A DNA stretch of 64,000 nt from Trichoderma breve (Eukaryota; Ascomycota; Sordariomycetes; Hypocreales; Hypocreaceae). The stretch is from positions 806,001 through 870,000 of the forward strand of contig NC_079237.1 in the NCBI RefSeq assembly GCF_028502605.1, written 5' to 3'. A program made the translations under genes and the position numbers. Shown piece after piece: positions 1-64,000 of this stretch; positions within the stretch are counted from its first letter, which is position 1; each line of letters starts with the position of its first letter. The notes beneath the pieces are model-generated. The model saw nothing but the letters and a program-made list of their open reading frames with translations. It had not been told where the DNA came from and ran no database searches.

Positions 1-351
1 TCGGGGACGGGGAACGGAGATTCGTTTCTGCGTGTCAATGCTGTGCGTACAGTCGCTGCTATTGCGCGATACAAGCCTCTCGCTGGAAACAAGGCATTGG
101 CGAGAGTTGCTGGTCCGGGGGGCGAGTTGCAGAAGAGTGCTGGAGATCGATGGGGCCGGACGGGAGAGGGCGAAGGCGGGATAATTGGTATCGAGTGCGT
201 CTTGGAGCGGGATGAAGATGGTGGTGTTGTTGGTGTTAAGTCGGAAGTGCTGATGGAGTATAATTGCGGTGGCATGTATAGGGCTTGGATTGATGATGAT
301 GGGGAGGCGGTGATGAGTATCTGGTCGAATGGCTCTGCAGACGAGCTGTGA
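1..351 (+). CDS. 3' end of an unidentified gene, cut by the left edge
   Basis: The + strand is open in frame 1 from the first base to the TGA at 349-351, giving a C-terminal fragment of about 116 residues. The 5' end lies outside the window, so the GTG at 43 is not a real start. The fragment is rich in Gly, Glu and Asp and ends in an ordered-looking stretch with MEYNCGGMYRAWIDDDGEA near the C-terminus. I do not recognise the family and see no motif that gives a function. The gene runs towards TIM17, which is on the opposite strand, so the two share a 3' intergenic region. Confidence 0.6.
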   Translation, partial: SGTGNGDSFLRVNAVRTVAAIARYKPLAGNKALARVAGPGGELQKSAGDRWGRTGEGEGGIIGIECVLERDEDGGVVGVKSEVLMEYNCGGMYRAWIDDDGEAVMSIWSNGSADEL

Positions 352-1006
352 GTTTTGAAGATCAACATGTGCCCAGTAATATATATAGAGATTTAGATGA
401 GATGCAATCAAGTGCAGTTATTCAAGGGGCCTCATAACCCCGAATTCATTTCATATTTGGATTACAGCATCCACCGGCCTTATTTCCAAAAGGCACAGCT
501 ATACACAGAGCAGCGTGTCCTCCACCACGCCGGCTCTTCTTTTTATATATTCGTACATTGTGAAAAAGACTCACAAACACCAGTTTCCCAGCACCACGCG
601 TAGATGTTTTTCTTTTTCTTCGATTTCTCGTCTTTTTCGCGGACCCAGAGTTTCCCTCCTTTCCCTATATCTATAATTCACGGAAAACGCCAGTGCGATG
701 CGGTTTGCAGATTATCCATAGATATTGGTAGATGTTTGGAGATTGATTCTCCCCTCCCTTTTTTCTCCCTTTCCCTCTTCGTTCGTGTTCGAGTAGAATT
801 TTCTATCCTTGTAGAACTTCTGGCGCCGCAGAGTCAACATGGAGAGAAAAGTAATAATAATTGTGCGTTGAAAGTTCGAAAAAAGCCAAGACCAGTAAAG
901 TGGAATAAAAGACAAGACTCAAGTAAAAAAAGGCAGAGTTGAGAGAGGCATAATATCGATTCGGGTTTTTCGTTTCGTTTCGGTCATCCTTTTTCTGCTA
1001 TCCACC
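352..1006. other. Intergenic, shared 3' flank of two convergent genes
   Basis: These 655 bases separate the stop codons of the left-edge gene and TIM17. The sequence has T-rich and A-rich runs typical of fungal 3' UTRs. The ORFs here have no domain or codon bias that I trust. I see no gene. Confidence 0.5.
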
Positions 1007-1668
1007 TCACAACGCCTGGACCTCAGAGTTGGGCGGCGGCTGGGGCATCTCCAGCTTGGTTGATCCAGACATCATCTTTCCAAAGGCAATACCGACACCC
1101 TCGATGACGGCCAGCAGGACGGCACAGCCAATGGCGTTGTTTCGGGCAGCCTTGACACCACCACGGAAGGCAAGGGAGCCGCCGGTGAAGAAGCCCGCAC
1201 TGCACAAGGGTTTTGTTAGCAACTCCAGTTTCACCCATAGGCTCGCCGGTGTCAACGGATGCAATGCTCACATGATGGCGTTGTAAGGATCCTCCTTCTT
1301 GCGGATGCCCTTGACGGCGCAGTCAAAGGTCGAGAAGAGACCGCCCCAGACGCCAAAGTTGCCGCCCAGGACGGGAGCTCGCATCTTGACGGCGGTGATG
1401 GCACCGATGCGGCGCTCGCCGTAGGGAGAGTTTCGGAAGCCCTTGATGCCGTGCCAGATGGTTCCGCCAATGGCCTGTAGATCAAAACAATCAAAAACCA
1501 GTCAGCCCGCCATGATACCCAAAATCTTGCGTCGATGACAACCTGTGGTGCCAATGTGGGGGGAGGGAGGGGAGAGAGAGAGAGGCTTTATCAACGTACG
1601 CCCATGGCAAAGGCACCGCCAAAGTCATTGAGAATGACAAAGGGACAAGGGTCGCGTCCGTGATCCAT
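1007..1668 (-). CDS. TIM17: Mitochondrial import inner membrane translocase subunit Tim17
   Basis: Tim17 is a four-helix core subunit of the TIM23 complex, which moves presequence proteins across and into the mitochondrial inner membrane. Joining exons 1668-1600, 1474-1272 and 1199-1007 gives 154 residues, the usual family length. The start [20 protein letters not shown] is typical of Tim17, with the conserved Asp/Asn-rich N-terminal segment. The core [12 protein letters not shown] and the C-terminal [12 protein letters not shown] tail also match fungal Tim17. Introns begin GTACGT and GTGAGC and end CAG. ATG 1668 is chosen because it gives the full conserved N-terminus. Tim44, the peripheral partner of the same translocase, is encoded 3.7 kb away. 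The first intron contains a GA-rich simple repeat. Identification is firm. Confidence 0.96.
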
Positions 1669-2903
1669 GGCTGTGGGAGAGAATCGAGTCGAAGGAGGGG
1701 GTTGGGAGAATCGGGGTCGATGATGTCGTTGCTTTTGGTGGTGAGGAAAAAAAAGTCGGTTTGCACTGGCTGAGCCGGGATTTGGTTTTTTGGAAATCTA
1801 GAAATTTCGGGCCGCGGCGCCTGTTCCGTTTTCGCAAAGGCCAATGAATGGAGTGGCGGAATTTTGCGTTCCGTTTTGGTAACGGGGGTCACATGATCCG
1901 TTTGATACGGAGGAGGTATGCGTTTGGAACGGAGCTAAATCTCAGTACAAGTGACTTGATACCAAACAAGTTGCACTTCAGACACTTTTTCATGCATGCT
2001 GCAGAGGTGATTGAAGCAATCTAACCCATTGTCATGGCTATTCTCATGGTAACAGCTGCATAGGCAAGCTTGAAATTTGGAATCAACGCCATACAATGTA
2101 AGTACTGTGATGTTGCCTACTTGGGTAGGTCCATGTATACAAGTATCCTTTAGACCTTTCAAACTTTCACCCTCCATGATTTGCCACTATTATTGCCAAC
2201 TTGGGGATCTCCCGTCTCACGGGTAGTACTAATGTACAAACTCCCTCCTCGTCAAACAAATGCAGCCCTATGCAGCTAAACCAGATCATTCAAATTGCCA
2301 TCGAGACGCATCGTACAAATTCCTGCATGTGTCGCATCCATCCCCCCAAACTACCTAGCTGCAGAGCACCCTCCATCTCCAAAGAACTAACGGCTTCGGC
2401 TCTCCGCGCGGGCTTCGGCTTCAAAACTCCACACACTTATGGACTACTCACATCCCACATAGATAACACATCAAGATCCGAGCAAAGAAACAGTCCACGC
2501 AATTCAACGTGGCCATTTCGCGCTCATTAACCATCTTTGGCTCGCCGTTGGTTCGACTGCAAAGGGATTGCGAGTGGTTCTGGAGCCCATTTCCATCAAT
2601 CATATGCTCCGTTGTACCGGATTTGGCATTTCGGTCCCAACGTGGGCCAACATGCGTGACGCCGGACATGCGCGGCGCCCCGGCAGTCTTTCCCGAATAG
2701 GGCTCGCCGGAGAAGACAAAGGATCCTCACGAAAAAAGGTCCAAAGTCGAATAGCTTCGATGGATTGCCATGTACGAGTAACGGACGGCATTAGTACCCG
2801 TAACTTGCATATAAGATAGTCGAAACCTCCTTGTAATTGTAGTCTTGCAGTCTCGCAGTCTTCATCTCAAATCCCAAAAGGTCATTCTGCTTGCTTGCCC
2901 ATC
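1669..2903. other. Divergent intergenic region between TIM17 and the GNAT gene
   Basis: This 1.2-kb stretch holds the upstream regions of two divergently transcribed genes. A TATA-like CATATAAG lies at 2808-2815, about 90 bases before the GNAT start codon. The several ORFs of 60-110 codons overlap on both strands without any recognisable protein, so I treat them as chance. Confidence 0.5.
2808..2815 (+). promoter_or_regulatory. TATA-like element of the GNAT gene
   Basis: The sequence CATATAAG sits 88 bases upstream of ATG 2904, a normal distance for a fungal TATA box plus a short 5' UTR. The assignment rests on sequence and position only. Confidence 0.4.
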
Positions 2904-3598
2904 ATGCCTCTCACAGTCCGCCCCGCTGCGGAATCAGACCTGTCTCGCTCCATCGCCATCGAAAAGCGAGCCTATGGCCCCAACAAAACGTCTCCCATCT
3001 TCTTCCCCGGCGAGGGTATGAAGCCCGAGGACCGCATCGCCATCATGACGACGCGCATCAAGGAGGAGCCCGCCACCCAGTGCATCAAAGTCGTCGACAC
3101 CGAGCTCGAGGCAAAGGGCGAGGAAGCCATGATTGCTTTTAGTATGTGGTTCATCTGGTCCGGAGATCTGAGACCAAGCTTTCCGAAGCGCCAGTGGGGA
3201 GCGGGCACCAACCTGGAGGCGTGCGAGGCGTTTTTCGGCGAGATGGACCGGAGATGGTGGGCGAGGTTTGAGGGGAAGCCGCATGTTTGTAAGTTGAACT
3301 ATGCAATCCTTGTAAGACAAGACAACTCACTCATTGTGGCCGTTCAGATCTCAAACTTCTTCATACCGACCCCGACCACCAGAAACGGGGTGCCGGCGGC
3401 CAGTGTCTCAAGTGGGGAACCGCAGAGGCCGACAGGCTCGGGCTCGTGTCGTATCTCGAGGCGTCTGAGGAAGGGCGGCCGCTGTATGAAAAGTACGGCT
3501 TCAAGGAGGTGGGCAGGATTGTCGTGGACTTGACGAAATGGGGCGGCACTGAGCCTGCCATTGCATATTTGATGCTTCGCCAGCCGGTGCTGAACTAG
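2904..3598 (+). CDS. GNAT-family N-acetyltransferase
   Basis: This is a predicted acetyl-CoA dependent N-acetyltransferase of 211 residues; the substrate is unknown. Exons are 2904-3288 and 3348-3598, and the intron starts GTAAGT and ends CAG. The start MPLTVRPAAESDL is the usual beta1-alpha1 opening of the GNAT fold. The second exon carries the acetyl-CoA binding segment YLKLLHTDPDHQKRGAGGQC, in which QKRGAG is motif A (Q/RxxGxG/A). It is followed by the motif B region ASEEGRPLYEKYGFKEVG, ending in the conserved YEKYGFKEV. This arrangement is typical of the many fungal GNAT proteins of unknown substrate. The upstream GTG-free frame from 2895 lacks an ATG, so 2904 is the natural start. Confidence 0.88.
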
Positions 3599-4163
3599 AA
3601 TTTTTGTTTATTTTTTGTTAATATTTACTAGTTTGGGTAGTATGATTTATGATATATTTATTTGTTGTTTTCTTATCACCTTGTGTTTTATTGTGGTTTG
3701 GGGAGTGAATTAACACTTACTCAGTCATCTGCCTTCAACACCACGCATTAATAGTCACCGCCATTATGAGTAACGGCATAATAACGATAAAGTTCAATTT
3801 TCCAGCTTTAATCGCTACTCTATCTTTCAATTATCGTGAATGCGCCACACCCTGCACATGCGACGCCAAAACAGCCGTGACTGCACACAACCGAAGGTTT
3901 CTCTCGCCGATGAGTCAGTGAGGCTGAATCTGGGGAAGTCACAGAACAACAGCGCGTAAAGCCACAACAGCGCACCTATCCAATGAAAGCCAACACAAAA
4001 AGAGATTCCGACGAATAAACTCAAGACGTGTAAAGTATAAGAGATGAACAGTCCAGGAGATATATAAAGCTTGAGGTTTTCTCTAGGATTGCTTTTGCTT
4101 TGTTCAGCACTCTCCCATCTTTCAACACCAAGCACAAGCAAGCACAAGCACAGCTCAGCAAAA
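3599..4163. other. Intergenic, promoter of the NADAR gene
   Basis: These 565 bases run from the GNAT stop to the NADAR start. The first 100 bases are T-rich and look like a 3' UTR. A clear TATA-type sequence lies at 4061-4068. I see no gene here. Confidence 0.5.
4061..4068 (+). promoter_or_regulatory. TATA box of the NADAR gene
   Basis: TATATAAA lies 96 bases upstream of ATG 4164, the expected place for a TATA box in a filamentous fungus. It is the cleanest match to the TATA consensus in this part of the window. Confidence 0.5.
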
Positions 4164-4822
4164 ATGACAGAACCATCAAAACAAACTCGACCTCTCTACT
4201 TTTGGAGAGAAACAGATCCCAAAACAGGCTGGCTCTCACAATGGTACTTTTGCCCCTTCAAAGACGACAAGAACCCAGCCATCATCTACGAAACCGCCGA
4301 ACAGTAAGCATCATTATCATCATTATCATCAACCTCCACATCATCAAACAAATAGCTAATAGCTAACACACCTTTAGTTACATGATGTATCAAAAAGCAA
4401 TCCTCTTCAACGACCAAGCCTCCGCAACCAAAATCCTCAAACGAGGCCTCCACCCACGTAAAATCAAAGCCCTCGGGCGTAAAGTCACGAATTTCTCTGA
4501 AGACACCTGGAACGCCAACCGCGAAGCCATCGTCCGACAAGGCAATTATCTGAAGTTCACCAATGCTGTAACAGAAGAAAGTTTTTGTCTTGGCCAGACG
4601 GGCGATTTACCGCTTGTTGGGGGCTCGTTGAGGGAGACGCTGTTGGCGACGGGGGAGAGGGAGCTTGTGGAGGCGAGTCCGTTCGATGCCGTTTGGGGAG
4701 TCGGGTTTAAGGAGGCGGATGCGGATGGGAGTAGGGAGTATTGGGGTTTGAATCTTTTGGGTAAGGCGTTGATGGAGGTGAGGGATATGCTTAGGGAGGA
4801 GAAGCAGGAGAACCGTGGTTAG
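4164..4822 (+). CDS. NADAR (DUF1768, YbiA-like) domain protein
   Basis: The whole 194-residue protein is one NADAR domain. Characterised bacterial and plant NADAR members are N-glycosidases that remove damaged early riboflavin-pathway intermediates, and others act on ADP-ribosylated bases; the role in fungi is less clear. Exons are 4164-4303 and 4378-4822, joined within AEHYMMYQKA. Family landmarks are the opening YFWRETDP, the AEHYMMYQKAILF motif that holds the conserved Glu-His-Tyr, a KFTNAV segment, LVEASPFDAVWGVGF with the catalytic-region Glu and Trp, and the C-terminal WGLNLLGKALMEVRDML. All are intact and in the usual order. The TATA box at 4061 and the ATG after a CA-rich leader support this start. 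Function in vivo is inference from family. Confidence 0.9.
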
Positions 4823-5322
4823 ATCTGACAGGACGAGGGGATTCATCAACCATTTGAGAAGTACGACGACTTACACTTTAAGCTTATGAAGACTAGATTG
4901 AATGACCAAAGATACAGGCAGATTCGAATAGACAGAAACATCTTTCCAATGCCTTGAATCGCCTTTTTGTCCATTTGATGATTATGTCTATATGTCTATA
5001 TCCCAACCTCTCGCCCACCCTCCCCTCCTCATATCATCATCGTACATGTCAAAGCGCCTCCTCTAGGCGCCAATAATAGAGCGGTGTTTTCATCCTGGCA
5101 TGCTGTTCCCATGCCCCCATATCCCTTTTTTCCCCCAAATTTTTTTTGTCTCGTTTGTCCCTTGGATATACATCTTCCACATGCTTCGATGACATAATAA
5201 TACATAATTAACACAGATCAACAAGGCTCATTCGCCAAGGATCACTCCCATGCTCCCAGACGCCGTGAATCATACAAGAAACGAGTACAAGTCATGCTTT
5301 CTTTTTTTCTTTTTCTCTCTTC
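4823..5322. other. Intergenic, shared 3' flank of NADAR gene and TIM44
   Basis: These 500 bases separate two convergent stop codons. They are T-rich near both genes, as 3' UTRs usually are. I see no gene or RNA structure. Confidence 0.45.
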
Positions 5323-7001
5323 TTAGACCCAGTCTCTTCCACTCTTTTGCATCTCAATCAAACGCCAGCCCCTAGTCTCTGGGTTGTTGACGTCTTCCGG
5401 AACTCTGGTGATACCAATGGCGTATGTAACCTGCTGCACCTTGTCCTCCATACCGGCAGCCAGCTCGTTGGTCTTGGCATTGCGGTAAACGTGGACCTCT
5501 TGGGTTCGGCAGGTGATGATGAAGACGGGAATCTCACCAGGATCCAGCATGCGGGCCTTGAGAATGTCGACGTTCCTGATATCCAGGATACGGCCATCAG
5601 ACTTCATGCCTGCCTGGAGGTATTGCTTCGTGAGAGCCTCGTAGACTGAGAATTGGGCGGCCGAGAGCCACTGCTTCAGCACCTCTGTGTCTCCCTTGAC
5701 GTAGGCGTCCAGCACCTCGGGGAGAATGTACTCGCGCAGCTCCTGTAAGAAAGGCTCGCTCTGGAACATTGGGTCCATTTGACGGAACTTCTTGATGACC
5801 ATGGCCGTCTCGTTCTCGGCAAAGAAGCCGCCAATCGTGTCGGTGATGCTTCGGGCCGTCGAGATGAGGGGGTTTTCTGACTCCTCGTATTTGCCCTTCA
5901 TGCTGAAGACGCCCTGCACAAACTTGTTGCTGTCCCGGAAGTCTCTCCAGGCTTCCTTCCAAGCCGCATCCTTGTGCAAAGTAACGTTGGTGCCGGCGCT
6001 AGTGATGCGGTGATTAGAAACTTGGTTCGCTAGCTATAGGGGTTGGATGATAGTTAGACTTACTTGGGATCCTCCTGAAGGACTTCGTCTCCACCACGTT
6101 CTTTGGCCATCTGCTCTCTTCTTCTCTTACGCTCCTCCTTCTCGACCCAACCACCGTACCTAGAAGAGGAGCCATCGTCAATGACGTTCTTGACGTTCTT
6201 GTAGGCTTCGGTGTCTCGGATGGGCTTTGTGGCCTTGTCCACGGCGTCGCCAGTGACGTTGGCGGCCTTTCGCACACCCTTCATGACGGATGTGTCCCAG
6301 GTCCAGGCGGCGCCCTTTCCAATGGCTGTAGCGGTGGTCTTTGCGACTTTGGATGTGGTTTCTGAAATGGCGCCGGTGGATTTCTCGTAGGCCTCTCGAG
6401 CTCGTCGGACTGATTCGCTCTCGGCAAACTGGTTTGCGGACGCAGCAATCTGCTTGGTCGACTCGTTCCACTCTTGGGACTTTTGAAGCTCAGTGTTCAT
6501 CGTCTCCATGAACACCTGCCAGGGAGTCTTGTCGCCATGCGGCGGGGGTGGAGGAAGATCCTCCTTCTTTTCCTTGTCCTTGCCGTCTTCCTTGCCGTCC
6601 TCCTTGGCTTCTTCCTTGCCGTCGGCCTTTTCTTCGGAATCCTTGGTCGGTTCTTCCTCAACCTTGGTTTTTGGCTCAGCCTTTTCCTCGGCGACCTTTG
6701 CCTCGGCCTTTGGCTTCTCCTCCTGGAGTCTCCGGCTGCTTACATGCAAGAGCCGGGATTGTGAGGCAACTGAAGGAATTCGCAGTTCGGCAGGAAGAAA
6801 GCTAGATCTCAACGGCATCGACAGCGCAGCGGGAAGCGCCGCACGCTCGAGGCTCGCGGCATTCCGGACAGGCTTCTGCGCAAGCTGAGAAACTAACCGA
6901 GTGTATGCGGCGGGACATCGGCCATAGGCGGGGGCAAAACGAACAGATGCCCTCGAGAGAGCATTTTCCGAATTGGCAGCGCTGCGGGCAAGAGAGTTCA
7001 T
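5323..7001 (-). CDS. TIM44: Mitochondrial import inner membrane translocase subunit Tim44
   Basis: Tim44 recruits the mtHsp70 import motor to the TIM23 channel on the matrix side. Exons 7001-6064 and 5998-5323 give 537 residues, and the intron starts GTAAGT and ends TAG. The first 90 or so residues are rich in Arg, Ser and Ala and end in a RLLHVSSRRL segment, typical of a cleaved presequence. Next come an acidic and Lys-rich linker (about 95-150), a coiled, charged middle region, and the conserved Tim44 C-terminal domain, which begins around the second exon (KDAAWKEAWRDFRDSNKFVQG) and runs to the end (RGWRLIEMQKSGRDWV). ATG 7001 is the first in-frame Met; the codons before it lead into a TTG. 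The gene is divergent from uS11m. Confidence 0.95.
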
Positions 7002-7323
7002 TTTTCTGAGCAAGAGAAAAAATCACAAACAAAAAAAGAAAAAAAATCTGCAAGTGGCTGCAGCAGCACTTGGACAGAGCGGCGGGGAGAGGAGGATGGA
7101 AATGCGGGAGGATTTGGCTCATGTGCGGACTGGAAATTTTGGTTTCGCGATGTCGGCTGGCGGCGGAAAGGCAGGCGGACAGCCGGGTGAATGCCGGCAC
7201 AATCCCACTTTGCCGCCACTACGGCCGCGGCCATTCCGATAGCGTACGAAAATTCGAGATGTTGTTGATTGAGCTGATTTGACGACAAGTTCAATTCGCA
7301 GCAACAAAAGCGGCGCAGACAGC
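7002..7323. promoter_or_regulatory. Bidirectional promoter between TIM44 and uS11m
   Basis: Only 322 bases lie between the ATG of TIM44 on the minus strand and the ATG of uS11m on the plus strand. Both products work in mitochondria, so the region may drive both genes together. It includes an A-rich block at about 7017-7047 next to the TIM44 start. I cannot point to a specific factor site. Confidence 0.5.
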
Positions 7324-8055
7324 ATGAGCTCATCACTGAGGAGCTGCGTTGCGGCCCGGCCGCTGGCTCGCATTTCGCAGGCGGTCACATCACGGAACGG
7401 CATCCAGAGCGTCCGGTGTCTGTCCCAGACAAGCGCACGATGGGAGGATTCAAAAGATGCAAAGCCAGAACCACCCAAGGCGGTGCCTCCAAAGCCTCGA
7501 ACCGAGTCGCTCCTCGACAGCATCTACAGCATTACTCAGGCGCCAAACAGCCGGTCCGCGCAATCCAACCCCATGGGAAGCCTCTCCCAAAGCATGGTCT
7601 TCCAGGCCCTCAGCAAATCCAACATCGACACCAGCGTCCTGTCAGGCGGTCCCTCGCAGGCGGCACAGAAGAAGGAGGATGAATTGGAGCCGTTCCATTT
7701 CCACGTCTACTCGCACAAGCACAACACTCACATTACATGCACAAAGCCCAATCGGGAACCCATCATCTCCATGTCATGCGGCAACATTGGCTTCAGGAAA
7801 TCACGGCGGGGCACCTTCGACTCGGCCTACTCTTTGACAAAGTACGTTTTGGAGCGATTGATTCACACGGGATGGCCAATGAAGATCCAGCGCCTCGAGC
7901 TGGTCCTCCGAGGGTTCGGCCAGGGCAGAGAGGCCGCCGTCAAGGTGCTGATGAGCCCGGAAGGCAAGGTGTTGCGGGACAAGATTGTGCGGGTTGCGGA
8001 TTCAACAAGGATCAAGTTTGCAGGAACAAGGAGCGAGAAGCCAAGACGCTTGTAG
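7324..8055 (+). CDS. MRPS18: Mitochondrial small-subunit ribosomal protein uS11m
   Basis: This is the mitochondrial uS11 protein (yeast Mrps18), a component of the small-subunit platform that contacts the decoding region of rRNA. The single exon encodes 243 residues. Residues 1-40 are rich in Ser, Arg and Ala and form a likely transit peptide. The uS11 fold starts at about FHFHVYSHKHNTHITCTKPN and includes ISMSCGNIGFRKSRRGTFDS, the family core that binds RNA, then the C-terminal LVLRGFGQGREAAVKVL. The frame is open upstream to 7279 but begins there with TTG, so ATG 7324 is chosen because it gives a normal presequence. The GTGRDAAIRAL-like segment is well conserved in family members. Confidence 0.92.
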   Translation: MSSSLRSCVAARPLARISQAVTSRNGIQSVRCLSQTSARWEDSKDAKPEPPKAVPPKPRTESLLDSIYSITQAPNSRSAQSNPMGSLSQSMVFQALSKSNIDTSVLSGGPSQAAQKKEDELEPFHFHVYSHKHNTHITCTKPNREPIISMSCGNIGFRKSRRGTFDSAYSLTKYVLERLIHTGWPMKIQRLELVLRGFGQGREAAVKVLMSPEGKVLRDKIVRVADSTRIKFAGTRSEKPRRL

Positions 8056-8391
8056 ATGCTCGGTTGCATCAGCTATATGATGACATGCTGCCGAATGTAC
8101 CATATCTTGTACAAACTATACCAAAGAAGAATGAACAAAAAAAAAAAAAAAGACAACAGAAATGCACCACCCAAACTAGGCTGCAGTCGCAAACCGTGAC
8201 GACATCAAACTCATGACATGAAACTCCTGACCCTCATGAAATATAATGGTATCGTTCCGACCCAATAGCCTGCAAATGTTAGGAAAACGAAGGGAAAGGC
8301 CTGAGCCATAAACGCCAATCTGATCTGCCCATCAACAAAAATAAAAAGAAAAGATAACAACAAAGATAATGCTCCCTGGACAGAGCCATTA
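8056..8391. other. Intergenic, shared 3' flank of uS11m and the DeSI gene
   Basis: These 336 bases separate convergent stop codons. They contain an A-rich run near 8136-8151. The sequence looks like two short 3' UTRs and carries no gene that I can support. Confidence 0.45.
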
Positions 8392-9249
8392 TCACGGCCG
8401 AATAGCCCTCTCTGCGGCTGGAAGCTGTCTGCCTGATGTGTCCCGGAGGATCTGCTTCCCTTTGCCGTTTCCTCCTCTGCGGCGCTCGTCGTCGCTGTTC
8501 CACTCGTTGTCCCGTTCCGAAAGAAGATGCGGCCTCTGCTGCCCCAGCATGCGCGACCCCTCATCCGCATGCTCATCGTCGTCCTCATCATCGACAAGTT
8601 CACCATCTGCGCTTATGTACTCTGGAGGCTCGATCCAATCCCTCGGCACGACGCAAGGCAGTGCGACTCCAATGCTCGCGGCTCGATTCAGCCACCCGGG
8701 GCCCGCATCTCCCGTCAGCTTCTTGCACAGATATGACGTAAAATGGTTGCAGTTTTTTGTGAGCAGGTTGTACGAAGTCCCGAGGAACTCTTCCGAAGCG
8801 TCTCGCAGAGCAGCGTCGATTTCCTCCGACGTGGCAAGCGTGAAGCCGTGCAGAATCTCGCACTTGAAGGTGCCTCCCGGAGGTTCAGTCCTGGGCTTTG
8901 TCCAATACACTCCGGTGACTCCGCGCCTATCGTGGCCGCCATACGCGTATTCTCGACCGTTGATGACCACTCCCGAATGAAGCAGAGATGCCCCTATTGT
9001 CCACAAGACGGAAGCGACTCTTCCGGGCTATTGGAGTCGAGCATGTGTTAGCAATCGGAGCACTCGATGGCTTATCAAAGAGCAGAGTTGTTGCACAAAG
9101 AAGAGCTGTGGCGAAAAGCCGAGGCTTGGAGGTGTACTTACCGGCAAAAGGTCGTAGACATGGATTTTGATCTCCGTCTTTTGCAGCGACAGCGTCGACC
9201 TATGTCTGCTGGTGCGCTGGCCGGAGTGATGATGTTGTTGCGAAGGCAT
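8392..9249 (-). CDS. PPPDE-family peptidase (DeSI-like isopeptidase)
   Basis: The protein is a predicted cysteine isopeptidase of the PPPDE (DUF862) family, members of which remove SUMO or ubiquitin. Exons 9249-9142 and 9027-8392 give 247 residues; the intron starts GTAAGT and ends TAG. The fold starts with IKIHVYDLLPPGRVAS. The catalytic His is His53 in LLHSGVV, the EYAYGGH segment follows, and the catalytic Cys is Cys129 in LLTKNCNHFT. A Pro-rich PP(E)Y patch near residue 165 is typical of the family. The C-terminal 80 residues are acidic and low in complexity (a run of Asp and Glu, then charged residues). ATG 9249 is the only start that gives the full first strand. The substrate is not predictable from sequence. 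Confidence 0.9.
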
Positions 9250-10133
9250 TGCGACTGTAGTTGTGGTTGCGATTGCGATCGTGATGCGGAGAGGGAAATG
9301 GAGGATGGAGGATGGAGGATGGAGATAGTCTGTGTCTCGCGTGTAAGTCGTGAAACAATGCGGGGATTCGGGTTTAAAGAGACAAGATAAAGAAGTGCAG
9401 TGACAAAGAACAGTGGCGAGAACAAGAGCAGCACGTTAAGAATGAAGACGGCGTAAGTGTTCCAATCTCAGCTTGGTGGTGATGATTGTGTCGAGGTGAG
9501 ATTGAACAGTTGAGATGGATGAGATGGATCAAATTGCTTACGTCGGCTCCCCAGAGCTGGAGATGCCCTGTAAAGAAGAAACTCAGTACTACTCCATCCA
9601 GGCCCCGGGGCGGCCAATAGTGCCCGGTTCAATAGCTCTTCAATAGCGACGCAGCGCCTCTCAGCTCAATCGCTTCCGGCAGCGCCGCAATGCCGAACAG
9701 CTCCAGCAGTGGATTCTGCCTGCCCTATGACGCATGCCCTGACTAAGACCCGGGAAAATCTAGCGCCGAGCCCGACCTGAGCTTCAGCTAAAGCCCAATC
9801 AATGTGGGGTCAATGCTCAAATTTCATTCTCACCATCTCCCCTCCTCTCCAGGAAAAAAAAAATTATAAAAAAGAAGGCAAAAAAGGGCCAGCTTCCATC
9901 TGCGCCCCGTTGCTCTTCCAGCGTCCGATATTCTCTCGAATCGGTCGCTCCAGGCTTGCAATAGCCCGACGGCCACATTGGCGCCCTCCGTCGCGTCCTC
10001 AGCCTCGTTTTTGGCTTCTCTTCTCTTCGTTTCTCCATCGCGCGCAGCAAGGTCTGCAGCCCTTGGACCGTTTCCGCCCTCTCGACTCCTTGTCCCCTTT
10101 ATCCCCTCCCGTCACTACGCAAAATCAAGAAAG
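9250..10133. other. Divergent intergenic region with a tandem ATGGAGG repeat
   Basis: This region lies between the divergent DeSI gene and OLA1. At 9298-9323 an ATGGAGG unit is repeated about four times. Upstream of OLA1 the sequence is C/T-rich, as in many fungal promoters of highly expressed genes. ORFs here are short and unconvincing. Confidence 0.45.
9298..9323. repeat. Tandem 7-bp repeat (ATGGAGG, about 4 copies)
   Basis: The unit ATGGAGG recurs head-to-tail just upstream of the DeSI start codon. It is a small microsatellite and may vary between strains. Confidence 0.6.
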
Positions 10134-11677
10134 ATGCCTCCCAAGAAGGCCGTTGTCGAGGAGAAGATTCCTCTGGGAAGGCCTGGCAACAACTTGAAGA
10201 GTGGCATTGTGAGCAATTACTCTCTGGCCCAGCCCTAGTGGCTGCCTGCCCCTCCTCTGCTATGCGAGTGCTTCAGATTTCCTAACTCGTCGTCCGCTCT
10301 CCAGGTCGGCCTCGCCAACGTCGGCAAATCTACCCTCTTCCAGGCCATCACAAAGTGCAACCTTGGCAACCCAGCTGTATGAAGCCCCCCGCCCGTCTTT
10401 CTTCATCCGGGGTGCTGACAGCCTGAAGAACTTTCCCTATGCCACCATTGATCCCGAAGAAGCTCGTGTCATCGTCCCCGATGAGCGATTCGACTGGCTC
10501 GTTGAGAAATACAAGCCCAAGTCCGTCGTCCCCGCCAACTTGACCATCTATGATATTGCCGGTCTCACTCGCGGATCTTCTACCGGAGCTGGTCTTGGAA
10601 ACGCTTTCCTTTCCCACATCCGCGCTGTCGATGCCATCTTCCAGGTCGTCCGATGCTTCGACGATGCTGAGATTATCCACGTCGAGGGTGATGTCAACCC
10701 TACCCGTGATCTGGACATTATCAGCGAGGAGCTAAGACTCAAGGATATTGAGTTTGTCGAGAAGGCTCTCGAGAACCAGAAGAAGAAGACTCGCATGGGT
10801 GGCCAGAGTCTTGAGCTGAAGAAGGCTAAGATTGAACAGGAGATAATTGAGAAGATCTTGGCCTGGCTTCAGGACGGCAAGGAAGTCCGCAAGGGTAACT
10901 GGGCTCCCAAGGAGGTAAGCAAACTGTCTTTTTTCTTTTCCGCGTCCAATTCCTGCAATTTCCCTGATGACAAAGGGCCTTGACGGCCTGACCAATATAA
11001 ACCCAGCTCTTCGAATGTCCATGACATACTGAGAAGAAAAATATTCTGAACCCATTGCTTTGCAACTCTGTCGCGTTTACTTTAGCTTCTAAAGTGGTAG
11101 CCACAATGCTGACAGTTTCAATCAGATTGAGGTCATCAACCCTCTGTTCCTGTTGACAGCCAAGCCTGTCATCTACCTTGTCAACTTGTCTGAGAAGGAC
11201 TATATCAGAAAGAAGAACAAGTACCTGCCCAAGGTTGCCGAGTGGATCAAGGAGCACGCCGAAGGCGACCCCATCATCCCCATCTCCGTCTCATTCGAGG
11301 AGCGCTTGACCCGCTTCGAGACTGAGGAGGAGGCCAAGGAGGAGCAGAAGAAGGTTGGCGCCGAGTCTGCTCTGCCCAAGCTGATTGTCCAGATGCGCAA
11401 GGCTCTGCAGCTGGGCAGCTTCTTCACAACCGGTGCCGACGAGGTCCGCCAGTGGACCATCCGCAACGGCACCAAGGCTCCCCAGGCTGCCGGTGTCATC
11501 CACGGCGACTTTGAGAAGACGTTTATCCAGGCCGTTGTCTACAACTACACCGCCATCAAGGAGCTCGGTGACGAAGCCGAGGTCAGGGCCAAGGGCAAGA
11601 TTATGACCAAGGGCAAGGATTACGTCGTTGAGGATGGTGACATTATCCTCTTCAAGGCCGGTGCTGCCAAGGGTTAA
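10134..11677 (+). CDS. OLA1: Obg-like ATPase 1 (YchF/Ola1)
   Basis: Ola1/YchF is a cytosolic TRAFAC-class P-loop protein that prefers ATP to GTP and takes part in translation and stress responses. Exons 10134-10208, 10305-10376, 10429-10914 and 11126-11677 give 394 residues, as expected for fungi. The G1 motif NVGKST is in the short second exon. NFPYATIDPEE (switch region) follows, then DIAGLTRGSS, in which the G3 DxxG is kept. VIYLVNLSEKD replaces the GTP-specific NKxD, the usual change in Ola1. The C-terminal TGS domain occupies about residues 305-390, ending KDYVVEDGDIILFKAG. Two tiny 5' exons are common in fungal OLA1. The second intron border (AAG|AAC) was chosen by frame. Intron 3 is long (211 nt). 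Confidence 0.95.
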
Positions 11678-12244
11678 ATAGCGTCTCTACCGAGGAGTGT
11701 GTAGTGATTTCTTTTTATGTCCCTGGGTTAGGAAAATGAACAAAGTAAAATACCACCGCCTAAATTGTCGTGTTGTGCTTTGCTCGCTTGTGATGTTTTT
11801 GCCTGTGGCCCGTGAGTTGTTGGCTCGTATTACGGTATACTCGTAGCTCTGTATAATCATATTCACCAGAGATGATCTGTTTAAATTATTATTTCTTTTT
11901 TATAAAACAATGACTATGACAGTTGCTCTAGCTGTGCCCACACGCATTCATTCATTCACTCAGTAGTCCAAATCACGAGAGAACTATTTTTTGCCAGGTA
12001 AAACAAACTCATCTGGTATTGAATTATAGGAAAATCTTCAAAGAGTGTCTGATTAAGTAGCTATCTACATATATATATAGGAGTCATTTCATTCATAAAA
12101 CCAAGAAAAACCACAAAAGAAAGAAAGAGAGAAAGGAGAAAAGATTACTGAAAATTACTAAAAACGGCGTCTTCACTCTGGAGGTTGCAACGAGGGGAGC
12201 AGAGTACGGAACCAGCCGCATAAAACATCTCTGCAGAACTCCCA
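11678..12244. other. Intergenic, shared 3' flank
   Basis: These 567 bases separate the convergent OLA1 and Ser/Pro-rich protein genes. The sequence is AT-rich with a poly-pyrimidine/purine patch near 12100-12145. I see no gene. Confidence 0.45.
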
Positions 12245-14136
12245 TCACAAGCCACCATACTTGACGCCCCTCTTGCCCATCTCCTTCCTCCCGACGGGAT
12301 CCTCAGGCCACACCCAGCCACGACTCCGCTTGGCCTCGCGCTTCTCAGCCAGCTGGGGCTTGGGAATCCAGTTGTCGCGAGCCTTGGCTTTGCGCCGGGT
12401 GCCGTCGGCAGGAGCGCCAATCTCGGCCTTCCAGTGGGCGTGGCCGGCGGGCGTGTGGTCACTGGCGAGTTGGCAGAGACCCCAGAGAGCGAGACAGGCA
12501 GTCAGGGGAACGCTGTCCGACGAGTCTAGCTCGGCATCGGAAGCAGCTGCGTTGAGCTGGACGGAGGTGATTTCCAAGTCGCCGAAGAAGGGTGTTGACT
12601 CGGTGCCTGCGCGAACCAGGACAAGCTCGATCTCGGTGAGGATGAAGCCGTAGCGGCAACCGTGCTCGCGCATCGCGTAGTGCAGGGCGGCAAGGCCTCG
12701 CAGGTAGTCAACGCGCTTGATGTTACCCTCGGCGCGCATACCGGTGTTGAAGCGATCAAAGCTGCGGACCAGGCCGACCACTCTTGCCGTGGGCTTGCCA
12801 CCAAAGATGGCGGCAGCGGTGGAAGACTCGCCCATGGCGTTGGCAACGAAGATGAGGTCGTTGACACCTGAGGCGGTCTTGGCTGGTACGGAGAGCTGCA
12901 GAGGGCGGTTGGAAGAGATGGCCAGTGCAGAGTTGAGCTTGGGGAGGTAGTACGAGGCATAAATGCTGTGCAGGGCAGCCTCATTCTCGGGGTGACGAGA
13001 TGAGAAGGCGGGTGTCTGAAGCAGAGGAGCAGGCACAGGAGAGTGCAGCAGAGCAGATGCGCCCGGGAGAGACAGGATTGCCGAGGCATTGAAGCTTGAC
13101 CATGAAGAGACGCTGCGAACATCCCACCAGAAGTGCTTGATTGAAGGATCCCGAAGAGGAAAGGAGATGGTGCGGACCAGAGACGCAGCAGGGTTGGAAC
13201 ATGTTAGATGATCCATGAGAGTGGTGGACGGTGCTGGCTCAGGAGTAGCAGCGGTGGCCAGACTCAAGGGTGATGGAGCACGGGGGAGGTAGGATGGGAA
13301 CATGTAATCCGACTGCTGCGAGGCTGTGGTGGTGGCGGGCACAAAGGGCATCTGACGATAAGTGGGATAGCCATACTTGTCAATGGTGGCAGCGTCAAGG
13401 TTGAGACTCGTTCGGCGAGACGGCGGCAGGCTGTCATGGGCGAAGCTTGCAGGCGAAGCAAGAAGCGATGAAGGGAAAGCCGTGGGCTCATCCTGCGTCT
13501 GCGGGGGAGGCGTAGCAAAGGGTGAGATGTGAGCAAAGGCCATGTTGGCGACGGTCTCTGGGTTGGTGTAGCTCCGGGAGTGGCTTGTGCGGAAAGGCTT
13601 GGAAGCAGGGGGAGGCGGGGTGGATTGTTGATGGGCAAGCCTTGCTCTTGCTGAGCGAATGGAGCTGGAGCGAGAGTGTGATGCGCGAGCCATGTGAGGC
13701 TGGCTGATATCCTGGTCCTGGGAGCGAATCTTGGGCAGCAGAAGGGGGCCATGCTGGCGGACGGGCGGGCTTGCGCGAGGAGGAGTGGTGAAGCGAGAGC
13801 ACACCGAGTCCGCTATTGAGTCTACCGCAGAGGCGGCAGCGGAGGCTGAAGAAACTGTTGAGTAGATGGATGAAGCCTTGGATACAGATCGAGCACGGCG
13901 GCTGTGAGAGTTGTATGGCAGCTGCAGGAGGCTTGATGGGTAGTGGTCGAGGCTGTAGGCTTCCATGAGAGGCACGCTCTCCATGGGAGGGGTTGTAGGA
14001 TCTTCCAGTGAGGGCGATGGAGAGGGAAATGTGAAGTCGAAGGCGACGTCGGCTACCAGACTGTGTTTGGACATGTGTAAGCATAAGATGCACAAGAGGA
14101 CCTCATAACAATGGAGAGTGTAACTCACGCTGACAT
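12245..14136 (-). CDS. Conserved fungal protein of unknown function, Ser/Pro-rich N-terminus
   Basis: I do not recognise a named family. A model with a tiny first exon (14136-14129) and a long second exon (14060-12245) gives 607 residues starting MSALVADVAFDF; the intron starts GTGAGT and ends CAG. Residues 1 to about 285 are Ser/Pro/Ala-rich and likely disordered. From about residue 290 to 560 the sequence looks like a folded domain, with SFPLRDPSIKHFWWDVRSV, then VVGLVRSFDRFNTGMRAEG, HYAMREHGCRYGFILTEIEL and LPLTACLAL-type segments. The RYGFILTEIELVLVR strand pair resembles a nuclease-like core but I cannot confirm it. The C-terminus is basic (RKAKARDNWIPKPQ, RGWVWPEDPVGRKE). The ATG at 14052 region inside the intron is a weaker alternative start. 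Gene prediction is firm; function is open. Confidence 0.82.
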
Positions 14137-17100
14137 GATGGCGGTTGTGGTGGTGTTGTGAGGGCGAAAGTGAAAAAGTAATTAAGTGACCGTATTAAGG
14201 CGATGAAGGAGACCGGCTCCAAGGTGTGGACAGGTGAGTTTGTTTTCTTTTCTTGTTTGTGAGAATGGTGTATATAAAACGAATCTCCAAGTGTTTGGAA
14301 TATGTTCGGCCAGCGAGCAGGGATGTAATCTAAGTGAAAACTGTATGCGACGTTGGTTTGACAAAAAAACAAAGATGCAAGCACAAATCAAGAGAGGAAA
14401 GGAGAGGATATTATGGAGAGGAATGGACTGAGGCGAGAGAACGATTGGAAACCAAGGGACGAGGCCGTCTTCTTGTACTTGGTGCAGGCGTTGGGGGTAT
14501 GAAGGGTCCGATGATGGTCGCCAGGCCACGGCCGTCGTTGGGGGGCGTGTGCGATGGCAAGCGGCCGAGGGCGTGTACTGTATGAGAGAGTGGAGCAGCC
14601 GAATTGGCAGCTTAGGAACAGGCCTCGAGTGGCATCGCATCGAAATATTTGCTAGGAGCACCCTCTCTCTCATCCATGTCGCAGCAGCCGTGTCTGTGTC
14701 TACCGCGAGAGTCGCCAGCGGCTCGTGGATCAGCGAGGCGGCGGCTTAGTTTGCTTAGCCCTTTGCCCACACCCTCGAACACCATCCGCGTCTGTCTGCC
14801 CACTTTGGCCTGTCTTGGGCATGATATAGTATCATGATGGCATGAAACGCGACCCGACGTGTACGGGGGGTTGAGAGTGAGACAGACAGAGTCGGTCATT
14901 GACGGGCCCGGACGCGCAACAAAGACGCTACCTGACCAGCATCATGATCGATTTGTTGTGTTGTACAAGAAGCTAGCTAGCAGTAGCAGCACCATAAGGC
15001 GTCAGTCAGTCGAATATGTTGAGGCTGGGGTTTGTTAGTAACGATGCCCATGCCCATGCCCATGCAATGCGGCCCAGAGCTTGGGATCCGGCTTCGTTGC
15101 CGCCCCCGCCCCAAAGTCCTAGGTATTCTCGCTCTGTTTTTCTCTCACCTTGAAAGACGCAAAAACGACGATGCAACCAGGATCTGCCCCAGCCTGCTGA
15201 CCGTTGGCCGTCCATGCAGAATTGCCGGCAGACGAGGCCACGGCATTGCGGCTTCTAAGTGGATGGAAGCCCACCAAGGCGCACCCTGGACGCTTCTTTT
15301 CCTGGCCGACTTTTCAGGTGGGGGGTTGTGGGGCCCCTCTCTCTCGCACCACCCAGCAAGAATTGGATGAAAAAAAATGCGCTGTAAATAATTTGACACC
15401 CGCCTAAATACAGCGTAGGGCTCAGAAGGCTCTAGCGGGTGTCGGGGGCTTAGCGGGTTGCTGCAGGCGCCGACCCGGTGAGTGGCCAGCAGCTGCCCAT
15501 GACTCATTTTAGCTTCAATTGGAGCCCTAGTGGTTATTTCGTGTGTGCACTCGACCGTGTCTTGAAAGCAGATCGATGTTGGTTCGTTGTTGGACGCGCG
15601 CGAGATGGGCGATCGCGCGGATCTCGTTGGATCTTGGCATTTGCAGGAATCGCGAAATTCTTAAATCACGTTCTTTTATACACTTTCGTTGTTCTTTGTG
15701 CGTGCCTTTGGTTACTGCACCAGTCTTTCTTTGTCTGTACTACTACTACCTACCTGTAATAGTGAGCCTGCCAAATGCAATGCATCCATCAACTTCTATT
15801 CGTATCGCGTTTCTGCTGCCGCGCCAAGCAAAGAGGCTCCTCCACTCACACGGGCTCTTTTGTCTTTTGGACCCCAGAAAATGGATCAATTATCATGCTC
15901 AAGGTATTACGGAGTACAGATGCTGTCTTCCGTACTCCGTACTAATACAGTATCATGTACCATGTACTATCCATCGCAAATAATCCATACCATCGTTGCC
16001 GCAGTACTGAATCAAATTGTAATAATAGAAATAATTAGACGCAGCTGCCTGGTCCCAGTCCGGCTCGTACCGAAAAAACCTGCTCTCTGCTCCGTACTCT
16101 GCTCTATTTTTGCTTACTTAAAATTGCCCTCCGCCGCAAATAGGCGCACGCAAGACAAAGAAGCCACCATGGGAGCGCCGTCTTCCGGGCGCTTAGAGCG
16201 GGGGTGAGGCCACAAAGCCGCCGGGCGCTTAAGCCCAGCAACAGCAGCTCATCTGCCCTGCCTGGTCTTGGTCTTGTCTTACACGCAGCAGCATTGTATG
16301 AACATAAAGACAACCTGCAAGACCAGCCCGTGATCCGAGCGTCCTGTCGCACCACCGATCGGATTGACGCTTTTTTTCCTCTCTCATATTACGGTTCCCT
16401 TCCGGATTACACCGTCCCACTACGGCGGCTGCGGAGATTCGCTTTGCTGAGCACTGTCCATGTCTTCGATTATACCCCGACCCAAGTTACATACAGTACC
16501 AGCACAGTAAATATACCAAGATTTAATATTAATATTTAATTCTTCAATGTTAATGCTTCGCCTACCTCCCCATCCAGGCGCGTATCCCCCAGCCAATAAC
16601 CATCCGCAAAGCCTCCCTCATTGCGTGTATCTTGCCATTCGCCACAGCCGCCCGCGCGTCTGTCGCACAAAGCAAGATCCGTCTCCGTCCTACCGCACCA
16701 CATTACAGATCGCGCATCTTCTTCTTTCTTTCTTTCTTCCCAGCCCAGCGAAACACGTGTAGTTGGTGTCCCAAAAAAGTATCAATCCATCTCTAACGCG
16801 CCTCTTCTTCTTCTTCCCCCGTCCATCGCGTCCATCCAATCGGCTTCTCGCACGCCTCTTCCGCGCACTGATTGGCTCTCCGTCTCTCGAATCGCCCGTT
16901 TTGTAGCCCACGCTAACATTTCTTTAGTTCCCCTCTGAACCTTGTCCCAGAATACTGTCCATACTCAAAATACTTTAGGTAGACACAGAATACGCACCCC
17001 ACATGAGAGATTCGCCATGTGTGCGCTGTCTAGTCCCAAGCTCCAGGGTTCGTCATCAGCTTAGTTAGCTAGTTAGTTAGGCTTTCGGGTTCGGGATGCG

Positions 17101-17911
17101 TTTGGTGTTTCATCTTTTCCCACCGAACCCAACATTTTGCGATTTTTCGTTTCGAAACATGCCCGAAGCGGTGACGGCATTCGTAAGAACTCGCGAACCT
17201 GATGACTCTTCGTCTTAGTTTAGGCTGCGTGCATGCATCCCGTATGCACGATTTCCTTAGTATGGCTGAAGGTTTTTTTTTCCTCATCTAGCCTTGGATT
17301 CCACTCGTTACGAAAGATGTCGGGTATCAAACTGGTTTCACCGTCATTTAATCTATCTGGCGTACATACGGCCATGGTTCGGGTGGAGATGTAAAACCTC
17401 GTCTAGATATGCCAACTCATCAACGGCATCCACTACTTTAATTTTCCTCTTCTGAAGAGTCATAGCATACCTAGGGTAGCAAGCAATGTGCATCACATCT
17501 CTTATTCCCGGGTAAGGCATACTCGTCATCTCCATCACAGAGTGAATATGGTAAAACCATGTAAAAAAAAGATTCATCGCTGTCTTTTCTATCGTGATAA
17601 TTAAAAGAGAGAGAAATAATAAGAGTATTGTAGCATAATCTTTTATCGATTCTTCCCCAACGCCCGGTGCCAAACCAAAGTTTTAGTCGTAAAAGAGGTA
17701 TCCAGCACCAACAGACACATCATGCAGAAAACTAAGCCGTCCCATTCGCCCTTCTAGCCCCCTTCTTAGTCGAAGCCCAACTCTGCAAGTCCCTGGCCAA
17801 CGATTTGTGCGCTGTCGCGTCTTTTCTGTGACGCGTCGTCGCTCGTCGCCTCACTTACACGCTGGCATGTGAGCAAAAGTTCGTCTCTCTTTCTTGTGAC
17901 TCAGATCACAA
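14137..17911. other. Long intergenic region (3.8 kb) without a supported gene
   Basis: This stretch lies upstream of the Ser/Pro-rich gene and downstream of the VRL1-like gene. It contains many stop codons in all frames and only ORFs of mixed composition. It has a CCCATG tandem at about 15043-15063, and copies of a TACGGAGTA-type motif at 15908-15916, 15931-15942 and near 16091. C/T-rich blocks and a CCAAT-type GATTGGCT at about 16869 look like promoter sequence. A long 5' UTR or a non-coding transcript is possible but not shown. Confidence 0.5.
15043..15063. repeat. Short tandem CCCATG repeat
   Basis: The hexamer CCCATG occurs about four times head-to-tail. It is a small non-coding microsatellite in the long intergenic region. 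Confidence 0.55.
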
Positions 17912-20900
17912 TCACTCCACTCCGCTTGTTTCGTTTCCTGTCGGCACCTCATCCCCGTCCTCGGTTTCTTGTTTCTGATCCGTTGGGGGCGATGGGGGTC
18001 GTCGCTGTGACATGGCATTCACCCCCCCTTGTTGGTAGTTCCCCAGTCGTACTATCCGCAACGCTCGCATCATGCCTTCGAGCCTTACCCGTTCTTGCAC
18101 CACCATGCTTCGGGCGTACTCGCGAATGGCCCTGAGGCCCATTTGATCGTGCAGCTCCTGCCATCCAGCCAATTCGCTGGCTACTGTCTGTTGCGTGTAT
18201 CGAAGCTCCCTGGACAGTTGCGACGCCTGCTCTCGTGATTGGCGTGCTCGCTTCTCCTTCTCCTCTTGGTGTCGCTGTCTCGAGTCGTCGAGCAAGCCTA
18301 GGGGCCATCTCGAAGGTCGCAGCGCGGAACTATCGTTTCTATCCGCCTCCCGTTTGGCTGCCGTGATCTGTCCAATAAGATTCGTCGGCCTAGCTAGCGA
18401 AGAGAGTAATGCCTGCACCGTGGATTGAATCGCTAGAAGCGTCGTGTGAAACACAGCTTGTGGGTTGTGCTGAACGGGCGCCATGGCCCGAACAAACACC
18501 TCCATGCCTACAATGTGCTGCGGGGGCAGATATTGAATGGTAAATACTGCCCGATACAGCAGCGCTGATGCATCGTAGAAATCTAGAAAGAGGGGAATTG
18601 TTTCATCGTTAGCCGTGTTCCCATTGTCCATGGGTGGTCGTCAAGGCTTAGTATTAGCACTCACCTGTAGCAACTTGGCCAACAGCATTCGCACGTCTCG
18701 TCACGCTCTTCGTGGAGTAACTAATGCTTCGGACCATCTCTCGCGCGTGGTTGACGAATTGCTCAACTTCCCGTACGTCCTCCATAGGTTCGTACTCTTC
18801 GCGGATCTTCTCTACCCTTGTTTCCGTTTTGAGTTTTGTTCTCTGCTCCATGGCTTCTAGTTGTAGTTCTGGTACGAGGAAGAATTCCCACAGCATCTCG
18901 TGAGTAGAAAGCGTGGGATGGCTCAACATGATTTTCAGAAACCAGTCCGTTCGTATCTGGATATCTCGCAGCGCCGCGCGAGATGGCCTCGAGGGTAGTT
19001 GGAACGGCCATCTGGTGTCTGATATCGAAGGTATCCATGACGCAGGATTCTCCTCGGCCAGCAAGCGTGCCAACTGCTCAAAATCAGTCAAAGACCGGCG
19101 ACTCGTAGTAACCGTGTAACTGTCATGATCTGTTGGAGCTGCCGATTTTAGCACCAACCTAACTGTGCTGTCCTCGACGAAAAAGGCTCTGACGACTCCC
19201 GTTATCCGCCCGTCCCTTGCGGGTGGCATGCTGAAAAGACCAAGGTCGTCAATTCTATTTCTGACATCGTCGTCTTTGGCCAGCTCTACTGCCGTGAGAC
19301 CTCGTAGTTCTTTAGCCCCAATGTCTACTCTAGGGTCAGCAAAAAGAGCCCTGACCATATCATATCGGCCGTATTTGCTGGCAACCATGAGCGCTGTAAA
19401 CTTCTTCTCGTTCGTCGCGTTGACATCCACGTCACAATATTGCAGGATTCTCAACGCCAGTCTCGGGTCATTCATAATGTGCAGCAGAGTGTTTCCCTTT
19501 CCGTCTATATGCTCATCCACGTGCAGCGGCTGCCCGTCAAGCTGTGTTTGCTGCGCAGCCCTGATACCATCCTCAACCATGGTATAGTACTCCACATGAT
19601 CGTAGCAGCGACACAATGCGAAAAGCGGCGTCTGCCCATTCTTGTCTCTTTGGCGCCAAGGGATCAGGGGTCCAATAACCCCTATCATCCAAGGCGCGTT
19701 GAACAGGTAGTGCCCAACACTTCGGCCCCAAATGTCTTGTATTGAAAAGTACTGGCCCAACTGTCCTGGGTTGGACTTGTCGAGCAGGTAGTCAAGGAAT
19801 GAGTTAATCAGCTCTCGGTTACCTAGCTGAGTGGCAGCACTCAGTAGCGTGGTGTTTTCGTTATTCACGTCTCTCAGCACAATGTCAAACGGATAGTATC
19901 CAGACAAGGACAAGAGATAGCCCAACGTTTCTACACTTCCACTCTGCACGGCCATCATCAAAACGGATTCACCCAGGGCACTGCTGGTCTGTGCAAGCCT
20001 CTCCACAGAGATGTCACCTTCCAGCGCGCTTCCCAGTGTGCCGATGGTTGCTATTGAGTGGTACGAGAACTCGGATGCACTTGACAAGCTCCTAGTGTCC
20101 ATAGCAACTCTCTTGGTTCTCTTGAGGGGTAGATCGAGTATTGACTCGTTTGCGCCATCGCCGCTGGCAATCTGAAAGGGGAATACGTGGCCAAGCCCAG
20201 TGCCGTGAGAGAATCGGTCCGAGGAGTTCAACACAAGCGATGATCGCCTTGACGAGCCATGCGCCAGCTTAAACGGAGGCTTGGGAGGGGTTCGATCGTC
20301 CACATCGTTGTCACTATCTTCGATGTCGTCGTCATTGCCAACTGCGCAAGGATTCGGTTCCATTATGTTCCTCAGTTCCTTCAGGTCTGCTCCCTTGGCG
20401 GCATCCCACAGAGCCTTGTTCTTCCTACTGGCGCGGCGTAAGCCCGCCGAATCTGTGAAAAGATATGCCAGAACAGCTTCGAAAGTGCTCAAGGCATATC
20501 CCATCTCCCCGCTGTCTACATCCTCGACAAAGATGAAATTCCTCACATAGGCAAGGCGAGCCTGTAGGTTTTTGGCTTGAGATCGAATCACGACGTACAA
20601 CAACAGGGAAACCAAGGTATCGGCGTTCACAGTCATAATCGCCTTTTCGGATGATGGCAAATCTGTTCCAGAACCGCCAAGAGGCCTTGAGGTATCGGTA
20701 AGCTGAGAAGCGATCTTCATGGTCGATAGTAATAAATCCAGCATTTCCTGTGGGCTCATAGCGGTGGAAATCTTTCTGAATTCTTCGACGGCAGGGTTGA
20801 GCTGTGTAACAAGATCGTGTTTGGCTTTCATGCCCCCGTCGATGGCGATTCCTAATTGGGAGATGTCAATGAATTCCATTTTCCGAATCTTGGCTTCGAG

Positions 20901-22020
20901 TTCCAAATCATCTCGCCGCTTGATGGCGCTGAGCTTGCCAAAAAGCAGGCCATGGACGTTCTCAGCAATGTAACGCTCAATCAGCTTTTCCACAAGGGGA
21001 CCCGTTAGATCTGTTGTAGCGCCTAGTAGCGACAGCTGTTGTTTATCCACTCCTTGGAAGATATCAATAGCAGCCGTAACAGCGCTCTCAAGGGCCGCGC
21101 GCATAATATCCTCATCATCCTCAACGAAAAAGTCCTCTACAACAGGTAGGCTATTATGATTGGCTTTGCCGCTCTTAACCGTCAGGCTGTCTGCCCTCGC
21201 CCTTTTAGCTGCGGTCGCAACAGGGCCGTCTGGCTTCGGATCTGGAATGTATGAGGCAGACGGCGGGGGTGGCAGCGGCTTCTGGAAGACTGTTGAGAAT
21301 TCGATGAAGAGTTTCTCCAGCCCGGGTTGCATTTGGCGAGCAATCATGGGGAAGTGGTTGAGAAGATCATGGAAGCTCCTAATATCTTTCTTGCGCGGCA
21401 AGGCATTGTCCGCTGAGTCGCCGTTGGTCTGCTTCTTTTGCTGTTGCTCCGCAGCCGCGCGGCTCCTGGTGCCAGAGACGAGAACCGCGGGCTCGAGCCT
21501 GATCTCCTCCCACGTTCCAACAAGAGGTTTCGAGATGAAGTATACCAGCCATTGTCGAGGTTCGAAGACGTCGGGGTACCAGATGGTGTCGTTGAGGATC
21601 TGGGCTTGCGCAAGAGACTTGAAACCTGCGGCGATCCAGGTTAGCCGTGTTTCGGCTTGAAGAAGGATATAGTTTCGCTAGTAGTATACCTTTGTTACTG
21701 TAGATGAAAGAGTCCTTGACAATGACGCTCCTCCCGTTCAGCGTGTTGAACTGGCGAGCCTTGCCTCGCGCTTCGCGCAAGTTCTGCGTGCTGTCCTTGG
21801 CGCCCACAGGCCCGTCAGGCCCGGCGATGCGCAGCACATGGCTGGCTAGAAACTCCTCCGAGGCGACGACCTCGTGGGCCGGGGCGCCGCTCTCCGTCTC
21901 GCGATGGGTGAGAAGCACATCGGTCAAGGGAACCAGCAAGATGTGGTGGTGGACGGGGGTGCACTGCGCAACGACCTGGCTCTTGAAGAAGGCGGACAGA
22001 AAGGGGTTTAGTGGTTGCAT
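17912..22020 (-). CDS. VRL1: VPS9-ankyrin-PX-helical (Vrl1/VARP-like) endosomal protein
   Basis: The protein should act as a guanine-nucleotide exchange factor for Rab5/Vps21-type GTPases on endosomes. Exons 22020-21690, 21625-18665 and 18582-17912 give 1,320 residues. A VPS9 domain occupies about 315-500, with the signature NADTLVSLLLYVVIRSQ and the conserved Asp near residue 446. Ankyrin repeats lie at about 660-895. A PX-like domain lies at about 916-1030 (GRITGVVRAFF through LSHPTLSTHEMLWEFF). From about 1030 to 1270 the sequence is a long charged helical region, consistent with a BAR-like coiled domain. This order matches yeast Vrl1, part of the VINE sorting complex with the SNX-BAR protein Vin1. 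The PX region seems to lack a clear lipid-binding RRY motif, as in Vrl1. The acidic, low-complexity C-terminal tail of 35 residues has no assigned role. Domain order is seen; the complex is inferred. Confidence 0.85.
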
Positions 22021-22907
22021 TCACTCGACTTTGCTAGGGAAACGTCGTCGAGCCGTGTCGATCTCCTGGTGGGAGCGGGAACGGAAGCGGAAGCAGTTTG
22101 GTTGGGAAAGGCTGAAGCTGAGGTTGGAGTCGGAGATCGAGCTGGAGATCGAGGGGGGAATCGAGGGGGCGATCGAGGGGGTGACTGCGGAATGGTCGGC
22201 CAGCGAGAGACATGAAAAAACGATGGAATGTGCGTCGGGCGAGGTATCAATTCAACAGAATGCTATCGTAACGAAATCGGCATCGGATCATCGGCGGGTG
22301 CAGGGTCGAGGGTTTGCGCTGAGATGCGAAGGAAATGCTTGGGCTGAAGCTGTTTGCAAGGTCAAGATACGAGATAGCACAGGTGAGCTGCAGAAGATAA
22401 TGGACTGGGCTGGACTGACCTCATCCCACGCGTTTCTGCTCCAGCGGGCTTAGACCAGCCTGGAATCCCTTGTACCTGGAAACCTTTTGTGCGCTAAGAT
22501 GCGGGAGTGTGCACGGGCCCCTGGAGATTTTATTGTCCGATTTGCACTTTGGAAGAGTCAGTAGTTCCATGTGAGGATGAGATGGGCTACCCGGGAGCGA
22601 GAGGCTGATTTGATGTTTATGGTTCTCTCTCCATCATTACTCGATGAAAGATGGATATTCATAGGTATTTTACTGCATGTATTAATTATTCAAAGGGTTA
22701 TCTCAACATCGTTGGGTTTGCAGCGGGAATAGAGTTAAACTTTGTTTGACAACCATTTAGCCTTAATCACTTATCACAGCCGTTGATAAGGCATCATACT
22801 GCAGAACCAATTCACGTGTCAATGATAAAACTCAAAATTCTTATCATCCATCACCCTCAACCATTAATTACTACTATACCATGCTCATCTATCCATTGGA
22901 TATCGGT
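22021..22907. other. Intergenic region upstream of the VRL1-like gene
   Basis: The 887 bases separate the VRL1-like start from the stop of the permease gene, both on the minus strand. The first 450 are G-rich on the + strand and contain an imperfect tandem GATCGAGGGGG repeat at 22135-22192. A long ORF on the + strand here is an antisense shadow of VRL1 exon 1. Confidence 0.5.
22135..22192. repeat. Imperfect tandem GATCGAGGGGG-type repeat
   Basis: About four to five diverged copies of a GAGATCGAGCTG/GATCGAGGGGG unit lie 115-172 bases upstream of the VRL1-like ATG. They fall in its promoter or 5' UTR. Confidence 0.5.
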
Positions 22908-24700
22908 TTACAGAGACGACCAAATCTTTCTCCACAGCGGCACCCTCTTTGTCTGCTCCTCCTCCTCATACCCTCCTCCTCCTACCTCAATGCCGCTCTT
23001 ATCAAGATCGTTCCTCCGTCCACTATCCAAATCAATATCCCAGCTCCTCTTGAAAGGATCCTCCCCTCTCCAGTACAGCTTGCACACCACGTATATAACG
23101 CCAAAGAGTGGCAGCAGAATATACGCATCCACAAATTTACCCGCAGTAAACGGAGACAGTGTTGTCCATCCCTGCACCAGCGCGAGGAAGACGTTGAAGA
23201 AGACTCCAAAGTAGGGACTGTAAGGGTAAAACATGCTCTTGAACGGCAAATCGCTTACTCGGCGCTGCTGTGTCGTCCAAGCGCGGCGGAAGCGGATGTG
23301 AATGAAGCTGATGCTTCCCCAGACCAGGAATGTGCTGACTCCAGCAAGATTGATGATGTAGCTGTAAGCCTTTGATGCTCCGGTTGAGACATTCATCATA
23401 GAAATGGCACCGACGGCATTGGTGAGGACAATGGCCCAGACGGGGACGCCTCGCTTGTTGACCCAGCCGAGGATCTTGGGTGCCTTTCCAGACTGCGCCA
23501 TATATAAGATGGTACGAGAGCCAATATAGATGGATGAGTTGACAGCAGACAGACAGGTGATGAGGATGAAAGCATTGATGAGATGAACACCTAATACAAC
23601 AGTGATTAGTACTTTTGCAAATGTTAATCAAGAAAATTCTCAAACAAACCTCCGTTCCAACCAGCATTCTGGATGGCTATCGTCATCGGGCTCTGCAACG
23701 CCTTGGCCCCTCCGTTGATCAGCTCGTCAGAATCAGCTGGGCAAGTGAGGCCAAAGAAGAAGGCAGATCCCATGTAGACAAAAATGATGCGGAAGAACAC
23801 TTGACGGATAGCCCGCGGAACTGCAACACCCGGATTTCTCGTCTCCGTGGCGGCAACAGCAACAGACTCTACTCCAGCATAAAATGTAGAGCAAAAGACA
23901 AACACAGTGGCAACTCCTCGGAAGCCATGACCGTTGAAGGCTCCAGGATGATGCCAGTATCGAAATCCAATGGCCCCGTCCTGGCCAATGAGCCCGCCAG
24001 ACGCATATACAATGGAAAAGATGAAGTAGGCTGTTAGACCAAGGATCTTTATGAGCGCCAGGATGTACTCTGCTTCTCCAAAGGCCGTGATGCCTCCAAT
24101 GATTTGAAAGGCCAAGAATACGGTCCACAGAATAAGGAACCAGCCCCAGAGAGGAACCCCAGGTGCCCAGAAATTGAGAATGCTGCAGATGACGTTGTAC
24201 TCGCTGGCCAAGACGGTGGCCCAGATGATGAAATAGTTCCAACCAACGGCCACGGAGAATGACTTGTCGACCATGCGCTCAGCTAGCGAGACAAAGGCGC
24301 CACCACCCGGGTACAGAGTGGTGATTTCACCCAGAGATTGCATGACTGAGAAAGCAATGATACCTGGACAGTTTTAGTTATAGAAGAGCTAGACTCTGAT
24401 ATCAACAAGCATACCGATAACACCAAATCCAATAATTAGAGACGCTGGCCCTCCGCTGTTCAACGCGCCTCCTGAGCCAACCAGCAAACCGGGACCAATG
24501 ATACCGGCGAGTGCCATCATGGACAGATGGCGATTTTTCAACCCGCGCTTGACACCTGAATCTGGGTCGATCAAGCCTTGATCACTGTTGTCCACGCTGC
24601 GCACTCCATACTGCTGCTGATATGCCGGAGCGTCTTCGGCAGAGACATCATCCAGTCGCGGCTCGTCGTCAAACTTGCCGGACCTGTTGTGGCGAAACAT
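22908..24700 (-). CDS. Amino-acid permease, YAT/APC family
   Basis: The product is a plasma-membrane amino-acid/proton symporter of the fungal YAT family. Exons 24700-24415, 24363-23650 and 23590-22908 give 560 residues, near the usual 560-580. The first helix carries the family opening RHLSMMALAGIIGPGLLVGS, followed by LGEITTLYPGGGAF in helix 3 and the helix-6 region FCSTFYAGVESVAVAATETR. Twelve hydrophobic segments can be counted. The N-terminus is a hydrophilic cytosolic tail of about 70 residues. Both introns are phase 1 and split a Gly codon (G|GT). Substrate preference cannot be told from sequence. The gene lies next to the start of the AT-rich block. Confidence 0.92.
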
Positions 24701-27604
24701 GGCGATATCCCTTAGTTCACTCGTATTCTCTTTTTTCCTTCCCTCGAGTAGTCGCTATAGCAATTGTTACAAAGAGAGGAGAAGAGGTGCTGGCGGGGGA
24801 GGAGCAACGAGCTGTAAATAAGGCAGAGCTTCAATGAGACAAATCCCCAGCACGAGCCCGAAAAATCCAGAAAAGCGGAATAACCATCCAGCCACCGTGA
24901 TGATGCAAGAATAGAGATTTCATGTAAGACGGCTCAAGTCCGAATACTTCTCTTATTTCGAGTCCCTGCGATTTGCGACGCACTAACGCACCTGGGCACA
25001 GCGCGAACCGTGATGTTGCGATGGTGGTTTTTTTCCTCTGTGACTTCTGCTCTGACTCGTTGACCTGCTAGTTAGCCGTGGTATTCGAGACCCTTGCTGG
25101 CGGCATCTAGCTTGCAATCACGTCACTTCACGTTTTTGCCTCCACATGGTGGATGTGGATGGAGAAAGCGTTTGCGGTGTGCGAGTGTGAGACATGCGAG
25201 GCTGGGTGGAAGAAGGAAAACTTGTGTGTGCTACGTATGCGAGATCGCTTCATGTGATCAATATTCCAATCTGCTTAAACTCACAGCTGATTTACTAAAT
25301 TCGCCTAATTCTTTTTCTTCTTCTCATTTATTCGAGAATATTGCTCGCGAGCTGCGTCGCTGTCCAAGGCATCCATTCATAATCCCGGTCCTTGATATTG
25401 AGCTAAAAATGGCGCCGATCACGACATCGCCCTTGGACCCATAGTGGAGAGCCTTTCAATAGCCAAAGCGGCACAAGGCTGTCAAATGGTCAGAATATGG
25501 CCCAGTGACATTCAACATTATGTATGAGTATGCGCTGATGAGAAAACGAAGATTCGTTGGGCATTTGGTATTTATGAGGCAGTACCAGTGATGGAGTAGA
25601 GAAGTATATGTATTCGGCTTGGTTGCAGAGATTTGAATCTGTGTTGACCTGGGACCCAACACGGGACGGAATACACCATACAATCAGGGATTGGATTGCT
25701 TCAAGAACGAACTTAAATATTGTATCATATTAGCTATTGTCCTCTCATCCTCTAAGTTTTTACTCCCTGGCTCTTTCTCATTGCACAATCATATAACCAA
25801 CAGTCTCAAGGGATGTATTTCTTGGGCTCAACCAACCAACCCGCGGCTGAGAGACTACTATTGTATTGACATATATGCGAAAATCTGTCGAGTTCTCTCT
25901 CAACCCAATACTGCTAGGGTGATATTTCATTAAGAGAAGCATGTTAATCACCAAAGATCTCGAGTGGAAATCTACACCCACGTAAATGAACGCCTCTGGT
26001 ACAGTAAACAGACATAAACGGGGCTCGCCAGACAGCCAAGTCAGATAGCCTACGCATACATGAGTGCGCGTACTGATACATTTACACAGTTAGATCATGC
26101 GCCGAGGATCCGATCGGATCACCGGTGAAGCATCGAATCTCGTGAGCCGAGTTGGACCTGTATATTACGAGGGAAATTTCTGCTCCATTCTCGATACGAC
26201 CACCCTGATGATATGAGACATGCCTATTTCGGAATTACTCATCATCGGAGATATGCGTATTATCAGCTAAATGCTAGGTTATGTGGTTATGACACCCTGA
26301 AAATATTTATTTCATTATCCATTTATCTAGGCTATTGTTTTTCTTCAGAAGACCACTTGTCAAGTAACTCAGTAATCTCCTTCTCTCACCGATGTGACGG
26401 TCTAAACGTCCTACAGCAAAACATGTTAGATGTGAGGAGCCGGTTCTGGTTTGTAAGTAAAAGACACAACTCGTCCGTCTGAAGAGCAACAATCCATCTC
26501 ACCACAACTTACTCACACTCTCTGCAACTAACTTGAGATTCACACGTCTATCAATCTATTCCACTCTACTGGCAAACTCTGCTAAACATTTTGCCAGAGT
26601 GGGCTTGTAATCGTGTTATCTTCATGTTTGTTCTCGTCCCTGCGTTCTCGGTTAGAGAAGCGCATAAATGCTCAAGAGGGAATCTTGATAAAAAAATAGA
26701 CCAAGGTTGTTGCAAGGAGCCTGGTGGAACTTCGAACAAAGACGAGACGAATCGTAATACCCTTCAAAGACTATTTAGCAATCGAGTGAGGTGCAGCAAA
26801 CGGTTTGACGAGAAGTCGGACTCCAGCATGTGTGGATAAAGACAAGACAACAGATGTACATGCATATCCATGTAGGAACACCATAAACAACCACTTTTGA
26901 TTCAAGGATAAAGATAGAATGAGACATGTAGCTCTAATACTCTCAGAAGTGTATTCAACCCACCTGAATTACTCCCAACAAAGGCGTTGATCGGATGGTG
27001 GATGGGCAAAGAGCAGGAAGCATTAGCATCGTAATGAGCCACTTGTAAGGGTAAATAGGTTATTGATTAGCAGGATTTAGATTCCATTGTGTTTGAATAG
27101 TGATTTTAAAGACCATAGTTGTTATCATATAAACCACAGCTTGGGCTGAAGCATATAACATCTCAAGATCTGTTATACTTGATAGGAAGTAAAAACATCT
27201 TTGCTTTGAACACGCTGTGTACTATATAACGCACTATTTGTCTTATACACGAGTTGTATGATTTGTATGATACAACAGACGAAGTCGTTTGTTTACCGAA
27301 TAACCTTCGTAGAGAATACTCCTCTGGCATGGGAACCCTGAATGCTGTGTGACCCCGTACATCAGGCCACCTTATGATGTTACTAAAACAAGATAATCAT
27401 AGGTTTCAGAAAATTTAGAGCCTACGTAAATTACTAAATAAGAAGAAGTTCCAATTCGTCCATGAAAGCCCTTGTGATTCTGCCGGAAACGCCCAATCGT
27501 AGACTCACTCCGAATAGCAGCTATCCTCGACCACCGATCAAATCCAACAAACTATTAAAACGAAGTCTTTCATTGCAAACCATTTTGTACTATTCATTGC
27601 AAAA
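24701..27604. other. Gene-poor AT-rich region (2.9 kb)
   Basis: From about 25.4 kb rightward the base composition becomes AT-rich compared with the first 25 kb. I find no full gene model except the weak cysteine-rich ORF listed separately at 26624. The first 700 bases hold the permease promoter. TA-rich stretches near 26.2-26.4 and 27.1-27.3 kb look like aged repeat sequence, but I can name no element. Confidence 0.5.
26624..26839 (+). CDS. Weak small cysteine-rich ORF, possibly decayed paralogue of the 27605 gene
   Basis: The ORF encodes 71 residues starting with a short hydrophobic stretch, then a Cys pattern that begins HKCSRGN and has a CC pair after IDQG. The next gene (27605) has CKCLSHGK and a CC pair after DIARP at almost the same spacing, so the two may be related. 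This copy has five Cys, a poor signal sequence and a Lys/Asn-rich middle, so it may be a pseudogene or a chance match. Introns cannot be ruled out. Confidence 0.3.
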   Translation: MFVLVPAFSVREAHKCSRGNLDKKIDQGCCKEPGGTSNKDETNRNTLQRLFSNRVRCSKRFDEKSDSSMCG

Positions 27605-27835
27605 ATGTGGTCCAGTCTCGCTACCCTTGCTGTCGTTGCCTTGTCTTCCGCCACGGAAGCGTGCAAATGCCTGTCGCATGGGAAGCCTCTCACAGACATC
27701 GCCCGACCTTGCTGCGTGGCTTTTCACGGAAAATTGAACAAAGGACATGCCAACTGCTATGGCCTTGTTGGCGGTGCATTCGGCGAATTTGCTGATAGCT
27801 GTGAAAAAATATGGAGCTGCCAAGTCGGATTGTGA
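27605..27835 (+). CDS. Small secreted cysteine-rich protein candidate
   Basis: The single exon encodes 76 residues. The first 17-19 (MWSSLATLAVVALSSATEA) form a clear secretory signal peptide with a likely cleavage after Ala. The mature part of about 57 residues has seven Cys at positions 20, 22, 36, 37, 51, 66 and 72, giving the order C-C-CC-C-C-C. This differs from hydrophobins, which have eight Cys and two CC pairs. The odd Cys number leaves one free or suggests a dimer. Such proteins are often effectors or antimicrobial peptides, but the family here is unknown to me. It sits alone in a gene-poor AT-rich region, a common home for effector genes. Coding potential is supported by the signal peptide and GC-rich third positions against an AT-rich background. 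Confidence 0.7.
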   Translation: MWSSLATLAVVALSSATEACKCLSHGKPLTDIARPCCVAFHGKLNKGHANCYGLVGGAFGEFADSCEKIWSCQVGL

Positions 27836-28736
27836 CCCATTGGGATGATTTGGGTGGTTATGCGACTGCTGGGGCATCATAGATGATCTCGAGAGGAAAT
27901 CTCATACATATACTCAAAGTCGATGCGTCAACATGGATATTATTGAGATAGAATAGGAATATCAGCAGTGTAGCGGTATGCGTCAATACATAAGGTGAAC
28001 ATACCATAGCCCTGTTCAAATGGTGACTTGAGTTGAGTCTGTACAGCTAGATGATACAGATTAACTCAAAGTCTTGCTTCATAGTTAGCATGTCAAATCA
28101 CGTTAGACGTATTTAGGAGTTGCTTTGTAACGCCTCCCTCATTTCGTTGCATTAGTATCGAGACTGGACTGAGACTGCCAGACAAAAGAGTCGTAGGCCC
28201 TCAGCAACGTTGCTTTAGTGCACAGGTAGATGTGTTATTGGCCAAGTTCAAAGGTGCGTTCCCTAGCTGTTAATAAATTATATAGGCCAATAGTATTCAA
28301 TACCCTAAAAGCAGCAAGTAAAAGAAGCTAACCAAATGATTAAAGCTTATCCTATGTACATAGTTAAGATCTAATAAGCTTATAAAGCAGTAACTGTCCC
28401 AGCGACTGCTAAGTTTATTCGCTTAGGGGAGAATGTATGGAGTAAGTCTGTCAGAGTTGTGAAGCTCCACAGCATGATTCAGCACTGGAGGGACCAATAC
28501 TAGCAGAGCTTGGGTGAGATCGGTGTGCCAGTCAAAAGCAACCAAGAATTACAGTTTACGCCGACTGCTCTTAAAGTACTACATATATGCAAGCTCATCT
28601 TCCACGAAATGCCTAATCTTACGTCAGCTCTTTACACACTGTGATATATAACGACAGGGAGAGATGAAGCTTCCGCAACAATACTAATGATTATGATATC
28701 AATATATTCTCGTCATTTAGAATCTGGCTCATCATA
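27836..28736. other. Intergenic, TA-rich, RIP-like
   Basis: The segment at about 28250-28430 is dense in TA dinucleotides and poor in CA, the outcome expected of repeat-induced point mutation. No ORF longer than 60 codons reads as a protein. The right end is the GMC oxidoreductase promoter with a TATA box at 28645-28651. Confidence 0.45.
28645..28651 (+). promoter_or_regulatory. TATA box of the GMC oxidoreductase gene
   Basis: TATATAA lies 92 bases before ATG 28737. Between them, at 28664, an upstream ATG opens a seven-codon uORF that ends at TAA 28685-28687. If transcription starts near 28675 the uORF may be skipped. Confidence 0.45.
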
Positions 28737-31107
28737 ATGGCAAAATCTCAATTCGATTTCATCGTCGTGGGTGGCGGAACATCCGGTAGCGTGGTGGCTT
28801 CTCGACTTGCCCGGACTCGAGCTCAGCCGTCGGTGCTTCTTCTGGAAGCTGGCGGTGCCAACTCAGGCCTGACTCATCGCTGTCCGGGCGAATCATCGTC
28901 ATTTTACACCTCGGATGAGGCTGCACCTCTCAACTATCGTTATAGAGCTGATCTAGGTGACAGACTGAAGGGGAGGGAGCTGCAGTATGACCGCGGCCGT
29001 GGTCTCGGCGGCACCTCGTGTATCAACATAGGATTGTGGGATTATGGCAGCCCGGCAGAGATGGACGAGTGGGCTGCGTTGGTTGGTGACCAGGATTGGA
29101 GCTGGGCAGCTACGCAGGAGAGAATGCAAAAGGTAAATGGCCCCGTATCTGCTGGTGTCTCATCCTCTAAAAGTCTCTCTTGACGCCACGAAGATGCCCG
29201 CAACGCTGATTGTATGATGATATAGATAGAGAATGTTCACTACGTGGACGAAAATGGTGATGAGAGGGGTTTGAATGGGCAAACTTCAAAGCGGTTTGGG
29301 TCAGTTTACATGTTTTCTACTTACTGCCCTCGCTACGATCTTTCACGGCGGCTGTTTCGCTGGTCAAGTGAAAAATCACATCTGCTAACAAAATGAACCA
29401 GCCCTGTCGACGTGTCTCAACTTGTTTCCTATGCACCTACGCTAAAGATGATTTTAGAAGCAGCGAAAGAGGTAAACGTAAGTTAATGTCTCTCAATTAC
29501 GTCCGCGACGAGTCTACCTTATAAACTTGTCATCAAGGTGGCTGTCCATTCCGCAGCGCTTACTCATTTGAAACATATACAATAGAATAGATTCTGAACT
29601 GATCAATTCTTTAATAGTGGCCTGTGATCCCAGATATCAGTCACGGGGCTCTGGGACTTTCTGTCCCACCCTTTGCGGTTTACAAGGGTCTTCGTATCAC
29701 GGCGGCTTCAGCATATCTGTCTGACCTGCCGTGTAATCTTATTGTCAAGGTCGAGTCCATGGTTGCTCGTATTATCCTTGATGAAGGCATTGCTAAAGGA
29801 GTAGAGCTCGGTAGCGGCCAAAAATGTGCGGTTTCCCATTTTTGTTTCCCAGCTCCCCAGCACTCACCTCTTGGGATCTAATCTTTGTTGTACATGATGG
29901 ATGCTAACCAAGTTTCATTTACTCGGCCATGCAGACTTTGCCTTCAAAGACGTGATTATTTGCGCTGGGACCTTTGACACCCCCAAAATTTTAATGTTGT
30001 CCGGAATCGGACCTCCTGAGGAGCTGGCTGAGCATGGGATTCCAGTTCAGGTGCCTCTGTCTGGAGTTGGTCAGAACCTTGCAGATCACCCATCACTCCG
30101 GTTATATACACGGGTCAATGTCGACGCAATCCCTTCTGATGGCAAACCTGGGGGCGACGTGTCGACGTGGCGAGACCAATGGTTGAAGGACCAAAAGGGC
30201 CCCCTAGCCATGGTACCAAACAAATTTACCAATGGCTATTTCAAGATTGGCAACTTGGAACATCTCTCTGGGTGGAAGCAGCTCAATGATCACACCAAGG
30301 ACTATCTGATGCGGCCGCTTACATCAAATATCGAGTATGTTGCTGTAGGGATTCCCGTCGCTCACGGTTCTACCTAGATTCGTTTTAAACTAACGACCCT
30401 ACTACTGGATAGACTATTATACCAGACCCGTCTCTGCTTCATACGGTGTTGAGGATTAGTGTTCTATTGATGAATGCCCAGTCCCGTGGGAAGGTCCATC
30501 TCAAAAGTTCGGATCAAGCAGAGCCTCCTCGAATTCTGCTCAATTACCTGCAGCATCCATTTGACTTGCAGGTCATGATTCAAGGTGTTAGAAAAGCCAT
30601 GGGCTTTGCACAGTCTGCTGGCTTTGCGCATGGGTCGTTTGATGGACTGAAGAGCGGCTCGGATGATGATATAATGGTAAGCGACCCTTGTCCCTTTCTT
30701 TGTCCCGTATCTATAAAGTATCTCTTGTTCTAACAGGTTCATGTCTCGTGTAGGATTATACGCAAAAAAATCTGCAGGTTTCGTGGCATGCAATGGGCAC
30801 GACCAAGATGGGAAAGCCAGCAGATGAGACCGCAGTCGTGGGGCCGGACTTGCGAGTGTTTGGAGTGCAAAAGTTGCGAGTTGCAGATTTAAGCGTCTGT
30901 CCAGTTATCCCGAGGTGAGCACACAACGCGTAATGGAGAATTCATTGTGGAAATTCGATAGACTGTTGCTATATGTGACATGTGCTGCGGACAGTTACTG
31001 ACTTGCTTTGTAGTAACCACACACAATCTACAGCATATCTAATTGGCGAAGTTGCAGCAGAGAAACTTATTGCAGAGTACTCATTGGATTTATTAACTAC
31101 AGGTTAA
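28737..31107 (+). CDS. GMC-family FAD-dependent oxidoreductase
   Basis: GMC flavoenzymes oxidise alcohols, sugars or related compounds with FAD. Eight exons (28737-29132, 29226-29299, 29402-29477, 29618-29825, 29935-30344, 30413-30676, 30754-30914, 31014-31107) join in frame to 560 residues. The FAD-binding [14 protein letters not shown] and LLLEAGG come first. GMC signature 1 is [13 protein letters not shown], and signature 2 is [16 protein letters not shown]. The active-site His is in [12 protein letters not shown] and the second catalytic region is [13 protein letters not shown]. All parts are intact, so this is a working gene despite the TA-rich surroundings. No signal peptide is seen, so it is probably cytosolic. 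The donor of intron 5 (30345) is one of two choices (the other is 30339). Substrate is unknown. Confidence 0.87.
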
Positions 31108-31320
31108 CCCATAACTGAGTTAGTTTTATAAATTTCATGATAATATCTCAGCTAAGGTATTATGAATTTAAGCAGCACTGTATCCCTGATTGTAGAGATT
31201 GGCAATAAGAGAGGCTGTATAGCCATGGTGCTGGGGCAGCCAAAGACCCTAGCTTTATGTACAGTAGCAACCATCTACATTTTAGCACTGCAAAGGAAAA
31301 GACTCGACACGTCAGGCTCA

Positions 31321-31668
31321 TTATAGATAAATTTCCCCAGTGTCTAATGGAGAAAAAAGTGGCTCTTTCAACTGACTTGAAATGAATCCTGTGTTCCAAC
31401 TCGATACAACACCCTCATCGTCATCCAACAGAGGAAACTCGCTTCGACGGTTCCAGGACTGTGGCTTGCGAGAGGCAAACTCCGTCTCGACAGTTGACCA
31501 GGATATGGGAAATGTGAAATCCACGTGATCAATCGCGTCGGAGCAGTGCCACAATGCGGGCGGCCACGAAAGAGGCTGGGAGGCTGAAATGCCGTGAGAA
31601 TCGGTATAGAATAACCCCGCTAGCCAGAATCCAAGCCCAATAAGCAAATGCCATATACCAAGGAATAA
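31321..31668 (-). pseudogene. Orphan coding-like exon, probable relic of a membrane protein gene
   Basis: This frame is open for 115 codons after a TAG that also forms an AG splice acceptor. It has no ATG at its start, so it looks like a last exon without its upstream part. It begins with a hydrophobic segment (FLGIWHLLIGLGFWLAGLFY) and continues with FTFPISWSTVETEF and PQSWNRRSEFPLLDDDEG, which read like a real protein rather than chance. I cannot name the family. The sequence just upstream on the minus strand is TA-rich and stop-filled, so earlier exons are likely lost. Reading: partial pseudogene. Confidence 0.4.
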
Positions 31669-32226
31669 CTACTTAGAAACATAAATTTGGTGTCGGGTCT
31701 TATTAGGCGTCTTCCTACTGAAGCAGTAGTTCCCCCCTATTTGAACAGTACCTGCGACTTTATCTTACTTGTGCTAATTGTCCAAATGAGAGTAATGGGC
31801 TACCCCAAAAAAATCCAATTTTATCTATCTTTATACAGACCTTTAACCTGTTCATTTTAATTAATAGAGCCAAGTGAGTCCTTATAAGAGGATTAAGGAG
31901 ATCTCTCCCCTGCCAAGCTATGCGTCAAAGGGCCCAAGGCGAAGGTATTTTATGCACCTGCTCGTCTAGATTACGACGCTTTAAACACTACTTTCACGAA
32001 AATATTCACTATTAAAGACTGCGTCTTAATTTAATATATGCACTAATTCGCAGTGGGAATGTAGATGGGTAGAGTGTTTCCTTTATAGAGTGAATCGAGC
32101 CTTTTTAATTCGAGATAGAGCCCTCCCTTTTCTTGCTGGTCCTACGGCAAACGAGGAGGGGGAGATTGCTACATAGGCACTGGGTCTGTGCAGCACATCG
32201 ACAATTTTTGTCGGCCAACTGTAGGG

Positions 32227-32247
32227 TCTCTCTCTCTCTCTCTCTCC
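32227..32247. repeat. (TC)10 microsatellite
   Basis: A run of about ten TC units lies in non-coding DNA. It is a simple repeat and may be polymorphic. Confidence 0.7.
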
Positions 32248-32950
32248 ATTGCATCTGGATGGTGTGTAGGGAGAAAGAGATGCATATGTGCATCTGCCTG
32301 ATTCTGATCTGTGTCTGCAATGCAAGCTGTTGGCAAAATCATCAATGACTGTGACCTTAACAATAGTACACTACTATTATATAGTACATACACTTAAACG
32401 AATTACTTATATGCCCAGCAATATAAAATATAAAACAGGTGGATTAGTAGCTAAGCTTAATATTTAATTTATTAATTTTTTTTTTTCCCATACTTTTCTA
32501 TTATACACTGACTAAGCTGTTATGACGTATCAATTGACGGTTGCCCTTTTCTTAAATAAGGTTATCTCTTCTTTTCTTACAAAGCAACCTTAAATGCCTT
32601 GTTCAGATCTGCTATAATGATTCTATTTTGATCCTAGCTAGTATTCATGTTTCATTTGGCTGATAATTACTCCACAAGCTTGGTATTTTTCCCTCGCTGA
32701 AGAGCGCCAATCGCTATGTAATCCAGGGTATTCCAACTGACTAACATTCCTGACTATGACGTTTGTACCGTCGGGTATGAAGATCAAAGAGCTGCTAGCT
32801 CTACAACTGCTATCTCGTCTATTATCTAGGTACTATGAGTCACCCGTGAAGTTCTCTCATACTCTATGCAACCAGCTCCATAGCAACGATATAATTCTAC
32901 GACTCGAGACGAAGCCTCAGCTGATAACGACATCTTCTTTGACGCATGAT

Positions 32951-34052
32951 TCAGGGAGCTGAGCATGTTCGGTGGGTGATGTTGTAGTCAAAGGCAGTCA
33001 GTATTCCAACCAACTGGGACACCGTGGCAAAGACTACTAGTATGTGGAAGAGTTGATGGGAAGAGCCGTAGATGTCGAATTTACCAGGATACCGGCTCTC
33101 GGGAAACTTGGTCTGTAGAATCATGGTGTTCAGCATCAATTTCCATCACATGCGAACTCTGGGGACCTACGACATAAATCAAGGCCCCAAGCAGAAGGCA
33201 TCCTGCTTCGGCCAGATAATAGGGCAGTCCGGACTGCTTCATCATTTGCGACCAGCCGAACATGACGATTCCATGTATCAAGGGCGCAAAGCCGGATAGG
33301 CCTGTTCCTACGAACGCCAGTGCTCGGAAAACGCGGAACTCTTTGCCCTTGAACTTGGGATTTAACATGATGAAGATGGTAATCGATCCGAGAACCCCAA
33401 TCTGTCAATCAAAGTAAGCGTTGGATATGAAACCAAAGAAAAAAAAAAAAGCATGGATTCTCACCATAGACCAGTAAATTTTGCGTTGTAAAGGTTCACA
33501 CCAAAACACCATGTAGATTCCCGATACAAAGTCACCAAGCGTCAGGATAACTATGCCAACCAGATCAAACCGCAGCCAAAATTGTTCAACCTCGTGGGAG
33601 TGGTTCATAAGGGTATGATATGTCGCTGACAGTCCCATGCAAACAACACCAGTTAAGAGGAAGAAGGCAAAGATGAAGAAATCGGCGCCGGACATGTTAT
33701 GGTGGTTGCTTGCAAGATACTGTAGAATATACCACTCGCCGAGAAGAAAAGCGACTGCCGGTATTAGGTGAGAAAAGATATTGACCGTCTCGTTGTGGAT
33801 AAACGACCAGCTGCGCAATGAAACCTGAGCCGAGCCCGAGATTGGGCGATAGCCATGACGGATGAACTCATTATCCTGATGCCAATGTGGTAGCTCTTCA
33901 AACGAAAGAAGAACAGTGCGAGACTTTCCGGCCCTGGAGGTGGTGCTCAGAAGCCGTGGGCTGAGGGACATGGAATCGATCTTGGAGTCTCGGTGCGCCA
34001 CTGGTACCTGCGGCATCGGGGACGAAAGGCGAAGACGGGGAGCAGATGTCAT
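32951..34052 (-). CDS. PAQR-family seven-helix membrane protein (AdipoR/Izh-like), copy 1
   Basis: PAQR proteins (adiponectin-receptor family; yeast Izh1-4) are seven-helix membrane proteins with a zinc site and ceramidase-like activity in animal members. Exons 34052-33465, 33401-33171 and 33112-32951, all joined in phase 0, give 326 residues. A cytosolic N-terminus of about 85 residues leads to EFIRHGYRP and SFIHNETVNIFSHLIPA. Zinc-site residues are His in SATYHTLMNH, Asp in FDLVGI and the pair in GSSHQLFHILVV. The intron borders are GTGAGA/CAG and GTAGGT/CAG. A second gene of this family lies at 49356. Function in this fungus is not predictable beyond the family. Confidence 0.88.
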
Positions 34053-35355
34053 TGCTGTCGCGCGTCGCGGCTGAATAGGTATACGTTGAATGGAAAATGA
34101 AGAAAAAGGGACTTTACTCTGCGTCGGTATCTTTTCTTGTCGCTCTTAGGCGCCAGCCTCGCTCACACTGCAAAGGCTGGAATGTGCATGGAAGAGAGAA
34201 AAGCCCAAATTTCATTGTTTGCTTTGTCCCAGACCCTGCAAGGCCAATGAACCTGCGACACGGGCTGAGTGACTGACAGAATCCTCTGATACCTTTGGAC
34301 CAACCACGTCACAGAGCCAACCGCCCACTTAGCAAGAGGGATGTGCAACGCCGATTTGCCATACAATCGCGTTGTCGGCTCAATACATGCTCCGTACGGA
34401 GTACTTGGCACAGAAAAAAAGCAAATACTACACCTCACTGGCGTCGGACTGCGCTGTGCTATTATACTATTATAGGAAGCCAGCCCGCTCAGCTGATGGG
34501 GGACGGAAATCCTTCTTATGCCGTTGACTTACGGATACACCACACCACATACTGCCTGCCTGTCACGGATATGCAACACGAGGCCACTCCACCTCGTGCT
34601 CGAGCATTCTCTCTATCAAATGAGAAATGATGAGCTCCAGTGTCGTGAGGCTCTGTTGTCCCCTGGTTTACAGCAAGTGTTCGCCCAATGGTAAAAATGC
34701 CTCACCCTAGAGATTGCGTGTTGTGCCTGTAAGAAAATTCGGTTGTCAGACCAATAAAAGACAGAGCTGTCCGCGGCATAGACGGCTGCGGGATGCGGTA
34801 GCTTCGGTAAGTGTAAATACCAAGGTAATTGCCATGCTGTTCAGTTGACAACTGAGGGAGGGGGGGTGTCAAACTGACAACCTGTGGGCGGAAACTTACC
34901 GATAACTTATTATGGAGGCGCTTATAATGCCTGTCAAGTACCCAAGCGGGGGATCTACTTGAGGATACATGGCAATTTCCACAGGGGTTCCGGGGCTGAA
35001 GCTGCCTACATGTATGTGCTAAGGTATTATTGGTATAGCAGCACTGGAGTTGAGGTCAAGGTACAGGATTGAGGTGATCCTCGCGTGTTCGCTGATGCAC
35101 ACTCCTTGTCTTACACATTTGGTTGTTTGACCGATGGATTCCTTTCCATGCCTTGCTTTTCTTTTCTCGCCCACATCAAACCCGAGCAATGTTTTACAAA
35201 ATCAACCTCGTTGTCCCTTACATACCTTAGACAATAGACTGTCTAGATAACTTCCTACTTCTAAGATAGCGGATTGGCACTGAGATCCTAGAAGTTCCAC
35301 TTCACTTCCACTTCTATTTTGTCGCTGTGGAGCTGTGCGCTTTACCTGCCCGAGG
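34053..35355. other. Divergent intergenic region between PAQR copy 1 and the NLR-like gene
   Basis: The 1.3 kb contains a palindromic CTCCGTACGGAG at 34390-34401 and T-rich promoter-like sequence close to the NLR start. ORFs are short. No gene is supported. Confidence 0.45.
34390..34401. repeat. Palindrome CTCCGTACGGAG
   Basis: The 12-base sequence is a perfect inverted repeat. Related TACGGAGTA or TACTCCGTA sequences occur at 15908, 15931 and 61762, always between genes. Confidence 0.5.
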
Positions 35356-38300
35356 ATGGCGTCCCGTGAGGACTACTTAGTTGGGTGGGTTTGCGCATTG
35401 CCGGTAGAGGTTGCGGCAGCCAAAGCGACGCTTGATCACATTCATGATAACCTGCCTTCATCACCTGAACACAACTTGGACGACAGCAACAACTATATTC
35501 TAGGCAGTCTTCAAGGTCACAATGTCGTGATCGCGTATCCAACTTCTGGCGTCTATGGCCAAGTGTCGGTGGCGAGCGTGGCCACCCAGCTGCTCGCCAG
35601 CTTCAAATCTATCCGGTTCACTCTGATGGTTGGCATTGCAGGAGGGGTTCCAGAAACCAAAGAGGATATTCGTCTTGGCGATGTCGTTGTAAGCAAATCG
35701 ACGGCTGACTGGCCGGGTGTCATTCAATGCCAGTACGACGTAAACGGGGAGCAAGTCGATGATCAAAATCAGTTGGTTCGCGGCAGGGCATCAGATCAGC
35801 CGACACCATTACTTCTTACAGCTATGGGAAAGGCCGAGACAGCCGCCATCTTTGATGAAAGTCATATGTCTAAGTACATCTCTGAGATTGTGCAGAAAGA
35901 TCCCGTGGCCTTTGCCCATCCTGGCCCAGGGCAAGACGTCCTCTTTGAACCAGACTATCATCACACAGCCATTGAGTCTGAAGAAGATGGATGCGAACAT
36001 TGCAATCCAGATAGGATCCGGCCTCGGCAGCCACGGGAGACACAAGACCCCATAGTTCATTATGGGTTGATTGTCTCTGGGAATTCTCTGATACGCCACG
36101 GAGCGACCCGGGACCAGCTCGCGCAGAAGCAAGGCGCTCTCTGTTTGGAGACGGAGGTGAACGGCCTGAAAAATGCTGCCAAGTACTTGGTCATTCGAGG
36201 AATCTGCGACTATGCAGATTCGCATAGCTCCAAGCTCTGGCATGCCTACGCCGCCGCCGCAGCAGCAGCATATGCTAAAGAGATCCTTTCTTTCATACCA
36301 ACGATTGTCAAGGCGACAACTCTGGCAACAAACACATATGCTGAGGCCGCGCCGGTCCTTGATGCTTTGCTACTAACCCGGCCCGAAGTTGACCGGAAAT
36401 CCCTTATTGCTTTGAAAGGGCGCAGAGTTGATGGCACCTGCGAGTGGCTCGTACAGCACCCCAGCTATCAGGGGTGGCTGGCAGACGCCAACCAACCACT
36501 TCTCTGGATCTCAGGCGGCCCTGGAAAAGGGAAGACCATGCTGTCAATCTATATTACCGAAGTGCTACAGCCAATTGTTGACGTCGGTGAAAATGTTCTC
36601 CTTTATTATTTCTGTAGCAACCGCGATAAGAACCGCAACACCGCACTTACCATCATGAGAGGCATCATACATCAATGGATCAGCCGCCATTCACACTTGG
36701 CGCAACACGTCAGGAGTTCCTTCGAGGGCACTGAAACAACCAAATATACCGTCTCCAGCTTCGTCTCCTTGTGGAGGGTGTTTCTTACTCTGCTTCAGCA
36801 GAGCGGGTCTTCTCAGGTAGTCTGTGTGCTGGATGGTTTGGACGAATGCGAAAAGGAATCACTCGGGCAGCTTCTCGATGCCATTGGAACCTATCTATCG
36901 AAGTCTGAGGAAAAGGAGAGACCACGACTGAAGCTCATTCTTCTCTCTCGACCACAACCAGCCATTTTGGAGAGATCGCTTGGCCAATATGAACAGATCA
37001 AATTGGACGCTTCTGGTACAGAGATTTCGCGTGATATAGAGACATACATCTTCGCCAAAGTTGCCGAACTGGCATACGACCAAAACCTCTCGGAAGAACA
37101 GATTGCCCAAGTTCAAAAGGCATTGTTGGCTGGCGCTGATGGTACCTTTTTGTGGGTTGGATTCGTTGCCAATGAGCTTCAGGGCAGGAGTTGGGACAAA
37201 ATGAATGAGATTCTCCATCGTGTTCCTAAAGGCCTTGGTGGTGTCTACCAACGGCTTCTTCAGCAAATTGAGGACAAGGATGCGCTGGTCCCTATTCTTC
37301 AATGGGTTGTTCTGGCTGCCCGGCCTCTCACACTGGATGAGTTGACGGCGGCCACCGGGATTAAGGGATCTGGGAACTTTTCGGCAACGGACGTGATTAG
37401 GAATCGGCTCAGACTCTGCGGACTAATGGTGAAAATCCAAGGAAATGTAGTCAACCTGGTCCACGAGTCGGCAAAGGAGTTTTTTCAGAGCAATCAAGTC
37501 AACATCAAAGGGATCAGCAGGTTCCGCATGAGCCACGACACTCATAGGAGTCTTATGCGAACCTGCCTAGAACACGTTGAACGTGGTTATGGAAGCCCCG
37601 GAAATATGAAAGAGAGATCTGCCAAATACCCTCTCTTGACTTATGCCAGCCAGTATTGGCCGGTGCATTTCCAGCACGCCATGGATGTAATTGATGCGTC
37701 GTCTGAGTTCTCGCGTCCGTTCTTCCAGGTTGAGTCTCCAATCCGGGACGATTGGTGGAAATTCTACTGGGAGCAGGAGAAGAATGGCAGAAATCCGCCC
37801 AAGTTCACGCTCTTGCATCTTGCTGCGTACCTTGGCAATGTATCTTGGGCCAAGTTGCTGATCAAAGAGAGTTCTCGTGCCATTTCGAGAAAGGACAATT
37901 ACGGCCGGACGCCACTTTCCTGGGCCGTCAACAGAGGTCACCGAGACATGGTTGAATTGCTGCTTGACCATGGTGCTCGTATCAATGTCAAAGATCGGAG
38001 CGATTTGACAGCACTCCATGTAGCGGTTACTGGACAGCACAAGGAGATTGTGTCTGTGCTGATCGACCGGGGTGCCCGTCTCGAGAGTAAATCCGAGCAT
38101 GGCGACACACCCCTGATTCGAGCCATTCAAGCGAACTCGAGGGAAATCATCCAGATTTTACTCGAGCGTGGAGCACGTGTGAACAAATTGCCAACTCCTC
38201 CAGGAGTTGCATCCCTGAGACCACCTACGGATCCAATGGAAGAGCGGGTAAAGGAGCTATTGACGCTTCAAGAACCAATTTTCCTTGCAAGATACAACAA

Positions 38301-39372
38301 AGCATCACGAAATGTTGGCATGGTCATGAAAGCCCTAGGCCTTTCGTTCCGCTTTCCCATCATTCTTCGGTTGATGACACTGTATTTGAAGTTTATAGCG
38401 TTTGACCGCTGGGAGCATATGTCTGTACTGCAGGAGCTCGTTGACGAGAACAGAACAGACGAACTGCGAGAATGGGCTGAACAGTATCGCGAGTTCTTCG
38501 TCCAGTTGGTTGTTGCCAGAAATCCTAGAAGATTAACGGCCATGACCGACTTGCCAACGCAGATATTCCGGGCCGTCGCTCCTGGAGATCTTCACGCATT
38601 GCTGGCAATCGCAGTTCTTGTCGGTTCGGAAACTAAACTCGCAGCCAATCGACAAGGATGGAGAGAAGGAGATTTCATCACAGCGAGGGCATTCTCACAT
38701 TGGGCCGCCGTTGCCTATGACAGAGACGCAGAAGAGTACTTGCACTATGGTGTTCGCGAGTTCTTGAACGATTTCGATGCTTGTATTCAAAGTGGAAACC
38801 GAGAAGATAACGTGCATCGTTCGGCGTTACTCTTGACCTGCCAGTTTGGCATGCTCGATAACAAAGAGCCGAAACCGATCGATTACTTCGCTAGGGTCAT
38901 TGCAGAATTCTACGAGGGATACATTGGCAGCAGCCATGAAGTTGACTTGTTCAGTGACTTGAACCAGGCATGCGCCAATGAGCTCATGGTCATCAGCCAA
39001 ACCCAAGACTCTCACAGGCTATCTCTCTTCCTGACGAGCATTGTCCAATTTGCTCAGCGTTCTCAAGACAAGGGATTGGACCGCTTTCTCAACATACCCT
39101 CAGCATCATGCTTGATTCTCTGCCAAGAAAATGCCGCGGCTCACAGGTGGCTGATTGGCGAGGCAATCCCAGAAGCATTTAGTGCTTTGATAGCACAACA
39201 ACCCGCCGGAGCGCTTCAGAAGAGGGCGTGCAAAACTCTTGTGGAGTGCTTGATCATTGCAAAGCAGTATGGGTTGGCATTGCCTGCGGCGGAACTGAAG
39301 CAAAGAGTGAAGCAGCACTTGCACGAATTGCCGGGAATCGAAAATATGATAAAGGGGATTATTGGTTTATGA
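35356..39372 (+). CDS. NLR-like STAND protein: PNP domain, NACHT, ankyrin repeats
   Basis: The single exon encodes 1,338 residues. Residues 6-315 form a nucleoside-phosphorylase (PNP_UDP) domain, with DYLVGWVCALPVE, GIAGGVP and GICDYADSHS. The PNP segment normally reading C(F)EMEAAG is LCLETEVNG here, a change at the nucleoside site. A NACHT NTPase follows, with Walker A SGGPGKGKT (about 387-395) and Walker B VVCVLDGLDECEK (about 488-500). Residues 815-955 hold about four ankyrin repeats. The last 380 residues are helical and do not match a family I know. Fungal NLRs of this layout take part in non-self recognition and can trigger cell death, and the N-terminal domain is the effector or signalling part. 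No effector gene directly abuts its 5' side. ATG 35356 is chosen because the frame before it starts with GTG and the PNP opening follows. Confidence 0.9.
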   Translation: MASREDYLVGWVCALPVEVAAAKATLDHIHDNLPSSPEHNLDDSNNYILGSLQGHNVVIAYPTSGVYGQVSVASVATQLLASFKSIRFTLMVGIAGGVPETKEDIRLGDVVVSKSTADWPGVIQCQYDVNGEQVDDQNQLVRGRASDQPTPLLLTAMGKAETAAIFDESHMSKYISEIVQKDPVAFAHPGPGQDVLFEPDYHHTAIESEEDGCEHCNPDRIRPRQPRETQDPIVHYGLIVSGNSLIRHGATRDQLAQKQGALCLETEVNGLKNAAKYLVIRGICDYADSHSSKLWHAYAAAAAAAYAKEILSFIPTIVKATTLATNTYAEAAPVLDALLLTRPEVDRKSLIALKGRRVDGTCEWLVQHPSYQGWLADANQPLLWISGGPGKGKTMLSIYITEVLQPIVDVGENVLLYYFCSNRDKNRNTALTIMRGIIHQWISRHSHLAQHVRSSFEGTETTKYTVSSFVSLWRVFLTLLQQSGSSQVVCVLDGLDECEKESLGQLLDAIGTYLSKSEEKERPRLKLILLSRPQPAILERSLGQYEQIKLDASGTEISRDIETYIFAKVAELAYDQNLSEEQIAQVQKALLAGADGTFLWVGFVANELQGRSWDKMNEILHRVPKGLGGVYQRLLQQIEDKDALVPILQWVVLAARPLTLDELTAATGIKGSGNFSATDVIRNRLRLCGLMVKIQGNVVNLVHESAKEFFQSNQVNIKGISRFRMSHDTHRSLMRTCLEHVERGYGSPGNMKERSAKYPLLTYASQYWPVHFQHAMDVIDASSEFSRPFFQVESPIRDDWWKFYWEQEKNGRNPPKFTLLHLAAYLGNVSWAKLLIKESSRAISRKDNYGRTPLSWAVNRGHRDMVELLLDHGARINVKDRSDLTALHVAVTGQHKEIVSVLIDRGARLESKSEHGDTPLIRAIQANSREIIQILLERGARVNKLPTPPGVASLRPPTDPMEERVKELLTLQEPIFLARYNKASRNVGMVMKALGLSFRFPIILRLMTLYLKFIAFDRWEHMSVLQELVDENRTDELREWAEQYREFFVQLVVARNPRRLTAMTDLPTQIFRAVAPGDLHALLAIAVLVGSETKLAANRQGWREGDFITARAFSHWAAVAYDRDAEEYLHYGVREFLNDFDACIQSGNREDNVHRSALLLTCQFGMLDNKEPKPIDYFARVIAEFYEGYIGSSHEVDLFSDLNQACANELMVISQTQDSHRLSLFLTSIVQFAQRSQDKGLDRFLNIPSASCLILCQENAAAHRWLIGEAIPEAFSALIAQQPAGALQKRACKTLVECLIIAKQYGLALPAAELKQRVKQHLHELPGIENMIKGIIGL

Positions 39373-39600
39373 AGTAATGAAGTGTAGCTGGGTCTGCGTT
39401 TGGAATCAATTTTGAGTATTATTGGGCAGATTGATACGACTTTTGAGCGTCCTTTTATGTTAATGATACCTGTATCTATCGTTTAGTTTTCGTCAATTAA
39501 TCACAAGTAGTCATATAAAGCTCCACTCATTGCAGATGGTTTAATTATAGCTAAAAGTACATATATTTTAAAACAATCTCTCCTCTACGAGATGAACGTG

Positions 39601-42600
39601 CTATCCTATCAGCCGTTTCCAAAAGCCCGTTGCGCGCGACCGGACCGTCCTCGATTTGCGCTTATTGTCATTTGTCTGCGGTGCAGGCGCCGGCGATTCC
39701 ACCGGCGTACTTGAAGCTGAATGATCCGGAACAGATGTCGTTGACGAAACCGGGACAGATGAGGACGATTGTTCTGGCTCAGTAGGGAAGGTAGGCCGCC
39801 ACGACATTGGCGTGACTGACTCGACTTCCGGTGCGAATGAGACTGTTCGATCCGGAATAGAGAACTGACCCTTGGGTCTAAGTGCGCGTCGGATCTGGCC
39901 CTCCAACTCGGGGTCAGTATCTTGTCTTTGGTATCCAGCTTGGTGAAGCCTTTGTAAAACATCTTTATCTGAGATAAATTCTTCCCAGGTCTTGCGTCCT
40001 TGAGGGAGGATGTTGGGATCGGCACCGCTGTTGAGAAGCAGATCTATGATGGGAAGCATGCGCTTCTTTGCAGCGTAGTAGAGTGCAGTCCTTCTTCCAG
40101 AATCCCTCCTATTAACATGAGAAGCGTCTTTGATGAAGAGTCTAATTATAGGAATGTTGCCTATGACAACAGCTTGTCGTAACCCTGTGGCCGCCCTGCA
40201 ACAGCGTGACTTGCTAAAAGCCAAGTTACTGGTCGCTTTGTAGGTATGACTTGCTGGCCCAAGATCCAGCCATTCTTCTGCAGTGAGGCCGCTCTCATCA
40301 AAGAGGGCCCGAGGCTCTGTAATGAGAGAGCTATCCATCAGAACATTGATAGTAGCCAGATCTCGATTATGAACGGCTAGATGAAGAACGGACCAGCCAT
40401 GGTTATCCTGCTGAGAAACACTGGATCTTACGCGGTCGTCTCCTAAAAGCAATTGGACAACCTCAGGATGTCCCATGAATGCAGCGTGATGTAGTGCAGT
40501 CCAACCATGACATGTTGACTTGAGCGGGTCGGCTCCATATTCAAGAAGCAAGCTCACAACATGAGTATTTCCTCCATTTGCAGCACAGTGCAGTGGTGAT
40601 GTGCCATAGGAGCTGACGGCGTTGACGTTGGCCCCCTTCTCCAGCAACAGTTTGACAACTCCATAGTAGCCCTCCTCTGCCGCCCAATGTATTGCAGACC
40701 AACCATCGCGATCGCGATAATTTGGATCCCCACCATGTTCGAGGAGCAATTTTACAATGTCGAGGCTACCAGAAGCTGCTGCTTCTTCCAGTGGCACACC
40801 CAGCGAATCTTGAGTCTTAGACATGCCAGTATATTGGTCCAGAAGCCTCAAAGCAATGCTATATCTGCCCAGACCGGCTGCCCAAGTCAGCACAGACCTT
40901 CCATCGCCACTTATGAAATTGACATCTGCGCCTGCGTGGAGTAAATGGATGACGACTGCTTCATTCCCGGCAACCACAGCCCAGAGGAGCGGAGAAAATC
41001 CATATCTGTCAGTGATGCTTATATCAGCGCCGATGTCGACCAAGATCTGAACGGCTTCCTCGTGGCCCAACCCTGCATAGTGATGCACCAATGTTTGGCC
41101 ATTATCATCTTCTAGATTCAGGATGGCTTTACCGCCTGCGCCCAGGAGCAGCAGAAAAATTACATGAACACTTTGATGCCTTCCTAGGGGAGAATACCAC
41201 AGCGCGGTCCTGCCGCTATTGTCTCTGCTGCTCCAATTCGCGCCTTCTTTGATCAGGGATTCAACCAAGTCCTGGTCGCCAGCCTGTACCGCGCGATGAA
41301 GCTTCGTCATGCCTGACTCGTCTTTGTCCTCCAAGTCGAGTCCTGATACCGATGCCCTGATATCTTCTTCACGGGGGTCCCCAGTGACATCTGCAACTTC
41401 AGAGTTGTCATGCTGGAAGTCTAGTTTTTCGTCATCCAGTAAACTGTACATGGATCTGCGAACGTTTGCAAACCCCTGCCCATCATCTTCTGATCCTTCG
41501 TCGCTTTTGATGCTTTTAGCATCATCATCGCTAGGCAGTTTTTGCAATGTAAGCAACGCAATCTCTTTTATATGAGCAGCGACGTGCAACTGGAGAGCAT
41601 CACTTGAGAAGACGGCACTAGATTCGGCTTTTTCTGGGGGTTGAAAGTCGTCGCCAAATGGGCACTCCAGCAACTTATTAAGGGCTGGTCTTTGTGCTGC
41701 GCTGCTGAGCATCCCGGCAAGTTCTTTAGGCACGTCATGCTCTTCGATTGAATGCTTCTGATAGTCGAGCTCCTGATCAAAGGTTCTGGGAGGGTGAGAA
41801 GGGGCCCTGCACTCCCATGTATGTCCGTGAGCGTTCTGCATGTGGCCGATCCACGCTTTCGATGATTCAAATGTGAGCGGGCCGGTCTTGTTATGACCTG
41901 CCTCTAAACAGTGTGGGAAAACACAAATGAAAGGTTCCAGATCTCCGATGACATGGTTGCTAGAGCAGGTTAGCTATTGTGTTATCACGAGAATAGTCAT
42001 CGGCTGCTTACTTCCACATCATTGTCTTGTTAGAGTTCTTAAACTCAATAATAACGCCGCAGTATGGGCACTCCGGTGTTGAGGGTAATGGAGGGAACGA
42101 CAATTTGTTGTTCACCAGAACCGATTTAGCCCGAGGAACCTCAGTTACGGACTTGGCTAATAAAGCTCCAACAGCAGTCTGTCGAGCAGTTGTTGCAGTC
42201 GTTACCGGCACCACCGGGGCACCACCTTGTCCCGATGTTCTGTTGGTGGTCGCAGGCTTTGGTAACGCACTCGGAGCAAAATGTACAGCCGGAGCACTCT
42301 CCTTGATCTTGGGCAATTGAACTTCAGGCGGTTTAGTTTGAGGATTCTGAACCGTCAAGTCGATGCGCCTTCGGTGAGATCGCTGATAATACAGTCGTCG
42401 AAGTCGGAGCGCATTGGCTTCCATCATTGCCAAGCGAAGGGAATCAGGAGCCATAGGAAACCGGAATTTGATGTAGCAGTCTGTGTAGCGGGTTAATTCC
42501 TCTATCTTTTCGTTCGCCTCTTTATCGTCCGTATATCTTTCAATTTTCAGAGCCCGGTTAGTCTTTGCGGACTTTCGTACGGCATTGGATAGGCGAAAGA

Positions 42601-43173
42601 GTCGTGACACTGTCCCGCCGATTGTGTCGGTGATTTTCGAAAAGTTCTCTTCTGCTTGATCCACGTCGCTGTCTGAGTCGCTTGCGTCGTCGTCGTCCCT
42701 CCTCGTGAGTTTCGAATCGCTGTATTCTGATATACGCTGTCGTTTTCTGCTTGGAGTCTGCGGGGGCGGGTCGTTGTTGATCGGCTTCACTGTTGTCGCA
42801 TTTCCCATTAGCATAGAATCCTTGATGTTGAGCCCGATCGAATTGGTGCGTTGAGTAACTTACAGGATGCCAAAGTATCGCAAATGACGTCTAGGAGCTG
42901 ATGTATAATGTCTACAACTGTGGGACTGAATCGGAGTCTGTAGTCCAACGAAACATTGAGCGGTCCATAGACGTCCATATTTGATGTCCAGAGTGTAAAG
43001 CGCGCCAGCTGGTCGTCCATGACAGTAGGATCCGGCACAATGTCTGGCAGAACCATGTATTTACGGAAGAGCGAGTTGCATTGCGCTGCGTGTTCTGCGA
43101 TGGTCGGGCGCAGGCCCTCTTGGAGAAAGACATCTTCTACAAGATCATCTTCCATGCGATCTAGACCTCTCAT
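39601..43173 (-). CDS. Ankyrin-repeat protein with zinc-finger-like region
   Basis: Exons 43173-42864, 42789-42012 and 41959-39601 give 1,148 residues. The N-terminal 100 residues include FTLWTSNMDVYGPLNVSLDY, a motif I associate with fungal ankyrin and C2H2 proteins. At about 343 a CPYCG pair begins a zinc-finger-like block that continues with FICVFPHC and a downstream WIGHMQNAHG, and further Cys/His groups to about 500. About eleven or twelve ankyrin repeats fill about 577-1040. The C-terminal 80 residues are Ser/Pro-rich. Intron 1 was placed between TCC T|GTAAGT and ACAG|TG AAG, with branch GCTAAT; other borders there give stop codons. The gene is tail-to-tail with the NLR (228 bases between stops), so the two may be partners, but this is inference. 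No NTPase domain is present. Confidence 0.85.
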
Positions 43174-44525
43174 GGCGAAAAAGTTCGATACATGCGGTCG
43201 GCCAGTCTTCGTGATTGCGCCAAATATGAAGATGCAGGGAGCTGATGCCCGTCTTTACGTAGAAAGAGGCCGCCAAATGTCGTGAACAATGAGATGGGGA
43301 TTAATAACGTCGTATGAATCTCTCAAGGTGTCAGAGAATGTGATGATGGATGTGTGTTGTATTGTATTGTATTGTCAATGCCAAATTGTGCCCAACCTCA
43401 GCTAATGTATGCCGTACAGTAGCGGCACAAAGGGTACATATTACCGCCGTGACAATCTGACAAAGGGCATGGACGTAATTGAGTAGCGGCTACGCCAGTG
43501 ACATTTAGCGACTGACATCCATGCCAATTGGCTTGCGATTCTCGTTTAATCGTAATCTCTCGCTGCTCTCTCAGTCCGTCGTCTTTGTCTAGAAACACTT
43601 GCCCCGCTGAGCACTGGCATCAACTTTGACCCCAAGATCTTTTTTGCGGGTGTTTCAGAGGAAAGGTCAAAGCACGAAACATGTAGAGCCCTTGTTCGTG
43701 TGTCAAATCGCTTACGAACAGACAGAGGCTTTACCGGTTAGCGGCATGAAGGATCATCAATGCGTGGTACTAGAAATGTAGCTTGCGCCGAGCAAGGGGG
43801 TTTATCCGTGTGACAAGTGCAAAATGATAAAAAGTACAGTACATTCCTGTTTTCCATTCCATGATATTTTGGGGTCTGAAGAGCCATTCAAGGATGGATA
43901 CTATGGGTCACGTCTTCGTGGTTTGGATTGACACGGAAAACCAAAATCAAAGGGGGCGTGAATGCAACAAGTGCAACAAGGCTCCCAGCCCACTTACCCA
44001 GCTTAGTAGGCATATGCGAGACTTTGCATATGTGTAGTCGTATGATAGAGAAGGCGCGCGATAGTTCGGTTGGTCCCGCGGTCCGGCTTGTTCACATTTC
44101 GCCATCGAATCAACGTGGCCGGAGGCGTTCTTGAGTTACCAGGATTAGAGCAGGGACAGGGGCAAGGACAGGTTGCTAGCCTAGTCCGCAACTCTGACGC
44201 CACAGAAGGATCACCAGGAAGCCTCACTATTTCCTCTCTTACTGGGGCCTATATTGTAAGAACTATCCCAACTACAGATATAACTACGTCGTTGTCCAAG
44301 CTATCCAAACACATGGAGAGTTGTTGAGCCTCTTTCACTCCACACCTTGCGGCTAGACTACTGCAGTCATTATGTAGCGTTTGGTTAGGCAATACCTGCT
44401 AATACTTAGTAGTTGGGAGTCCTGGTACTTACATATAACCTGGAAACTTGTCAAGTAAATAGGAAGTTGGACAGCTTGAAAACCCTAAGGAAACCCTTGC
44501 AACGTCTCAACCGAACCCTTGAGCC
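43174..44525. other. Divergent intergenic region upstream of the gasdermin-like gene
   Basis: The 1.35 kb holds the 5' regions of the zinc-finger/ankyrin gene and the gasdermin-like gene. It has a short TTGTA triple repeat at about 43357-43375. I see no other gene. Confidence 0.45.
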
Positions 44526-45356
44526 ATGGCCTTTACAAAGACGTATTTCCTATGTCCGACGTCTGACTTCATCCATCCGCCACCCACCGGTCCGTTATGC
44601 CTCGGTTCTATAATTCGCTCCACGTCATCCCCGCAATACCCTCTGAATAGAGCCAAAACCGTCGCCGTTGCTGACGCGTTCCCGCCTGTTGTAGAGACGG
44701 ACTGGAAGAAGACCGTTTCAACCGAAAAGGGCGTCGGTTTGGGTGTTTACGCACAGTTCTTACAGCTGGCTTCCGGCGGGTTGCCCGTCGGTCCCGAAGT
44801 CAACGTTGCACACTCGAACAAGACGAAGAGTATCTTTGCGTTTGATACGGTGACGACTTTGGCGTTTGAGCCGACACAAGAGTATGTGCAAGAAGCTGTC
44901 AAGGCACCCACCATACAGACATGGCTGAGGGAGCCCAAGCAAAAATTCGCACCCAGTGTCTCGCTCTACCTCGTCACGGGCATGAAGCTCGTCAAAGGCG
45001 CGAGAATCAAGTACTCGACTTCGCAGAGCACAAAGGTCTCTGGGAACATTGGTATTGATGTGCCTGCGCTGGCTACAACTTTTGGCCCAAAGGGTCGTTG
45101 GAACAGCACGAATGATGATGAGACTGAGATTAACCGTGAATCTGAATTTGTGTTTGCCTTCCGTGTCAAGAGGCTCAAGTTTGGGCGGAAACTCGCCGTT
45201 GAAGAGTATAACAAGGGCGCCTTTTTGGCTATTGGCGATGAAAAGGATGATGGTATATCTGTTCTGGTGGAGGATGTAGATGGGTCTGATATCAAGACCG
45301 CGATAGCCGTTCCCGATGTGGCCGAGAACGGCATTGTCTATTGCGTCCCTGCTTAA
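44526..45356 (+). CDS. Gasdermin-like pore-forming protein (RCD-1/HET-Q1 family)
   Basis: The intronless gene encodes 276 residues. It opens with YFLCPTSDFIHPPPTGPL and LGSII, a pattern I associate with fungal gasdermin-like proteins of the RCD-1/HET-Q1 group. The body alternates beta-rich stretches and basic segments (SLYLVTGMKLVKGARI, FVFAFRVKRLKFG), as expected for an N-terminal gasdermin pore domain. About 35-40 residues follow the last basic strand, the place of the short inhibitory tail in HET-Q1. In known fungal systems a clustered protease cuts off this tail, the rest inserts in the plasma membrane and the cell dies. The neighbour on the other strand, 89 bases away, is a subtilisin-like protease. 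The family call is from pattern recognition, not a search. No signal peptide is present. Confidence 0.75.
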   Translation: MAFTKTYFLCPTSDFIHPPPTGPLCLGSIIRSTSSPQYPLNRAKTVAVADAFPPVVETDWKKTVSTEKGVGLGVYAQFLQLASGGLPVGPEVNVAHSNKTKSIFAFDTVTTLAFEPTQEYVQEAVKAPTIQTWLREPKQKFAPSVSLYLVTGMKLVKGARIKYSTSQSTKVSGNIGIDVPALATTFGPKGRWNSTNDDETEINRESEFVFAFRVKRLKFGRKLAVEEYNKGAFLAIGDEKDDGISVLVEDVDGSDIKTAIAVPDVAENGIVYCVPA

Positions 45357-45445
45357 AGATAAAAGAATAAAAATAAATCGAATCATACTTGAGATCTCAT
45401 GAATTGGGTATATTGTTGGAAGTGGAGTGTATCGTTATTACGTTT

Positions 45446-48442
45446 CTAGTCATACAAGTGTTTTCTGATACTCTTAATCTTGTTGTAAACCTCCTCCCTT
45501 GTCGACTTCCTATCAAAGAGTGTATGAGGCGTGATGTAGTCATAACCTTGCCCTCTCCTCTGCTTAACCATACTCTTCAAAACCTCATCCATTGAATGGA
45601 CGTCTTTCAGCCACGGCCCTAGCAGGTCACCTCCCGGAGGCATGTGTTGTTCCTGCTGCCGGACAAAAGATAGGATCGATGCGGCAAGCCCAGCGGCAAT
45701 CGGTGTCGCGACTGATGTGCCTGACATGACATTGACATGTTCAAAATGGCCATTCTTGCCAATTGGCCAGTGAGAAGAGACATTCTCTCCTAGTAAGCTG
45801 AAGTTGACATCTTTGTCATCTGCTGTTGGGTTGAACGTGGAGGGATTGCCGTTTCCATCCGTTGAGTGAATGCAAAAGACGCTGGGATATTTGGCCGGAA
45901 AAGCTCGCCCAAGATTTGCTCCGTCATTCGATGCCGCGGCGAAGAGCAGTGTCTGATTGGCTAGTGCCTTAGATATGGCCACTTGCATAGGCTTGTTGTA
46001 TTCCCGAATCCCGAATGACATTGATATAATATCCACATTCCACACATCAACTGCGTGCTCAATGGCCTACACAAACAATTAGCTTCGTCTAAAAAAGAGT
46101 ATGTTCTGTCATGCAGCCAGCCTTACCTTTGCAATGTCATCGTAAGTGCCACGATCTAGAGTCTCGCGACCTGCAACTCTGGCGACGTAGACCTCAGCGC
46201 ATGTGGCAACTTTGAGCAGAAGTCCAAGAGCATGAGTGCCGTGCCCGATCTCGTCTCGAGTATCATTTTCTTTTCCGCTCACAAAACTTTGCCAGTTCCT
46301 GATTCGTGGATCTTGTCCCTGGTCGGTCATTAGAAGTGGATTTTCAGGGTCCCATCCAGAATCCAAGATGGCTATTCGCACGGGCTCGAACGTTCTGGTA
46401 CCAGGCTCAAAGGCGTCGAAAGGATCAACGTGGGTATAAATCGAGGCGAGAAGGTTGTCCATCCATTGTATCGAAAGCGGACTCCTAGCGAATCATTAGT
46501 ATGGCGAAGCTTTATAATGCTATGGAAACACTTTACTCTTGTCCATTGCCCGCCTGGTGACTTGCGTCAAAAAAGTACAGACTCTTCTCGACGAGCTGTG
46601 CACGAAATTGGGGGTTTGGAGAAGGTTGTCGCGACCCCGTCGCTCGTGGTACCGTATCGGGCGCGAGAGTTGTGTAGGCCGCGGGTGTGGCGTCAGACAT
46701 CGAACGATATGGGATTGCCCGTGATCCGTTGTCAGAGATCTCGACCTTGGCTGTTTCATGACGGACAACTTCTTGACCAAAGGGACCCCAGCAGAGCTGA
46801 TTTTGTTGAGGATCAAGTGAGCCCAAGTTCTCCATTCGAAGACCCCATGACTTGAATATCTCAGCTTCGAGTCGTTTAATGACGTTTTGATAGAAGAGCC
46901 GCTGAACGTCGTCAGATTCAAAGGCGGCATCCTGTCCAGGAGGGAGGTACTCCCACCGCAGGCATGCTCTCGTGGCGAGAAAGTAATCTCTGCCGGCGTC
47001 AGCTTCTAGATTGTTGAGCAATTTAAGGCAGGTATAATAATCGGAATTGACGTTCCTGGTCCCGTGCGGGTCATCTCCCATCAACTCTATAGGTGTGCAA
47101 TAGTGAAGCTCACACAAGAGTATACCTAGCGCTAGCACACTCGCATTGGGATGAACATTGTGTTTAGAGCTGTCAGCATTGACTCCATTAGCTGCCCTGC
47201 CGGCTGCGATGATCGGAACGTGTTCCATGGCCAGAAAGGGCTTCGTGATGTCGGGGAGTTGTCCATCCTCCAGTGGATCAACAAATAGAATATGTGAGTG
47301 ATTGAAGGAAGGCTGTATCCACGGCGTCTCCAAGAATGGGAGCAGCGCAGCAGCTAGTGTGACAGCTAATATTCGCTTCCCCTTGAGTGGTAATGCAGAT
47401 TTACCACGTAATTCTTGCTGACGCTGGAACAGAGCCGACAAAGATACCGTTCGCGACATTTGATCGCCGCCAAAAGTCTTTGGCTGCGGACGAAGCCTCT
47501 GAAATATCCCACCCTCAAGAGCCAAGTGCAAGCAGTTTTGCTGACCGAGCGACTCTGTAATGCTTTGGCATAGGTGGACAAATTCGGGCGTGGTGCTAAC
47601 TACGGGCTCAGACGCGCTTCTCATCCTGCTGTTGTGTATGTCTCTACCGCGGAATGTCAGTAGAAGTCATTGAACGAAGCTGCACAAAGCTCACTTGATC
47701 GTTATTTTTGCTTCTTGCAATGCAGTTTCACCTGGAGCCCGCACGCCGAAAAACACTTCGAAGCTCGTCTCAACGTTGAAATCTTTGTTCTGCTGTGGCA
47801 GCGAAAGTCTCACGCTCAACCCTGAGCATCTCTGGCAAACGCATACCCAGTGCTGCCGCAACGCATTGTCCAAGGACACTAGATGCTTCCTCATGCGCAC
47901 GGCGAAATCAGCATCGGGGTCTTTGTCAAAATTGTCGATGGCATTCGGGTCTTCGCGAGGAGGTAGAACTCGGCGCATCTTTGCCCCCCGGTCCAAGTTC
48001 GAAAATTCCTCAAGGACGGCGTCACTTTCTCGTTTCCGTTTACTGGTACGAATGGGAGTGTTCGGGTTGGAAATCATCGCGTGAAGCTTGGGATACGACA
48101 CATCCTGGCGTAAACCCTGCTCCGTAAGCTTGTGTTAGCGAGCTGGAGGTGAGTGGCCGAAAAGACTGAAGCTTGCCGTATAGCAGGATCACTTACAGAA
48201 TCCGATTTCCCATCTGAGCTATATTGGACATACTGTTCAAATACGCGCAGCGCTCTTGCGATGTCCTCAGGCTCAGGCTCGTCGGATTCATTGGCGTCGC
48301 TCTGCAGAAATGCATCTGCGCGTACCCAGGCTGCGAGTGTTTGTGATTTTAATGATACGGGCTCCGCTGGTTTTTCCGGTGGTTTTCGAGAGAAATAATC
48401 GCACGCGGCCTTGAACAGACCGAGGTCCCCAATCACATTCAT
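45446..48442 (-). CDS. Subtilisin-like serine protease with long N-terminal regulatory region (HET-Q2-like)
   Basis: Exons 48442-48197, 48116-47695, 47643-46537, 46484-46127 and 46066-45446 join to 917 residues. The C-terminal third (about 600-917) is a peptidase S8 domain with a full triad: Asp633 in AILDSGWDP, His673 in IGHGTHALG and Ser829 in MSGTSVATPIAAG; the oxyanion Asn is in AAASNDG. The first 550 residues resemble the DUF7580-type region found in many fungal NLR and protease proteins, with CVCQRCSGLSVRLSLP, then ILAVTLAAALLPFLETPW and LALGILLCELHY. The 5' end is uncertain: the in-frame sequence before ATG 48442 starts at a CAG acceptor (48517 region), so a small upstream exon may be missing. 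The tail-to-tail position with the gasdermin-like gene fits a protease that activates it, as HET-Q2 does HET-Q1. Confidence 0.8.
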
Positions 48443-49355
48443 AATTATACGTCGAAAATTCGCAGATTCCGCGATGTCACTAAGACACAAATCAGGTGTG
48501 CCGTGTAAGGCTGCAAGAAAATGTTATAGGTATCGCACCTTGAGCTGATCAGGTAATCGCCGCCATTGTATGGATGCAAGGATAGAACCCCCTCGCCTCG
48601 CCTCGGGCTGTGTTCAACTTCAACTGCTTGTACTATACTGAATACGCACCCAAAGCCGTGATGAACCCAGCGTGCAGATCCTCCCGCCTATGAGCACGCC
48701 AGCCGTGTGTCTTTAGCCCACGCCTTCTGACAGGTCAGTTTCCTCAGTCCATGTCCCTTGAGGCTCAGCTACTGCACTTACAAGGGAGTAAGCTGGGAAT
48801 TGTGGATATGAACGAGCATATTCGATGGAGCCACCCGCTGTAACCTGAGCACAGCGGTACCAAGCAGGTACTGCATGGGAATGAGAACTTGAAAACCGAA
48901 CAGACAGCCGACCCTCCATCTCAAAGCTGAGGCGGCTACTGTACATGTATGTTGGGGGCCATGTGTCCACTTGCGTGTGGTCATAGGCGCGAAGGCACGC
49001 ATTCCCTGCTCTGCTTGGCCTCCCAATGACCTCCATTGGCAACTCAGCGTAGTTGAAAGATGAGAAGTGAAACTATTATGTGCGCCTGTAATAATTGGTT
49101 CAAGTTGCCTGATAAATGATTCCAAGCCACACACTCTCTGCGCTGAAACACGTCGACAACCAGTTTGTTGGGAGCCTCGCGCGTCCGTGCCTCGCTATTT
49201 GCTGTTGCATCACACTTTTACCGTCTTTTGTGACATTTATATGACCCCCCCCCCCCCCCCCCCCCTGCCATTTATTTAAAAGTCTAGCACCTGGTATTGG
49301 TGGTCTTGTGCTTCATCGTCAGTCAGCGCGGCTCTGACTTCTCGTGAGAAGAATC
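48443..49355. other. Divergent intergenic region with a poly-C run
   Basis: The region between the protease 5' end and PAQR copy 2 contains a run of 21 C at 49245-49265. An ORF of 109 codons on the minus strand at 48713-49042 does not link in frame to the protease. A missing short 5' exon of the protease could lie here. Confidence 0.4.
49245..49265. repeat. Homopolymer of 21 C
   Basis: Twenty-one C residues in a row lie 90 bases upstream of the PAQR copy 2 start codon. Runs this long slip during replication and sequencing, so the length may be variable or inexact. Confidence 0.7.
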
Positions 49356-50457
49356 ATGTCAGAAACACAACTCAAGAAACGACAGGTGCCGCAAGTCAGC
49401 ATGAACAGCACGAACAACCCCGCAAATCAGCCAAAGGCCAAAAAATCGCGAACCGTATCGTGGAACGAGGTTGCTGACTGGCAGTTTGACAACAAGTATA
49501 TCCTCAGCGGGTATCGGCCAGAAAACGGAGACTATCTGGAAGTCCTTGCCAGCCTGACCTTTTTGCACAACGAGACTTGCAATGTGTACACTCATCTGAT
49601 CGGGGCTCTGATCCTACCGATCTTGGCACCTCTCGTTCTTCGGGTGTTGTCCCAGCCTCAATTTCTCAATGTCTCGTCCATGGACTATGCGGCGTTTGGA
49701 GTCTACTTTTGGTGTGCGGAGATTTGTTTAATCTTGAGCTCGCTTTACCACCTGATACAGCCTCACTCGCATCGCGTAGACCTGTTCTGGCATGGAATGG
49801 ATTTGCTTGGTATTGTCATTGTCACAGTGGGCACGTTCTCATCTGGCATCTTCTATGTGTTTTTCTGCGAAGCGGACTTGCAAAAACTGCATTGGGGTAT
49901 TGTCAGTCTCTCCGAGCGACCATCGCCGCTCATACTCACTCACCCGGCAGCTGGGATAAACATCCAATAATTAGCACGCTAACATGAGTTTCAGATCTTA
50001 TCCACGGGCACAATCACCGGTGTTCTCATCTCGAACCCCATTCTTAAAACGCCGCGCTGGCGGAAAGTGAAAGTGGGTGCCTTTGTTGTCTTTGGCGCTT
50101 CATCGTTCATCCCACTGCTACATGGAGTCCAACGATACGGCCTTGAATACATGCTCCAATACTCTGGAATGAAATGGTACTTGGTCGAGCTTACCTTCTA
50201 TGGCACTGGAGTCAGCCTTTACGGGGTATGTCTCGCACGCTCACCTCACCGAAGGATGAGAATTCATACTAACGAATCGTCTGCAGTTCCGAATTCCGGA
50301 GCGTTTGTCGCCAGGTACATTTGATATCTTTGGAAGCGGACACCAGCTCTTTCATGTCGCCATCTTATGCGCAATGTACTCACATGTGACCGCTCTGCTG
50401 CAAGGTTTCACAACCTGTCATACCTTGGATGTGTGTCAACTTCAAGGTCTTCACTAA
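49356..50457 (+). CDS. PAQR-family seven-helix membrane protein, copy 2
   Basis: Exons 49356-49901, 49995-50225 and 50287-50457, all phase 0, give 315 residues. It has the same plan as the gene at 32951: middle exon of exactly 231 bases and introns at matching places. Landmarks are YILSGYRPENG, LTFLHNETCNVYTHLIGA, SSLYHLIQPHSH with the first His, GMDLLGI with Asp, and GSGHQLFHVAIL with the last His pair. The N-terminus is about 70 hydrophilic residues. The C-terminus after the last helix is short and differs from copy 1. The two proteins differ widely in sequence, so the duplication is not recent. Its place beside the gasdermin-protease pair may be chance. Confidence 0.88.
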
Positions 50458-51114
50458 GCAAATCGAAGCTGTATAGAATGCTGGATTGCTCTGGCTCAGG
50501 CTGGGCAAGTAGCAAGGACTTGCATAGATATTCCCCTATTAGATCTAAGGATAAGAACAGGCAGGATTCTCTGTCTGCGGGGGAAAGCATTGAATACCCA
50601 CTTTGTGTTTGGTATTTATGCTGTATTATATACCATACGGTCTCTTGGGATGTCAAAAATTATGTCAATCCTGATTGGATTGCGCTGGTGAAAGTTTTGG
50701 ACGCCCCGTGACACTGACACTGGGCGAGGGCAAAAAGGGTAAAAAATTGGATGAGATAGAAGAGTTCAATATAAGCAAATTTGTTATTCGATTACAACAA
50801 TTCCTGAGTGCATGTTAGACAACGCTTTGGTCTTCAGCAGTTGATCATTGAGAAGCCTTGTCTCTAGACTACTTCGACACACCCGGTCAATTGGCTTGCC
50901 TCGGACAACATATTCTTGTCTCAACCTACGTTGCAGCGCCGTGTTCTTATTTCCAAGCAAAGAGTTGAAATAGGTCAATCGCCACATTGTTCAACAAATT
51001 CGATGCACGGCCTAAATGGTCCAAGCCATCATCATAATATTTTTTTGTCTAACCGGGTATCCTTCAACATAATATACATGATTATTATACAAATAGTCTC
51101 CTGCCACACTATTC
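50458..51114. other. Intergenic, shared 3' flank of PAQR copy 2 and BCS1
   Basis: These 657 bases separate convergent stop codons and are moderately AT-rich. I find no gene; the ORFs at 50408 and 50784 on the minus strand have no protein-like features. Confidence 0.45.
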
Positions 51115-52515
51115 TCAGACTGGTGTCTTGATAGCTCCGTCAGGAGTTGGGTCTTCAGCCTCAAATTTCCTTGGAATCAGACCCTCAGCCATGTCGATGG
51201 CACCTTTCATATCGTTCTTGTTGAACAGGAACAATCCTTGAATAGCAGCAGCGCTTGTGTGCCGATTAGAAGCTTGCCCATCCTTGTATTGCCCAAATAA
51301 GCCGAGCTCTTCCAGTCGTTCCAAGAACCGTGCCCGACCAGAGTGGTCCTGGTCAACATCGCCATAAAAGCGATCCCACATCTGTGTAGCTTGGTACCTT
51401 GTGGCCTCGCCAATTTTGAGCATCATGTCCACTCGGCCTGGCCGGATCAACGCAGGATCTAGGCGCTCAATGTGGTTGGTCGTAAGGAATGCGATGCGCT
51501 CTTCTCCAGCTGCAACACCGTCCAGGGCGTTGAGAAGACCTGAGAAGGTGACATTGGCACCGCTGTATCCATCCGTGTCTCGCTGTCGGCGGTTGACAAA
51601 GGCGGCATCTGCATCTTCCAACAGAAGCAGACTTCTCTTGGGCAGTTTTGTGAGGAGGTATGCCAATTTATCATCTGTCATGCCCATTTCGCTTAGGTTG
51701 ATCATGGCAACGCTGAAGTCAAGCTCTCCCGCCAACGCTTGGATGAAAGAACTTTTGCCACTTCCTGGGGGTCCAAACAAAAGGTATCCTCTCCGGTAAG
51801 GAATGCCTCGATCGACATACCACTGTTGCCTTGTCAAGAAATCTTTGACATCGCCAACTATGCTCTCCTTGATCCCCTCGTCCAATATGACTGAGCCGAG
51901 CGGCCTCTTCTTTCGAGGGTCTCCAAGTGGACTCCATTCAAGTCCGCGCGCAGAGTAAACTACCGTCTTTCCTTCGTTAGCCTTCGCGGCTAATTGGTGC
52001 GCCTCTCTAAAGAGGTCTTCAAACACATGTCGATGCGCCCAGAGGGTGGTTAACTGGACAATCTCATGCGGCTCTCCGGTATTCATGTTCGCCGTGTTGT
52101 GCTTCTCCCTGTTGACCGAAATGAAAGCCTTGCCAAACTTGACAATGTGGCGTCCATATCCAGGCTGAAGAAAGAAATGAGCGTTGATAGGCCCGCCTGC
52201 TCCTGGTCCTCTTGAAGCTGTCGCAGTCGCCACTGACAGGTTGTGAATTCTTGTGAGCCGCGAGGCAATAAAGCCCGGCGTCTCACGAGGCTGTGACAGC
52301 CATGCGAGGATCCAGGGATATGCCGGATCTTGTTTGCTTATCTCGACATTGACAAGAAGCCGGCGGCGAGCAGCTCCGAGGACGACAATTGATCCTTTGC
52401 GGGCAAACGCTGCGGCAGCGCCTAAGGAGGCGAGGCCGATACCTCCGGCGAACAGAGGATTATCGAAGAGCGCATTGAAGTTTAGCACTGATGCAGGCGA
52501 TGGTGAAGTAGACAT
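51115..52515 (-). CDS. BCS1: Mitochondrial Bcs1-type AAA ATPase
   Basis: Bcs1 is an inner-membrane AAA ATPase that translocates the Rieske protein for complex III assembly. The single exon encodes 466 residues, near the family length. A membrane segment at about residues 21-37 (GGIGLASLGAAAAFARK) is followed by the BCS1-specific domain (about 45-230, with REKHNTANMNTGEPHEIVQL). The AAA domain has Walker A LFGPPGSGKSS, Walker B LLLLEDADAAF, and the arginine-finger/sensor region NHIERLDPALIRPGRVDM. These match yeast Bcs1 closely, so this is probably the orthologue rather than one of the diverged fungal BCS1-like paralogues. The intronless state is notable, since most fungal orthologues I recall carry introns, but I cannot check this. 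Confidence 0.9.
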   Translation of the reverse strand: MSTSPSPASVLNFNALFDNPLFAGGIGLASLGAAAAFARKGSIVVLGAARRRLLVNVEISKQDPAYPWILAWLSQPRETPGFIASRLTRIHNLSVATATASRGPGAGGPINAHFFLQPGYGRHIVKFGKAFISVNREKHNTANMNTGEPHEIVQLTTLWAHRHVFEDLFREAHQLAAKANEGKTVVYSARGLEWSPLGDPRKKRPLGSVILDEGIKESIVGDVKDFLTRQQWYVDRGIPYRRGYLLFGPPGSGKSSFIQALAGELDFSVAMINLSEMGMTDDKLAYLLTKLPKRSLLLLEDADAAFVNRRQRDTDGYSGANVTFSGLLNALDGVAAGEERIAFLTTNHIERLDPALIRPGRVDMMLKIGEATRYQATQMWDRFYGDVDQDHSGRARFLERLEELGLFGQYKDGQASNRHTSAAAIQGLFLFNKNDMKGAIDMAEGLIPRKFEAEDPTPDGAIKTPV

Positions 52516-52917
52516 GCCGAAACCTGGCTGAGATGGAACATTTGTTAAATCTCGATGACCAGAAAAGAAGTCTTCGATATTCGGGATGACTAAGCAGCAC
52601 GGTGCTAAAAGGTGCGAATCTGCACGAATTTGCCACCCTGCGAATATCTCTAAGGGAGAACGAAGACTTCTCTGGTCATGATGAGATAAGATATTCGGGC
52701 TAGAATTAAATAAAATTAATGAAAGGCTGATGATGTATGTAGATGATTAAGTCTCCAGCATTGCGCAATGAGAATATGAGAGGAAACTACCTGAGGTGGT
52801 ACACTCTTGTGAAAACAGAACATGAAGGATGTCTTATATCAATGGTAATAATGATCCCAGTGTTCAATAATTCGGAGCCTCTCGGCTTCGAACCCGATAA
52901 TTTCCTAAATCGGATGC
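52516..52917. other. Intergenic between BCS1 and the tRNA gene
   Basis: These 402 bases are AT-rich and form the BCS1 upstream region. I see no gene. Confidence 0.45.
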
Positions 52918-53017
52918 GCTTCCGTAGCTCAGTTGGTTAGAGCTTCGTACTAATACTGGATTTAACCGTCTAGCCTTGGTAATGCGAAGGTCGCAGGTTC
53001 AAGCCCTGCCGGGAGCA
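52918..53017 (+). tRNA. tRNA-Ile(AAT) with a 26-nt intron
   Basis: The sequence folds to a full cloverleaf. The acceptor stem pairs GCTTCCG (52918-52924) with CGGGAGC (53010-53016), with one wobble pair. The D arm is GCTC/GAGC, and the anticodon stem pairs TCGTA with TGCGA. The T arm is GCAGG-TTCAAGC-CCTGC. The loop CTAATA gives anticodon AAT (52952-52954). A 26-nt insert (52956-52981) follows base 37, the usual place of eukaryotic tRNA introns, and contains ATT, which can pair with the anticodon. The final base before processing is A53017; CCA is added later. The identity Ile depends on the anticodon alone. Confidence 0.88.
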
Positions 53018-53722
53018 AGATGCCCCAATGCGTTATCCGGAATTGGAAATGTCTTTTTTTGTCATCTTTTGACTGACAACTCTTTCTTTGGGATTTGTAT
53101 AGCTCTTCATCATATCTACAACACCTAGCGAGGTAGCCAAATAGTCATTAGATCAAACATTCTCCCTCTGCCTTTTCTCTCTCTCTTTTTCACTTCATTA
53201 CTATCTAGCCTGGTATCTAGTTTCTATTTTATTCTGCCATCTTCCTAGACAAGCTCCGGCCTCCATACCTCTCAAATTATTACACTCCTCTCCCCTACTG
53301 TTAGACAAACATCTTGTAGTCAATGCCTTTGTTCTTCATCCATGACCAACACACTTTCCCTGTTTCTTCCGAAGCCTTTGTTACTCGTTGTCCAAATGGT
53401 TCCTATGGGTCAGAAAACACAAAGAAAACTACATGCAAGTGCCCATGCATGCATTCCTATACGCACGGTCCGCCAACCTTGAGGGTTGCATCGTATAAAT
53501 ATACGTCAATCCATCCGTGGCATCAACACTAGATGAATCTACGTGCACCTAAGATAAAATCACTCAGAAGCCCACTGTGGCATATCCTCGCCACAGAATC
53601 TTAGTATCTTGGCTCTGTATATCGTTTCCAACTTGCACTCCATTCGTGTAGCTGCTGCAGCTGCTGATATCACTTTCCCCCTCCTTTGTCGCAAAGTCAA
53701 CGTGAGACTTTGAGTCCATGAG
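53018..53722. other. Intergenic between the tRNA and the amidase gene
   Basis: The stretch just after the tRNA ends in T-rich sequence (TTTTTTT at about 53052-53058) that can stop RNA polymerase III. The rest is C/T-rich promoter-like sequence before the amidase. No other gene is supported. Confidence 0.45.
53052..53058 (+). terminator. Likely polymerase III terminator for the tRNA
   Basis: A run of seven T lies about 35 bases after the tRNA end. A T run is the known stop signal of RNA polymerase III. It is the first run of four or more T after the tRNA. Confidence 0.55.
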
Positions 53723-56017
53723 ATGGTCCTTTTGTCAATACTGTTCGGAGTAATATTCGCCATCTTCTACAGACAAGCCATGGCTGGAGGGATTGTGTCG
53801 ACAGTTGTCCGAGTCGGCGACATATCTTACTACATGCACCCTTTAAATCTTTCTGTAAGGTCTAAATGCGTTGTGCAAGCATGAATCATTTGCTGATGAT
53901 CCATAGGGCTCTCACATACCGATCTTTGGCCGCGATACGATTGGCGAAGCGTGTACCATTCTTACGGTTGATTGTCACTTTCCTAACGTGGCTGAGCTCC
54001 AAGCCATTTTGGATGATTTCAGGACCAAAGATGACGTCTGGTCGCGGGATTTCATTGGGACCATAATTGTCCAGACAACCGACATTGACCTTAAACTCAC
54101 GGCAAACGACAAGGATATTCTTCGTAGCCTCGGGGCTAACGATACACGTCTAATCTACAATGACGCAGCGGACGTTCAGCTTCCTCAGGGTCCTTATTTT
54201 TTGCATCACGGTCAGCTTTACCAAGCCTATCGGTTGTACCCGGATACTGCAGATGCCTTTATAGTGGCCACAGTTCCAGATAATGGCGATGGGTGAGTAT
54301 TGAACCTAAATTCTCTACTTTCTGTGGACAGAGCTAATCATTATTGAAGCTTTCGATCTCTTGATGCTTCTGCGTACGGAGAACAGTTTCCATCGGCTCT
54401 CACTGTCGCCGTACCCTCTCGCCTATACTATACCAAATCATGCGAGAAGCCGTACGTGGGCTTGCGCATAGCTATAAAAGACATTATAGACTTGAAAGGG
54501 CTCAAGACTGGAGCTTCCTCGCGTGCCTACACCGAGCTCTATCCACCCAAAACAGAAAGCGCGGAAACAGTCAAGCGGCTTATCGACTTGGGCTTTGTGA
54601 TAGTTGGAAAGCTAAAGACTACACAATTTGCCGACTCAGAATGGCCAACAAGTGACTGGGTCGACTATCATGGGCCCTGGAATCCACACGGAGATGGCTA
54701 TCTCACGCCCAGTGGAAGTAGTGCTGGAAGTGCTTCTGCCGTATCCACGTATAAGTGGCTTGACATGTCCTTGGGAACAGACAGTAAGATACATTATTAC
54801 TGTATATCAATAGGCATTTGCTAACTATCTTCGAGCTTTGGGGAGTATCAGATCCCCTTCGGCGGCTCAGGGAATTTTCGGAATGAGGCCCACGCTTGGA
54901 GCCGCAAATACCACTGGCTTAGTGCCGTACAGCTCGTAAGTTTTCAGCGGATATCCATGAACTTATATTTGCTTACATATTTTTCACCTAGCAATTGGGA
55001 TACGATTGGTGGATTTGCCCGCACGGCAACGGAGTTCAAGACTCTCGCACAAGCACTCTACGGCTCTGCGGAGACACATGACAAAGTTTACGAGGTATGC
55101 AGTTATCCATGGCTTCTTGTCAACCACTAACATATTACTTTGAATAGAAGCCAACAAAGCTTATCTACTTGACCGACTACTGGCCAGTCAACCATGAAGA
55201 AAGCCAAAAGGTCATGGAAAGTTTTATCGTACGCGTTGAGAACTTTTTGGGTGTAAATCGTACGAATATCAATCTCGAAGAGACTTGGAAAAGAACCCGT
55301 CCAGAAGGAACCGACGAATCCATCAGCGACTATTTTCATCACGCCTTCGACTGGTCTGCCAATCGTGATCAGTGGACAGGGCTTCTCAAACCGTTCATCG
55401 AAGAATACACGGATAAGATGGGTAAACCACCTATTCTCAACCCACAGGTTCGATTCAAAGTGTAAGTAGGATGGCTGCATGAAATTGATTAAAATATCTG
55501 ACTGTTATGTAGGGGATATACACCGACTGTAACAGAAGAGCAAAAGGAAGAGGGTGAGAGACTTCTCGAAGTATACCACGACTGGTTCTATGAGCATGTC
55601 ATGCCGCCTGCCAAAGATGGCTACTCTAGCAGCATCATCGTTCTCCCCTGGACAAATGGCGTGCCAAATTATCGGGATACGTATAAGGACGGGCCGCAAG
55701 AATTTACAGGCCAGGGGTTCTTTTTTTATAACGTCGGCCCTTATGCTCAATGTCCGGAGCTCATTGTTCCTAGTAAGTAACAATAACATGATCGATTTGT
55801 TCTTCGCTCTCTCCCATGCTTTACTAATCTATGATGTATAGTTGGTTCCACGCCATATGACTCAAATCTCACTCAACGGGAAGAACAACTTCCTGCCGCC
55901 GTTGGATTCATAGCTGCTAGAGGCAGCGACATTATGCTAGCTGATTTCGTTAGTAAACTCTTCGAAGATTCACATGCTATCATTGAATCAGAACAAGAAC
56001 AAGCCCGTCTTGCTTAG
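53723..56017 (+). CDS. Amidase-signature protein with Arp1-like N-terminal part
   Basis: The enzyme should hydrolyse an amide bond. Eight exons (53723-53854, 53907-54292, 54350-54783, 54836-54935, 54992-55094, 55148-55461, 55513-55772, 55842-56017) join to 634 residues; most introns are 50-57 nt. The first 28 residues are hydrophobic ([16 protein letters not shown]) and form a signal peptide or anchor. About 30-200 looks like the Arp1/scytalone-dehydratase-like domain seen before fungal amidases. The amidase triad parts are [11 protein letters not shown] with the catalytic Lys, [12 protein letters not shown] with the cis-Ser, and [13 protein letters not shown] with the nucleophile Ser. The usual GTDTGGSIR has Leu instead of the second Gly here. 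All frames stay open across the junctions, which supports the model. Substrate is unknown. Confidence 0.87.
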
Positions 56018-56232
56018 TAGGGTAGACAGTTTTAGTACATCGCATGATGCTCAATAGCCCATAGGGCCGCCACTTGACTCAAAATTTCCGTAGGAATTTA
56101 TAATACCTGTATTACAGGATCAAATATCTTTTGTCTTTCGGTTCCCTTCATTACCATGTTCTGTTGTTTCTGAACAAGTCTTCTTACCTAATTAATTACC
56201 TCCTAAATTATTATACTACCTGCCTCCTACCA

Positions 56233-59200
56233 TCATTCAAGCATCTCATCGCTAATGCCCATATCCTTCTTCCAGATTAGGAATTCTTCCAATGTTTCCT
56301 CCGAACCTGACAATGCACCCTTTCTCACCAACGTGCATACGAAATTGCGATAATCTCCTGCTCTAGAAACTGCCAAATCTAACGGAGTTAATTGTTCACC
56401 ATTCTTGGCGTTAATGTCAACCTCCAGGCTAACGCTTAAAAGTTCATCAAGCATTTTGAGCATGGTTTCTTCATCACTCTCCTGATAGGTCCATTGACAC
56501 AAAGTGTGCATTGGAGTGTTGCCGTCTTTTCCCTTTTCTAAAACCGCTTTCACGCTTGCTTTCTTATCATGTGCAACAAAATCTTGCACAAGCTCAAGGT
56601 TACCGATATACAACGAGTGTTGTAACGGCGAAAAGTCGAGAGAGTTGTATAATGTGGTGCTGGCTCCCTTCTCGAGCAAGATCTTTACAATATCACTGTG
56701 TTTATTGCGAACAGCAATGTGTAATGGCGTTTGGTTACGATACTCACTAACAGCATCAATTTTCGCGCCCGCTTTTAACAACTGTTGGAGGATATTGACT
56801 TCGTTTTGAGAGACTGCAAGATGCAGTGGCGAATATCCATCTTCATCAACAGCATCAACATCGACCTTGGCTTTCAACAGTAGTTGCACAATTCTGTCGC
56901 TTCCTCCTGCAACTGCACCAAGTAGAGGTGCGTATCCCTCTCTTTCGTCAGCATCAACATTGGCACCAGCTTTGATCAGCAGTTCTGCAATCTCCCATTT
57001 CTTCTTGTAGATTGATATGAGCAACGGCGTTTGTCCGAAATCGTCCAGCGCGTCAACATCGGCTCCAAGTCGATGTAGCAACTCTATAGCTTCGGATGGG
57101 CCATGCTCTGCTGCTATGTGTAGTGGAGTTGCTTCGTCTTTGGCTTTAGCCCTGGCATAATCAGCGGCTTTAATTGAATCAGATTGAAGAAGTCTTTGTG
57201 CAATGCCGAATCCCTTTGACCCAAGACTAAGAGCCATATGTAGTGGCGTTCTCCCATCCTTTGCCGCTGTCGCAACGTTTGCACCCTCGTCCACCAAAAG
57301 TGTAGCAACTTCGATTGTACCATCTGCCAGGGATTGATAGAGTGGCGTCCGTCCTTCTAGATCAGTTGCTTCCTTATCAGCGCCACTTTTCAGAAGCAGC
57401 CGTACAGTTTCAATCTCTTTAACTGCGATGTGAAGCGGAGTTGAGCCATCTTTTGATTTGGCATCGAGTTGTGCACCAGCTTCGATTAGCAAAGGGATCG
57501 CCGGCAATGACTTGTTTTCGATTGCGAGATGCAGAGGTGTACGGGAATCATTGTCGCCGATGTTAATGTCTGCTCCGCAATCTTCAATGATGCATGTCAG
57601 TAAGTCCTTGTGTCCATATATCGCGGCTAGATGTAGACAGGTCCAACCGAATCGATCCTTGAGACTAATGTCGTCCTTTAGGAGCCAGACTGAGTCCACA
57701 TCTCCCCTGACTGCAGCCCAGTGAATCGGATGTCTCTCGTTGCGATCCACGTGGACCACGCCCTTTCCAGTATATTTCTGGCGTCCTGATTTGACTTTAT
57801 CGACCAGCATTTGCAGAATATCGGCATTTCCACTTCGAACAGCACAGTGCATTGGCGTAATCCCATCATATCCGGCAATCTGAATTGGAGCGTCGCGATC
57901 CAGTAGCATGTCCACTACTCTCTCGTTTCCTACGAGGCAAGCATGCTGTAAGGGCGTCCATCCCATAAAGTCTCGAAGGTTGAGAGCTTCTTTTTCCTTA
58001 GAAAAGACTATGCGCATGTTGTCGGCTTGTAAGTTGGCCGCGTAATGAAGCGGCGACCAACCAAAGGCGTCTGCCTTTTCGAGCTTTTCGAAGTCCCAGA
58101 AGTATAGAGTTTTCTCCGACTCGATTTCTTGCATAAACTGTTGATGATCATCGGTGATTTGGAAACTCTCCGGCAATGATCTTATGTTGTCAGGTGAAGG
58201 ACCAATTATTGCATTGAAAGGCATCGCATAGTGCCATTCCTTCATTAGCAGCCTCGTCGGTATTGGGATATTAGCTTGCTTTGCGAACTTTTCGTCCTTT
58301 AATTTTGTTATTAGAATGTTCAATTGTTTGGTAAGCTCTTCCTCCTCCCGCCCTTCCGACTTCTGGAGCACTGCTTCGTGACGCAACCTGCTAAGAAACC
58401 CCAAGCATACAGCTATGGCCAATGGACCGGACGACTCCTTTGCTAGATCAAATTGTAGAGCCAAGTTAACGAGACAACAGCAACTATCAACTAGCTTTTC
58501 CCATTGGCATGCTCGTTCATATTTTTGTGCCTGCTTTGTGGCATCGTCAATGACGTTCTTGATGTTGCTTAGTTTCTGCTCGAGGCTTAAGGGCACAATA
58601 ATATCGAAATATATATCCGATAGCGTCCCGAATCCGATCTTCTCAAGTTTCCTGGCCAAATTGGAAATAGTGTCGTTTTTAATCTTCAGCTCTTTCCAGT
58701 CTTCTGTCATCTTACTATAGTTCATCTGTTGTATGCTCGACGCGCTTGTGATGGTGACTTCAGGCATCTTTGCGACTGCGCGTAAAAATGAGAACAACAA
58801 GTCCCTGGAGAAAAGCCTTTCTTGCTTTTCTTGGCACTCGAGAACGAGATACTTTGAATCTTCCCCGTCTTTGTCTGTAGACTTGACGGGTCCTTCTTCT
58901 GAGGTGAACCCGACTACCGTCGTACCAGTCGTTTTCTTCTTGTCTATTTCAGCTTTGGGTTGCGTAGACATTTCAGCGATGACTTCTGGCATCCACCAAT
59001 GAAGATCTCGGGACAAGCGGCCCTTGTGCTCACTTGATCCATACAGCCGCATCTGGTGAGACTGATTACCGCCAGAAAGTTTCCCAGGCGGGTTGGAGTA
59101 CAGCCATAGAGAGAGAATTGCCTCGATTCTCTCGCTTCCATCTTTGATCTGCCATCTCATATCATTTTTCTTCTCAAGTTCTATATCGACATGTTCAACG

Positions 59201-61367
59201 ACATGTTTATCTGATAACCCAGTATAAATTGCTGGAATGCTCCACACATAATTTCCTTCAGGCAATTGTTCTAGAAATGTTTGGGCAATGGTTTCAATCG
59301 CGGATGTTAAACGAGCAGCTTCTTCACGGGCCGGACTTTTCCACTTGGAAAGATTTCGCAGTTGCTGTCGCGCCACCATCATCTTATGGGCCATTGATGT
59401 TTTCTCAATCTGTTGGCTGTCATCGTCCTCTAGCCTCAGAGAGCGATACGCTTGCTTGTCTCCGGTGAGGACATGCCACCTGGGAGAACTGTCGTCTTTT
59501 GAAGCATCATTCTCTCTCCCCTTGCGAGGAATGCCATCAAGTATTGCCCAGGGAGCCGATTTAATATCTCCAAAGCTCAGAGCAAACCAATCCAGCTCAG
59601 ATTTCGACTTCAACCGCGTTCGAATCGGAGATTTTCCGAGTCCACGTCGAACAATGACCCTTATAATTGTCACCACAATTGTGATGCCAAGCTGTAGGAT
59701 TGATGCTGTCCAATTGAGTCCTCTCATTCCAATAAATTGTGCAATGAATCCAATGAGAGAAATGAGAGCGCCGATAAATGTAATATTCTCCAAAATTCTT
59801 TCCCGAGTCTGCTCATCCTTCTCCTTTGTATCTTCGGCATCCTTTTCGGTATGGCCAAAAATGGGACTCTCTTGCATATTTTCCCTGATATTTCGACGAG
59901 ACATTGTGATATATTTTCGTTGCCTAGTTGGGTAGATTGCAAATGGCCTAAAGACTTGCTCGGCCACAGTATGATGCTTTTGCAACCATACGATAAAAAT
60001 CTGATGTTTATCTGCTTTATAACACTTCTCTGCTGTGCTCTTTTCAACGACCCACGCGCACATGAAAAGACCGAGCACCAAGAGAAGGGTTCCTCCAGCG
60101 GCACATGGAAAAGCATAGTCGACGACTCTCTTGCCATCCTTCAAAAATTTGCCCTTGATAGGCTGATGATAGGTGATGAAGCCAAAATATACAAGGGCAC
60201 CAAGCTGTAGTATCACGCCGATAGTGGCTGCAAGATAGATTTCGCCTCGTTCGACTCTATCGTGGCAATTGAGGAGAAGATTCGGTGCGCTCTCATCAGA
60301 TTCAACAACAACAATCATTTCCTTCTTGTCTGTCTTGTCGGATTCCGAAAGCCCGGAATATGTGGTGCCGCTATCAGTCTTTCCAGAGTCAGTCTTTCCC
60401 GAGGTTGTCTTGCTAGAATCGGTCTTGGCAGTGTCTCTTTTTCGGATCACAGGAACACCGCTGATCACGGCAGGGTTCTTTGTGCTTTCAGGTGCAACAA
60501 CCTCTATTTGAGTGCTGGTGCTGGATTCATTTTGCTGACTTCCGGATTCTAGATCCGTCTCGAAGGACGACATAGTTTGTTCTCTTTTTATCCGTGATCG
60601 ATTTTGCGGAGATGAAGCGGAAGAACTCAGCAGCTTTCCGCAGCTACGCTTTACATTATTCGAAAATCGGGCTAGAATCTTTTTAAACGATCTCCAAGCA
60701 TATCTTGGACCGGCAGTTTCTTCAATGTACCTATCTTAGCAGACAGCTGAGAAGTGGGTATGATAGCATGAACGCTTACCGATCTGCTGGAGAATCTTTT
60801 TACTCTCTACTTCCTCCAGTTTCTCATACCGAATATGAACGTCCTTTTGAGATAAAGAATCGGGATTACTCCCATTTGGCAGAAGGCAGATGAACTGATA
60901 TATATCGGCCGATCCCGGACATCTAACCACGCTGTGCCCGTTCCAAAGCTCGCATGCCTCTTTGGACGTTGATGACATGACGTCGATCTCTGCCGCTGAG
61001 AGATTCTCTCTGGCTCTTCCAATAAACGACTTCAGCCATGCCGGCCCGGCCACTCGGATAGCGCTCACAACGGTTGTGATTGCGCCAATCGGGGCAACAG
61101 CCAAGAGGATGCAGTCGGCGATGCCCATGGCTTGGCTCATGAACTGCATGACGACCCGTTCGCCAAATAGCGCAATAATACTACACAGGTTCAATATTAG
61201 TTTAACATTTGAAAGCCGAATAGTAGCATGAGTTATTTGGAGAGGCCTTTTACTTACGGCCCTAGGTCTGAAGCTAGATTGTTCGCAAAATCATCCCCGC
61301 CATCGGCAGATGCACAACCTGCAAGCCATAGCATGAAAAAAATCGAGAAACCAATACCGTGAGCCAT
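56233..61367 (-). CDS. Very large ankyrin-repeat membrane protein
   Basis: Exons 61367-61258, 61180-60780 and 60734-56233 give 1,670 residues. The N-terminus is a clear signal peptide (FSIFFMLWLAGCASA). It is followed by DLGPIIALFGERVVMQFMSQ and a first membrane segment at about 52-78, a start I have seen in fungal ankyrin proteins. Further membrane segments lie near 334-362, 376-401 and 490-535. A Ser/Thr/Lys linker with repeated TDSGK-type units lies at about 265-300. From about 1050 to 1610 at least fifteen ankyrin repeats follow, several near consensus (GRTPLHMALS, GYSPLHLAVS). The AG used for intron 2 (AAG at 60735) is chosen by frame, since the closer AG gives a stop. Without the two short 5' exons the ORF would start at 60573 and miss the signal peptide. 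Function is unknown; ankyrins suggest binding of a partner in the cytosol or lumen. Confidence 0.82.
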
Positions 61368-62764
61368 TTTGAGACGCTGAGTCGCGCCTGAACAGCGTCA
61401 AAACAATGCCGATTACGCGCTGGTTGATGGAGGATGAATATTGTCGCTATGAGGAAGCCATACTTGGGGGCAAATCGTGGCATCCAAAAGGTTGGGTTGC
61501 GTCAGTCGGGCTATATGCTATTCTGATCGCAACTTTGCTTTTTTCCTTTGGGAATCAGCCGCGGAGCCTGATCCAGCGTCCAGACACCCCCGACATGCAT
61601 TACCAATGCAGGCCCGCCCTCGCACACCCATTTGCAAGCAGCTTCTTCGCGCTCATCCGATCCTACAGACATACCTTTGCCGACACACTTTTCGCCAGCT
61701 CAGGATAATTGAAATAGATGAAATGATAAGACCAAAGTGTTATCGGCCTTGTATGCCTCCATGTACTCCGTACGCCATCTTGTATGCTGACAGAGAAAAG
61801 AGCCTCCATCGCCTAGCCAGGGCACGCGATAATACCGCCCAGACACACTAAAGTAGCGATTACTACTCGAGTCGGCCCACGTGGAACTAGCAAGGGTGGA
61901 AGACAGACTCAACGGTGAAAACTTGATCAAAAGGCAATGATCCTCTAGGTAAAGAGGAGTAGATGGCCGTTCAGAGTTGATGGTTTAGGAACGTCATGTT
62001 GTTGGCCGTCTGTTTCTGTTCTGGTAGGTAGTCACCCGAAAGTTTATGGCCCTTGCCGCCCTAGTGGCACAGGCGCATATGTACGTGTATACAGGCGGCC
62101 AGCTTCCGTGTTTAAACTGGCCTGGCGGCAAGTTTTCGATGCTTTTGACTGGCTTGTTGCGTTGAGGTTGCCCACCCTCACTAGGTAAAGCTCTGCTGAA
62201 CTTAGGCGCCAAGGATAAAACACTCCAACTGCGTACAAATAGATAAGTATGCAGGATTCTAGGCAACTTGAGGCTCTTGGACAGCGAAACTCAGCTACAC
62301 AAGGGACGCTGCAAGGTGTGTCCATCGTGGGGGCGCCATCCTACCATTGGCCAAGCTGTTGATGGTGTACGGCAACTAACTGAGACAGTTCTAGCCTCTT
62401 CTGAATACGACGTGCCTCTGTAATCCTTTGTGAAGCCCCGCTCGGCTCTCCCCGCAACCTTAGCTGCGGCTTCTACCCGCTTCGTGTAAGTGGTGGAGGG
62501 CGATGCTACGTCTTGACCATTGCGAGAGTGACCAATCAGTTGCAACTACGAATTAAGTGAGAAGTACCTCAATTAGAGCTACATATCTAGGCTACTGAAC
62601 CCGAAATTCCCAAAGCCGAACTATCACGAGACTCAAGTCTAGCTCTGCAAACACTTCGAATCCCCCTCTGAGATCTTGTGTGGGTTCTTTAGATGGCTCA
62701 GCAAAATGATTAATTGTTGGGAATATCGAGAGAGGCTCTTACAAAGTGATTGCAGCATTCATGG
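61368..62764. other. Intergenic region with no supported gene
   Basis: The 1.4 kb carries the upstream region of the large ankyrin gene and the 3' flank of the lectin gene. A TACTCCGTA-type motif lies at 61762-61774. Several overlapping ORFs on both strands show no protein-like features. Confidence 0.45.
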
Positions 62765-63250
62765 TTAGGACGTAGTGGGAGCATCTGTGGATGCCGCAAC
62801 AGTGCTTGCAGAAATAAGCTCCCAGTGCTGCCCGCTATGGTTGCCGCCGGCGAGATGAGCAACAAGCGTATCCGAGTATACGTCCAAGTGCTTATCTTGT
62901 CCTGTAAAGGTATTGCTCAGGCGGTATGGATAACCCTGGCCGCCTGGAGTCCAGTTGTCGAATCTCCAAAACTGACCCGAGTAGTTACCAGTACCGGTCA
63001 TGTGGAGATTGATGTTTTCCACTCCGTCATTAATAACGTCGAGCGACTGCTTCACGCCATTGGCAATTGTGTGAAGGCGATAGTAGTTGGTCATGGTTGT
63101 CGGGGTAAGGAGCCACAGGGCATTAGGACCAACGCTATGCGCGTCAATCATAGAGAGGGAGCCATCGCTTGAAGTCATAGCAAGTATTTTGTTCGTAGCT
63201 GTGTAGCTATTTTTAAGGACGTAGATCTTACTGGTATCGATTGCTGCCAT
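62765..63250 (-). CDS. Ricin-B-type (beta-trefoil) lectin-like protein
   Basis: The intronless ORF from ATG 63250 encodes 161 residues. The sequence contains tandem units of the ricin-B/beta-trefoil kind: YYRLHTIANGVKQSLDVIND, then GNYSGQFWRFDN, then YPYRLSNTFTGQDKHLDVYS and NHSGQHWELI. The QxW motifs (GQFWRF, GQHWEL) and the SLDV/HLDV strands mark the trefoil repeats. Such lectins bind sugars, and small cytosolic fungal members can be toxic to nematodes or insects. I see no signal peptide. The frame is open upstream to 63385 but starts there with GTG, so ATG 63250 is the first Met. A TATATAA at about 63263-63269 is very near this ATG, so either the real start is downstream or the TATA is chance. 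Gene call is good; role is inference. Confidence 0.75.
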   Translation of the reverse strand: MAAIDTSKIYVLKNSYTATNKILAMTSSDGSLSMIDAHSVGPNALWLLTPTTMTNYYRLHTIANGVKQSLDVINDGVENINLHMTGTGNYSGQFWRFDNWTPGGQGYPYRLSNTFTGQDKHLDVYSDTLVAHLAGGNHSGQHWELISASTVAASTDAPTTS

Positions 63251-63825
63251 CTCGGTTTTGGTTATATAAAATGCTACTCTCTCGTTGTGGTTTGTGTAGG
63301 TGGCTCTGTCTCCAACAACTCGATCAAAAAAGATTTCGACTCGGTTGCCTGATTTTATACGCGAGAAGGACAGAACATGTTTCACTTCAGCTCAAATGGT
63401 TGCCTAAAATCGGGCCATTTTAGAAACGCTAGGGAAACTACAACATTTATTTTCTGCAGAGCTAATGCGGCACAACCTAGCTTTCATAACCCGACTGGCT
63501 GAATTGATGAGGTTCTGGAATCTATGTGTTACAGACCCTCAGTTGTGAGGATACAGATTGGCGGGAATATCTAGCACCAGGAACTCGAAATTAGAGAACT
63601 ATAATGACGTAAAACTATTATTCAGAGAGTCACGCCACCGAGGGATTGGGCAATATATTTATATAATAACGCGAAATATTTGGGCTATTCAATGAGCGTG
63701 TTCTTCGCGGGATCCAAACCGGGAGCATGCAACCAAAGAACTGTGTCACCAAGATGACCTCTCGTATAACGTAACCAACGCTTTAAACAACATACAACAG
63801 CTGCCAAACACTGTTTACGGCTTCT
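63251..63825. other. Intergenic region, no supported gene
   Basis: These 575 bases separate the lectin start from the stop codon of the right-edge gene, both on the minus strand. They are AT-rich. No clear regulatory site stands out apart from the TATATAA near 63263. Confidence 0.4.
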
Positions 63826-64000
63826 TCATGCTCCTGTCAAAAAAGATAGATCAACGGAAGGAAAGCCCGCCAAGCCAAGAACCTCCAGAATGTAAGTCAA
63901 ATCATACTCTTTGACAGGGAACACCTCAGCCAAGAGATCCTACGTCTATATTAGCCAATGACTTCACAAGGAGATTTATTGGCCTTACCGCTGGAGTTTT
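63826..64000 (-). CDS. 3' end of an unidentified gene, cut by the right edge
   Basis: Two exons can be read on the minus strand: 64000-63989, cut by the window edge, and 63939-63826, with a TGA stop at 63828-63826. The intron between them starts GTAAGG, has GGCTAAT near its end and ends TAG. The last exon reads DLLAEVFPVKEYDLTYILEV then LGLAGFPSVDLSFLTGA, a sequence with good protein character. The upstream exon contributes KTPA before the junction. The piece is too short to name. It is not an ORF of useful length in one frame, so it is easy to miss. Confidence 0.6.

Follow-up and report, generated by a model that had tools for sequence, protein, structure and literature searches.

The 64,000-nucleotide stretch of Trichoderma breve DNA analysed here (the window) raises the question of whether a gasdermin-like gene and the subtilisin-like protease gene lying tail-to-tail with it may form a cell-death switch resembling HET-Q1 and HET-Q2 of Podospora anserina, and whether other genes belong to it. 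Most probably, the locus is a regulated cell-death cassette of the fGSDM/HET-Q2-like kind in which a third gene, on the other side of the gasdermin gene, serves as a partner.

The gasdermin and its acidic tail

Judged by homology and charge pattern, the 276-residue product of the intronless gene at 44526-45356 (plus strand) is a fungal gasdermin. With this protein as a single query against solved structures, phmmer returned RCD-1-2 (E 5.4e-13) and RCD-1-1 (E 1.3e-11) of Neurospora crassa as the closest solved gasdermins, and a profile (A5) built from eight gasdermin ORFs, all from the T. breve genome, matched RCD-1 at 5e-22, the HET-Q1 pore (9uv9) at 7.1e-9 and a bacterial gasdermin (7n51) at 0.0012; in both searches the homology runs across the N-terminal pore-forming domain. 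This agrees with the first-pass annotation, which had described an intronless 276-residue gasdermin starting at 44526 and had proposed the profile comparison as a check. Pfam-A gave no match at E 1 for the window protein and none for six further gasdermin copies of the genome: these fungal gasdermins are without a Pfam model, so that Pfam alone would miss the gene. The AlphaFold2 model of the window protein, made from the single sequence, has a mean pLDDT of 28.7, too low to be informative about the fold, and a tblastn search of plasmid sequences with the gasdermin query gave no match, as expected.

The protein divides into a body (residues 1-233, net charge +8) and a short, putatively inhibitory acidic tail (residues 234-276; 43 residues, net charge -8, 4.4 kDa), which lies where a region of cleavage and inhibition had been placed earlier (about residues 235-276). 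The border between the two carries the motif YNKGAFL (residues 228-234; 45207-45227, plus strand), and the activating cut is likely to fall after F233, the predicted P1 residue, freeing the 43-residue tail. HET-Q1 offers a close parallel: it has 278 residues and also ends in a short C-terminal tail, and it is cut at a phenylalanine (P1 F238) with the loss of 40 residues (PMC10989679). What speaks against our reading is that F233 is not common to the border motifs of the other gasdermin ORFs: Y..GA is found at the body/tail border in 7 of 11 ORFs, but the phenylalanine occurs only in the window copy, the equivalent position elsewhere being M (three), T, R, A (two) or I. In eight of the 11 ORFs, including that of the window, the border motif is followed by a tail of 43-58 residues whose net charge ranges from -8 to -19 (the C7:2890 kb copy matches the border pattern twice, and the second match was taken). 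Seven of these eight have a body of net positive charge, the exception being L022 (-4). Such a tail is missing from the two copies at L024 (no motif, or a tail of 5 residues) and from the CHAT-linked copy (no motif).

A DUF7580-S8 protease on the opposite strand

The protease gene (45446-48442, minus strand) ends at 45446, leaving 89 bases between the two stop codons, the distance that the first-pass annotation had given. Its five exons (48442-48197, 48116-47695, 47625-46537, 46484-46127 and 46066-45446, with GT-AG introns) encode a HET-Q2-like protein of 911 residues, made up of an N-terminal region, DUF7580, a linker and an S8 subtilase domain. DUF7580 lies in exon 3 (46537-47625, minus strand; PF24476, E 9.1e-25), and the S8 domain, the C-terminal third of the protein, is formed by exons 4 and 5 (45446-46484, minus strand), where Peptidase_S8 matches exon 5 at E 4.9e-14 and exon 4 at 5.9e-4, just under the Pfam cut-off. 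The catalytic motifs are intact: by analogy with the subtilisin motifs, we take D627, H667 and S823 to be the catalytic residues and N752 that of the oxyanion hole. The motifs had already been recognised as intact, under the numbers Asp633, His673 and Ser829; ours are 6 lower, pointing to a different splice choice. The earlier description of a full S8 protease likewise holds for the S8 gene and its motifs and overlooked the larger, DUF7580-bearing protein of which they are part.

The N-terminal region (exons 1 and 2) had no credible Pfam match, and a Pfam scan of all five exons separately found neither NACHT nor NB-ARC. When a DUF7580 profile built from six copies was compared with the PDB, the 14 entries listed were all JAK2 or tyrosine-protein kinases, with a non-significant best E of 0.16; the JAK2 entries presumably represent its pseudokinase domain, and DUF7580 may perhaps be pseudokinase-like. 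Fusion of such proteases to kinase-like domains has been stated before (PMC12881547).

With its S8 catalytic motifs and a gasdermin gene only 89 bp off (less than 10 kb), the protein resembles HET-Q2, which has 388 residues (PMC10989679) as against 911 with DUF7580 here, a difference suggesting that the window protease is probably regulated and not always on. The gene arrangement differs as well: in P. anserina a single locus carries het-Q1 and het-Q2 as idiomorphs (PMC12881547), whereas here gasdermin and protease genes are adjacent in the same assembly, so that the protease should be held off. The comparison with HET-Q1/HET-Q2 made in the first-pass annotation is thus apt for the protein types, in homology and motifs, and fails for the arrangement, which is one of coexisting genes and not of idiomorphs.

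Gasdermin-protease pairs elsewhere in the genome

A search of the T. breve genome, whose match counts are lower bounds, turned up 10 gasdermin loci with a total of at least 11 ORFs. Of these loci, six have an S8 match no more than 3 kb away, arranged tail-to-tail in five cases, and four have none in that range; points placed at random gave 0.05 such loci on average (2,000 placements) and never more than 2 (5,000 placements). The pairing is therefore far above chance, and the earlier claim that gasdermin and protease genes go together is upheld among paralogous loci, all counts coming from this one genome. Across the six pairs, gasdermin and S8 similarities are correlated with r 0.56, a value reached by 32 of 720 permutations.

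One gasdermin locus has a CHAT partner instead. CHAT has at least three matches genome-wide, of which that at L026 adjoins a divergent gasdermin, overlooked by the single-sequence search but recovered with a profile (E 4.8e-4); used alone as a query, this gasdermin matched no PDB entry, and TPR repeats in the CHAT gene were unsupported (best E 0.16). At the other two CHAT loci, L027 and L028, no gasdermin was seen in about 1.5 kb to each side. A DUF7580-S8 gene at C6:3676 kb (L029) was expected to hide a divergent gasdermin as well, and none was found in 8 kb; nor was there one beside the S8 piece in L030.

Published surveys place about 80% of fungal gasdermin genes near a protease gene, S8 in about 60-63% and CHAT in 17-19% (PMC10197012, PMC10989679), and with S8 at 6 and CHAT at 1 of its 10 loci the T. 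breve genome is similar. The window pair is a fresh member of the known fGSDM/HET-Q2-like (Q2L) clusters.

A recurrent third gene

On the gasdermin's far side from the protease lies a gene (39604-43173, minus strand; delimited by alignments A2 and A3, with approximate exon borders) that consists of a helical-looking N-terminal segment (42826-43173, minus strand; A2/A3), a middle part (42008-42859, minus strand) and a C2H2-like segment with ankyrin repeats (39604-41973, minus strand; Ank_2 E 1.9e-67). Next to it and tail-to-tail with it is an NLR gene (35353-39372, plus strand; PNP_UDP - NPHP3_N/NACHT - ankyrin by Pfam, NACHT itself being under the cut-off), possibly a fourth member of the island. 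The first-pass annotation had passed over both genes.

The third-gene family is small, with at least 21 genes found in the genome, yet members lie within 6 kb of 16 of the 19 DUF7580 genes found (random mean 0.12; 15 of 18 if the C5:919/916 kb pair, two weak matches with E 0.0055 and 2.38, is omitted). They also lie within 7 kb of seven of the 10 gasdermin loci (random mean 0.09), with no match in that range at the other three. The control was random point placement regardless of gene density and clustering; since it leaves out the clustering of immune genes, the third-gene excess may be overstated. The third gene and the DUF7580 gene are head-to-head in 14 of the 16 linked loci, the window being an exception with the gasdermin gene in between. 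Profiles made from gasdermin loci only matched both third-gene segments at all five gasdermin-free DUF7580 loci fetched, which had been chosen from prior genome-wide third-family matches. These data suggest that a third, zinc-finger-like gene often accompanies the gasdermin/protease pair, a feature by which the T. breve loci differ from the published fGSDM/Q2L clusters; it is new here, in that the portions of the fGSDM-cluster literature covered, which do not include Clave et al. 2022, make no mention of such a gene.

A two-gene account, which we regard as unlikely, though the least so of the alternatives, holds that gasdermin and protease are the whole unit and that the third gene and the NLR gene merely share an immune-gene island with them. 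It would fit the published clusters, which are two-gene units (PMC10197012, PMC10989679), the presence in the window of a large ankyrin frame besides the NLR gene, and the unusual orientation of the window's third gene. Co-divergence of the third gene with the gasdermin or DUF7580 was sought, and no significant correlation emerged (gasdermin versus third gene, r 0.04, 2130 of 5040 permutations; DUF7580 versus third gene, r 0.22, 153 of 720); gasdermin and DUF7580 similarities were likewise not significantly correlated (r 0.22, 171 of 720). Against this account stand the frequency with which so small a family is found beside DUF7580 genes, its largely constant head-to-head orientation and its presence at DUF7580 loci that have no gasdermin. 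Direct repeats of at least 25 bp, a sign of a recent island move, were absent from 32500-51000.

A model for the cassette

In the three-gene cassette that we favour, the pair may be a working death switch. The gasdermin would be made in an inactive form, its basic membrane-binding body masked by the short acidic tail, and the DUF7580-S8 protein would be a receptor-protease whose N-terminal and DUF7580 parts hold the protease off. Upon a trigger, which could be non-self encountered after hyphal fusion or a parasite, the protease would cut the gasdermin near F233 and the tail would depart; the freed body could then oligomerise into plasma-membrane pores, leading to death of the hyphal compartment. 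The third protein, with its helical, C2H2-like and ankyrin parts, would most likely partner the DUF7580 protein, as its sensor or as a restraint on it.

It is improbable that the gasdermin is instead activated without its neighbour, by an allelic partner as in RCD-1 or by another protease, with the S8 enzyme acting on other substrates. RCD-1, its closest solved relative, depends on the presence of both allelic forms and is without an inhibitory C-terminal domain (PMC11760362), and no gasdermin was seen in the 8 kb covered at the DUF7580-S8 gene of L029; the window protein, however, has both a protease neighbour and a tail absent from RCD-1, of about the length cleaved from HET-Q1, and the S8 pairing recurs at most gasdermin loci. 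Least probable is a pore that releases cytoplasmic proteins instead of killing: secretion is named in a review as a cluster role still to explore (PMC12881547), but known members kill once activated (PMC10197012, PMC12881547).

A possible immune platform with exchangeable ends

The DUF7580 genes carry swappable ends, namely S8, PNP_UDP and perhaps gasdermin. We propose that DUF7580 and third gene form a paired receptor platform for which gasdermin is one plug-in executioner, with other effectors at other loci. More broadly, and here we see the case as evenly balanced, a non-NLR fungal immune receptor platform may exist in which a DUF7580 gene (perhaps pseudokinase-like) and a divergently transcribed C2H2-like/helical partner are combined with exchangeable effector ends, the window being one such copy, rearranged and coupled to pyroptosis-like death. 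The ends would comprise S8 plus gasdermin, PNP_UDP phosphorylase and protease-kinase-ankyrin, and perhaps also a directly fused gasdermin or an N-terminal membrane helix; this set overlaps that of fungal NLRs on a different chassis. The head-to-head sensor/helper NLR pairs of plants, divergently oriented, unlike genes that split sensing and signalling (PMC12258605), resemble most of the DUF7580/third-gene pairs by analogy only: the scanned parts of the window's two proteins contain no NLR domain, and the window pair is not head-to-head.

What activates fungal death sensors was called a major open question in a 2025 review (PMC12881547). Should DUF7580 receptor-proteases have a particular second gene as their regular companion, the search for the sensor would best begin there, and a single chassis bearing protease/gasdermin, phosphorylase and other ends would, if real, be a common upstream link between pyroptosis-like and other fungal death routes. 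Two further details concern individual copies. By eye, the third genes at L031 and L033 have PNP-like ends, for which Pfam gave no support at E 0.5; at L033 and L035 the DUF7580 genes encode N-termini that look HeLo-like, neither of which had a Pfam match.

A gasdermin with an acidic tail

Against Pfam-A, the intronless 276-residue ORF at 44526-45356 (+) gave nothing at E 1. A phmmer search of PDB sequences with the same protein found Neurospora RCD-1-2 (E 5.4e-13, residues 19-217) and RCD-1-1 (E 1.3e-11), and a profile of 8 gasdermin ORFs, out of 11 found in this genome, improved both matches to 5e-22 and 7.8e-22 and also retrieved 9uv9, a HET-Q1 pore entry (7.1e-9), and the bacterial gasdermin 7n51 (0.0012). 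Judged by sequence homology, the product is a gasdermin, which agrees with its recognition as a fungal gasdermin in the first-pass annotation. AlphaFold2 run from the single sequence was uninformative (mean pLDDT 28.7).

The body of the protein (residues 1-233) has a net charge of +8 and its tail (residues 234-276, 4.4 kDa) one of -8, with YNKGAFL marking the border. Y..GA stands at this border in 7 of the 11 ORFs; past it, or past a looser form of the motif, 8 of the 11 have a tail of 43-58 residues with a net charge of -8 to -19, and the body is net positive in 7 of these 8 (the exception, at locus L022, is -4). HET-Q1, of 278 residues, is reported to be cut at F238 with the loss of 40 residues (PMC10989679). 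Because F233 of 276 corresponds in place to this F238, we predict by analogy that the window gasdermin would be cut after F233; no other copy has Phe at that position, which counts against the prediction. The two ORFs of locus L024 (4821-5609 and 7644-8381, both -; 229 and 200 residues) lack the acidic tail. No intact protease was seen at this locus, where a third-family gene (described below) is present and an S8-like remnant was recognized by eye between the two ORFs (6418-6795, +); the tailless ORFs fit either decay or an RCD-1-like tailless state or pair. In Podospora, het-Q1 and het-Q2 are described as idiomorphs (PMC12881547), whereas in T. breve gasdermin and protease occur together in one genome, and the protease should therefore be regulated.

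Gasdermin–protease pairing across the genome

We searched one whole genome (38.5 Mb, nine contigs). The window gasdermin gave 9 matches, itself counted, and the profile supplied 2 more, a second, shorter ORF in L024 and, in L026, a divergent one, so that there are at least 11 gasdermin ORFs at 10 loci. The 43 Peptidase_S8 matches were merged by hand into 36 places, and such a place is present within 3 kb at 6 of the 10 gasdermin loci. Random placement, which here and in the two controls below leaves immune-gene clustering out of account, averaged 0.05 loci over 2,000 draws and never exceeded 2 in 5,000 draws. The genes are tail-to-tail in five of the six pairs (the window and, by contig and position, C7:810 kb, C3:104 kb, C5:1039 kb and C1:6930 kb) and share one strand in the sixth (C7:2890 kb). 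At a seventh protease-paired locus, L026, the divergent gasdermin (2508-3383, -; profile E 4.8e-4) is tail-to-tail with a CHAT gene (E 2.7e-31); it was missed by the single-sequence search and, queried alone, had no match in the PDB. At L022, which has no S8 place within 3 kb, DUF7580 lies immediately 5′ of the gasdermin in the same frame. For the L023 gasdermin, the genome-wide searches found neither an S8 nor a CHAT match nearby; a WD40 gene (6818-9064, +) is divergent from it. At L018, the S8 protease of a tail-to-tail pair lies at 3061-5544 (+); neither DUF7580 nor the third family was matched there, and a 382-aa ORF upstream of the S8 gene had no Pfam match.

About 80% of fungal gasdermins are reported to be clustered, 60-63% with S8 and 17-19% with CHAT (PMC10197012, PMC10989679). 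Set against these figures, the window pair is a typical case of an already described type of cluster, and the earlier statement that many fungal gasdermin genes adjoin such a protease holds here, with S8 at 6 of 10 loci and CHAT at 1.

The window protease carries DUF7580

The protease gene, on the - strand, ends 89 bases past the gasdermin stop codon, and our model has 5 exons with GT-AG introns encoding 911 residues. Exons 1 and 2 had no credible Pfam match, exon 3 contains DUF7580 (PF24476, E 9.1e-25), and Peptidase_S8 matches exon 4 (5.9e-4, slightly short of the curated cut-off) and exon 5 (4.9e-14), the latter also matching subtilisins in the PDB (best 9.5e-12). By analogy with subtilisin, we take D627 (ILDSGWD), H667 (GHGTHA), N752 and S823 (SGTSVATP) to be the catalytic positions; the motifs are identical to those in which the first-pass annotation had placed the catalytic Asp, His and Ser, its numbering being 6 higher for each. 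HET-Q2 is reported to have 388 residues (PMC10989679), whereas the window protease has 523 more, including DUF7580, and this extra part would be a natural seat of protease control. A profile of 6 DUF7580 regions retrieved 14 PDB sequences, all named JAK2 or tyrosine-protein kinase (best E 0.16), a kinase likeness that is suggestive, not significant. PMC12881547 already mentions such proteases joined to kinase-like domains; the name DUF7580 was not found in the literature searched.

A third gene linked to DUF7580

A further gene recurs in the flanks of gasdermin loci, where it was first noticed. Two segments, captured in alignments A2 and A3, characterize it: the N-terminal one looks helical and carries F..W and SLD.R motifs, and the other is C2H2-like. 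In the window (39604-43173, -) the gene runs on into ankyrin repeats (Ank_2 E 1.9e-67); the N-termini of 7 members had no credible Pfam match. Two single-protein searches with E up to 10 (20 and 12 matches) collected 21 genes of this family. The family associates more strongly with DUF7580 than with gasdermin: a member is present within 7 kb at 7 of the 10 gasdermin loci, against 0.09 on average and 2 at most for random placement, and within 6 kb at 16 of the 19 DUF7580 genes, against 0.12 on average and 3 at most. These 19 genes represent 22 matches, with C5:919522 under the cut-off. Omitting the weakest linked pair (C5:919/916 kb; E 0.0055 and 2.38) gives 15 of 18. The linked genes are head-to-head in 14 of 16 cases (exceptions: the window and C6:3676 kb), and wherever a gasdermin locus includes DUF7580 (six loci), a third-family gene is present as well.

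DUF7580 stands without it at C8:857 kb, C4:923 kb and C4:2437 kb. No partner was found for family members at C3:2075 kb, C3:2078 kb and C7:1500 kb, and two more are unlinked to DUF7580, one adjoining an S8 piece (C2:2088 kb, L030) and one the tailless gasdermins (C2:261 kb). A2 and A3, drawn exclusively from gasdermin loci, match both segments at each of the five gasdermin-free DUF7580 loci retrieved (L031-L035; in this small search set, the weakest E values were 9.2e-7 and 5.1e-19), with the two genes head-to-head every time; since these loci were preselected from the third-family search, this shows identity and orientation, not frequency.

Gasdermin and S8 similarities are modestly correlated (r 0.56, 6 pairs; reached by 32 of 720 permutations), and permutation gave no significant correlation for gasdermin/DUF7580 (171/720), S8/DUF7580 (33/120), gasdermin/third gene (2130/5040) or DUF7580/third gene (153/720). 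The portions available to us of the literature on fungal gasdermin clusters name no zinc-finger partner of gasdermins, and we provisionally regard the third gene as a new element of these clusters.

Exchangeable effector ends

Our survey of effector ends covers 13 of the 19 DUF7580 genes. S8 follows DUF7580, with a gasdermin, in the window, L019, L020, L021 and L025; at L029 (1853-6832, +), S8, a protein kinase and ankyrins follow in one frame, and no gasdermin was found in the 8 kb read. In L031, L032 and L034, each head-to-head with a third-family gene, DUF7580 continues in one frame into PNP_UDP_1, as is probably the case at C8:284 kb from its coordinates. At L022 (4587-6296, +), the DUF7580 region and the gasdermin share a frame with one TAA between them and no S8 match, and this is either a direct receptor–pore fusion or a broken gene. 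Nothing follows DUF7580 in the frames read at L033 and L035, where the genes open with a hydrophobic stretch that has no Pfam match and looks HeLo-like. Third-gene ends include ankyrins (window), Zn2Cys6 (L021, E 6.2e-5), RWD (L031, E 1.8e-5) and DUF3295 (L032, E 1.4e-26). Fungal NLRs are reported to use PNP_UDP and S8 as effector domains too (PMC10197012, PMC12881547). Because DUF7580 ends vary and NLRs share these domains, we propose that the DUF7580/third-gene pair may be one receptor platform carrying interchangeable plug-in effectors, of which gasdermin would be one.

Island layout and surroundings

L019, L020, L021 and L025 share one order, from the gasdermin through DUF7580-S8 to the third gene, and the latter two are head-to-head. 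The window differs: its third gene is head-to-head with the gasdermin (starts 43173 and 44526), as though the block of gasdermin and protease had been flipped relative to the other loci. Tail-to-tail with the window third gene is an NLR gene (35353-39372, +; a 1339-aa open frame, PNP_UDP_1 - NPHP3_N/NACHT - ankyrin), which makes the island one of four recognition/death genes. Two HlyIII-related genes (PF03006) flank it, facing outwards, at 33405-34142 (-; E 5.4e-22) and 49344-49970 (+; E 6.1e-19), possibly a boundary duplication. At 56233-60735 (-) lies an open frame of 1500 codons that encodes many ankyrin repeats.
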